Under the pieces are notes generated by a model, which saw nothing but the letters and a program-made list of their open reading frames with translations, had not been told where the DNA came from and did not search any database. A stretch of DNA of 42,939 nucleotides from a virus. Every line of letters begins with the position of its first letter. The first letter of the stretch is position 1. The stretch lies in IMG/VR virus record IMGVR_UViG_3300025120_000138, positions 1 to 42,939 of that record; one strand, written 5' to 3'. Positions 1-42,939 of the stretch are shown piece by piece. The position numbers were made by a program, and so were the translations under genes.

Positions 1-1728
1 TCCCCAATCGATAGGCTGACTCATGTCTATATTTGAGTCGCGTATTGCAGGCATCTCTTTTATGTCATTGAGGAACCCAGTCACTGCCGACATGCCTTGT
101 TGAAATTTTAAACTTGCAACGATTGTAGCATTAGCGCCAATAGCCGCCGCCATATCTCCTATTACACTCATTTTTTCTGACCAATTAGCATCACCTGCAA
201 TTACAGCGGCCCAGGGCTGAATACCTATTTTGCCGAATGCTTCGCCAAATGCTTCAATAGCCTGTGTTGTGTTTGGATTGCTAAACCCTGCGTTCATTGC
301 ATCAATGAATCCTCTATAAGCATCTACTACATCATTACTAGCACCACCCATCATACCAGTAATAAATGTGTTAACTAAATTTCTACCTTGCATAAATGCT
401 TCTTCTTGTGCGGCTGTTAATCCTCTTTGATCCCCGGTTTGTGATTGTCTATCAGCGGCATCTTTTTTCATTTGCTTTAAACCTTCAGCATCTACTTCTG
501 CCATTTTTCTGAATACTTCTAATAATTCGCTAAACGGTCCACCTATAGTAGTTGCTAATCTTTCTAAAGCAGTATCTAATCCACCGCTACCTAATGCTTG
601 ATCTCTCATAGCCATTAGTCTCGTCATAAACATTTGATCAATCTCTTCGTTACTTGCCCCGGCTTTAATCATTGCGGCTTGCTCTTTTAGTGCATCCATT
701 AGACCAGGCATTGCTGACATAAGTTCTGGGCCTAATGCCTGTGCCGCTAAACCATCTTGACCTAACAAAAGATTATTCATAGCCTGTTGCATCTGTTTTC
801 CCATTGGTCCCATCATAGACAGATTGGCTGCCGAAGAATTAAATGCTCGTTTTTGTTCATCAGAAGCACCAGACAAAAATATCTGTCCTCCCTGTGATGA
901 TCTTGCCGCCATTTGTGCTTGTATTCTTTGTTGAACATCTTGTCCTGTAACTTGTGCCATACGTTCTTGTTGAACTAAGTTTTCTTTCATTGATGCAACA
1001 AGATCTTCCTCAGTCATTAATCTCATTTCATCAGCAGTCATTATTCGTCGTCTGAGCTCTATCTCATCTGCCATATACTGTGCCATTTCTACACTGCTCA
1101 TACCAAAGTTACCAAATTCCTTAGATGCTTCTCTGAATGCTCTTACTGCCGTAATAAATCTTTGACTTCCACTTTCTACACTATTACCAAATTCTCTCAT
1201 TGCTGTCAAACTACCGCCAACAGTACTAGCAAAGTCAGTTAAACTCAAGCCTATACCAGCTAATCTTTTAGATGTGTCAAGAACATTTGTTCCAAAAGTA
1301 AGACCAACTCTACCACCGTAACTTAATGCATTGCCTAGTTCTTCAGCATATCCAGCTACCAAACCAAATTGAGTAGCTATCATACCTAGTCCAGCCGATC
1401 TTAACAGTCCTGTAAAACCTTCGTTGCCGCCTTGTGCTACTTTAATTGCTTGACGACCTAGACTGTTTACACCATCTTTCATAGCTCTAGCATGACCTTG
1501 CATTCTTTCACGATTATCTTTTTGTAGCTTTGAACCTAATTTTTGAATTTCTTGTTTGGTTTGTTGTTCAGTCCTGATAGAACTTGCGGCTTTAGCAGTT
1601 GCGGCGGATTGTCCACCAACTAGTTGTTGCATTGTAGCTAATAGTTGTTCTTGTGTGCTTTCCATAGCAAAATCAGGAACATCTATCGGAACACTTCTGC
1701 CGCCCATTGGGATATTAATTTGTGCCAT
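1..1728 (-). CDS. Putative tail tape-measure-like protein, partial (3' end beyond window)
   Basis: An open frame of 576 codons without a stop runs from an ATG at 1728 leftwards off the window edge. The N-terminus (MAQINIPMGGRSVPIDVPDF) is followed by a Gln/Thr-rich helical stretch, then by long Ala/Gly/Met-rich segments alternating with charged helices. That composition is typical of phage tape-measure and other long tail proteins. T4-like phages use gp29 as tape measure and hub component. The gene diverges from a gp26-like gene with a likely frameshift, which matches the usual pairing of tape measures with frameshifted chaperones. A late-type promoter lies on this strand at 1776-1783. I see no enzymatic motif. 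It could be another large tail protein; the assignment rests on length, composition and context, not on a recognised domain. Confidence 0.5.
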   Translation of the reverse strand, partial: MAQINIPMGGRSVPIDVPDFAMESTQEQLLATMQQLVGGQSAATAKAASSIRTEQQTKQEIQKLGSKLQKDNRERMQGHARAMKDGVNSLGRQAIKVAQGGNEGFTGLLRSAGLGMIATQFGLVAGYAEELGNALSYGGRVGLTFGTNVLDTSKRLAGIGLSLTDFASTVGGSLTAMREFGNSVESGSQRFITAVRAFREASKEFGNFGMSSVEMAQYMADEIELRRRIMTADEMRLMTEEDLVASMKENLVQQERMAQVTGQDVQQRIQAQMAARSSQGGQIFLSGASDEQKRAFNSSAANLSMMGPMGKQMQQAMNNLLLGQDGLAAQALGPELMSAMPGLMDALKEQAAMIKAGASNEEIDQMFMTRLMAMRDQALGSGGLDTALERLATTIGGPFSELLEVFRKMAEVDAEGLKQMKKDAADRQSQTGDQRGLTAAQEEAFMQGRNLVNTFITGMMGGASNDVVDAYRGFIDAMNAGFSNPNTTQAIEAFGEAFGKIGIQPWAAVIAGDANWSEKMSVIGDMAAAIGANATIVASLKFQQGMSAVTGFLNDIKEMPAIRDSNIDMSQPIDWG

Positions 1729-1751
1729 TAATTAACTGCTCACTTAACATA

Positions 1752-1759
1752 GATAAATA
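1752..1759 (+). promoter_or_regulatory. Late-type promoter (GATAAATA) for the gp26-like gene
   Basis: GATAAATA differs by one base from the T4 late consensus TATAAATA read by gp55. With T4 spacing, transcription would start near 1765, giving a leader of about 27 nt before the ATG at 1792. It lies back to back with the minus-strand late box at 1776-1783. Confidence 0.5.
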
Positions 1760-1775
1760 GTTTTAACTACTAATG

Positions 1776-1783
1776 TATTTATA
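1776..1783 (-). promoter_or_regulatory. Late promoter (TATAAATA) for the tape-measure-like gene
   Basis: The minus strand reads an exact TATAAATA, the T4 gp55-dependent late -10 box. A start near 1770 would leave a leader of about 40 nt before the ATG at 1728, with a GAG-containing ribosome-binding sequence. Confidence 0.6.
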
Positions 1784-1791
1784 GGTAAAAA

Positions 1792-2664
1792 ATGAGCGAA
1801 AATCCGTTACTCGACTACTATCGTCAAAAAGAAATATATGTAAAACTTCCAACAGGCGGTAAATGGTATAAAAACAATCCAAAACTAACTTTCGATGGAG
1901 AGATAGGTGTTAAAGCAATGAGTGTAAGAGACGAACTTATACTCACAGTTCCTGACGCACTATACAACGGGCAAGCGATATATCAATTGATTGAAAGTAT
2001 TTGTCCTGACATCGAAGACCCACATGAAATATCATTGCCAGATGTTGATGTATTATTACTAGCAAGTAGAGCCGCAAGTTTTGACAAAAAGATGGCAGTT
2101 GAATCTAGGTGTCCTCACTGTGATACTACAGACATCCATGAACTCGACTTAACGCAAATATTAAGTCGAGTAAAAGTAGTAGCAGAAGAGTCAGTCATAG
2201 AAATAGAAGGCTTAACTATCGATATGAGACCAAACTCGCTAGCATCAATAATGGCTAGCAATATTAGACTAAGTCAAACAATTAAAGCTATCTCAGAGAT
2301 AAAAGAAAAAGAAGAAACAGAAGGTTTGCCAGACTTGTACAAAGAATCTTTAACTTTAGCAAGTGCCGCTAATATTGCAGTTATTGCTGATAGCATTATA
2401 AGTGTTACGTTACCAGACGGTACTGTAGTTAAAGAATTAGAGCATATATGCGATTGGTTATCTAACTCTAATAGAAGAATCTTAGACTTGTTACAAGCAC
2501 AATTAAACGGATTAAACCAAAACGGACTTCAGAAAGAATTTACATTTACATGTGGACAAGAGGAATGTGAGAAAACTTTCAAAGGACCAGTAGAGTTTAA
2601 CCCAGCTTTTTTTTTCAAGGAAAGATCCTTAACGCCCCCAACCCAGAAACAATCCAAAAAATAG
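1792..2664 (+). CDS. 26: gp26-like baseplate hub / tail assembly protein (zero-frame product)
   Basis: A 290-residue protein that I place in the T4 gp26 baseplate family (a chaperone-like factor of hub assembly) from its opening (ENPLLDYYRQKEIYVKLPTGG), length and context. Two Cys pairs are visible, CPHC in the first half (about residue 105) and CGQEEC near residue 263, and could form a zinc ribbon. After about residue 272 the zero frame turns into a short basic tail (ending QKQSKK) that looks like off-frame sequence, while the -1 frame continues with protein-like sequence. The change happens at a run of nine T. The gene diverges from the tape-measure-like gene and has a late-type promoter at 1752-1759. 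The ribosome-binding site is weak (AGG). Family call from memory of T4-like homologues. Confidence 0.65.
   Translation: MSENPLLDYYRQKEIYVKLPTGGKWYKNNPKLTFDGEIGVKAMSVRDELILTVPDALYNGQAIYQLIESICPDIEDPHEISLPDVDVLLLASRAASFDKKMAVESRCPHCDTTDIHELDLTQILSRVKVVAEESVIEIEGLTIDMRPNSLASIMASNIRLSQTIKAISEIKEKEETEGLPDLYKESLTLASAANIAVIADSIISVTLPDGTVVKELEHICDWLSNSNRRILDLLQAQLNGLNQNGLQKEFTFTCGQEECEKTFKGPVEFNPAFFFKERSLTPPTQKQSKK
2610..2616 (+). promoter_or_regulatory. Candidate -1 ribosomal frameshift site (T TTT TTC)
   Basis: Within a T9 run (2607-2615), the zero frame reads TTT TTC preceded by T, which fits the X XXY YYZ heptamer for -1 slippage. Slipping here moves the ribosome into the frame open from 2601 to 2861, giving a fusion of about 275 + 81 residues. 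A homopolymer sequencing or assembly error (T9 for T10) would give the same appearance. Confidence 0.5.
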
Positions 2665-2861
2665 TATCAGACCTCGAAGCTAAAAGAAAAGCCATGAGAA
2701 CTGATATAAATGAAATTGCATTGTATAGTCAAGGTGTTTATCCAATACAAGATTTGTATGCTATGTCAAACGAAATGGTAAGTGAAATTAAACAAGCAAT
2801 GATTGCCAAAGCTGAAAAAGAAAGAGAAGCATATACGTCAAAGAATACTAAAAGGTTCTAA
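2616..2861 (+). CDS. -1 frame extension of the gp26-like protein (gp51 position)
   Basis: The -1 frame is open from 2601 to a TAA at 2859-2861 and reads as protein from the T run on (QGKILNAPNPETIQKIVSDL, then a charged helical stretch ending TKNTKRF-like). About 26 of its 81 codons lie upstream of the first ATG (2694), so protein-like sequence exists where independent initiation could not reach. That favours access by -1 frameshifting from the gp26-like gene. If translated alone from 2694 it would be a 55-residue protein without a convincing ribosome-binding site. In T4, gene 51 (hub assembly) follows gene 26, so this is positionally gp51-like, but it is far shorter than T4 gp51 and I cannot claim homology. 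Confidence 0.5.
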   Translation, partial: QGKILNAPNPETIQKIVSDLEAKRKAMRTDINEIALYSQGVYPIQDLYAMSNEMVSEIKQAMIAKAEKEREAYTSKNTKRF

Positions 2862-2890
2862 ACATTCTTTCGAAGAGCTAAAGCTCATCG

Positions 2891-2924
2891 TCATACTCAT
2901 TTCATTTCGTATGATAATTTTTTT
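2891..2924 (+). terminator. Probable Rho-independent terminator after the gp26-like operon
   Basis: TCATAC (2891-2896) pairs with GTATGA (2909-2914) around a 12-nt loop and is followed by TAA and seven T. The stem is short and AT-rich, so termination may be weak. A second small hairpin (GAGC TAAA GCTC) lies just upstream. Confidence 0.4.
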
Positions 2925-2944
2925 AAACATATTTTTTATATGAT

Positions 2945-3250
2945 ACGTTATTACCCTGTTTTCAGTCGCACTTAGCTTGTTACAGCCAAGTGCAAAAAAA
3001 GCTAAAGGTCATTACCCCGCCTACAATCGCTCCGTTATAGTGAAACCTAGTAACTAGGCAGAGGCGGTCTTGCTATACCCCTTTATACACTGCTTAAGAC
3101 GCAGAAACTCCAGATGCTATAACGTCAACATTACTGGATATCCGTGGGTTACAATGGCACAGTAGAGCCCACTCTTTTGGTTCGTTTCCCTCAGGCAAGT
3201 TCCGACGGCCCGTATTGCTACGAACAATCTCAATGCTTTTTGTAAAGAGG
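2945..3250. ncRNA. Candidate structured RNA of unknown family
   Basis: This gene-free stretch is visibly richer in G+C than its surroundings and full of complementary segments. Stems: GCACTT-A-GCT / AGC-C-AAGTGC (2968-2993, hexaloop); CCGCCT (3017-3022) with AGGCGG (3062-3067); inside it CCTAG/CTAGG (3046-3058); CTGC/GCAG (3090-3104); GTGGGTT (3144-3150) with AGCCCAC (3166-3172); GTTCGT (3180-3185) with ACGAAC (3220-3225). An 8-base perfect match, CGTTATAG (3033-3040) with CTATAACG (3117-3124), would cross the 3017/3067 stem and form a pseudoknot. I could not fit it to tRNA, tmRNA, RNase P, group I or group II cores. The strand is undecided: the minus strand would be co-transcribed with the GIY-YIG gene next door, the plus strand would follow the gp26-like operon. 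Confidence 0.45.
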
Positions 3251-3255
3251 GTATG

Positions 3256-3684
3256 TTACGACTGGTGTCTGTTTAGTGATTCTATAAGTGCCTTGGAACT
3301 GCCAACTCTTACGTTTATAATGCCGTTGTAGTATTCATCAGTTTTAAGAACTTCACGGTCAAACTGTTCTTTGGCTTCTAAGTAACTTAGTTCGCCTCTG
3401 CTGGTGCAGTAGTACAGTATTTCTCTTGTGAAGTTGTTTGGGCCTAATTGTTCAACATCTGCATTTAAATGGTCACTGCTTCCCCAATAGGTTCTCCAGT
3501 CACTTTCTTTAGTTGAACGTCTTTTATTTTTCTTGCCTTTGAGTGGTTTTTTAGTTACTTTAAATTTTGCCAGTTTTTTGCCAATGTACTTTTTGCCGTT
3601 TGTCAGATTGGTTATGAGGTATACAAAACCTACATATTCCTCACTGATTTCTTCTACTATTTTGCCTTGATAAGTCCATTGCAT
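3256..3684 (-). CDS. GIY-YIG family endonuclease (probably homing-type)
   Basis: A 142-residue protein with an N-terminal GIY-YIG signature: G19-F-V-Y22 and, 11 residues later, Y33-I-G35. A conserved YWGSS segment lies near residue 67, and a YLEAKEQF segment near residue 102 carries the probable metal-binding glutamate. Such proteins are common free-standing homing nucleases of T4-like phages (Seg-type). The usual arginine soon after YIG is not obvious; that stretch is lysine-rich (KKLAKFKVTKKPLKGKK). Only the nuclease domain is present, with little room for a separate DNA-binding domain. It has its own sigma70-type promoter (3704-3731) and lies directly beside the candidate structured RNA, an arrangement reminiscent of intron- or RNA-associated nucleases. 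The family call is good; activity is uncertain. Confidence 0.8.
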   Translation of the reverse strand: MQWTYQGKIVEEISEEYVGFVYLITNLTNGKKYIGKKLAKFKVTKKPLKGKKNKRRSTKESDWRTYWGSSDHLNADVEQLGPNNFTREILYYCTSRGELSYLEAKEQFDREVLKTDEYYNGIINVRVGSSKALIESLNRHQS

Positions 3685-3703
3685 ATTTGTCTATAGCAAC
3701 TAG

Positions 3704-3731
3704 TATATATGTCTTTATTATCAAATGTCAA
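3704..3731 (-). promoter_or_regulatory. sigma70-type promoter for the GIY-YIG gene
   Basis: On the minus strand TTGACA (3731-3726) is followed after 16 nt by TATATA (3709-3704), about 20 nt before the ATG at 3684. It lies right after the stop codon of the upstream HAD gene. Confidence 0.55.
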
Positions 3732-3732
3732 C

Positions 3733-4434
3733 CTAAATGTATTGATTTTTTAGTATCTTCCAAGTCTCTTTGTAACCCTCAGAAATTTGATGATAAACTG
3801 TAGCTTCTTGTGAGGCAGTGAAATCGTTGCCTCCAGGATAACAGTGGTCTCCAAAATATATAGTTGTACCTTTTTGTTCTTTTACAGCTTGACTCTTGTC
3901 ACAGCCTTTTTTATAAATGTCTATGCTGGTTTCTCCAGCAACTTGTGCAACACTATCACTAAATGCGTTGTTGTAAGCTTCAGCAACAATAGCTCTGCCT
4001 TTGTTAACTTCATCCCATTTAGCATATCTAGCACGTTGATCCCAATCAGCATTTCTGCCTACAATACTTACATTTGCTGTACCAATTCGTTGTTCGACGT
4101 GCTTGCCTGTTTTTTCTTCGTAATCAATACGTCCTAAGGTAGACTGTATAAATTTTATCTGTTCTTGACTTAGAGCCCAATCGTTTTTATGGTGTTCTTT
4201 TGCACCCATGTACACATGATTGCCGCTACAATGATATACCTTATAGAATGTGTTCGTAAGCGTTAAACCGATCTGTTCTACAGTTTTAGGGCGGTCACTG
4301 CCTGTTACAATCATACATTTATTCTTCTCCATAAACGCTAGCATAAACTCATGAAAGTCCGGATCAATGGTTCGTCTAGCATCAGTGAGCGTGCCATCAA
4401 CATCAAACATAAAAGTTTTATTCATCATCTGCAT
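3733..4434 (-). CDS. HAD-superfamily phosphomannomutase-like protein (PMM2 type)
   Basis: A 233-residue HAD protein whose motifs fit the eukaryotic-type phosphomannomutase family, which interconverts mannose-6-phosphate and mannose-1-phosphate. Motif I is D11-V-D13-G-T, with the nucleophile and acid/base Asp pair; motif II is IVTGSDRPKT; a cap segment with IVGRNADWDQRARY resembles the substrate-binding GR region; then ETSIDIYKKGCDKSQAV, and G195-D196 followed by PGGND (200-204) as the Mg-binding motif IV. Length is slightly below the usual 245-260. The start is ambiguous between ATGs at 4434, 4428 and 4425, and the gene overlaps the 3' end of its upstream neighbour. It may act with the isomerase-type cupin domain encoded at 37604-38377. 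A plain sugar phosphatase of the Cof/PMM branch is the main alternative. Confidence 0.7.
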   Translation of the reverse strand: MQMMNKTFMFDVDGTLTDARRTIDPDFHEFMLAFMEKNKCMIVTGSDRPKTVEQIGLTLTNTFYKVYHCSGNHVYMGAKEHHKNDWALSQEQIKFIQSTLGRIDYEEKTGKHVEQRIGTANVSIVGRNADWDQRARYAKWDEVNKGRAIVAEAYNNAFSDSVAQVAGETSIDIYKKGCDKSQAVKEQKGTTIYFGDHCYPGGNDFTASQEATVYHQISEGYKETWKILKNQYI

Positions 4435-4753
4435 CTTTCATTTGTTCAGGATACCATTTATGCAATATGTCAATTGGTAATTTTCTTTGTTTAGTTTTAG
4501 CAAAGTGTGGATCATTTTTGATTGTAAAAGTAGGCATTAATCCTGTAATAGTGCTAGTGCTACCCATCATAGTGCTAGTGCATGTAGCATGTTGCGATAA
4601 GTCAACTGTGTATGAGTTATCAATTGCTGTAATAGTAGAAGGAGAAACAAGAGGTGCTTCATTCTCTAACCAAGTTTCAAAGTCGTCATCACCCTTTTCA
4701 CCCTTATTATTAAAGTTACTGATATGTATTGTGTATTCGTCGTTATCATTCAT
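4418..4753 (-). CDS. Hypothetical protein, 111 aa
   Basis: Not recognised. The protein is acidic at the N-terminus (MNDNDEYTIHISNF, then GDDDFETWLENEAP), has a Ser/Thr-rich middle (residues about 36-75) and a basic patch (KTKQRKLP) before an acidic C-terminus. No membrane segment or signal peptide. The middle contains the motif SYTVDLSQHATCTSTMMGST, and short direct repeats (about 4547-4580) underlie its MGSTSTITG region. It overlaps the gene upstream by 4 nt (ATGA) and the phosphomannomutase-like gene downstream by 17 nt, so it is translationally coupled in the gp46 operon. The tight overlaps on both sides support it as a real gene. Confidence 0.6.
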   Translation of the reverse strand: MNDNDEYTIHISNFNNKGEKGDDDFETWLENEAPLVSPSTITAIDNSYTVDLSQHATCTSTMMGSTSTITGLMPTFTIKNDPHFAKTKQRKLPIDILHKWYPEQMKDADDE

Positions 4754-5007
4754 TTGCTTTGTCCAAATAGTTTATAAAATACGTCTGGGGGTAATATCTT
4801 CTTTGTTAATAATTCTTGCGGGTGATATCCATAAAGTTTTTCACCTGTAGTAAGTTTACGACTAGAGTGCGGAGAATTAAATTCTCTTTCGTATACAGTT
4901 TTACCGCCGTCCGGTGATTCAAATATCTTAGGTTTTTTAAATGCACTTTGATCGTGATTAGGATCTGTCATCTGTTTAATATGTTCATCTGAATAATCAC
5001 TTGGCAT
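4750..5007 (-). CDS. Hypothetical protein, 85 aa
   Basis: Not recognised. A small hydrophilic protein with a middle that resembles a beta-hairpin (KIFESPDGGKTVYEREF) and a C-terminal helix (PPDVFYKLFGQSK). No Cys, membrane segment or enzymatic motif is visible. It overlaps gp46 by 11 nt upstream and the next gene by 4 nt, placing it firmly in the gp46/gp47 operon. The position suggests a recombination or early-metabolism accessory, but nothing in the sequence proves that. Confidence 0.6.
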   Translation of the reverse strand: MPSDYSDEHIKQMTDPNHDQSAFKKPKIFESPDGGKTVYEREFNSPHSSRKLTTGEKLYGYHPQELLTKKILPPDVFYKLFGQSK

Positions 5008-6766
5008 CTACAAACTCCGTGTCTGTACTAAATGTTGTAAAGCCACCTTCTTTAATAACTTGTAGTATTGTGTTTACACGCCCTACAAGTTCATCTCTGT
5101 GTGAGATAAGGAAGATGTTTTTGTTGCGTTCACGCTCAATCTTCTTAAGCACACCTAAACTTGCATCAACGCCGTTTGTATCCATACCACTATCAATAAG
5201 TTCATCAATCGCCATAAAGTTAATAGGTGTATTCATACTTTCAAACACATCTCTAAAACTCCAACTTAATCCTAGTATAAGTCTATTGCGTTCTCCTCTG
5301 CTTAAATTATCAAAGTCTAAGTCTCTGCCCAGTTCAGTTATTTCAACTGTTAAGTCAGGTTGGAACTGTACTTCGTGTGGCAAACCTAGCTTTGTCAAAT
5401 AATATGCAAGTCTACTATTCAAGTATTGCAAGTTCTGTTCAATAATACGTTTTCTAATAAAGCTATCTTTGTTTGTTAGCAACTTGTACAAAAAGTCTTG
5501 ATGATCTTTTATGTTATTAAGTTCATTCATTATATCCCAAGTTACAGTTTGTACACCAGTTTCTCTTAAACTTTCTATCTGTTCTTGATATGTGTCACTT
5601 TCGCTTTGCTTGTTTGTAACTTGACTACGCAAATTTTCCAATTCCATATTGTGTTTGTGTGCTTCAGTTTCAGTATTGTAGTGCGTTACTGGCATTTGAC
5701 CTAACTCGCCCAATGACTCTAACGCATCTGCCCATTCTTGTTCTTCTAAAGCGTTTACTGCCATTTGCTCGCTAGCTTCTTTACGCAAACTTTGTTTACT
5801 AGACAGTATCTCTTCTTGTTTAGTATCGTGTATTTCTTGTCCACATGCATGACATTTGTGATCTTCTAATAGTGCAAGCTCTTTGTCTAACTTTGTAATA
5901 AGTTTTTCTTGCTTAGTATTATCGAGTCGAATATTAGATAGCCAACGTTCTGCTTCGTCTTTCAGCTTTTTCTTTTCGAGGTAATCACTTAGTAATGTGT
6001 GATTACTAAGTTCAATTTGGATATCTATTTTTTCTAGTGTGTTTATTTGTTGCTGGATACTTTCAACATCAGTTTTTTGTTTATTTCTCCATGCTTTTTG
6101 TTTGAATTCCAAATCACTAATACTTTTCTCAATCCTGGAATTTGCTTCTTCAACTGCGTTAATTCTATACTGCTCTTCTTTGATTGCATCTCTTGTAAGC
6201 CTTTGCTGTTCTTTAAGAACCTCTGCTTTTTCACTAAGCATTGTTATACCTAGTAACTGCTCAATGATTGCTCGCTGATCGTTTGCTCGCATACTGAGAA
6301 AAGGTTCTGTATATGTGTTTAATGCTACAATGTGTTTGAACATATCATGACTCATACCAAATAGTTTTTCTATATCTGATTGAGTTTGACGGTTCTCTCC
6401 TTGTGCTTCATCTTCTTCGACATTCAATTCGTCGACATAGTATTTAAGCACATTAGGCTTACGACCTCGTTCGATGCGGTATTTTTTGCCGTCTATTTCA
6501 AAATCCAACGTAACCATCATACTTTTGCCGTTGGTTTTGTTAATTAAGTTGTCTTTTCTAATATTTGTAAGTGCATTGCCATATATGACATAGCTGAGTG
6601 CATTAATGATAGTGGTCTTACCAGTACCATTTCTACTGCCATCGCCTCCCAAGTCGACGTTGTTTCCTAGTACAAGTGTTAAGCCGTTGTCAGTAAAACG
6701 TACAGCTTGTGTAACATTGCCAACACTCATAAAGTTTTTAACTGTTAAGTCTTTAATTGTAATCAT
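4997..6766 (-). CDS. 46: Recombination endonuclease subunit gp46 (Rad50/SMC-like ATPase)
   Basis: A 589-residue ATPase of the SbcC/Rad50 type, partner of gp47 in resecting DNA ends for recombination-dependent replication and host DNA breakdown. Walker A is GSRNGTGKT (43-51, K50); long coiled-coil arms (about 180-450) flank a zinc hook C305-H-A-C308; the ABC signature is L488-S-R-G-E-R; Walker B is FMAIDELID near residue 515; and an H-loop-like FLISHRDE follows. Length agrees with T4 gp46 (560). The start overlaps the 3' end of gene 47 by 4 nt (ATGA), the usual 47-46 order. All key motifs are intact. Confidence 0.95.
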   Translation of the reverse strand: MITIKDLTVKNFMSVGNVTQAVRFTDNGLTLVLGNNVDLGGDGSRNGTGKTTIINALSYVIYGNALTNIRKDNLINKTNGKSMMVTLDFEIDGKKYRIERGRKPNVLKYYVDELNVEEDEAQGENRQTQSDIEKLFGMSHDMFKHIVALNTYTEPFLSMRANDQRAIIEQLLGITMLSEKAEVLKEQQRLTRDAIKEEQYRINAVEEANSRIEKSISDLEFKQKAWRNKQKTDVESIQQQINTLEKIDIQIELSNHTLLSDYLEKKKLKDEAERWLSNIRLDNTKQEKLITKLDKELALLEDHKCHACGQEIHDTKQEEILSSKQSLRKEASEQMAVNALEEQEWADALESLGELGQMPVTHYNTETEAHKHNMELENLRSQVTNKQSESDTYQEQIESLRETGVQTVTWDIMNELNNIKDHQDFLYKLLTNKDSFIRKRIIEQNLQYLNSRLAYYLTKLGLPHEVQFQPDLTVEITELGRDLDFDNLSRGERNRLILGLSWSFRDVFESMNTPINFMAIDELIDSGMDTNGVDASLGVLKKIERERNKNIFLISHRDELVGRVNTILQVIKEGGFTTFSTDTEFVDAK

Positions 6767-7779
6767 AGGTTGTTATATATGTCCACTAGCAGTTTCTTGT
6801 CGATCATGTCACTATCTACAGCGTTTAAACTATTATACACTATTTGATCTACATTTTCAACTTCAATATCTTCCACAACTCTCCAGTCTTGTGCATGTTC
6901 TTCTTTTTTGCTAGGCATAAGTGTTATTTCTCTTACGCCATACTGTTGACTGAAAGTCTCTTTGATAAAGCTAGCTTCTTCATAACTGATATTAATATCT
7001 AGTGTAGCTCTACAATAAGTTTTACTATTAAGTATTGTATCTGGTTCGTCGATAAGTTTACTTAAAGCAACTGTTCTATATCTAGGTCCAGCAAAGTCTA
7101 TGTACTTGGGTTTACCTCCCCAGTCTAATACCATCATACCTCGTTCATCGTCCCACGCATCTGCATAGTTGTGTGGAAACGGAGATCCTAAGTAATGTAC
7201 ATTTCCTTTATTTTGTCTCTTGTGAAAGTGTCCAGTAAACACATATTCGGGCCCTTGCAAATATTCAGCATTAAGCCCTCCGTGGTCTGGCATTTCTACC
7301 ATAGCATTCATTTTAAAGTAAGGAAGTTCAAAGTGTCCAAACATATATCTACATTTGGTCTTACTAATCTGTTTCCATTCATCGCCTACTAGCCAAGGAA
7401 CAAGTGCAACTTCATCTTGCACTAGCATTTGATCATTAACTAACTGTACATTATCAAACAGTGTTGCATATGGTAAACTGTTATAGTCACGTTTTTCTCT
7501 ATAATAGAGATCGTGATTACCAGTAATCATATACACTTGTTTGAATGCTTTGCTTAGTTTTGCTACATTATCTACACTATAGTTTAGTGTACTCACATTA
7601 ACACTAGCTCTGTGATGATGCCAATCTCCTAAGAATATGCAAGTTTCGCATTCTTGTTCTATCGATTGTTCAATAAACCAATCTACAAATTCTACACAGT
7701 CACGATTGTGCTGTTTACTGTTGTTCTTGTTTCCAAAATGTATATCTGTAAAACAAGCCGCACGGTTAAAGAACGTCAT
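6763..7779 (-). CDS. 47: Recombination endonuclease subunit gp47 (Mre11-like)
   Basis: A 338-residue calcineurin-like phosphoesterase, the nuclease partner of gp46. The metal-binding motifs appear in order: D12-I-H14 (DIHFGNK), GDWHHHR near residue 50, GNHD near residue 97, and GHFHKRQ near residue 183. Length matches T4 gp47 (339). The gene is preceded by its own sigma70-type promoter (7813-7841) and a GGAAA ribosome-binding sequence 6-7 nt before the ATG. It is followed by gp46 with a 4-nt overlap. Nothing unusual seen. Confidence 0.95.
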   Translation of the reverse strand: MTFFNRAACFTDIHFGNKNNSKQHNRDCVEFVDWFIEQSIEQECETCIFLGDWHHHRASVNVSTLNYSVDNVAKLSKAFKQVYMITGNHDLYYREKRDYNSLPYATLFDNVQLVNDQMLVQDEVALVPWLVGDEWKQISKTKCRYMFGHFELPYFKMNAMVEMPDHGGLNAEYLQGPEYVFTGHFHKRQNKGNVHYLGSPFPHNYADAWDDERGMMVLDWGGKPKYIDFAGPRYRTVALSKLIDEPDTILNSKTYCRATLDINISYEEASFIKETFSQQYGVREITLMPSKKEEHAQDWRVVEDIEVENVDQIVYNSLNAVDSDMIDKKLLVDIYNNL

Positions 7780-7812
7780 GGATTTCCATTCACTAAGTTT
7801 ATACTCCTACAT

Positions 7813-7841
7813 AGTGTAGCTTCATAATTGTATGATGTCAA
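7813..7841 (-). promoter_or_regulatory. sigma70-type promoter for the gene 47-46 operon
   Basis: TTGACA (7841-7836, minus strand), a 17-nt spacer, then TACACT (7818-7813). The -35 is perfect and the -10 has four of six consensus bases. It sits in the 66-nt gap between the gene 55 stop and the gene 47 start. Confidence 0.55.
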
Positions 7842-7845
7842 TAGA

Positions 7846-8724
7846 TTAAACGTTAAAGCCTGCGTCTTTGCGTTCTTTATCAGCCGCTTCATCCCATTTG
7901 GCTCGTTCTGCCATTTCATGTTCAATTTGTCTAGTAAAACTAGGCATTTGCCCTGCTTCTTGTAACAAATCGTCTCTGATGTTTTGATTACGCTTTTCTA
8001 AGTTCAACACTCTGGTAAAACTATTTGTAACTGCGGCTGTGTAATACGCAAATGGATTTTGGCTTTTTAGTTCGTTAAACTGCAATCCAATTTGTGATAA
8101 CTGTAATAGTGCATGACTACGCATTTCGTCCACATAAGTATATCCTCGCCAGTTACTACGCATACTGTAACGTTCGCACAGTTTGATATACATTTTTGCT
8201 AGATTATTTGTAATAGTACCATGTTGTGTATTAAAAACACCATTGTCTAGTCCACCTTCCCAATGACTGCGAAGTACTTCTCGCATTTCTCCATTTACAT
8301 TTGCATAGTGTTGAAAAGGAGGGAAGTTACATTTTGCATGATGATCCGCTACAGTTTTAGGTTTGCTTTTTCTGCCAGGTTCGAGTGGAACATGTTCAAA
8401 TGTCATTACACGAATAATTAATTCTTCTTCTGGTATAGTACTTGGATCTATCTTATAAGTTGTTTGTTTTGGTTTTTGACTAGGCTTTCGATTAGGATGT
8501 GCATGCCATTCCCAATAAGCCTCTTCATATGCTATTGCACTAAGTTGTGCCGCCCTATTTTCTTTAGCTAGCTGAATTGTTTCGGGTAATTGAATGTCCT
8601 CTACACTTTCAACTATAGTATCAAATCGGTCATATTCTTCTGATAAACTGTAACAGTACGTTAATTTACTTTTGTGTATTTCTTTTAACATATCTTTGTT
8701 ATTGAGATAGTTTTGTTTTCTCAT
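7846..8724 (-). CDS. 55: Late-transcription sigma factor gp55
   Basis: A 292-residue protein that matches the sigma factor gp55 of T4-like marine phages, which directs host RNA polymerase to TATAAATA late promoters. The conserved segment (about residues 185-260) includes SNWRGYTYVDEMRSHALL, QIGLQF, NPFAYYTAAVTNSFTRVLN and EKRNQNIRDDLL, corresponding to the sigma region 2 core. The N-terminal half (residues 60-150), with Pro/Lys-rich segments, is longer than in T4 gp55 (185 residues), as is usual in marine relatives. It is transcribed from a near-perfect sigma70 promoter (8749-8777) with an AAGGAA ribosome-binding site, so it would be made early or middle and then switch on the late genes to the right. 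Confidence 0.9.
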   Translation of the reverse strand: MRKQNYLNNKDMLKEIHKSKLTYCYSLSEEYDRFDTIVESVEDIQLPETIQLAKENRAAQLSAIAYEEAYWEWHAHPNRKPSQKPKQTTYKIDPSTIPEEELIIRVMTFEHVPLEPGRKSKPKTVADHHAKCNFPPFQHYANVNGEMREVLRSHWEGGLDNGVFNTQHGTITNNLAKMYIKLCERYSMRSNWRGYTYVDEMRSHALLQLSQIGLQFNELKSQNPFAYYTAAVTNSFTRVLNLEKRNQNIRDDLLQEAGQMPSFTRQIEHEMAERAKWDEAADKERKDAGFNV

Positions 8725-8748
8725 TAAATGGTTCCTTACTTTGTTTTA

Positions 8749-8777
8749 ATTATACTACCTAAGATAGAGCTTGTCAA
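8749..8777 (-). promoter_or_regulatory. Consensus sigma70 promoter for gene 55
   Basis: On the minus strand TTGACA (8777-8772), a 17-nt spacer, and TATAAT (8754-8749): both hexamers and the spacing are perfect. Transcription would begin near 8742, about 18 nt before the gene 55 ATG at 8724. Confidence 0.8.
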
Positions 8778-8798
8778 TAACTACACAGTTATTTCTAC

Positions 8799-8806
8799 TA
8801 TAAATA
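8799..8806 (+). promoter_or_regulatory. Late promoter (TATAAATA) heading the tail operon
   Basis: Exact TATAAATA within CTATAAATAC. A start near 8812 would precede an AGGAGA ribosome-binding site (8814-8819) and the ATG at 8825. It is divergent from the early promoter of gene 55, the sigma factor expected to read it. Confidence 0.8.
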
Positions 8807-8824
8807 CAAGTGTAGGAGACTTTG

Positions 8825-9418
8825 ATGAGATATGCACAACTAAATGAAGACATAGCTTCTGATATTGCTGTTTTTTATGGCGGCAGATTTCAGCCTATGC
8901 ACAAAGGTCATCATAAGGTCTATATGGATCTAGTGGAACAGTTTGGTTCCTCTAACGTATTTATCGCTACTACAGTTAGCAAGACTGCTACTCCAGAACG
9001 TGATCCATTTAGCTTCGATGAGAAGAAACAAATTATGAATGGTATGTTTGGAATACCAGAAAAACAAGTTGTGCAAACACAACCCTACAGACCCGATGTG
9101 AGTCTAACAGGTAAAGATCCTGCAAACACTGCGGTAGTGCTAGTGTTTAGTGCTAAAGATGCAGGTAGACTAAAACGCGGGGGATTTTTAAGAGATTATG
9201 TACCGGGTGCTGAAATGGTACCCAGTGACCAAGGAGCATATATCCTTGAGGTAGGAATACAAGAAGGTGGCATGAGTGCTACTGATTTTAGAACAGTAAT
9301 GAAAAACGACAGTTTAGATGACAATCAAAAGATGATGAAGTTCAGAGAATTTTTTGGTACAATTAATGCTGATGTGTTTAATTTTGTAAAGGATAAACTA
9401 AATGCCAGTGCTAGCTGA
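8825..9418 (+). CDS. HxGH-family nucleotidyltransferase (cytidylyltransferase-like)
   Basis: A 197-residue Rossmann-type nucleotidyltransferase of the HIGH/HxGH superfamily. The N-terminal strand-loop GGRFQPMHKGHHK carries H26-K-G-H29, and MSATDFR near residue 150 matches the ISSTxxR-type phosphate-binding motif. The family includes NMN adenylyltransferases, pantetheine-phosphate adenylyltransferases and cytidylyltransferases; the substrate cannot be told here. I start at ATG 8825, five nt after AGGAGA, rather than at the TTG one codon upstream. It is the first gene behind the late promoter and its 3' end overlaps the tail-tube cap gene by 17 nt. Similar genes are known in T4-like cyanophages, where their role is unproven. 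Confidence 0.8.
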   Translation: MRYAQLNEDIASDIAVFYGGRFQPMHKGHHKVYMDLVEQFGSSNVFIATTVSKTATPERDPFSFDEKKQIMNGMFGIPEKQVVQTQPYRPDVSLTGKDPANTAVVLVFSAKDAGRLKRGGFLRDYVPGAEMVPSDQGAYILEVGIQEGGMSATDFRTVMKNDSLDDNQKMMKFREFFGTINADVFNFVKDKLNASAS

Positions 9419-10004
9419 AAATAGAGCGAAACTACGACTTAAACCTGGTGCACCAAGTCTTTATTTTAACGGCCCTGCAAGGCCGTTACTAGAACACAGA
9501 GGTATATTATTTCCATATCAACCAGACATCACTTATCAACAAAGTGTTGCATATAGTCCTTATGATATGGTACACACAAATTATACATTTAATGCTTATA
9601 GGAATACACCTAGTCCGAGTATACAAATGAACGCACAATTTGCTAGTGTAACAGAAGAAGAAGGTGCTTACACACTAGGAGTTATACACTTTCTAAGAAG
9701 TGTAACTAAAATGTTTAGTGGAATAAATCAGAGATTTCCAACGGCAGGTACTCCGCCTCCTGTATTAGAATTTAGTGCTTTTGGAACAGAACAGTTTTAC
9801 AAAATTCCAGTTGTAGTTACTGCTTTCTCTGTTAACTTTGATAGTAATGTTGATCTTAAATTGTTTAAAGGAGGACAACAGCTTCCAGTTATGCAAAACA
9901 TGTTTATCGATCTGTCAATACAACAAAATCCTGACAGACAGAAGAATAGATTCACAACTAATGCTTTTATCGGAGGGCAAGCATATAAGGATGGATTTAT
10001 TTAA
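9402..10004 (+). CDS. Baseplate tail-tube cap/initiator protein (gp48/gp54-like)
   Basis: A 200-residue structural protein. Features resembling the gp48/gp54 baseplate group are HFLRSVTKMF (about residue 103), a Pro-rich TPPPVLEFSAFGTEQF segment, and a late VDLxLF...DLSIQQNP motif. In T4 these proteins cap the hub and start tube polymerisation. It is shorter than T4 gp48 (364) or gp54 (320), as in several marine relatives. It overlaps the nucleotidyltransferase upstream and the gp53 gene downstream (1 nt). Whether it replaces gp48 or gp54 cannot be decided from the sequence. Confidence 0.6.
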   Translation: MPVLAENRAKLRLKPGAPSLYFNGPARPLLEHRGILFPYQPDITYQQSVAYSPYDMVHTNYTFNAYRNTPSPSIQMNAQFASVTEEEGAYTLGVIHFLRSVTKMFSGINQRFPTAGTPPPVLEFSAFGTEQFYKIPVVVTAFSVNFDSNVDLKLFKGGQQLPVMQNMFIDLSIQQNPDRQKNRFTTNAFIGGQAYKDGFI

Positions 10005-10306
10005 TGGCAGTATCTTATAACAATTCTAGTAATTATTCAACAACTGGTCTTAATCGACGAAACTTAGACTTATATAATCCTAAGATTAGTGCTGATAATT
10101 TAGATGAGGAAACACTTACTATTATCGTACAGAATAAATTTGACAAACGTCCTGACTTACTAGCATTTGAATTATATGGTAGTGCAAGACTTTGGTGGGT
10201 GTTTACACACTATAATAGAGATAAATTAAAAGATCCAATATTTGATTTTAAGGCGGGTATAAAGATAGTAGTTCCAAAGACCTATCGAGTAACGGGATCT
10301 AGCTAA
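10004..10306 (+). CDS. 53: Baseplate wedge protein gp53
   Basis: A 100-residue protein with the gp53 pattern: RPDLLAFELYGSARLWWVF, then PIFDFKAGIKIVVP, a LysM-like core used in T4 to lock wedges around the hub. It is shorter than T4 gp53 (196) but the conserved part is complete. Its stop overlaps the next ATG by one base (TAATG), indicating coupled translation. Confidence 0.85.
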   Translation: MAVSYNNSSNYSTTGLNRRNLDLYNPKISADNLDEETLTIIVQNKFDKRPDLLAFELYGSARLWWVFTHYNRDKLKDPIFDFKAGIKIVVPKTYRVTGSS

Positions 10307-13038
10307 TGGCTAAACAAAACATCTATCAAGATAATATTCTTAACCAGTATGACAACTACACTTATAACTGGGCCATTCACATGGTTAATCCTATAAATGC
10401 TCATAGGTTTGAAAAAAACATTAGTCAAGGCAATGTTAAAACTATTGCTCATAGCGGTGTAGAATCAGAGATTAATATTGAGAGCATTGAGCATATACTG
10501 AGTACTGCATTTAAAAAGAATCAAGATAGAAGTAGTTTTGCTAATATGTTTGGTGTAACAATGACGGAACCAGGTGGAGCAACACTTTTTACTAGAATTG
10601 TTAAAGCCGCACTAGATTTAGATATTGAAAATCATTTGCAAGCATGTTATCTATTAGAATTAAAGTTCTTAGCATATGATCAAAACGGTCAACCGGTGGT
10701 GTGTGATGTTGGTCCATATTACTATATGTGTACTCTAGTAAATTTAACTTTTAACTATAATGACGGATCAACAACATATACTGGTGACTTCTTAGAAACA
10801 CACCAAGATGCATACAAAACACAAACACTGCACGTTAAACAAGAAATTCCCAATCTAACAGCAAGTACATTTGGAGAGTTTTTAACTGCTTTAGAAAAAG
10901 AAGTAAATGTACAAGAACAAAGATCTACTTTTGCAAGTCCTAGTAAAGATATATTCGATGATTACAAATTAGGATGTTTAGAAACAGAATGGTTGGATCT
11001 TCCGTTTGGTGCAACTGGTGCAGGCGGCGATACCTCTTTAAGTAGTGTCAGCGTTAAAGGAAACGGCACACTTACATTTAACATTAAACCAGGTACTAGT
11101 GTTAGTGACGCAATGGTTGTGGCATTATTACAAACTGATCATTTTAGAAAACTTCCCACAGCCGGAGGTGGGTTTCACAAAGATCATCCAGATGATGCAG
11201 AAGCAAAACCAAAAACTTTTGGAGAACTTAGTCAATGGTTTATATTTGATAATGAAATACTGTATGGTCTGTATGATAATACAGCAAAAAGATATTCTAA
11301 ACAAGTAACATACAATCTTCATAAATTTATAGTGCCTGAACTAAATCATGATGCTCTTAGTTACCAAGCAATGATATCAGACTTAGGAGTGCAAAAAGAA
11401 AGACTTAAAAAAATTGTAGAAAACGGACTGTTAAGAAAACGTTTTGATTTTACATACACTGGTTTAAACACAGAAGTACTAGGATTAGATGTAACACTAA
11501 ACAATACATATTATAGTATGCAAGCAATAAACAGTGGTAGGTTAAGTAATAGAGCAAAAGCGGTAGCTGGTGCTAGCGGATCCACAGACGAACTTAACCA
11601 AACACAAACAGAATACGAAACTATAAAAAAACAAATTGATGCTAACAAAGCTAAAATTACTAATCTTAAAAAACGAGCGGCAAAAATAAGATCAGATCGT
11701 GACGCAGGGATTGATAGTGAAATAAACATCGGTGCAGAAGCAGAAATAGCCGCTCGCGAAGCTGAACAAAGTGCTCAAGCACTTGAGCAAGAGAATATTA
11801 GATTAGAAAAAGAATTAAGTAAAGCATTTGATGAGTCTAAAAAAGTAATTGATAGACTCAAAGAACAAGCAAGTTTAAGATCAATACAACCTGTTAATAA
11901 AAGATATATAACACAAAGTGAACTAACAGGACAAGCTGTAAAAAAAGATAGAGATCAAGAATTGCCTGTAAGTTATCTGCCAATGCCAATTAGCAGTAAA
12001 GCTAATGCTGGACCAGACACAGGCGACACAGCAGGCGCCGTGCTTTTAGGTGCAGTTGAGCTGAATTTAAATTCACTAGGTGATTTAATTCAGCAACAAA
12101 TACAAATACGAGGTGACCCGTACTGGTTAGGAAAACCCAAAGGAGCTCATAATGTACTCAACGAAGTTAATGATGTAACCGGAAGAGCAGGTGCTAACTA
12201 TACGCAAGGCGGATGTATGTATTTTTTAAATATGAACTTTCCGACTTACCCAGATCAATTTACTGGATTAATGAATATTCCAGAAGCTAACTTTGGTATA
12301 ATCGGACTGTACCGTGTTTATAGAGTTGTAGCAAATTACAGAGATGGTAGATTTGATATGACTATAGAATCATACAGAGATATGAATTCAAACACTGGTT
12401 TAATCTGGGAAGAAATATCAACTGGCAGAATTGACGCAAACAGAGTAAGACAGGAAGAAGAATTCAAACAGCAACAACCAGATGATATCGATGATGCATT
12501 TGACCCGCCAATTGATCAGCCCGGAGACGATTTAGGAACTGTAACAGATGGTACAGGTAATGGTACTGTTACAGAAGATCAATCAACTGTAGCAGGTGTT
12601 AGAAAACAAGGTATTGCAAATGACTTAAAGCAAATACTAACAAAAGCTGGACAAGAGAGTGGACTTAATGTTAGAGTCACAAGTGGCGGACAGCCAGCTA
12701 AAGGCACTAGTACTGATAGAGTAGGAAGTACTAGACACGATGACGGTCATGCGGCTGATATCGAACTAAGCGGAGCAGATGGCAGAGTACTAAGTTTAGA
12801 CAATCCAGCTGATGTTCCATTGATACAAAATTTTATTATAGAAGCAAAAAATGCAGGTGCTACTGGTATTGGTGCTGGAAACGGATACATGGGTAATAAC
12901 AGAATACATGTTGATAATGCGGCACAGTATGGTCAAGCACCTGGCGGTACTAGTTATTGGGGTGGCTTACCTGACAATCAAGGTAACATTAGAGCTAAAA
13001 ATGCACCACAATGGCTTAAAACAATTATGACAGGATAA
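10306..13038 (+). CDS. Baseplate/tail structural protein with C-terminal M15-type peptidase domain
   Basis: A 910-residue protein in three parts. Residues 1-420 look like a virion structural domain (opening NIYQDNILNQYDNYTYNWAI); similar starts occur in marine T4-like baseplate proteins. Residues about 425-525 are a charged coiled coil. After a further structural part and an Asp/Gly-rich linker (about 720-760) comes a domain with the metallopeptidase M15 signature: H811-D-D-G-H-A-A-D818 (HxxGxAxD) and H868-V-D870, preceded by a SGG segment. M15 enzymes cut peptide bonds in peptidoglycan (D-Ala-D-Ala carboxypeptidase, L-Ala-D-Glu endopeptidase). The placement next to the spike gene suggests a cell-wall-opening enzyme carried on the baseplate. 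The metal ligands are intact; catalytic activity is inferred. Confidence 0.75.
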   Translation: MAKQNIYQDNILNQYDNYTYNWAIHMVNPINAHRFEKNISQGNVKTIAHSGVESEINIESIEHILSTAFKKNQDRSSFANMFGVTMTEPGGATLFTRIVKAALDLDIENHLQACYLLELKFLAYDQNGQPVVCDVGPYYYMCTLVNLTFNYNDGSTTYTGDFLETHQDAYKTQTLHVKQEIPNLTASTFGEFLTALEKEVNVQEQRSTFASPSKDIFDDYKLGCLETEWLDLPFGATGAGGDTSLSSVSVKGNGTLTFNIKPGTSVSDAMVVALLQTDHFRKLPTAGGGFHKDHPDDAEAKPKTFGELSQWFIFDNEILYGLYDNTAKRYSKQVTYNLHKFIVPELNHDALSYQAMISDLGVQKERLKKIVENGLLRKRFDFTYTGLNTEVLGLDVTLNNTYYSMQAINSGRLSNRAKAVAGASGSTDELNQTQTEYETIKKQIDANKAKITNLKKRAAKIRSDRDAGIDSEINIGAEAEIAAREAEQSAQALEQENIRLEKELSKAFDESKKVIDRLKEQASLRSIQPVNKRYITQSELTGQAVKKDRDQELPVSYLPMPISSKANAGPDTGDTAGAVLLGAVELNLNSLGDLIQQQIQIRGDPYWLGKPKGAHNVLNEVNDVTGRAGANYTQGGCMYFLNMNFPTYPDQFTGLMNIPEANFGIIGLYRVYRVVANYRDGRFDMTIESYRDMNSNTGLIWEEISTGRIDANRVRQEEEFKQQQPDDIDDAFDPPIDQPGDDLGTVTDGTGNGTVTEDQSTVAGVRKQGIANDLKQILTKAGQESGLNVRVTSGGQPAKGTSTDRVGSTRHDDGHAADIELSGADGRVLSLDNPADVPLIQNFIIEAKNAGATGIGAGNGYMGNNRIHVDNAAQYGQAPGGTSYWGGLPDNQGNIRAKNAPQWLKTIMTG

Positions 13039-13042
13039 CAAT

Positions 13043-14638
13043 ATGCAATATATGGGTAAAAATCTTAGAAGCGGCGGCGTACCTAGTATGTACGATAAAT
13101 CAACTAACGTAGGCGGAATACACAAACAAACAGGACTATTTCTAGCTAAAGTAATGAATATTGTTGATGATAGATATGAAGGATATTTGTATGTTGAAAT
13201 TATAGGACATGAATATTTAGGTGACTTCAGTGATGGAGCCGCTTCACAACAAGAATATGTTCGTGTTAGGAGAGCAAGTCCATACGGAGGACACTATCAA
13301 GCCGCAGGTCATACTAGATCATATGGTATGAGCAGTCATCCTCCTGCACCTGGTACAGAAGTATTAATAGCATTTGTACACAATAGTGATGTGGGAATAT
13401 TAATTGGTGTTCTTCCTGATACTACTCGTAATTCAGCTATTCCATCAAACCCAGCAGGATTTATGGAAGATGAAAATGATACACCCGGGCATTGTTTTGA
13501 TCCAAGCCCGCTAAAAGATCCAGGCAAAAATGAAAGACCTGCAAATCCTGAGCAAAGCTTCGTTAATGAACAAGGTATACCATTGGATACAATTAGAGGG
13601 CTGAGTAGTAGCAGTCAAAGAAGAGAAAGTCCAACTCAAGTTTTTGGATTCAACACACCGGGCGGACATCAATTTATTATGGATGATGGCACACGAGCCA
13701 ATGATGATAAGTGTCTAGCTCCTGATAAAAATAGAAAACCAGGACTGAGTAACTTAACAAGAATGCGAAGCGGCAAAGGCGCACAACTGTTAATGCACGA
13801 CGGAGCAGAGATAGTTTATCTTACTAATCATAGAGGTAGTTGTTGGATACAACTTAACGGCAACGGAAACTTAGATATCTATACAGACAATGATATTAGT
13901 ATGCATACCAAAACAAATTTTAACTTACATGTTGATGGAGATTTTAACTTAGATGCAGATACAATCAATATGAAAGCTAGAGGTACAAAAGGTACAACTA
14001 TTGAAAATTTAACAGGTGAGTTTAATTTACATGCAAACAAAGATATCAAATTAACAACAGATCTCAATGGTAATATAAAATGTGCTGGTAATATGAGAGT
14101 TACAGCGGCATTAATTGATTTGAATGGTCCTGAAGCTACAGCGGCAACAAAAATTGAAGATAAGAATTTAACCACTAATAGAGATGTTAAAACTAGTATT
14201 ACTGACAGAGTTCCAGAGCACGAACCTTGGGGCGGGCATGTTGAACCACAAGAATTTTTACCTTGTGTTGCTAGCCCAAACATTGACCTATCAGCAATTG
14301 ATATTGATATGACTAAAATTAAAAATAATTCATCTCAGCCTGGCAGGACTGCACAAACTGATAATAGGAAATTAGCTGATGACGGTTTCGGTCGTCCAGA
14401 TGGTATATCAAACGAAACAATCAACCTCGGAAAAAATTCTGTTCCGGGTGCAAGTAATCCAAGAGCATATAGCCAAGATGACTTAGAAGGCGTTGAATCT
14501 TTACGTGGCTTTAATGAATCAATTGGAGGAGGATTAGCTCAAGTTGAACTCACTGAAGGAGAAAGAGCATATGCACTTGAAAAAGGATATATAAAAAATA
14601 GTCAAAGAAACTTAACCGGAAGGCGCGGGCCAAGATGA
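13043..14638 (+). CDS. 5: Central spike protein, gp5-like, without lysozyme domain
   Basis: A 531-residue spike protein. Residues about 30-130 form an OB-type N-terminal domain (TGLFLAKVMNIVDDRYEG, then VRRASPYGG and PPAPGTEVLIAFVHN), and residues about 265-365 are a regular beta-helix needle (alternating DGDFNLDADTINMKARG-type turns). The T4 gp5 lysozyme domain that normally lies between these parts is absent; the middle is a Pro/Ser-rich linker with FGFNTPGGHQFIMDDG. An EPWGGHVEP segment near residue 393 recalls the conserved EPW.GH motif of phage spikes. An AGGA ribosome-binding site favours the ATG at 13043. It overlaps the next gene by 4 nt. Confidence 0.75.
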   Translation: MQYMGKNLRSGGVPSMYDKSTNVGGIHKQTGLFLAKVMNIVDDRYEGYLYVEIIGHEYLGDFSDGAASQQEYVRVRRASPYGGHYQAAGHTRSYGMSSHPPAPGTEVLIAFVHNSDVGILIGVLPDTTRNSAIPSNPAGFMEDENDTPGHCFDPSPLKDPGKNERPANPEQSFVNEQGIPLDTIRGLSSSSQRRESPTQVFGFNTPGGHQFIMDDGTRANDDKCLAPDKNRKPGLSNLTRMRSGKGAQLLMHDGAEIVYLTNHRGSCWIQLNGNGNLDIYTDNDISMHTKTNFNLHVDGDFNLDADTINMKARGTKGTTIENLTGEFNLHANKDIKLTTDLNGNIKCAGNMRVTAALIDLNGPEATAATKIEDKNLTTNRDVKTSITDRVPEHEPWGGHVEPQEFLPCVASPNIDLSAIDIDMTKIKNNSSQPGRTAQTDNRKLADDGFGRPDGISNETINLGKNSVPGASNPRAYSQDDLEGVESLRGFNESIGGGLAQVELTEGERAYALEKGYIKNSQRNLTGRRGPR

Positions 14639-15552
14639 CAACTACTATAGATAGAAAATTTCAAACAGTATGGACTGATTATATTGTAAAAGATACAACA
14701 GCTTATACAACTGATATTGATATAACCAAATTAACAGCAAGTGAAAACGCTATAAATTTAGCACTACATTTCTTTGGTGGATATAGTGGATTTGATCAAA
14801 CTGCATACGGAGAAGGCAATTTCTCAGAAGGCTTAACCGAACAACAATCATACGACAATTGGCTTACAGTGTTTAATAAACAACAGACTATTGTTAAGAA
14901 ACAAATTACACAAAATAGTATTGAATCGCCTGCAGTTATACCTGCAATACCACAATCCGTATATGATGGACTAGTATTACATCATTGGGCATCAGGAAGA
15001 GTTTTTACTGTTGAAGCAATTGAAGCTACATACGAACTATTACCAGTTTTAAAATCTAAAGATTATGATACTATTGCAAGTATGATGATGCGTGGTTCTA
15101 AAAATCGAAATCTTTGCATTAAATCTGCTACAGTTTTAAGATTAGCAGACTACGGATCTATTAAATCTAGGTCACTGTCTAGAACAAACGGAATACATCA
15201 AATGCGTTCGTTCAATGAAAGAGATGCATTAAATGATGAACCATTACGCAGAGCTAGATTTGCATACTATGCTGAGACAGGAAGTTTTTTACCTTTTACT
15301 CCAGAGAGTATACAACGTAATATTGTTAAAGAATACAACAAGACACTAGTAACTAAAAATTTTACATTTGATGGAACTAATACATTTACATTAGAAAAAC
15401 CAGCCAGTATGTCACCTGTAGAAAAGCTATCAGTTACTATAAATGGAGATATCCAACAGCATTTTTATGACTTTACAATAGTAGATGATTTACTTACAAT
15501 TACTAAATCTATGAACACAGGTGATATTATTGCAACTACCATTAAAATATAA
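14635..15552 (+). CDS. Virion protein, possible remote lysozyme (GH24-like) relative
   Basis: A 305-residue protein that I do not firmly recognise. Its order of segments resembles phage lysozymes of the GH24 type: an opening helix with FFGGYSGFDQTAYGEG, then VYDGLVLHHWASG, LLPVLKSKDYDTIASMM and RNLCIKSATVLRLADYG, which parallels the helix - loop - RRxxE..L..G layout. The usual E-8x-D/C-5x-T catalytic triad is not clear, so activity is doubtful. The C-terminal third (about 240-305) looks beta-rich (FTFDGTNTFTLEKPA). It lies between the lysozyme-less spike and gp25, so it may be the separated descendant of a spike lysozyme or simply a wedge component. Confidence 0.4.
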   Translation: MTTTIDRKFQTVWTDYIVKDTTAYTTDIDITKLTASENAINLALHFFGGYSGFDQTAYGEGNFSEGLTEQQSYDNWLTVFNKQQTIVKKQITQNSIESPAVIPAIPQSVYDGLVLHHWASGRVFTVEAIEATYELLPVLKSKDYDTIASMMMRGSKNRNLCIKSATVLRLADYGSIKSRSLSRTNGIHQMRSFNERDALNDEPLRRARFAYYAETGSFLPFTPESIQRNIVKEYNKTLVTKNFTFDGTNTFTLEKPASMSPVEKLSVTINGDIQQHFYDFTIVDDLLTITKSMNTGDIIATTIKI

Positions 15553-15571
15553 ACTCAGCAGTTAATTTTGC

Positions 15572-15579
15572 AATAAATA
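15572..15579 (+). promoter_or_regulatory. Weak late-promoter-like box (AATAAATA) before gene 25
   Basis: AATAAATA, one mismatch to the late consensus, in the 32-nt gap before gene 25. With T4 spacing the transcript would start at or next to the ATG at 15585. AT-rich sequence makes chance occurrence likely. Confidence 0.25.
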
Positions 15580-15584
15580 CTTGT

Positions 15585-15947
15585 ATGGTAACGTATATAG
15601 GATATAGCACAGTAGGCACGACATACGGTAGTAAAACACTGACTGATGTTGATATTGCTCGAAGAGATTTACTAAATCATTTTTACACTAGAAGAGGCGA
15701 ACGTGTACAAAATCCTACATTTGGAAGTATACTTCCGGACTTAGTATTTGAACCGTTAGATGCTGAAACAGAACAACTAGCAAAAGATGATGTAGATGCA
15801 ATAGTAAACAATGACCCACGATGGAAACCATTGGAAACGCTATTATCAAAGCCCGATGATCATACATTGGATATTACAGTAAGGCTTGAATATATCGATA
15901 CAGGAACAGCAGAAGAATTGTTTCTAAATTTTATAGGTGAAGAATAA
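15585..15947 (+). CDS. 25: Baseplate wedge protein gp25 (gpW/gp25 family)
   Basis: A 120-residue protein with the gp25 hallmarks: ARRDLLNHFYTRRGERV, NPTFGS and LPDLVFEPLD, then DPRWKPLETL. gp25 starts sheath polymerisation and joins the inner wedge with gp6 and gp53. Length is close to T4 gp25 (132). No clear Shine-Dalgarno sequence precedes the ATG; the 32-nt gap from the previous gene is unusual in an operon otherwise packed with overlaps. It overlaps gene 6 by one base (TAATG). Confidence 0.9.
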   Translation: MVTYIGYSTVGTTYGSKTLTDVDIARRDLLNHFYTRRGERVQNPTFGSILPDLVFEPLDAETEQLAKDDVDAIVNNDPRWKPLETLLSKPDDHTLDITVRLEYIDTGTAEELFLNFIGEE

Positions 15948-18900
15948 TGGCACAAGGCGCAAGACAGAGTAGTTTATTTGCCGCAGAAGACTTTAGCGTA
16001 GCATACGAAAGTTTTAGCGAAGCAAACTTTCAAGCATATGATTTTGAAACCATAAGAAATGCTATGGTTGATTATATAAGCACAAACTATCCAGAAAACT
16101 TTAATGACTATATCAATAGTAGTGAATTTATAGCACTACTAGAACTATTGGCATTCTTAGGACACAATCTAGCATTTAGAGCAGATCTAGCTAGTAGAGA
16201 AAATTATTTAAGTACAGCAGAACGAAGAGATAGCGCCTTGCGTATTGCTGAGTTTTTAGGATACAAACCAACTAGAAATGTTGTTGCAAACGGATATTTA
16301 AAAATTGACAGTGTAAAGACCGACGAAGCTGTGTTTGACACAAATGGCAATAGTCTAGCTAATAGTACTGTACAGTTTGAAGACTTAACTGATACTAACA
16401 GCTATCAAAACTTTTTAGCTATTATGAATTCAATATTCCAATCTAGTAGCCAATTTGGTTCACCTTATAGTAGTTTTAACACTACTGGAATTACCAACGA
16501 AATTTACAGAACAAATAGTACAGCTAATACAGCTGAAAGAAACTTTTCAAACAAAGTTAATGGGTCATCATCTAGTTTTAGTTTTTACAGTCCAGAATTC
16601 AATAATACCACACAAACTGTAGTAGAAAAAACTCCAAATCCTTATGCAGTGGTTGACTTATTGTATAAAAATGATAGTAGTGGTAATAGTAGTCCAGATA
16701 CTGGTTTCTTTATAGGATTTAAACAAGGTCAACTAGAACACAAAGATTTTCAAATTACAGAAGGACTTCCAAATTTAGTATTGGATATTAATGCTGATAA
16801 TGTTGCAAATGGAAATGTATGGGTACAAACAATAGACGAAGTAGGTCAAATTCAAAAAAATTGGACACAAGTAGATAGACTGTTTGGAAACGGAACATTG
16901 TTTAACGCAAAGAACAATGCTATCAGAGATATTTTTAGTGTTGCAAGCAGAGAGAATGATCAGATTAGTGTTGTATTTGCTGATGGTAACTTTGGAAATA
17001 TACCACGTGGCATTATTAGAGTATGGTATAGAACTGGACTTAATCAAACATATAGTCTAACTCCAGACAGTTTTAATAGTACTAGTTTTACACTTAGATA
17101 TATTGGTGCAAACGGAAATACATTTAATGCAATGTTTAATGCAAGTTTGAAAACTAATGTTACAAATGCAAGTGTTAGAGAAAGTGTTGCTAGTATCAAA
17201 GCCAACGCTCCTCGATTCTTTGCTACGCAAGATAGAATGGTAACAGCAGAAGATTACAGCATTTTTCCTGTTACAGTAAGCGAAAACATTCGTAAAATTA
17301 AAAGTATCAACAGAGTACACAGCGGGCATAGTAGATTCCGTGACATATATGATCCAACTGCGACTTATGCAGATGCAATACAATATACAGATGATGCTTA
17401 CATTTACGAAAACAATGTAACAACCAGAAGTGTAGTTAATTTACCTACTAACTTGTCAGGAGCAAATGTATTCAATAAATTTATTAAACCAATGCTATCT
17501 AATCCAGAAGTTAGTAACTTTTATTACAATAGACATGGTTATAGTACTATAACACACAATGCACAAACAGATTTTACAGATACTACAAATGGTATAAAAT
17601 ATTTAGGTACATCAGATGCAGATACATTCCGTTGGACACAAGTAACAAAAGGTGCTAATGCTTGTAGTGGATATTTTACATTGAATTCAAATGTACAACG
17701 AGCAGGACTAACAGCAACCAATAGTTTGAAAAAAGCAGAACTAAACGGACTAGTAGAATTTATTAGCAGTCCTTACAAAGAAGGGTATATTAGTATAGCT
17801 ACTGTTACCAATGGTGGTAGTGGATATACCAGTACACCAACAGTAACAATTACTGGAAAAGGCACAGGAGCCACAGCAACATGTACAGTAGCTAATGGTT
17901 CAGTTACTAGTGTTGCAATTATTAACAGTGGTACTGGATATGATCAAAGTACAAACATATCATTTGCTAGTGGCGGTGGTAGTGGTGCAAGTGCAGTTGC
18001 GACAATCATTGACGCAGATATACGATGGGTTAAAGTTGATAGAATTTATAAAAATGGACTAGGCGAAGATGATAGTACTGGTACACCATCGGGGATTGAT
18101 AATACAGGAAAAGGTGCTGTAGTTATTAATGGTATTATTCCTACAGGAGCAAGGGTTAAGCGTATTGTTCCTAAGATTGCAACAGATTTAACAGCTACTA
18201 CTAGACAAAATGTTATTGATAAAATTAACAGTAGAAATAGTTTTGCTTTAAGATATAATGCTCAAAGCCAGCAGTGGATAATCATTGATAGTTCAAACTT
18301 ACCTGCAAATACTCTAGCACTTAATGATCCAGCAAACTGGAATAGAAAATTTGAAGGTGACGGATCTAGCACAGGATTAGATAACAGTTGGGTATTGCGT
18401 TTTAATTATAGTGCAACTGAGTGGGAGATGCTAGCAAGAAAAACACAGTTTGTAATTGGTAGTCCTCAGAAACTTAAATTTACAAACTTAAACTTTAATA
18501 GTTCTTTTAGTAGCGAAACACAAAAACCGCTCAGAGATAACATTAAAATATTAAAAATTAATCCTAAAAGTAAAACAAATCCAGACCCAATGGGCAGAGA
18601 ATATAAGTTCAATGCATTTGGAACATTTACATATGCAGACGGATATACAGATCCGCACAATATAAGAGTAAGTCTAGCTGATCCTGATAATGACGGATAC
18701 CCAAATGATCCTGAAGCATTTAACAAAATACTTGCAAATCAAACTATAAATTTAGGTAAAACTTCAGTTGACGGATATGATTATACTATAATTGACAACA
18801 CTAACGGAACTACTCAAGTAAATGGAGCTTGTGATTTACATGTTCAGTATAACAGAATTGCTGACATTAATCAAGTGATTGATCCAAGTACTACAAACAT

Positions 18901-19474
18901 TATCGACACTTATGTATTGTTAAACAGTTACAATACACAGTTTAGAACGTGGGCACAATATGATGGAAGAATTGAAACTAAACCTAATAGTCCAACTGTA
19001 AGTGAACTAGGCGAGTTGTTTAGTAATCTAAACGAAAAGAAAAGTATAAGCGATCAAGTTATATACAGACCTGTCAAGTACAAAATACTGTTTGGAGATT
19101 TAGCTAGTGGAGAACTTCAAGCTAGATTTAATGTAACAAAAACTGTAAACAGTACACTTAGTGATACAGAAATTAAACAAAGGGTTATCAATCTAATTAA
19201 TTCTTACTTTAGTATTGACAACTGGGACTTTGGTGAAGAGTTTTACTTTACTGAAATGGCGGCTTTTATTCATAATAATATGATAGGAGAGATAAGCCAG
19301 ATAACAATTAGTCCAGTTAGTACTTCAGAAGATAGTACTGCACTATTTGAGATAACTAGTGATAGTGATGAATTATTTTTACCTATATTAACAAGTTCGA
19401 ATATTGTTGTTACTAAAACAATAGCTGGAAACAGTACTACAATTTCACAAAATACTGGAGTTAGTATTCAATGA
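15947..19474 (+). CDS. 6: Baseplate wedge protein gp6-like
   Basis: A 1175-residue wedge protein, nearly twice T4 gp6 (660). The N-terminal 120 residues (YSTNYPEN-like, FIALLELLAFLGHNLAFRAD, YLSTAERRDSALRIAEFLGY, then TRNVVANGYL) are the typical gp6/gpJ-type baseplate core, and a second conserved part follows near 415-450 (RFFATQDRMVTAEDY). The C-terminal SYFSIDNWDFGEEFYFTEM also matches the family. A Gly/Thr-rich insertion (residues about 618-688, DNA 17798-18009) carries GSGYTSTPTVTITG and a second half-repeat (GTGYDQSTNISFASG); a related module occurs in the giant protein downstream. It overlaps the next gene by 4 nt (ATGA). Confidence 0.85.
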   Translation: MAQGARQSSLFAAEDFSVAYESFSEANFQAYDFETIRNAMVDYISTNYPENFNDYINSSEFIALLELLAFLGHNLAFRADLASRENYLSTAERRDSALRIAEFLGYKPTRNVVANGYLKIDSVKTDEAVFDTNGNSLANSTVQFEDLTDTNSYQNFLAIMNSIFQSSSQFGSPYSSFNTTGITNEIYRTNSTANTAERNFSNKVNGSSSSFSFYSPEFNNTTQTVVEKTPNPYAVVDLLYKNDSSGNSSPDTGFFIGFKQGQLEHKDFQITEGLPNLVLDINADNVANGNVWVQTIDEVGQIQKNWTQVDRLFGNGTLFNAKNNAIRDIFSVASRENDQISVVFADGNFGNIPRGIIRVWYRTGLNQTYSLTPDSFNSTSFTLRYIGANGNTFNAMFNASLKTNVTNASVRESVASIKANAPRFFATQDRMVTAEDYSIFPVTVSENIRKIKSINRVHSGHSRFRDIYDPTATYADAIQYTDDAYIYENNVTTRSVVNLPTNLSGANVFNKFIKPMLSNPEVSNFYYNRHGYSTITHNAQTDFTDTTNGIKYLGTSDADTFRWTQVTKGANACSGYFTLNSNVQRAGLTATNSLKKAELNGLVEFISSPYKEGYISIATVTNGGSGYTSTPTVTITGKGTGATATCTVANGSVTSVAIINSGTGYDQSTNISFASGGGSGASAVATIIDADIRWVKVDRIYKNGLGEDDSTGTPSGIDNTGKGAVVINGIIPTGARVKRIVPKIATDLTATTRQNVIDKINSRNSFALRYNAQSQQWIIIDSSNLPANTLALNDPANWNRKFEGDGSSTGLDNSWVLRFNYSATEWEMLARKTQFVIGSPQKLKFTNLNFNSSFSSETQKPLRDNIKILKINPKSKTNPDPMGREYKFNAFGTFTYADGYTDPHNIRVSLADPDNDGYPNDPEAFNKILANQTINLGKTSVDGYDYTIIDNTNGTTQVNGACDLHVQYNRIADINQVIDPSTTNIIDTYVLLNSYNTQFRTWAQYDGRIETKPNSPTVSELGELFSNLNEKKSISDQVIYRPVKYKILFGDLASGELQARFNVTKTVNSTLSDTEIKQRVINLINSYFSIDNWDFGEEFYFTEMAAFIHNNMIGEISQITISPVSTSEDSTALFEITSDSDELFLPILTSSNIVVTKTIAGNSTTISQNTGVSIQ
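17798..18009 (+). repeat. GSGY/TxPTV beta module inside gp6 (two half-repeats)
   Basis: The gp6-like protein here contains NGGSGYTSTPTVTITG, a GxGATATCTVANG strand pair, and a second copy starting NSGTGYDQS. The same module (AGSGYTTTPTVIVYDN and following strands) is encoded at 23992-24201 in the next gene. It looks like a portable surface domain. Confidence 0.6.
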
Positions 19475-22400
19475 GTGAACGTCAAGCAAAACCAATTGTA
19501 ACACCGTTATCTACTAGACCGGGAGAATCTACAGAACACACTGGTTCTAGAGAAGTTACCAAGTTACTTCCGAGTATTTTACAAACTACAGTAAACAAAC
19601 AGTTCTTTGATAGCACATTTGAACAGTTAATGTCAACTGGTAATTTACAACCAATTAAAAATATTGTTGGTAAGCAAACTGCTAACAGAGATATAACCGA
19701 CAATTATCTATTAGATAATAGAAGCAATGATCCATATCAGTTTGCTCAAGGATTTGTTAATAGGAACGAAGATAAAACTGTTAGCGGAACACTAGCATAT
19801 GACGATTTATTGAGATCCTTAAAATACAATGAAGTTGAAACTAACAATCATAATAGAGTTTTAAGCGAGCCTGGATATACATTAGACTTACCTATCAACT
19901 ATGATATGTTTGTAAACCACCAAAAGTATTTTTGGCTAGTAGATGTTATGCCGCCGTGTGCTATTAAAGGTAAACCAAATTTTAACATTAATATCGATGA
20001 CGCAATAGGCGAAACAACATACACATACACAAATCTTTTTGATGGAAAAGACTTGACATTGCAAGACGGAATGCGTATAGTATTCTCTCCAACAGATATT
20101 ACAAGAAGAATTCAGACAGTAGTAGGCAATGCTACTTTTACAGCCGGCATGGCAAATGGTGCAATAAGAGTAAAAGTATTTTTAGATAATGTACTACTAG
20201 CACCGTCAACTTATTCATACAACAATACAACTGGTGTTGTAACATTAAACACAGCACCAGCACTACAACAAGAAGTAGAGATACACACATACTATGCAAC
20301 AAGTAACAGTGGAACAAATAATATTGATGAAATCTACATTGTAGATAATGTAGGTCAACCTGGCGGTATTAAATTTACAAAACAATTTAATGCTGGAATT
20401 TCTGCAGGACAATATGGAAAAAGACAATGGGTAAATGTTACAGTTTACAATAACCAAGAGCCTAGCGGATTTGATGCGGATGATAGTAGTTTTGATTTCA
20501 GACCTTATGACCTCAGAGAACATAGATTAACAACAAGAGATTACCTAGTAGAGCAAAGATGTAGCACAGATCAAAGTGCATGGGCAAGAAGCAACTTGTG
20601 GATACACGAAGATGCGGCGCAAGCTATGCTTACATTTAGTGGATTAGATAGTTCTGTATACTTGTTAGACAAGTATAGAGGTGTAAGACCTATCATTGAA
20701 TTTAAAGAAAATATTGAGAAATATAACACTGGTATTAGACACCTAGCAAATATTGACCATGCATTAGAAAGCACCGAGGATCCAGCACAAACTATTGTTG
20801 GTAAAACAAGTTATAGTGTAACAGTTAGTGGAATAACAACTGAGTGGAGTAATGTAAAAGGTGCAACTAAAAAAGATAAAGTAAGAGTTACAAACGGCAC
20901 AGCTCCAAATCAAGTTATTACATATTGGGAATGTATACAAAATCATGCAACACCAACAAATCCACAAGATTCGACAAATAAAGACGTTTGGCAACAAATT
21001 GTTCCTGTTGAGTTAGAAAATGACGATTTTATTATATTTTTTGAGAGTGCAAATGTTGCATACAAAAATAAAATCTTCAGAGTAGGAGGAGTGCAAAGTA
21101 GTATTACACTTACAGAAATTTACAACGGTGACGGATCCAATGGTGCTACAGCGTTAGTCTCAGGAGACAAAATTGTTATTCTTAACGGCTTTAATACACT
21201 AGACATTTCAAATATTGCTAATACTGAAAACGGTGAAAAGGATGATCCGTTCAGTGGCGCAGAGATATATTGGAATGGAACAGCGTGGGTATACGGACAG
21301 CAGAAAGAACACAGAAGTGCAGGAATACTGCATGAACTTTATGATGTTGACCTAATTAAATTAGACGATGCAACAACCTATCCAATCAGTGATTATGTTG
21401 GCGGGTATATTTTTAATTTTACACACAGTACAACTAATAAATTTGATGATGCACTTGGGTTTAAACCTGAGTATGTAGACTATGGAAACAATCCTGGTTT
21501 AAACTTTGAAGTAGCATTGCTACATACTAGGTTTAATTACACTGAGCAGAGTCCAGACTTTCAAAAGAATTTAACTATAGAAATTACTGGAAACTATTAC
21601 TATAAAAATTTAAACAACAATAGATATTACAATGGTTGGTCTACTGTTAGAGATGGTCAGCCTGTAAGTAGAGTAATTAACAAGACAGTTACAGATGCAA
21701 CTGTTCCGTTAAAGTTTGATGTTGGGCATAATAATTTTGATAAAGACAGATATTTTAGAATGTTTAAAGAAAATGACTTGCTGGCAGTACAAAGTAATGA
21801 TGTGATTGATACCAGTAGAGTTAATAGATTAAACGGAAAACTACCTAATTTATACTTGAATACAAATACAACTTACTTTATTCGTACTCAGTTTCCACAA
21901 GCTGAATTAGAATTTGTGGATATGGACGGAACAACATTAAGTAGTGGTATTACAAGAACGGCAGGTGTAAGAGATGATTTTGATCTTGTCATAGCAAGTC
22001 CAACTATTAAAAGTTTTAAATATAGACTAGCGGCAAGTCCTAATAACTTCGGTGTTGTGTATTTGCATACAAGTACACAAGATACAAACATTAAGGTTAC
22101 TAAAAACGGTGTTGATTTTACAAATTATATTTTGAATGGAAACATATTAGAAGTTAACAGTGGTCTTAGAAAAGACGACCATTACCAAGTTTCAGTGTTT
22201 ACTACTGCAAAGTATAGTGATACTGCTGAAGGTAATTTTGAAGTAGTAGATGCACATAAATTTAATCCACAAAATTTAACATTCGATAAAGTTAGCTACG
22301 GAGATCTATTATTACATCTGAAATCTCAGATGACACAGATTCCAACGTTTACAGGAGAATGGGCTGGATTTAATAACTATAGAAATATCTCACATGATCA

Positions 22401-25400
22401 TACCTTTGGTGGTATAATTAGACAGCAACCTTATTCAACTGAACTTCTTAATCAGTTGTTTACAGAGAACGACACAGATCCAATCAGTAGTTTACAGTAC
22501 AGTAGTAACAGTTATAAAAACTTTATTCGATCTTTTAAAACAAAAATTAGACAACTAAATGAAAGTGTTGATATTACAGAGCCTGTTTATTCACTAGTTG
22601 ATAAAACTCTAGAAGCAATAAACATTGGCAAAAACAAAACAAGTGCATTTGCTAGAAGTCAAATGGCAATGTATAGAGATTATGAAGAAGCTAATTTTAG
22701 TTGGGTATTGAATCAAACTCCAACATTTGACTTACCATTTACTGTTAACGAATATGATGATACTTTTAATCACACACAAGCATGGATAAAAATTCCAGAT
22801 TCTGCAGGTAATCACACATGGAGAGCATTAAAGTATCCGGAAGAATATACGTTTAATAACTATCAAATTACAATTACACTTAGTGGAATTACATTTCCAG
22901 CAAATGGTCAAAACAATTTACATTTTAGATGGTACAAAAGAGATAGTGTAAGTTTTGTACCACCAAGTAGTGTTAAATTAGGATTAACAAGACCTTTTAC
23001 GCCCGAACTAAGAAGTAATTATAGTAAAGATAGTACAGGCACAGCAACAGATAGTGTTATTGTTGGACACGATGGTAGTATCCATGTACGAAACGGAACA
23101 GAACTATTTGATAGACAGGTAGTAGGATTTGATCCAGTTGATGCAGGTCTATGGGACTTAGAGTTGCGTATATCTAATAATTTAGGTGTAGAATTAACAT
23201 CTGTTGTTAATTCAAAACAGTATTGGCCCAATGCAAGTAGAAATACTCCTTATACTTGGACAGACTTTCAAGATTCTATTAAAAGCGAATACAATAAATG
23301 GAAAACAGAAAACAACGTAACTAATTTTAATTCTTCTACTTACTACAGCGGAACTGACAAGTTTACTTGGAACTATAGCAGTGTCATTCCAAATATTGGT
23401 GGTTGGAGAGGATTATATCGTTACTTCTTTAACACTGACAAACCACATACTGATCCGTGGGAGATGATGGGTTATAACGAAAAACCAACTTGGTGGGACA
23501 CATATTACAGTTGGACAGATGCGGCGAAACGCACAGCATTAATTACAGCATTAAAATATGGTAATATCAGTGATCCTGGACTAGCAAGTAATCTACAAGT
23601 ATATGATTTAGATTATAGTTACCCTTCATACGACTGGGCAACAAATACATTGGTCACATTACTTGGAGTATTAAATGATCCGGTAACAGCAAGTGTAGTG
23701 CAAACACCATCTCTAGTAGAAAGACAAAAAGATTTTGCATATGGCGATTGGGGTCCGGTAGAAGAACAATGGCGCAGAAGTAGTGAATTTAAATTTGCAT
23801 CAGCTTTAGCATTGCTACGAACAAGACCATTAATTGCAACAAATTTATATTTTAAGACTGATAAAAGAACTACTATGAGTAAACTAGGTTATGACAATCC
23901 ACAGATTCGTGATTTAGATAAAAGAAAGCTAACAAGCTGGAGTAACATTGAACTTAGCGACGGTAAAATTATTGGCGCTATTATTGAAAGTGTTTTAATT
24001 AAAAACGCAGGTAGTGGTTATACCACTACGCCAACTGTAATAGTTTATGATAATTTTGGATCGGGTGCTGAAGTTAAAGTTAGTATCAAAGATGGAAAAC
24101 TAATTGCCGCTAGAATTACAAAGCAAGGACAAGAATATTTTAATAAACCTAGGTTAGTTTTAAGCGGTGGAAATGGCATACTAGAAGCTATTATTGAAAA
24201 AGACACCCGACGTTACTTTAGTGGATTTAGTAATAGTATCACGTCATATGCTTTGTTAAGTGGAACAACAACTGATGTAATACTACAAAGATTTAAAAAT
24301 ATGACATTCAATCCTATTGTTAAAGCAGGCGGATTTGTAAACAACAATCAAAACTTTATATTAGAAAGTAGTCAAGACAAAGGCAGAGTGTTTGTACCAG
24401 AAGAAAATTTTAGCACACATTTGTATGTTAACAAACCTGACATTGAATATTTCTTTGGAGGTATTACAATTAACAAAACAGCCAATGGTTATACTATCAA
24501 TGGCTACGACAATAGCTTGGGTTATTTTAACTATAATGCACCAGCAACAAATGGTCCTAGTGCTAAAGTAACATTTAGTGGAACATTACAAGTAGACGTT
24601 AGAAGATATACCAAATTTGAAAATACTATTAGTGAACTAGACTATAACACAGAACTAAGATCAATACAAGAAGTTTATGACTTTGTTCAAGGATATGGAC
24701 ATTACTTAACTAGTTTAGGGTTTACACAGTCTTGGAAAAATGCAGGCAGTAATTTTGGTAATTGGGCAACTGGCAATAGTACACAAACATTGTACTTGAT
24801 TCCAAATCCAAACAAAGTAACAGTACAAGATGATAGACTAGGATACTTTGATAATTTAAACACAAGATATGATGGTGTGTATAATATTGTTAGTAACTTA
24901 GGCAACCAGATTAGTTCTAGCGATATTGCTATTAACAGAAGTTCAATGACATTAGATGAAGAAACTGTTTTTGAAACTAAAGAAACTACAACTAATATGT
25001 TTGGTTTAAGACTTTATAAAGTACAGATGGAACATATTTTTATATTTGATAATGTAACTAACTTTGATGATGTTATAGCTTCAAGTGAAATAGGACAAAT
25101 ACACGAACGAATTATATGGAGAGGCAATAGAACTAAAAACTGGAATGGTAAATTGTTTACACCAGGACACATAGTTAATGGTGATAGTATATTACCAAAC
25201 TTTGATAGTGTAGCTGGACAATTAGATCAATATTATGCTAGGACAAATACATTAAGCAATAAACAAATCAGTGATGTTGCTAGATTTAATAGTGGATATA
25301 ATAGACCAAATTGGGCTGATACACTAGACTTAGATGATGATAGTGTATATGAATTTGTTAAAGGTACATACAAATACAAAGGCACACGTTATGCACTAGA

Positions 25401-28400
25401 TGCATTTATGAGAAACAAAGGTTTGTTCAACGGAGATGCTACAGCTGATTTAAATGAACTATGGGCAGTCAGAATGGCTGACTTTGGAGATACTGCTAAA
25501 AGAAAGTTAACAGAGTTTCAAATTACACCTGAGTTGCTAGTGACAGATCCACAACCTGTTAGATTTATAAATGGACAAAAGTATGATGTACTAAGTGACA
25601 TTGTAATTGATATTGATGATACTAGTCCTCTAAATGTTTACAATCCAGATTCTGAACAGTTTACAACTAGAGAAATAAAAACATATGACGATCAAAATCA
25701 AAACAGTATGTTTGCAAAAGATTTTATAAACGCTGGCTTACCATTGTTAACTGAAACTGATTATAGAACGTTAAACAAAGAAGACTTTACATTATTTCCA
25801 ACAGAAACAAAAATAGCATACGACTTTGATGGCGAATGGCAAGACTATGACAAATGGGATAGCAAGACAAGTTATAAATTAGGAGATAAGGTAATTCATC
25901 AAGGAAGAGTATGGGAGATGTTAGATCCAGACGGAGCTAGCGGATTAACTACAGCAAACAATCCTATTGAACTTACCGGAACAGTACAATTACCTATTAT
26001 TCCTAGTGCAGGACAAACCTTAGTAGTTGATGGTAATACTATTAGTTTAACAAAGAGTGCAATAAGTACAACATTAAATGTAGTCACAATGGATGGGTCG
26101 CAAGATATTAGAACCAATAATGTAGTAGCACATGATACTACATTGATACTAGGACAAACAAGTGCATTAGCTTCAACAATAACATTTACTAATGCCGTTA
26201 TTACCACAGCGTTTAATGACATTGTTAAAACTGGTACTACTGTAAACCCAATTATACAAGGCAGTGCAACAGCTACTTTGGTTATTGAAGGAACCACAGT
26301 TAACTTTAATGAAACACAAACTGGTACTACAAATATTACAGCCCAACAAGCGTATGAGAATACATTTAACAGTAGTAGCTGGATACAAAATGGAGGCACT
26401 GTATCAAGTACAGCAACAACTAGAATTGCAAGAATTGAAAGTTTAAGATCAGCATACATTGCGGCTAATAGTGCGGCGGCATGGGCAACATGGTTAGGAA
26501 CTTACTATACAAATAATGCAGGACTAAACATTTCTCATGTAATAACGCTAGTACAATTAGGTGGTTCTACAGCAACAGCGGCACAACAATTTTTAGACCA
26601 AGATGTAATTCTCATAAACAACATGTTAGGTACAAGTTTTATAGGCACACAAGTTGCTAGTGGTGCTCAAGTAATTAGTCCTTCTCAAATAGCAACCTGT
26701 CAGGGACAAATGAATTTGGGGGCATTCACTGCTGATATTGCAACATATCTGAAAGCTAATGCTCCATTTGTCTTTGCAGTAACCACAGTGGTTGCACAGC
26801 AATCTAGTAGTGGATTTAAACCTTACAGCTTGACTGATATCGTTAATAGAATTAATGCCGCAGGTATTAGTAATATTACAGCTGGAGTAAATGCAAGTAG
26901 TCAATTAACAATTACAAAAACAACTAGTACGCCTTCAGTTGCATTTAACTTAACAATCAGTGTTGGTACAATGAATGGTACTGTAGGATTTAACAGTGCT
27001 CAAGAAACAATACAGTCGCAAGGTACAAATACACAAACTACACCTAACTTAACTCAACAGCAGATAGTAGATCAAATTAATAATGCTAATGTTACAGGCA
27101 TTAGTGCAAGTGTATTAGGAAATGTATTAAGACTACAATGTAACCTGAGTCAGTTCTTTATTGGCACTGGTACAGCTAATGCAGACATTGGGTTATCATC
27201 AGGCGTAACACCAGCCTCTACAACTACAAGTACAACTAATACAAGTTTAACTTTGCCTGATATATTAGAAAGTATCAATATTGCTACAATAACAGGTGTA
27301 ACGGCAGTATCTGCTAATAACAAAGTTAAACTTATAAGCACAAATTCAACACTAGTAATAGGCGCCGGAACTGCAAACTCGACCGTTGGATTTACTGCAC
27401 AAACTTATAGTGCTACAACAGGTAATGTTAGTAATGTATTCAATGCTATTGTTGGCAGTGATGGAAATCAAGTGTTTCAACAGATGACAAACGATCCAAA
27501 CATTTTTAGTATTTGGGTTGCTGACAATAGTGAATTTGGAAACTATAATTTAGGACACGAGATTTATCAAACAATGGACTTTGGCATGTATACACATAAT
27601 GCATGTGGAGGCATAGAAGATGCAGATGAAGCACAACTTGATGTAACTAGACAAAATGGCGAAACACAAGCTCATAACTTAGTAGTTGGTGATTACATTT
27701 TAATTAGAGGAAGTGACACAGTACCTAATATTGATGGTATTCATCAAGTTACTAGAGTAGACCCAAATAATGTAAGAAGATTTTATATTGACCAATATAT
27801 TGAAACAGAAGGACATGCTGGTAACATTTATCCATTGAGAAAAATGAGATTTAGCACACTTGCCGCACTTGAAGCTGATAAACAAACCAAAGTAAATGGA
27901 GTTTACAAGTATAATTTTGCAGGTGCTAGACAAGACAATGCTTTAAATCCTATATATGTTTTTGTTGACAATGACGGAAATGCTAGCAACCCTAGTAGTC
28001 AAGTTTACAAATGGGTAGGAACATGGAATGACACAAATGGTAATGTTGGCGACTGGGAAATAGTTAGAAGTGGTAATAAACAAGCAAGAAACGATTTGGT
28101 TAATAATGTTAAATTATATGATGCTGTTAAGCAAACAACCATTACCAACTTAGAAACATACGATCCAGTTAAAGGGATTATATTTGGATTTATTAAGAAT
28201 GAAATTGATCATATCTTAACTAATGATGTAGCAAATTACAATTACAATTCCTTAGATGGCGAAATTGAAAATATCAACGCATGGCAGAGTAGATATGTTG
28301 GAAAACGTTGGTGGGATTTGAGTACCGCAGTTTATTTAGACTACGAACAAGGCAGTATAGATTATATGCAAAACAACTGGGGTAGACTGTTTGATGGTGC

Positions 28401-30768
28401 TAGTATAGATATATATGAATGGACAAGATCTCCTGTATTACCAGAAAAATGGAGTGAACTAGTAGACCAAGAAATTATCATTGATGGAAGAGTAGCAAGT
28501 GGTGAAGCATTTTCTACTATAATTAACAGCGAAATAGTTTACAACTGGACAGAAGAATCTTATTACAATAACAGAACAAAAAGAAACGAAACAGTGTATT
28601 ACTACTGGGTCAAAAATAAAACTAACTTCAGTGGCGCTAGACAATACAATGTACTACAACTAAGTCAATTGTTAGCAGATCCCACTGGATATAATTTAAG
28701 TTGGTGTGCTACAGCAGGTACCGATACTTTATTATTATCAGGTATTAGCAATACAGTTACAGAAAATACAGTAGTACAGCTAGATGTTGATAGAAGATTT
28801 AACGCTTTACCAATGCAAGATTGGCTAATGTTAGCAGAAGATGATCCTCAAAGTGTTATCCCAGAATACTTGCATATTAAAATTAGAGATAGTTTAGCCG
28901 GCTTTAATCGATTTAGTGTTACTACAACATTTACTACATGGTCAAATAGTACCTCATACACAGCTGATACAGTAGTTAAAGAAGGTGACAATTATTACAT
29001 AAGTCGAGTTGATAGTAATTTAAATAATCAACCTAGTGCGGATAGTGATATGTCGCATTGGCAACGAGTGTACGACTTTTCATTCGATAACAATACACAA
29101 ATTGATGATATAACTATTCTCAGAAGTCAACCTGTGCCTAACTTAAAGTTACATAAATTTAATAGGTACGGACATCAGGTTAGACCTAGACAAAGTTTGT
29201 ATAGAGAGTTAGAAGAAGCTAGACAAAACTTTGTTTATACTGTAAACTTGTTGTTAAGTGAAGTTAATGTTGTCGACGAAATAAACAACTGGGAAAATGC
29301 GTTTGCAACTACATTTGTAGAAGGTGTTATAACTTATGATATAAATGATTATATTGCACTAGTAGATTGGAAGCTAACTGAAAAAGATGCAGACGGTAAT
29401 ACTACATATAAATTTCCAGAAAACACAGTACCTGATTTAGTATACAATACAAAGCAGGACTATGTTGATGCAGGCGAACCAGTAGACGGAAGTTATGTAT
29501 TAATTAAAAACACACACTCAGGTGATAATATTATTCGAAGTGAAATGTATCACTTTATCAATGGTGCTGATAAACTTGTGTTTAAAGAAAAAGCAACTAT
29601 AGAGCTTAGTGAAGAAGTTTGGTTACAAAGAAAGTTTGGACACGGATTTGATGTAGCAAACTTTGACGTTGTTCCCTTTGATAGTGGAAGTGAAAATGTT
29701 ATTAGCAAACTGTTTGACTTACTAAGAACAGAGATTTTTATTAATCATCACAAAGTAAAATATAATAAGCTATGGTTTAAAATGTTGTTTACTGCACTAC
29801 TACAAAATACAGCAGACGATTTTGCTTTTAAAACAACTTATACACGTTTAAATGTTAAGCGTCCTCTGTTACTAAACAAAAAGTTTTATCAACCAACTTC
29901 AATAGAACCAGTTGAAGAATTTTTTAATAGTGTAAAACCTTTCCATACAAAACTGTTAAGCAGTATGGATAGCAATACACACGGAGAGTCAACAAACATT
30001 GAAATTGACGAAGTAAGTAGAAACACATGTATAACTATCAAACATGGAGATCACACCTTAAGAACATGGGCAGGCGATACTGTATTAAGTGGCGGCGGAT
30101 TTTCTAGCAATGTTCCGACTGATGAAGATTATTCAATGTTTAACTTTCAGCCAGCAGACTTTGAATTTGATTATGATGGTAATATTTTTGACCAGCCAGA
30201 TAAAGAAGGTTGGGGAGAAGAATTAATGCCTGTGGACTACACAGAAAATATTAGTATACTAGTACAAACAAATGCTAGCGGAAGCACAGAGACAGCAGAT
30301 ACTAGAACATTTAGAATTAACATGTACGAACCGCAAGGATTACAAGAAAGTGTTGCTATCACTGATGCCTTCAAAACTACAACAACTGCTAACATAACAG
30401 CAACCGACACAACCATACCACTAGTAGATGCTGGTTTAATGGATCGAGTAGACAGAGGTGACGGAGATATAGGATTAGTACCTGGAGTGGTTTGGATAGG
30501 AACTGAAAGAATAGAATACAATGCAGTAAGTGGAGAAAATCTTGTGTTTTGCATTAGAGGAACAAGAGGAACTTCGTCTCAAGCACACACCAGCGGTGCA
30601 ACTGTAACTAATGCAGGACCAAGTCAGCGTATACCAACAGTACAAAAATTCTCACATTATGAGGACGGATTGCGTTTAGCGTACAATGACAGCGGAATAA
30701 GCCTCACAGCGGTAGGTACAAGCCCTGAACATGCGTTCATTAGAAATGCAGGGCAAGGATCGATATAA
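19471..30768 (+). CDS. Giant baseplate protein in the gp7 position
   Basis: A single open frame of 3765 residues, more than three times T4 gp7 (1032). It directly follows gene 6 with a 4-nt overlap, as gene 7 does in T4, and probably forms the outer wedge. The N-terminus (VTPLSTRPGESTEHTGSREV, then LNYDMFVNHQKYFWLVDVMPP-like) resembles large structural proteins of marine T4-like phages. Added modules are visible: a W/GD-type segment at about 457-512, a GSGYTTTPTV module (1508-1577), a W...Y..GD.V segment near 2130, a Thr/Ala/Asn-rich insertion (about 2165-2660) with three IN-type repeats, another W..Y...V segment near 3155, and a C-terminal Ig-like or fibre-like part (GVVWIGTERIEYNAV). No stop or frame break over 11.3 kb. 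The gp7 name is by position; a fused gp7/gp8-like or fibre protein is possible. Confidence 0.6.
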   Translation: MSERQAKPIVTPLSTRPGESTEHTGSREVTKLLPSILQTTVNKQFFDSTFEQLMSTGNLQPIKNIVGKQTANRDITDNYLLDNRSNDPYQFAQGFVNRNEDKTVSGTLAYDDLLRSLKYNEVETNNHNRVLSEPGYTLDLPINYDMFVNHQKYFWLVDVMPPCAIKGKPNFNINIDDAIGETTYTYTNLFDGKDLTLQDGMRIVFSPTDITRRIQTVVGNATFTAGMANGAIRVKVFLDNVLLAPSTYSYNNTTGVVTLNTAPALQQEVEIHTYYATSNSGTNNIDEIYIVDNVGQPGGIKFTKQFNAGISAGQYGKRQWVNVTVYNNQEPSGFDADDSSFDFRPYDLREHRLTTRDYLVEQRCSTDQSAWARSNLWIHEDAAQAMLTFSGLDSSVYLLDKYRGVRPIIEFKENIEKYNTGIRHLANIDHALESTEDPAQTIVGKTSYSVTVSGITTEWSNVKGATKKDKVRVTNGTAPNQVITYWECIQNHATPTNPQDSTNKDVWQQIVPVELENDDFIIFFESANVAYKNKIFRVGGVQSSITLTEIYNGDGSNGATALVSGDKIVILNGFNTLDISNIANTENGEKDDPFSGAEIYWNGTAWVYGQQKEHRSAGILHELYDVDLIKLDDATTYPISDYVGGYIFNFTHSTTNKFDDALGFKPEYVDYGNNPGLNFEVALLHTRFNYTEQSPDFQKNLTIEITGNYYYKNLNNNRYYNGWSTVRDGQPVSRVINKTVTDATVPLKFDVGHNNFDKDRYFRMFKENDLLAVQSNDVIDTSRVNRLNGKLPNLYLNTNTTYFIRTQFPQAELEFVDMDGTTLSSGITRTAGVRDDFDLVIASPTIKSFKYRLAASPNNFGVVYLHTSTQDTNIKVTKNGVDFTNYILNGNILEVNSGLRKDDHYQVSVFTTAKYSDTAEGNFEVVDAHKFNPQNLTFDKVSYGDLLLHLKSQMTQIPTFTGEWAGFNNYRNISHDHTFGGIIRQQPYSTELLNQLFTENDTDPISSLQYSSNSYKNFIRSFKTKIRQLNESVDITEPVYSLVDKTLEAINIGKNKTSAFARSQMAMYRDYEEANFSWVLNQTPTFDLPFTVNEYDDTFNHTQAWIKIPDSAGNHTWRALKYPEEYTFNNYQITITLSGITFPANGQNNLHFRWYKRDSVSFVPPSSVKLGLTRPFTPELRSNYSKDSTGTATDSVIVGHDGSIHVRNGTELFDRQVVGFDPVDAGLWDLELRISNNLGVELTSVVNSKQYWPNASRNTPYTWTDFQDSIKSEYNKWKTENNVTNFNSSTYYSGTDKFTWNYSSVIPNIGGWRGLYRYFFNTDKPHTDPWEMMGYNEKPTWWDTYYSWTDAAKRTALITALKYGNISDPGLASNLQVYDLDYSYPSYDWATNTLVTLLGVLNDPVTASVVQTPSLVERQKDFAYGDWGPVEEQWRRSSEFKFASALALLRTRPLIATNLYFKTDKRTTMSKLGYDNPQIRDLDKRKLTSWSNIELSDGKIIGAIIESVLIKNAGSGYTTTPTVIVYDNFGSGAEVKVSIKDGKLIAARITKQGQEYFNKPRLVLSGGNGILEAIIEKDTRRYFSGFSNSITSYALLSGTTTDVILQRFKNMTFNPIVKAGGFVNNNQNFILESSQDKGRVFVPEENFSTHLYVNKPDIEYFFGGITINKTANGYTINGYDNSLGYFNYNAPATNGPSAKVTFSGTLQVDVRRYTKFENTISELDYNTELRSIQEVYDFVQGYGHYLTSLGFTQSWKNAGSNFGNWATGNSTQTLYLIPNPNKVTVQDDRLGYFDNLNTRYDGVYNIVSNLGNQISSSDIAINRSSMTLDEETVFETKETTTNMFGLRLYKVQMEHIFIFDNVTNFDDVIASSEIGQIHERIIWRGNRTKNWNGKLFTPGHIVNGDSILPNFDSVAGQLDQYYARTNTLSNKQISDVARFNSGYNRPNWADTLDLDDDSVYEFVKGTYKYKGTRYALDAFMRNKGLFNGDATADLNELWAVRMADFGDTAKRKLTEFQITPELLVTDPQPVRFINGQKYDVLSDIVIDIDDTSPLNVYNPDSEQFTTREIKTYDDQNQNSMFAKDFINAGLPLLTETDYRTLNKEDFTLFPTETKIAYDFDGEWQDYDKWDSKTSYKLGDKVIHQGRVWEMLDPDGASGLTTANNPIELTGTVQLPIIPSAGQTLVVDGNTISLTKSAISTTLNVVTMDGSQDIRTNNVVAHDTTLILGQTSALASTITFTNAVITTAFNDIVKTGTTVNPIIQGSATATLVIEGTTVNFNETQTGTTNITAQQAYENTFNSSSWIQNGGTVSSTATTRIARIESLRSAYIAANSAAAWATWLGTYYTNNAGLNISHVITLVQLGGSTATAAQQFLDQDVILINNMLGTSFIGTQVASGAQVISPSQIATCQGQMNLGAFTADIATYLKANAPFVFAVTTVVAQQSSSGFKPYSLTDIVNRINAAGISNITAGVNASSQLTITKTTSTPSVAFNLTISVGTMNGTVGFNSAQETIQSQGTNTQTTPNLTQQQIVDQINNANVTGISASVLGNVLRLQCNLSQFFIGTGTANADIGLSSGVTPASTTTSTTNTSLTLPDILESINIATITGVTAVSANNKVKLISTNSTLVIGAGTANSTVGFTAQTYSATTGNVSNVFNAIVGSDGNQVFQQMTNDPNIFSIWVADNSEFGNYNLGHEIYQTMDFGMYTHNACGGIEDADEAQLDVTRQNGETQAHNLVVGDYILIRGSDTVPNIDGIHQVTRVDPNNVRRFYIDQYIETEGHAGNIYPLRKMRFSTLAALEADKQTKVNGVYKYNFAGARQDNALNPIYVFVDNDGNASNPSSQVYKWVGTWNDTNGNVGDWEIVRSGNKQARNDLVNNVKLYDAVKQTTITNLETYDPVKGIIFGFIKNEIDHILTNDVANYNYNSLDGEIENINAWQSRYVGKRWWDLSTAVYLDYEQGSIDYMQNNWGRLFDGASIDIYEWTRSPVLPEKWSELVDQEIIIDGRVASGEAFSTIINSEIVYNWTEESYYNNRTKRNETVYYYWVKNKTNFSGARQYNVLQLSQLLADPTGYNLSWCATAGTDTLLLSGISNTVTENTVVQLDVDRRFNALPMQDWLMLAEDDPQSVIPEYLHIKIRDSLAGFNRFSVTTTFTTWSNSTSYTADTVVKEGDNYYISRVDSNLNNQPSADSDMSHWQRVYDFSFDNNTQIDDITILRSQPVPNLKLHKFNRYGHQVRPRQSLYRELEEARQNFVYTVNLLLSEVNVVDEINNWENAFATTFVEGVITYDINDYIALVDWKLTEKDADGNTTYKFPENTVPDLVYNTKQDYVDAGEPVDGSYVLIKNTHSGDNIIRSEMYHFINGADKLVFKEKATIELSEEVWLQRKFGHGFDVANFDVVPFDSGSENVISKLFDLLRTEIFINHHKVKYNKLWFKMLFTALLQNTADDFAFKTTYTRLNVKRPLLLNKKFYQPTSIEPVEEFFNSVKPFHTKLLSSMDSNTHGESTNIEIDEVSRNTCITIKHGDHTLRTWAGDTVLSGGGFSSNVPTDEDYSMFNFQPADFEFDYDGNIFDQPDKEGWGEELMPVDYTENISILVQTNASGSTETADTRTFRINMYEPQGLQESVAITDAFKTTTTANITATDTTIPLVDAGLMDRVDRGDGDIGLVPGVVWIGTERIEYNAVSGENLVFCIRGTRGTSSQAHTSGATVTNAGPSQRIPTVQKFSHYEDGLRLAYNDSGISLTAVGTSPEHAFIRNAGQGSI
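23992..24201 (+). repeat. GSGY/TxPTV beta module inside the giant baseplate protein
   Basis: Encodes KNAGSGYTTTPTVIVYDN and further strands (GSGAEVKVSIKDGKL, then QGQEYFNKPRLVLSGG). It shares order and key residues with the module in gp6 at 17798-18009. Confidence 0.55.
26827..27393 (+). repeat. Three IN-type protein repeats in the giant baseplate protein
   Basis: Three related units start with a short helix and end in beta strands: LTDIVNRINAAGISNITAGV (26827-26992), LTQQQIVDQINNANVTGISA (27049 to about 27200) and LTLPDILESINIATITGVTA (27247-27393). The second and third share IGTGTAN/IGAGTAN, and all end in a ..vGf/IGL strand. The pattern recalls IN motifs of flagellar hook proteins and some tail proteins. 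The DNA copies have diverged, so this is an old duplication. Confidence 0.6.
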
Positions 30769-30771
30769 ATA
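30764..30771 (+). promoter_or_regulatory. Late promoter (TATAAATA) overlapping a stop codon
   Basis: Exact TATAAATA; the TAA stop of the giant gene (30766-30768) lies inside it. A start near 30777 precedes GGAAAG and the ATG at 30791. Confidence 0.7.
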
Positions 30772-30790
30772 CTTTAAATTGGAAAGAACA

Positions 30791-31390
30791 ATGAGTTTAG
30801 AAAAGATAGAAACATCATTAATAGGGATAGAAGGTCACATTAAGATATGGGATCCAGAATCTGGCGAAGTACTAGTACGTCGACGTAATGCTATTAACTA
30901 CGAAAATATGAGTATTGCGATAGCTAGTCTTTTAGCTAATGAAAGCGGCGCAACTAGCACACATCAAGTTGCTACAATGAGATTTGGAAATGGTGGAACT
31001 ACTATTGACGGACTCGGCGCAGTTACATATAAAGCAACTAACACTAACACTGCTAGTGGAGCATTATATAATCAAACGTTTAGTCAAGCAGTTGATGAAA
31101 CAGTAACAGGAAGTGCAGATAATGGAACAGAGTTTGCTCATACCAGTCCAAACACATTTAGTGATGTTATTACAACATGCACACTTGACTATGGTAGTAT
31201 AACTGGACAAGATCTATTAGATACAGCTACCAATATGGACGATACATATGTGTTTGACGAACTTGCACTATACTCGGGCAACAACGATTTGTTAACCCAT
31301 GTTATTTTTCATCCAGTACAAAAAAGTGCAAATAGAAAAATACAAGTAATATACACATTAAGGATTAGATCAAGTTTTGCAGACTTGTAA
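30791..31390 (+). CDS. Virion structural protein, probable fibre/baseplate connector
   Basis: A 199-residue protein starting MSLEKIETSLIGIEGHIKIW, chosen because GGAAAG lies 4-5 nt upstream and a late promoter lies 20 nt upstream; an upstream ATG at 30731 would lie inside the previous gene. It has a beta-rich body with RRRNAINYENMSIAIASLL near residue 30, VATMRFGNGG in the middle, and DELALYSGN / VIFHPVQKSANRKIQVIYTL at the end. That last pattern is familiar from small baseplate-attached proteins of marine T4-like phages. Exact role unknown; it may link fibres to the baseplate. Confidence 0.55.
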   Translation: MSLEKIETSLIGIEGHIKIWDPESGEVLVRRRNAINYENMSIAIASLLANESGATSTHQVATMRFGNGGTTIDGLGAVTYKATNTNTASGALYNQTFSQAVDETVTGSADNGTEFAHTSPNTFSDVITTCTLDYGSITGQDLLDTATNMDDTYVFDELALYSGNNDLLTHVIFHPVQKSANRKIQVIYTLRIRSSFADL

Positions 31391-31401
31391 AAGGAAAAGA
31401 T

Positions 31402-32313
31402 ATGCCATATACAATAGATTATAGCAACAGCGGAAAAACAGCAATAGTTGTAAATGACGGAACAATAGATACCAGCACTAGTATTGGACTAATAGGTAAA
31501 AACTTTACACGGTTTGGTGAAACAATAAACGAAAATATGTTACACCTCTTAGAAAATTTTGCAAATGGAACAGCGCCAAATAATCCAACTGAAGGTCAAC
31601 TTTGGTATGATAGTGCAAATAGTCAATTAAAAATTTATGATAACGGTGTTTGGAGCGTTATTATTAGTGGATCTGGTACAACAAAGATTGAGTTTAGAAA
31701 TAGAAAAGACACAGGCGGAAACTTTCATAAAACAATAGAACATATTGTTGATGGAAGCATTGTTAGTATTACAACAGATGACACTGTAGCGTGGACACCT
31801 CATAATGATGAAAAATTAGAAGATGGTGTTACAGCATTAAGTACACAATTTCCAAGTGTTCAAGCAGGCATTCAAATGAATAGCACAACAGACTATAAGT
31901 TTAGAGGCACAGCAACTACAGCAGAATACGCTGACTTGGCAGAACGTTACGAAGCTGATGCAGAATATGAAGCTGGAACAATAGTCATATTAGGTGGAGA
32001 CAAAGAAGTTACACAAACTACAGAAGCAAACGATGTTAAAGTTTTCGGAGTTGTAAGTACTGCACCAGCGTTTGAAATGAATGCAAGTGCAGGTACAGAT
32101 GCTACACATCCATATATTGCACTAGCAGGTAGAGTACCTTGTAAAGTAATTGGAAAAGTAGGCAAAGGTTCTAGAATTGTTTCAAGTGCTACAGCTGGTA
32201 CAGGAATGGAAGCAGGAGATGATTATAGTTGGAAGTTTGTTGTAGGACGAGCTTTAGAAGAAAAAACTACCGATGAAGCAGGTACAATAGAAGTAGTAGT
32301 TGGAGCGAAGTAA
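31402..32313 (+). CDS. Tail fibre-type protein
   Basis: A 303-residue protein. The N-terminal part (GLIGKNFTRFGETINENMLHLLENFA, then PNNPTEGQLWYDSANSQLKI) is a repeat-like unit common in tail fibres of T4-like marine phages. After a linker, residues about 172-300 form a conserved C-terminal domain beginning TTAEYADLAERYEADAEYEAG and rich in small beta turns (AGRVPCKVIGKVGKGSRIVS); this domain recurs in many phage fibre and collar proteins. An AAGGAAAAG ribosome-binding site lies 5-6 nt before the ATG. Probably part of the host-contacting apparatus. Confidence 0.65.
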   Translation: MPYTIDYSNSGKTAIVVNDGTIDTSTSIGLIGKNFTRFGETINENMLHLLENFANGTAPNNPTEGQLWYDSANSQLKIYDNGVWSVIISGSGTTKIEFRNRKDTGGNFHKTIEHIVDGSIVSITTDDTVAWTPHNDEKLEDGVTALSTQFPSVQAGIQMNSTTDYKFRGTATTAEYADLAERYEADAEYEAGTIVILGGDKEVTQTTEANDVKVFGVVSTAPAFEMNASAGTDATHPYIALAGRVPCKVIGKVGKGSRIVSSATAGTGMEAGDDYSWKFVVGRALEEKTTDEAGTIEVVVGAK

Positions 32314-32316
32314 ACT

Positions 32317-33492
32317 ATGGCAAATTCACCAGGTGATATTGCAACCGCGGCACATTTTAATGCAGTAGGTTCAAAAATTAATAAAGTGTTTGGTGATATC
32401 TACGCTACAGCCGCAGTCACAGATGCAAATAGAATTGATACACACAAATATGGTTGGGGATCAGGCAACGTAGTTGTAGCAGTAGCTGATGATATTACAG
32501 CGACACAGTTACAAGGATTAGTAGCAAAGACAAATATTTCAACTAATCACACAGATCTTGTAGACAGTATAATAGTTTTTACAATACCAACAAATAGAAC
32601 TGATATTGGACTTGGTACTCTTATAAGAGCAGAAGACCTAAATAAAATTGATGATAAATTTGCTCCAATTTTACTTAACAACAAACATTTAACCATTGAT
32701 CCTACAAATGCAAGTGCAATACCTATTACACCTAGCGGAGGTTCATACAGTAGAACTACAGGTTGGCAAACTAAACTAGTAGGTGAACACAAATGGACAT
32801 GGGGAAGTTATAACAAAGCAAGATATTTCTTTAATGCAGGCGGACAAGTTAGAATTAGTTTAACTATGAGTGGCGGTAGCACAGCTGGATATTATAACTG
32901 GGCAGATGTTATCAATGAAATGGGCGTATTAAACTTTGACTGGGATACAGTTACACAAAGTACAGCAACTACACTTGGTACTAGTGAAGCTAAAGGTTTT
33001 TACGATTTAACAGACAAGTATGGAGATGGTAGCGACGGAGCCGCAACAAACGAAGGACTACTATTTCAAAGTAGTGGTGTTACGCTAGGTAGACAAATAG
33101 GCAGTTACGGTTATGGATACGGTTACGGATATGGCGGCGGACAAGCACATGGTTATATAACTGGAAAAGGTATATATCCAAATTTTGCTGAAAGAGCTAT
33201 TTTTGGCGGTACATATAGTAATACTATCTATGTTAGTAGTTACAGCATTTACAGTAGTTACCAGCAGTTAAAATTTAGAATGTATGGCAAATATGTAGAT
33301 AATGGTGCAAGTGTACAACTTAAAATTGTACTTGACGATACAGCTCATGCAAACATTATTGACGGTTCAATTACACCAGCATTAAGTATATTGATGCCTG
33401 ATACAATTACAAGCGGTGCTACTAGTTTAGATGTTACACCAAATCCAACATGCTCAGTTATTAACACATTTACAAGTGCAGACGATAGCTAA
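32317..33492 (+). CDS. Tail fibre/adhesin protein with Gly-Tyr-rich tip
   Basis: A 391-residue protein only 3 nt after the previous gene. The first 130 residues (ATAAHFNAVGSKINKVFGDI, then TIPTNRTDIGLGTLIRAEDLN) look like a baseplate-attachment part. Residues about 175-240 match a beta-sandwich seen in virion proteins (YFFNAGGQVRISLTMSGGS). A GSYGYGYGYGYGGGQAHGY run (about 263-281) is followed by another beta-rich region with many Ser/Tyr (YVSSYSIYSSYQQLKFRMYG). Gly/Tyr-rich loops act as receptor-contact segments in some T-even adhesins, so this may be the receptor-binding tip. The receptor cannot be inferred. Confidence 0.6.
   Translation: MANSPGDIATAAHFNAVGSKINKVFGDIYATAAVTDANRIDTHKYGWGSGNVVVAVADDITATQLQGLVAKTNISTNHTDLVDSIIVFTIPTNRTDIGLGTLIRAEDLNKIDDKFAPILLNNKHLTIDPTNASAIPITPSGGSYSRTTGWQTKLVGEHKWTWGSYNKARYFFNAGGQVRISLTMSGGSTAGYYNWADVINEMGVLNFDWDTVTQSTATTLGTSEAKGFYDLTDKYGDGSDGAATNEGLLFQSSGVTLGRQIGSYGYGYGYGYGGGQAHGYITGKGIYPNFAERAIFGGTYSNTIYVSSYSIYSSYQQLKFRMYGKYVDNGASVQLKIVLDDTAHANIIDGSITPALSILMPDTITSGATSLDVTPNPTCSVINTFTSADDS
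33100..33146 (+). repeat. Short GGNTAY tandem repeat encoding (GY)n
   Basis: Alternating Gly and Tyr codons (GGT/GGA and TAT/TAC) make a near-tandem 6-nt repeat within the adhesin gene. The codons vary at third positions, so the protein rather than the DNA sequence is kept. Confidence 0.6.
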
Positions 33493-33499
33493 AAAACAC

Positions 33500-33528
33500 T
33501 TGACAATCACAGCATAAATAAGTTATAG
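33500..33528 (+). promoter_or_regulatory. Candidate dual promoter for the glycosyltransferase/radical SAM operon
   Basis: TTGACA (33500-33505), 17-nt spacer, TTATAG (33523-33528) fits a sigma70 promoter. CATAAATA (33513-33520), one base from the late consensus, lies inside the same spacer. AAAGGAG follows at 33541-33547 before the ATG at 33555. The operon could thus be read early and late. Confidence 0.5.
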
Positions 33529-33554
33529 TAGTAGTTAACTAAAGGAGAAACTCT

Positions 33555-33902
33555 ATGGATGAGAGACTCGAGAAAGCTCTAGACTTTGCAAATTATCGCA
33601 TCACTCTAAGTAACCAAAAAAATACACTAAAGCAACGAGCTTTGGTATTACAAACTGTCCATTATAATAATGGAGTATTTCATGCTGATCCTACAACAAT
33701 TAGTTTTGTAAAAACTTTGATCGATAAAGGGAAAACATTTAGCATTATTTTAGATACTAAAGAAAATCCGATTGAGATAACTGATCTAGCTGATTTCTTA
33801 GAAGCATTACTGGGTGCTTATACCGAATCCACAAATGAATACAAAGTTCAATTGGAAAAGATTAAGAAAGCTAGAAATATCAAGACTTTGATGGACTGGT
33901 AA
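33555..33902 (+). CDS. Hypothetical protein, 115 aa, first gene of the modification operon
   Basis: Not recognised. A mostly helical soluble protein: an N-terminal helix (ERLEKALDFANYRITLSNQ), a hinge with LVLQTVHYNNGVFHADPT, a second part with GKTFSIILDTKENPIEITDL and a charged C-terminal helix ending in LMDW. No Cys, signal or membrane segment. It has the strongest ribosome-binding site of the operon (AAAGGAG) and its stop lies immediately before the next ATG. Possible roles include an assembly factor or regulator for the operon; nothing in the sequence decides this. Confidence 0.65.
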   Translation: MDERLEKALDFANYRITLSNQKNTLKQRALVLQTVHYNNGVFHADPTTISFVKTLIDKGKTFSIILDTKENPIEITDLADFLEALLGAYTESTNEYKVQLEKIKKARNIKTLMDW

Positions 33903-34820
33903 ATGGCAGAAAAACATGAACCTCAAGGCATTTGTATGTTCGCATACAATAACCAAGAATTAGATTATATTAAATTTGCTAGTCTAGCTTCACGTTATGC
34001 CAAACACTATATGAATGGAATAAAAGTAGCCCTCATTACAGATGAAGGTACTGAAAATTGGCTGAACGAAACTAAGTCACAGCAAGAGATACAATCGTTA
34101 TTTGATTATATTATAATCAACAATGTTCCGAATGAAATGAACATGCGTAAACACATGGACAGTCCATGGACAGAATTTAACGCACAATTTACTAATACAA
34201 ATAAGCATAAAGTTTTTGAACTAACTCCTTTTGAAAAAACATTGCTGGTAGATACAGACTTTTTAATTATGAACGACTTTTATGAGTATCTGTTTAAAAC
34301 AGATATTCCTGTTGGAATGCACAGGTACGCTGAATATATCGGTGGCGACCGTCCTTATATAAATGAGATAACATTAAACGAAGGAGGAATCGGTCATTGG
34401 TGGAGCACAATAGTATATTTTGATCAAAGCGAACAAAGTAAAATATTCTTTGATATGTGGGCTCACGTAAAAGAGCATTGGGAGTACTACAGTTTGTTGT
34501 ATCAGTTTCCTAAATCATTATTTAGAACAGACTTTTGTGTAAGTATTGCCGCACACCTAATGAATGGGTTTACAACTGAAGAATTTGTACATGACTACCT
34601 TAATACGCCATTGTTAAACATGGATCAAAAAGATGATATTATAGGAATAAACTCACATGACGATATTATATTCTTAAAACACGACAGGGTTGAACAATGG
34701 AAGAATATATTGGTTAGACATACACAGCAGAATCTACACATTATGAATAAGAGGGCATTAGACAGACATTATTTTGGTCTATTAGAAAATTTAGATAAAG
34801 CGGAGCCGGTAAATGAGTAG
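33903..34820 (+). CDS. GT-A-like glycosyltransferase (DxD type)
   Basis: A 305-residue protein built like GT8-type sugar transferases: an N-terminal strand with ICMFAYNNQEL, LASRYAKHYMNGIKVALITDE, then a TPFEKTLLVDTDFLIMND segment in which D117-T-D119 is the DxD that would bind Mn and the nucleotide sugar. Later come a WWSTIVYFDQ acceptor-region strand and a late NSHDDIIFLKHDR segment with possible metal-binding His. The sugar and acceptor are unknown. It overlaps the next glycosyltransferase gene by 8 nt and shares a similar layout with it. Confidence 0.7.
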   Translation: MAEKHEPQGICMFAYNNQELDYIKFASLASRYAKHYMNGIKVALITDEGTENWLNETKSQQEIQSLFDYIIINNVPNEMNMRKHMDSPWTEFNAQFTNTNKHKVFELTPFEKTLLVDTDFLIMNDFYEYLFKTDIPVGMHRYAEYIGGDRPYINEITLNEGGIGHWWSTIVYFDQSEQSKIFFDMWAHVKEHWEYYSLLYQFPKSLFRTDFCVSIAAHLMNGFTTEEFVHDYLNTPLLNMDQKDDIIGINSHDDIIFLKHDRVEQWKNILVRHTQQNLHIMNKRALDRHYFGLLENLDKAEPVNE

Positions 34821-35691
34821 AGGATTTATTACACTAGGCATCGACACTGATGAAGATAAAATTAAACACTGTTATACATTAGCTTGTAGTCTAAAAATAA
34901 TCGATCCTAATGCTGAAATTTGTTTAGTAGTTGACAAAGGTCGATTAGATATGATAAGTGATTATTACTCACATGTTTTCGACTATATAGTTGAATTACC
35001 ATACGGCAATAGTGCATACAAAGATGGCTTCCATGGCATGAATTTATGGCAACTTTATCATTGTACACCTTTTGATGAAACTATATATTTAGATTACGAT
35101 ACAATACTAATTAATATTGATTTAGATACTCTGTGGGAACTAATGGCAACCAATGACATAAGTTTTCCAGTAAATGCTAATAATTATAAGGGATTTTCTG
35201 CCGCCCGACATTTAAGATTCGAATATGAAATACAGTATAAACTTCCTAAATTGTATTACAATATAATATACTGGAAACAAAAATCTGCACTAGCCATTGA
35301 ATGGTTTAAAATGGCAGATCCAGTCTTGCAGAACTGGAGAGATGTATACAGCAAAGTGTTTACTGATAAAAAACCGCAAGACTTTGAAAAGAATGTTTTG
35401 TGTAATCTAGTAACACATTTCTTAGATTTAGAATTAGATACAAGAATTTTTTTAAATAATCATACAGATCTACATAGATTTTCGCATGGAATATTTAACG
35501 AAGATGTACCAGAACGATGGACTGAGTTTATGAATACTTGGGTAACCAATCATCAGAAGATACAAATAGAAAACTATATACTACCTAGTGGAATTATTCA
35601 CTACAGCGACGAAACATTTTTAACCGATGAAGTAATGCATGTCTACAGAACCAAGTTTATTACAGACTCTAAAAAAAGAAAAAGCACCTAA
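34813..35691 (+). CDS. GT-A-like glycosyltransferase (DxD type), second
   Basis: A 292-residue protein with the same architecture as its upstream neighbour: RGFITLGIDTDEDKIKHCYT at the N-terminus, AEICLVVDKGRLDMIS, then CTPFDETIYLDYDTILIN with D94-Y-D96 as the DxD motif, and an IHYSDETFLT segment near the end. The two may be old duplicates that now transfer different sugars. Its 3' end overlaps the next gene by 53 nt in another frame, which is the longest overlap in this operon. Confidence 0.65.
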   Translation: MSRGFITLGIDTDEDKIKHCYTLACSLKIIDPNAEICLVVDKGRLDMISDYYSHVFDYIVELPYGNSAYKDGFHGMNLWQLYHCTPFDETIYLDYDTILINIDLDTLWELMATNDISFPVNANNYKGFSAARHLRFEYEIQYKLPKLYYNIIYWKQKSALAIEWFKMADPVLQNWRDVYSKVFTDKKPQDFEKNVLCNLVTHFLDLELDTRIFLNNHTDLHRFSHGIFNEDVPERWTEFMNTWVTNHQKIQIENYILPSGIIHYSDETFLTDEVMHVYRTKFITDSKKRKST

Positions 35692-36646
35692 AAAGTGGTG
35701 CGTCTACTATGACGACGATACAGGCGAAGTTATAACAGTCACTAATCGTGTCATTGATGATATTAAGTCACCTCATTTTTTTACAGAAAATGATGATGCT
35801 CGAAAAATTCTTATGGGTATTAGCGACCCTAAAAAATTCTCTATACTTGAAACAGACGATGGATTTATATTAGGAGAAAAATCAGCAGTATTGCGTATCA
35901 AAGAAGCTGAACAGTCTCTTAGTATGATTCCTGTTAATGATAAAACCAAAGCAGATGTGAATATTATTATGTATGTCAACAGTTGGAAAATGGAAGTAAA
36001 TTTTGATCAAGACACACTTTATAAGATGACTGGTAAACGCTATTTTAAACAAGCAACAATTAATCCAGAGAAAGATGGAAAATACGACAACATTACATTA
36101 TACATTATTAAAGATAAAGATCCTAACTTCTTAATTAAAAAAATTGATATTGATCCGGGCGAACTTATTGAACAAGGGTACTTGCTATTTGATATGAGTG
36201 CATTTAGAAATGTTTGCGGACTTGGAGAAATGAGTATCTTAACAAAGAAAATCTTTAAGACTTATCGTGTTACAAAGAAAGCAACATTTGTTGGTGCTGA
36301 TTATACAAGCAGACGTAGCCTCAGAAGGAGGCATATTGTTCCACAGATAAGTAATGAGGAAGTGTTGTGTGATTTTACTATAATACCGCAAGAGCAATCG
36401 TTCAGTATGAGAAGCAATTTTAAGGACCCAACAACAGTTAAAATTTATCATGATGTAGGTTTATATGTGACAGATAAAAATGATCCTAACAGACTATTGG
36501 GAACATTGGTTTTACCTAAGTCAGCTGTCGGTTATAACTCTACTGTAGAAGTTGAATCTGACTTAGATCTTACTAACAGTGCATTTCTATTAAGAGAAGA
36601 AAACAGAACTATAACATTCGACATAACAGAGGAATCGCCAGTATGA
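35639..36646 (+). CDS. Hypothetical protein, 335 aa, in glycosyltransferase operon
   Basis: Not recognised. The N-terminal 70 residues (KKWCVYYDDDTGEVITVTNR, then SPHFFTENDDARKILMG) look like a small beta/alpha domain. The rest is largely beta-rich, with two probable sandwiches: about 105-200 (NIIMYVNSWKMEVNF ... YDNITLYIIKDKDP) and about 245-335 (SFSMRSNFKDPTTVKIYHDV ... STVEVESDLDL), separated by a basic SRRSLRRRH segment near residue 222. That layout would suit a structural or carbohydrate-binding protein. The only ATG that keeps the N-terminal domain is at 35639, inside the preceding gene. It overlaps the next gene by 4 nt. Confidence 0.6.
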   Translation: MSTEPSLLQTLKKEKAPKKWCVYYDDDTGEVITVTNRVIDDIKSPHFFTENDDARKILMGISDPKKFSILETDDGFILGEKSAVLRIKEAEQSLSMIPVNDKTKADVNIIMYVNSWKMEVNFDQDTLYKMTGKRYFKQATINPEKDGKYDNITLYIIKDKDPNFLIKKIDIDPGELIEQGYLLFDMSAFRNVCGLGEMSILTKKIFKTYRVTKKATFVGADYTSRRSLRRRHIVPQISNEEVLCDFTIIPQEQSFSMRSNFKDPTTVKIYHDVGLYVTDKNDPNRLLGTLVLPKSAVGYNSTVEVESDLDLTNSAFLLREENRTITFDITEESPV

Positions 36647-37620
36647 CAACAATACCAATAACAGAATTTGACATTGTATACATTAGCTATGATGAACCAA
36701 ACGCAGAACAAAACTATGCAAATCTATTAGAAAAATGCCCGTGGGCAAAACGTAGCCATGGAGTATGGGGCAGTGATGCGGCACACAAAGCGGCGGCGGC
36801 AATGAGTGATACAGATAGATTTGTAACTGTAGATGCTGACAACATTGTCAGAGAAGACTTTTTTAATGTTGAATTGAATATGGACAGGATTAAAGATACA
36901 GATGTAATTAGTTGGGCAGGTAAAAATGCTGTAAATGGATTAGTATATGGCAATGGTGGCATCAAGTGTTGGCCCGTAGACGTAGTAAACAAAATGCGTA
37001 CACACGAAGCCGCACCAGAAAGTGATAAAGCCGCACAGGTTGACTTTTGTTGGAATATACAATATGTGCAAATGAATAATATCTATTGTGATGTTGCTAA
37101 CAATGCTAGTCCTCTACAAGCATGGAGAGCAGGTTTCCGTGAAGGTGTAAAGATGGGACTAGAAGGCGGAGATGTCGTTGAGGCAAAAAATCTTAAAAAA
37201 ATCTTTGAAGAAAATTACAAAAGGCTATTAGTATGGATGAGTGTAGGCGAAGATGCAACAAACGGTTTATGGGCAATTTATGGTGCAAGACTAGGTTGTC
37301 ATATGACCAATGTTGAAAGACGCAAGTGGGACTGGCGTAATGTGAGAGATTTTGATTGGTTAACTAACTTTTTTAATACAGAATTATTTCCTGAGTTTGA
37401 AGACGGAACTGAAATGTGTGTGAACACTGGAGTAACATGGGATTGGGATAAACTTAAAAAGAAAACAGTAGAACTTGGTGCAGATCTTCGCGGTGAGCTA
37501 GATTTAGAAATTTCAGATATGGACAAAGTTGGTAGTAGATTCTTTAAGAAGGTTTATAAAAATCCACACAGACTTGGTGCAATGGTTAGAGAAAACCAAG
37601 TTGATGACAGTATCGAATAA
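36643..37620 (+). CDS. Glycosyltransferase-like protein (GT-A, DADN motif)
   Basis: A 325-residue protein starting ITEFDIVYISYDEPNAEQNY, a signature of a sugar-transferase-like family frequent in marine T4-like phages. HGVWGSDAAHKAA and TDRFVTVDADNIV follow, with D64-A-D66 as the DxD; then GNGGIKCWPVDVV, and QVDFCWNIQYVQMN. The C-terminal half has conserved Trp/Asp segments (RRKWDWRNVRDFDWL) and a GVTWDWDKLKKK stretch. It differs from the two glycosyltransferases upstream and probably has another donor or acceptor. The next gene starts inside its last 17 nt. Confidence 0.65.
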   Translation: MTTIPITEFDIVYISYDEPNAEQNYANLLEKCPWAKRSHGVWGSDAAHKAAAAMSDTDRFVTVDADNIVREDFFNVELNMDRIKDTDVISWAGKNAVNGLVYGNGGIKCWPVDVVNKMRTHEAAPESDKAAQVDFCWNIQYVQMNNIYCDVANNASPLQAWRAGFREGVKMGLEGGDVVEAKNLKKIFEENYKRLLVWMSVGEDATNGLWAIYGARLGCHMTNVERRKWDWRNVRDFDWLTNFFNTELFPEFEDGTEMCVNTGVTWDWDKLKKKTVELGADLRGELDLEISDMDKVGSRFFKKVYKNPHRLGAMVRENQVDDSIE

Positions 37621-38377
37621 ATCTACAGTACTGGTTACTGGCGGATTTGATCCTCTACACAGTGGACATATAGCATATTTCAAAGCCGCTAGAGCATTAG
37701 GCGACAAGCTAGTCGTTGGTGTAAACAGTGACGAATGGCTAATGCGTAAAAAAGGAAAAGCGTTCATGCCTTTTGCAGAACGTGCGTCAATTATCAGAGA
37801 ATTAGAAGTAGTAGATAAAATAATTGGATTTGATGATAGTGATGATACAGCGAATCAAGGAATATTTTTAGCACTATGTACCAACGCTGGTAAATTAATA
37901 TTTGCAAATGGTGGAGATAGAAGCAATACTACAACTCCAGAATACGAAGAGTACGGTAATCATCCAGATGTAGAATTTGCATTTGGAGTTGGCGGCAATG
38001 ATAAAAAGAATTCAAGCAGTTGGATATTAGATGAATGGCGGACACAAAAGACTGAACGTGAATGGGGTTACTGGCGTGTATTAGATGATAAGAAAACTAT
38101 AAAAGTAAAAGAATTAGTTATTAACCCAGGAGCTAGTTTAAGCGACCAGAAACATAAAATGAGAAGTGAACATTGGTATGTGTTAAAAGGTGATGTTACA
38201 ATTAACTTAGAATTTCCCAATGGAGACTGGCAAATACAAATGCTAACTGAACACACAAACTTTGTGATACAGAATAATTGGTGGCATAAAGTAACCAACG
38301 AAGGTGATAAATCTGCACATATATTAGAAGTACAATATGGTGAAAATTGTATTGAAGAGGACATCATAAGACGATGA
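37604..38377 (+). CDS. Fusion: HxGH cytidylyltransferase domain + mannose-6-P isomerase-type cupin
   Basis: Two enzyme-type domains in 257 residues. Residues 1-135 are a nucleotidyltransferase of the RfaE/glycerol-3-phosphate cytidylyltransferase type: VLVTGGFDPLHSGHIAYF with H19-S-G-H22, LVVGVNSDEWL, a KG-FMPFAERASII segment and FANGGDRSN. Residues about 150-257 match the cupin of type II phosphomannose isomerases: WGYWRVLDDKKTIKVKELVI, then Q182-K-H184 and RSEHW (187-191) as metal ligands, and HILEVQYGENCIEEDIIRR. The fusion suggests a sugar-phosphate activating step coupled to ketose/aldose isomerisation. The start at ATG 37604 is chosen because it directly precedes the first strand; the ATG at 37529 would add 25 residues read from the previous gene. 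Confidence 0.8.
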   Translation: MTVSNKSTVLVTGGFDPLHSGHIAYFKAARALGDKLVVGVNSDEWLMRKKGKAFMPFAERASIIRELEVVDKIIGFDDSDDTANQGIFLALCTNAGKLIFANGGDRSNTTTPEYEEYGNHPDVEFAFGVGGNDKKNSSSWILDEWRTQKTEREWGYWRVLDDKKTIKVKELVINPGASLSDQKHKMRSEHWYVLKGDVTINLEFPNGDWQIQMLTEHTNFVIQNNWWHKVTNEGDKSAHILEVQYGENCIEEDIIRR

Positions 38378-39834
38378 CAAACACAAACAATTACGAACTT
38401 GATCCAGATCCGGAAACAGCCGCACAACTAGTAAAGCCAAAACTTGCTGAAATAAGTGATAGTATGTGTATGGCTAAATGGTTGTGGACCAGTATTCATT
38501 TAACCAATGGAACAACTAATAGTTGCTACCTACCTCCTATACATAAAATTAATGCAGAAGATCTAAAAAATAATCCAAAAGCATTACACAATACACCAGA
38601 GAAAAAAGAACAACGAGCTATGATGCTCAAAGGAGAACAACCTAGCGGGTGTGACTACTGTTGGAATATTGAAAAGATGGATCGTAATTTTAATAGTGAT
38701 AGACACTATCGAAGTAGCGAACCTTGGGCACAAGCTGGTTGGAAAGATGTATTAGAAAAAGGTGCAGATGGCGATATAGAACCTACAAGCATGGAGATCA
38801 ATTTTAATCATGCTTGCAACTTAGCATGTAGTTATTGTAGTCCGCATCTAAGCAGTAAGTGGGCAGAAGATATTGAACAAAATGGACCTTATCCAACCAA
38901 AGTACCTCACAATAGCATTGACTACTTTAAACAAATAGGACAATATCCTATTAAAAATAGAGATCACAATCCTTATGTAGATGCATTTTGGGAATGGTGG
39001 CCGGAACTTTATCCAAAACTAAAAAACTTTAGAATGACAGGCGGAGAACCGCTCATGGATAAAAATACATTCAAAGTTTTAGATCATGTTATTGACAATG
39101 GCAGAGACGATTTAGAAATGGCTGTAACTACAAATTGTAGTGTACCTGATAAATTGTGGAATAACTTTGTTGATAAAGTAAGTTTCATAAGTGAGTATAA
39201 AAAACTAAAACGTTTTCGTATGTTTGTTAGTGTAGATGGATGGGGTAGACAAGCTGAATATATGCGTCATGGATTAGACTTTGATCGCATGTGGAACAAT
39301 GTAAATAATTATCTAACCAGAGTGGACGAAGGATTGGTAACGTTTATTGTAACGTTCAACATGCTTAGTTTACCTAGCATACAACGTTTAATGGAAGGTA
39401 TATTAGAATTACAGCGTATTCACAATGTAACAAAAAGTAGAAGAGATGATAGTGGTAAAATTGTAGTATATGGTCACAGTAAAGTATTTTTGGATACACC
39501 TATGTTAAGACATCCGGAGTGGCAAAGTTTACAGCTTACGCCTAAGAGTCATTGGTATCTTGCTGACGAGTGTTTAGCATTTATGAAAGAGAATCAAGAT
39601 AGACATAGGGCAAGTAGATGGATAGGATTCAAACCACATCAAATTGAAAGATTTGATCGTAGTATTGAATTTATGAAGCAAGGATTTGATAACGACCAGC
39701 AGAAACAAGATGCGGAAGAAAATTTTGTTAGATTCTTTGGAGCACATGACTACAGACGTAAAACAGATTTTAGTCATACATTTCCGGAGTTTGCACAGTT
39801 GTTCTTAGATTGGAAAGAAAAGCATAATGTTTAA
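38374..39834 (+). CDS. Radical SAM protein with N-terminal SPASM/twitch-like Cys cluster (1st of 4)
   Basis: A 486-residue radical SAM enzyme. The SAM/[4Fe-4S] motif C148-N-L-A-C152-S-Y-C155 lies in the middle, followed by the MTGGEPLMDK segment (about 220) that binds SAM. Ahead of it, residues about 29-110 hold CMAKW..., TNSCYLPP and GCDYCWNIE, an extra Cys cluster like the auxiliary-cluster motif of SPASM/twitch proteins, here on the N-terminal side. Related proteins use SAM radical chemistry on peptides or sugars. The substrate is unknown. It overlaps the fused nucleotidyltransferase-cupin gene by 4 nt and the next radical SAM gene by 8 nt. Confidence 0.8.
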   Translation: MTNTNNYELDPDPETAAQLVKPKLAEISDSMCMAKWLWTSIHLTNGTTNSCYLPPIHKINAEDLKNNPKALHNTPEKKEQRAMMLKGEQPSGCDYCWNIEKMDRNFNSDRHYRSSEPWAQAGWKDVLEKGADGDIEPTSMEINFNHACNLACSYCSPHLSSKWAEDIEQNGPYPTKVPHNSIDYFKQIGQYPIKNRDHNPYVDAFWEWWPELYPKLKNFRMTGGEPLMDKNTFKVLDHVIDNGRDDLEMAVTTNCSVPDKLWNNFVDKVSFISEYKKLKRFRMFVSVDGWGRQAEYMRHGLDFDRMWNNVNNYLTRVDEGLVTFIVTFNMLSLPSIQRLMEGILELQRIHNVTKSRRDDSGKIVVYGHSKVFLDTPMLRHPEWQSLQLTPKSHWYLADECLAFMKENQDRHRASRWIGFKPHQIERFDRSIEFMKQGFDNDQQKQDAEENFVRFFGAHDYRRKTDFSHTFPEFAQLFLDWKEKHNV

Positions 39835-41509
39835 AAATATTGATTACTATACTGAACGTGACGTAATGAAAAAAGTGTACGGCTGTGATACCATGTGTAC
39901 AGCAAAGTTTTTAAGTAGTACAATATATTTACAAACAGGTGAAACACACAGTTGTTATCATCCGTTACCTCATAAAATTCCATTAGCGGAAATTAAAAAG
40001 AATCCGAGTGCATTACACAATACACAGTTTAAAAAAGACAGAAGAGAACAAATGCTTAAAGGTAATAGACCTAGCGAATGTAACTACTGTTGGCGTGTTG
40101 AAGCAATGGGCGAAGAACACATAAGTGATAGGATTATAAAAAGTAAAAACGAAACACTGCTAACACCCGAAGCACACAAAATTATATTAGAAAATGGTTG
40201 GAAACATGATTACAATCCTACATACTTAGAAATAAGTTTTGGCAATGAGTGCAACATGCGGTGTGCATACTGTCATCCTAAGGCTAGCAGTGCTTGGATG
40301 AAAGAGATGCAACTAAACGGACCACTGGAAAATGCAGAACACTTACAAGTGGTAGAACAAGAAATTTACGAAGAAACAAGCAATCCTTATGTAGATGCAT
40401 TTTGGGAATGGTGGCCTAGTCTGAGAAAAGATCTCAAAGTAATTAGGGTAACTGGCGGTGAACCATTACTACAGCAAAACGTATGGAAATGGCTAGACAT
40501 GTTAGAACAGTCAGACGATTGTAAAGATATGATTTTTCAACTCAATACTAACCTAAATGTTAAAAACAAACTTGTACATAGGTTAATACAAAAAGTTGAT
40601 AAGTTACTCAAAGATAAAAAAATAAAAAAGTTTGCAGTATTTACTAGTGTTGAAAGTTGGGGCGATCAAGCCGCATATGCTAGGAATGGATTAGACTTAG
40701 AATTATTTGAAACAAACTTAGAAAGTATAATGAGAGGACTAGAACATCACGACGAGCATCTTTTTAGTGGTGTTAAGATAATGAATACATTCAATATACT
40801 AAGTGTTACAAGCTACGTCAAGTTCTTAGAAAAAATAAGATACTGGAGAGGTAAGTTACACAACAGAGCATATTGTCCTAAGATTACATTTGATATTCCA
40901 CACTGTACAGAACCAAATCAGTTTTCATTGATAGGGTTACCAGATGATTACGAAAGTTATTTTGAGTATATTACTGAATATTTTGCAGAATGGAGTTGGG
41001 CAAATAATCAAGACAAATATACAAAACATCACCATGATACAGTTTGGAGTAATTACTTTAGTAAAGAAGAAGTTAAAATGTGGGATAGGGTAATTAGCTA
41101 TTGGCACAGTATTGTAGAACAAAGAGGAAAAGTAAGACAAACTGATGAGAATCAATATCTACAGTGTAGACAAATTGATGATGCTAGAAGAAATTTTATA
41201 CTGTTTATCAAAGCAACAGATAAAAGAAGAGGTACTCACTTTAAACAAGTATTCCCTGAAATGAGCCAGTATTACGATTTGTGTGCTACATTAGAAGATA
41301 TTAAAAACATTGAATATAATAATGAATGTAAGCAATACCTAATGAAAGATACTATAGATGGAACCGCTGTAGAGTTTCATTGGGACGATGATTTTGTTTG
41401 GCAACACCCAAAGCTAGCAAAAAGTATTTTAAATTGGCGGCGTATTAGAAACTTACCTACAAAAATTTATGACAAAGATGAACTCAAGGATCAGATAGGC
41501 TATGTCTAA
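39827..41509 (+). CDS. Radical SAM protein with N-terminal SPASM/twitch-like Cys cluster (2nd of 4)
   Basis: A 560-residue paralogue of the previous protein. The motif is C142-N-M-R-C146-A-Y-C149, then VTGGEPLLQQ near residue 208. The N-terminal cluster is conserved (CDTMCTAKFL, HSCYHPLPHK, ECNYCWRVE). Both proteins share NPYVDAFWEWWP between the motifs, which is not part of the basic radical SAM fold and suggests a common partner or substrate. This one has an extra C-terminal part of about 70 residues ending in NWRRIRNLPTKIYDKDELK. Start by ATG 8 nt inside the preceding gene. Confidence 0.8.
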   Translation: MFKNIDYYTERDVMKKVYGCDTMCTAKFLSSTIYLQTGETHSCYHPLPHKIPLAEIKKNPSALHNTQFKKDRREQMLKGNRPSECNYCWRVEAMGEEHISDRIIKSKNETLLTPEAHKIILENGWKHDYNPTYLEISFGNECNMRCAYCHPKASSAWMKEMQLNGPLENAEHLQVVEQEIYEETSNPYVDAFWEWWPSLRKDLKVIRVTGGEPLLQQNVWKWLDMLEQSDDCKDMIFQLNTNLNVKNKLVHRLIQKVDKLLKDKKIKKFAVFTSVESWGDQAAYARNGLDLELFETNLESIMRGLEHHDEHLFSGVKIMNTFNILSVTSYVKFLEKIRYWRGKLHNRAYCPKITFDIPHCTEPNQFSLIGLPDDYESYFEYITEYFAEWSWANNQDKYTKHHHDTVWSNYFSKEEVKMWDRVISYWHSIVEQRGKVRQTDENQYLQCRQIDDARRNFILFIKATDKRRGTHFKQVFPEMSQYYDLCATLEDIKNIEYNNECKQYLMKDTIDGTAVEFHWDDDFVWQHPKLAKSILNWRRIRNLPTKIYDKDELKDQIGYV

Positions 41510-42788
41510 GCTGTTACATAGTAAAAACTTTTGTATGGCACCTTGGATAACAATGCATCTTTGGCCCAGTGGGGAAGCGTTTCCTTGTTGTGTTGTATTG
41601 CCAGATGAAGATAAACCTTTCAGTGGAAAGTTAGGAAATATCAGAGACAATAGTATATCTGATTTGTGGAATAGCAGTCTAATGAAAGAGTTGCGTGTTA
41701 ATATGCTTGCTGACAAGCCAAGTCAAACTTGTGAACGTTGCATACAACAAGAACAAGCAGGTAATCAATACACACTAAGACGAGAACTAAACCAAAACTT
41801 TGCAGATTACTTTCACAGGACAAAAGCTACTAATGCAGATGGAAGTCACGACGATCCAAAAATATACTATTGGGATGTTAGATTTAATAATCTTTGTAAT
41901 CTAAGATGTTTGAGTTGTAGTGTAAAATTTAGCAGTAGTTGGTATCAAGACAGTATCAAAAGACACGAGTATGATGGACCTGCACTACTACAATTACCCA
42001 AGAGTTTTTGGAAACAAGCACTCCCTTTAATAGGTGAAGTCAAACATGCTTATTTTGCAGGTGGCGAACCTCTAATGACCAAAGAGCATTATGAGATGTT
42101 AGACACATGGATTGAGTTAGGCAATACTGATTTAAAAATAAGTTATACAACCAATTTTACACAAACTAGATTAGGTAAACGTTATATATTTGATTACTGG
42201 AATAATTTCAGTAATGTACATGTGGGTGCTAGTTTAGATGATAATTGGCAACGTGCAGAATATTTGCGTAAAGATACAATATGGACTGATATTATAAAAA
42301 ATCGTAAAGAGATGATCAGAGAAAGTCCTAATACTAGATTCTTTTTAAGCAGTACTATTAGCATCTTTAATGCACTACATTGGCCTGATTTTCACAAAGA
42401 ATGGATAGAAGAAGGTCTAATAGATCCTATCGAGTTTAACCTCACATTGCTCACACATCCTGAGTATTTGAGTATGACTGTTATGCCAAAAGAATTTAAA
42501 AAACGTGTTGAGAAGCGTTGGATTGAACATCAAGAATATATTGAACGTGCATTTAAAATAGCACATCCGGACTGGCAGTATGATCCTTTAATAGTACAAA
42601 GTATGATTGACGGATTGCTTAAATATCTATGGAGCGAAGATAATTCTCAACTCATTGACAGGTTTCATGATGAACAACGTTGGATGGATAAGATCCGTAA
42701 TAACGATTGCTATGAAGTCTATACTGAGTTGGAAGGACTTAAAGAATACGGTGATCACTATGAGAAAGTGGTTAACAGAGGATGGTAA
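41502..42788 (+). CDS. Radical SAM protein with N-terminal SPASM/twitch-like Cys cluster (3rd of 4)
   Basis: A 428-residue member, more divergent. The N-terminal cluster reads NFCMAPWITMHLWPSGEAFP-CC, then TCERCIQQE near residue 76; the SAM motif is C132-N-L-R-C136-L-S-C139; AGGEPLMTKE follows near residue 188. The CMAPW...H..P.G..FPCC pattern is closer to typical SPASM proteins than in the first two. It overlaps its neighbours by 8 nt and 1 nt (TAATG). Confidence 0.8.
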   Translation: MSKLLHSKNFCMAPWITMHLWPSGEAFPCCVVLPDEDKPFSGKLGNIRDNSISDLWNSSLMKELRVNMLADKPSQTCERCIQQEQAGNQYTLRRELNQNFADYFHRTKATNADGSHDDPKIYYWDVRFNNLCNLRCLSCSVKFSSSWYQDSIKRHEYDGPALLQLPKSFWKQALPLIGEVKHAYFAGGEPLMTKEHYEMLDTWIELGNTDLKISYTTNFTQTRLGKRYIFDYWNNFSNVHVGASLDDNWQRAEYLRKDTIWTDIIKNRKEMIRESPNTRFFLSSTISIFNALHWPDFHKEWIEEGLIDPIEFNLTLLTHPEYLSMTVMPKEFKKRVEKRWIEHQEYIERAFKIAHPDWQYDPLIVQSMIDGLLKYLWSEDNSQLIDRFHDEQRWMDKIRNNDCYEVYTELEGLKEYGDHYEKVVNRGW

Positions 42789-42939
42789 TGGACGATAAAA
42801 AGTATAATCTAACTGAGAGCAAGTTCTTTTGTATGGCTCCGTGGATTCATATGCATGTATGGCCCAATGGTCGTGCATTTCCTTGTTGTCTAGCTGATCC
42901 TGCTAAAGGCGATTACGGAAATACAAATCAAAGTACACT
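42788..42939 (+). CDS. Radical SAM protein, N-terminal part only (4th of 4; cut by window end)
   Basis: Starts at the ATG overlapping the previous stop (TAATG) and runs off the right edge after 50 codons. FFCMAPWIHMHVWPNGRAFP-CC repeats the N-terminal Cys cluster of the third gene almost exactly, so it is very probably a fourth paralogue. The catalytic part lies outside the window. Confidence 0.7.
   Translation, partial: MDDKKYNLTESKFFCMAPWIHMHVWPNGRAFPCCLADPAKGDYGNTNQST

Follow-up and report, generated by a model that had tools for sequence, protein, structure and literature searches.

The window, by which we mean the whole 42,939-nucleotide stretch of DNA analysed here, comes from IMG/VR and represents a 42.9-kb piece of the genome of a large T4-like phage; its gp55-like sigma factor and gp46-like nuclease have their nearest relatives in jumbo phages, PA5oct and Phosso among them. 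At positions 38374-42939 it carries four consecutive radical SAM genes on the plus strand, three of them complete and the fourth represented by its start, as the original prediction had proposed: gene 1 at 38374..39834 (486 aa), gene 2 at 39827..41509 (560 aa), gene 3 at 41502..42788 (428 aa) and gene 4 at 42788..42939, where the window ends after 50 codons. The predicted overlaps are present as well, with 8, 8 and 1 bases shared between genes 1 and 2, 2 and 3, and 3 and 4, respectively. All three complete proteins belong to NCBIfam family NF033640 (N_Twi_rSAM, twitch domain-containing radical SAM protein; curated cut-off 170 bits), which they match across the full model at 333, 268 and 339 bits, and they fall into paralogue groups 0, 5 and 1 of the analysis described below. 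The 50-residue fragment of gene 4 aligns to model positions 1-38 with 39 bits, under the cut-off, and its complete homologue in loci L005 and L006 has 419 aa.

Each complete gene has a CX3CX2C motif, placed at residue 148 in gene 1, 142 in gene 2 and 132 in gene 3, followed by GGEP at residues 223, 210 and 187, and these superfamily motifs (CX3CX2C and GGE) are conserved in each paralogue class. Ahead of them, all four genes carry the front cysteine cluster that had been noted as CMAPW...PCC or similar; that exact spelling is confined to genes 3 and 4, and the cluster reads CMAKW...SCY in gene 1 and CTAKF...SCY in gene 2. The string NPYVDAFWEWWP, picked out beforehand as common to the first two genes, occurs letter for letter in these two and in no other gene of the row, and among relatives it tags the sister clades to which these two genes belong (63/67 and 12/13 proteins). 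Since three genes score above the NF033640 cut-off, the fourth matches the start of the model and seven cysteines are conserved, the row is not a product of chance.

Domain order, fold and paralogue classes

The placement of the auxiliary cysteines in front of the SAM core had been read as the reverse of the usual SPASM/twitch order. The layout itself is correct: in gene 3, Pfam SPASM covers residues 11-80, ahead of Radical_SAM at 128-228, and in gene 1 the cysteines 32/51/93/96 lie N-terminal to the cluster cysteines 148/152/155. The arrangement is not new, because the complete proteins match NF033640, a recognised family with the same architecture of an N-terminal twitch domain followed by the SAM core. 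The family name gives no reaction, and our literature search found no paper that uses it.

A profile of gene 3's clade searched against the PDB found BtrN (2-deoxy-scyllo-inosamine dehydrogenase; PDB 4m7t, 4m7s) with an E-value of 1.4e-4. BtrN is a twitch radical SAM enzyme that oxidises an amino-cyclitol, and its twitch domain, which lies C-terminal to the SAM core, aligns with the N-terminal domain of the N_Twi proteins; with the domain order reversed, the latter lack the C-terminal twitch domain expected of the BtrN family. In the AlphaFold2 model of gene 1 (P0002; pLDDT 87.8), the front domain is predicted to form strands at 38-42 and 47-49 and a helix at 91-100, so that four conserved cysteines (93-100% by class) accompany a beta-hairpin and a helix, as expected of an auxiliary-cluster domain. 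Foldseek placed this model near radical SAM enzymes, some of the sugar type and some of the peptide type, namely BlsE, SuiB, MoaA, DesII, AprD4 and EpeE, all with low TM-scores, 10-18% identity and another domain order, the difference in order being a reason to expect the low scores.

The array is longer than the window reveals, as contigs with identical or near-identical proteins carry an unbroken run of five N_Twi genes, which two other genes separate from a sixth. One of these contigs (67.8 kb) holds 16 N_Twi genes in total, about ten of them outside the row, with a second array farther along that adjoins another homologue of f0, the putative glycosyltransferase described below; among other large aquatic phage contigs the highest count is 19 on one contig. 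Anchoring on gene 1 gave 80 loci with 282 distinct proteins, which resolve into clades with FastTree local support of 0.80-1.0 at a hand-chosen clade cut-off. For five of these clades the order is 0-2-1-3-4, kept by 27 of the 28 non-redundant loci in which four or more of the five are present, and the window's clade has the order 0-5-1-1-6-7. Median identity is 21% between paralogues within a locus and 50% between orthologues of different loci, and by this measure of sequence divergence the paralogue classes are old. The seven cluster cysteines are conserved at 98-100% over the 282 proteins and at 93-100% within each class, and GGE, N254, S286 and R298 are kept in all paralogue clades, so that no class looks catalytically dead. 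The suggestion that the tandem genes perform successive steps on one substrate, or serve one substrate each, thus gains support from the age of the paralogues, the retention of their catalytic cysteines and their conserved order.

The glycosyltransferase module and its promoter

Ahead of the array lies a fixed core, all on the plus strand, composed of f1, f3, two f2 genes, a variable gene and f0. The last gene before the module proper is f1 (32317..33492), a tail-fibre-like protein defined by our own clustering and by synteny in 77 loci, which has no Pfam match and contains a GY-repeat at 33100-33141. The module opens with f3 (33555..33902), a small conserved protein found in 75 loci, and continues with two GT8/glycogenin-like glycosyltransferases of one family, f2a (33903..34820) and f2b (34813..35691). 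The profile of this family (A4) matches glycogenin-1 over about 110 residues (E 7e-9), which identifies a glycogenin-like GT-A domain; f2a alone has no match in Pfam or NCBIfam, and the window proteins alone do not reach the Pfam GT8 model. Next comes f14 (35639..36646), recognised by its constant position and a weak match to phrog_7768, whose place is taken by f7 or f13 in other clades. The core ends with f0 (36643..37620; 79 loci), a GT-A-like putative glycosyltransferase with a DXD-type motif in which D64 and D66 are invariant. Its AlphaFold2 model (pLDDT 84.7) has as best Foldseek matches the GT2 enzymes SunS, TarP, RmlT and TarS, with probabilities of 0.90-0.98 and TM-scores of only 0.2-0.3, and f0 probably adopts a GT-A fold. 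Between f0 and gene 1 sits f17 (37529..38377, plus strand), a fusion of a cytidylyltransferase-like domain (PF01467, 52.5 bits) and a mannose-6-phosphate-isomerase-type cupin (PF01050, 69.8 bits).

Between f1 and the module, at 33500..33529 on the plus strand, lies a sigma-70-type promoter-like site, TTGACA-18-TATAGT, that matches the consensus at 11/12 positions. Of 84 non-redundant relatives, 32 have a site with at least 11/12 matches at the f1-f3 junction, against 0.2 expected from shuffling, and such sites occur at 17 of 1595 other junctions. Core and radical SAM genes abut or overlap as one gene run behind this recurrent promoter, and the median gap between array genes is -8, which leaves little room for a RiPP precursor gene between them (ORFs of at least 60 aa were surveyed). 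Ahead of the tail-fibre genes, at 30764..30771 on the plus strand, is a T4-late-promoter-like TATAAATA, of which the window has only three; the further copies, at 1776 (minus strand) and 8799 (plus strand), are also directly upstream of genes, and because the copies are fewer than chance predicts, position is the sole argument for this element. As the promoter before the module is distinct from the late type, the arrangement suggests that host polymerase can transcribe the module early and independently of the tail genes. We reject a single late operon with the tail genes as the sole model, since so many relatives have the sigma-70-type promoter between f1 and f3.

The pairing with glycosyltransferases, which had been proposed as a check, was borne out: glycan genes, be it the transferase core or others, accompany the N_Twi genes in nearly all loci anchored on gene 1 and in 80/80 anchored on group 1 (the clade of gene 3), samples that consist of best-scoring matches rather than random draws and include related contigs. 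Each of the best 80 group-1-anchored loci holds three or more N_Twi genes. Loci collected independently through f0 retain the core, and N_Twi genes occur in 41/80 of them, or 35/61 of those with at least 5 kb downstream; loci without them often have repeated f0 genes instead. Because about half of the f0-anchored loci are without radical SAM genes, the array appears to be an optional tailoring unit at a fixed place. Single homologues outside this context in other phages had been named as evidence that would count against the idea. Such evidence was found in part: single copies do exist, those of phages within the same module and those of bacteria in unrelated neighbourhoods.

Accessory genes around the module encode a carbamoyltransferase, UDP-glucose dehydrogenase, NDP-sugar epimerases, a DegT aminotransferase, acetyltransferases and a hexapeptide acyltransferase, and on a matching contig the stretch between two arrays includes SIS, ribulose-phosphate epimerase, cupin, two epimerase, C-methyltransferase, UGD-like and carbamoyltransferase genes. 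Another family, f8, is called SGNH-like solely from its own start motif and the GDSL neighbours of bacterial relatives; f5 obtained no function from Pfam, PHROGs and PDB searches, nor did f9 from Pfam and PHROGs. An IscU or A-type Fe-S carrier is encoded on 7 of 14 large contigs, and as a search of the same number of contigs found no Fer2 ferredoxin, the host presumably supplies the electron donor. Among named phages f0, f1 and f2 have no match, and N_Twi relatives occur only in Vibrio phages K566 and K567, where they are interleaved with two GT8 genes and the rest of the core is not shared. Some bacterial relatives are fused to TPR domains, and others are singletons away from glycan genes, so that the substrates of the family may be mixed; the bacterial neighbourhoods are too mixed to fix a substrate.

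Candidate substrates of the array

We consider it probable that the row supplies the tailoring steps of a glycan pathway encoded by the phage, each class editing its own sugar or position, and that the host surface is where the glycan most likely belongs; on this reading, the N_Twi enzymes most likely tailor an unusual sugar coat. The domain order, the BtrN match, the conserved cysteines, the fixed gene order and the glycan genes in the samples anchored on gene 1, f0 and group 1 all support it, as do the sugar genes between the two arrays of the matching contig, the GT8 genes interleaved with N_Twi genes in K566 and K567, the promoter distinct from the late one and the Fe-S carriers. Against it we count that peptide-modifying enzymes have a twitch fold too, that SuiB and EpeE turn up as fold neighbours of the gene 1 protein, that f5, f9, f14 and f23 carry no functional assignment, that the TM-scores behind the GT fold of f0 are weak, and, as noted above, that many f0 loci do without the array and that bacterial relatives are mixed. 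The substrate, chemistry and glycan carrier we infer as follows. SAM would be cleaved at the CX3CX2C cluster to give a 5'-deoxyadenosyl radical, which would take a hydrogen from a sugar carbon, while the putative front twitch cluster would take up or pass on an electron, as in BtrN. The products would be oxidised, epimerised or deoxygenated sugars, with each radical SAM class acting on a different sugar or a different position, and the glycan would be displayed on the surface of the infected cell, where it could block superinfection or re-adsorption, or, less likely, on the phage's own tail fibres. A bolder form, which we offer tentatively and think more likely wrong than right, is an assembly line of five or more non-redundant front-cluster radical SAM enzymes making ordered edits on one phage-made glycan, a sugar structure unknown in bacteria that would serve many aquatic jumbo phages as a variable cloak on the host cell or the virion.

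The position of the module, always directly after tail-fibre genes, invites the reading that virion protein is modified, with the tail-fibre f1 or its glycan as target and the enzymes acting on peptide or together with protein glycosyltransferases. The resemblance of f2 to glycogenin, a protein glycosyltransferase, the peptide S-glycosyltransferases SunS and ThuS among the best fold matches of f0, the peptide-acting SuiB and EpeE among the structural neighbours of gene 1, and the TPR domains of some bacterial relatives point the same way, whereas the module is divided from f1 by its own sigma-70-type promoter, f1 is divergent with a GY repeat restricted to one clade, and many accessory genes make or decorate sugars. 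It is the separate promoter that leads us to prefer the host surface; virion modification, which the tail-fibre neighbourhood and the SunS-like matches of f0 keep alive, seems to us rather improbable. The GY-rich repeat in particular can be dismissed as a general radical SAM substrate because only the window's clade has it.

DNA hypermodification is another known role of glycosyltransferases in phages and of certain radical SAM enzymes, so that the transferases and radical SAM enzymes could instead decorate modified bases of the phage DNA. Such glycosylation of DNA has been described (PMC12619734), and a thymidylate-synthase-family gene is present on 5 of 12 contigs; that gene is nonetheless absent from the other 7/12, which may be incomplete, and the module sits in the tail-fibre region and not near replication genes. 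A TET/JBP search of 12 contigs returned no match, a weak point given that the search was positive nowhere, and taken together DNA modification is unlikely, to a degree that we would put little weight on it. The SAM cores also have weak matches to prokaryotic viperin (pVip), which would suggest anti-viral or host-takeover small-molecule chemistry, but their scores of 24.0, 25.9 and 23.4 bits fall far below the NF038283 cut-off of 180, and neither a twitch domain nor an array context is a viperin feature; we regard this idea as extremely improbable.

Published systems and implications

Phages rich in radical SAM genes have been reported before. The T4-like marine phage TARA_ERS488813_N000010 carries 12 of them, and such phages encode Fe-S assembly genes (PMC5332604); there, the radical SAM genes were treated as part of Fe-S metabolism, and the main text does not mention glycosyltransferases. 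In the portions of the two sources available, the host-recognition region of pelagimyophages combines glycosyltransferases with radical SAM cassettes (PMC7029224), and jumbo phages carry capsular polysaccharide modification clusters with paralogous glycosyltransferases and nucleotidyltransferases (PMC7824862), a paper from which the word 'radical' is absent. In contrast to the locus studied here, neither an ordered paralogue array nor a promoter is found in those portions. No paper that we found, in a search that reached only a minority of subscription papers, describes the ordered array, its glycosyltransferase partner or the promoter, and no published work that we found tests a sugar-coat role for N_Twi enzymes. 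The N_Twi family is thus already known, and the ordered array and its context appear undescribed in the literature searched.

The conserved order, the conserved active sites and the constant glycosyltransferase partner make the substrate of the N_Twi enzymes testable, and experiments could start from Vibrio phage K566, an isolate that carries the array in small form. If the substrate is indeed a glycan, these phages would run a radical chemistry on sugars that is known elsewhere from the biosynthesis of antibiotics, and they would possess a changeable surface coat for use in phage-host or phage-phage conflict.

Late-promoter-like sites and the tail-fibre region

The sequence TATAAATA occurs only three times in the whole window, at 1776-1783 on the minus strand and at 8799-8806 and 30764-30771 on the plus strand, each time just 5' of a gene or gene block, a placement that would fit late promoters of the T4 type. 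The tail-fibre genes are preceded by a very large open reading frame of 3765 aa (19471-30768), and the tail-fibre-like protein carries a GY-repeat (GSYGYGYGYGYGGG; 33100-33141) that, among the loci examined, is limited to the window's clade.

Variation in array-bearing phages and related loci

One matching contig carries a second array of N_Twi genes, the radical SAM family with an N-terminal twitch domain, within G001:1-30500 (L244, L245), together with a wide set of sugar-nucleotide genes and a gene for a 733-aa aminotransferase-like protein. Two N_Twi units are joined head to tail in a single 818-aa protein at locus L079 (gene 18802-21255) and likewise in G017:63352-65715. Genes for IscU and an A-type Fe-S carrier adjoin in array-bearing phages (G010:153404-154073, G011:65137-65806 and G012:189670-190342). 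Many loci among L185-L201 and L207-L226 have the core without N_Twi genes, and in these two or three tandem copies of f0, the putative GT-A-like glycosyltransferase, take their place.

Bacterial contexts

The complete tail-fibre, glycosyltransferase and array module is also found on a phage-like contig (L130) binned in a Rhodobacteraceae MAG, which may hint at a host or else reflect a binning error. Elusimicrobia MAG contigs (L088 and L090) encode tandem rows of N_Twi proteins, each fused to a long TPR array and up to 1040 aa in length, in what looks like an independent expansion.
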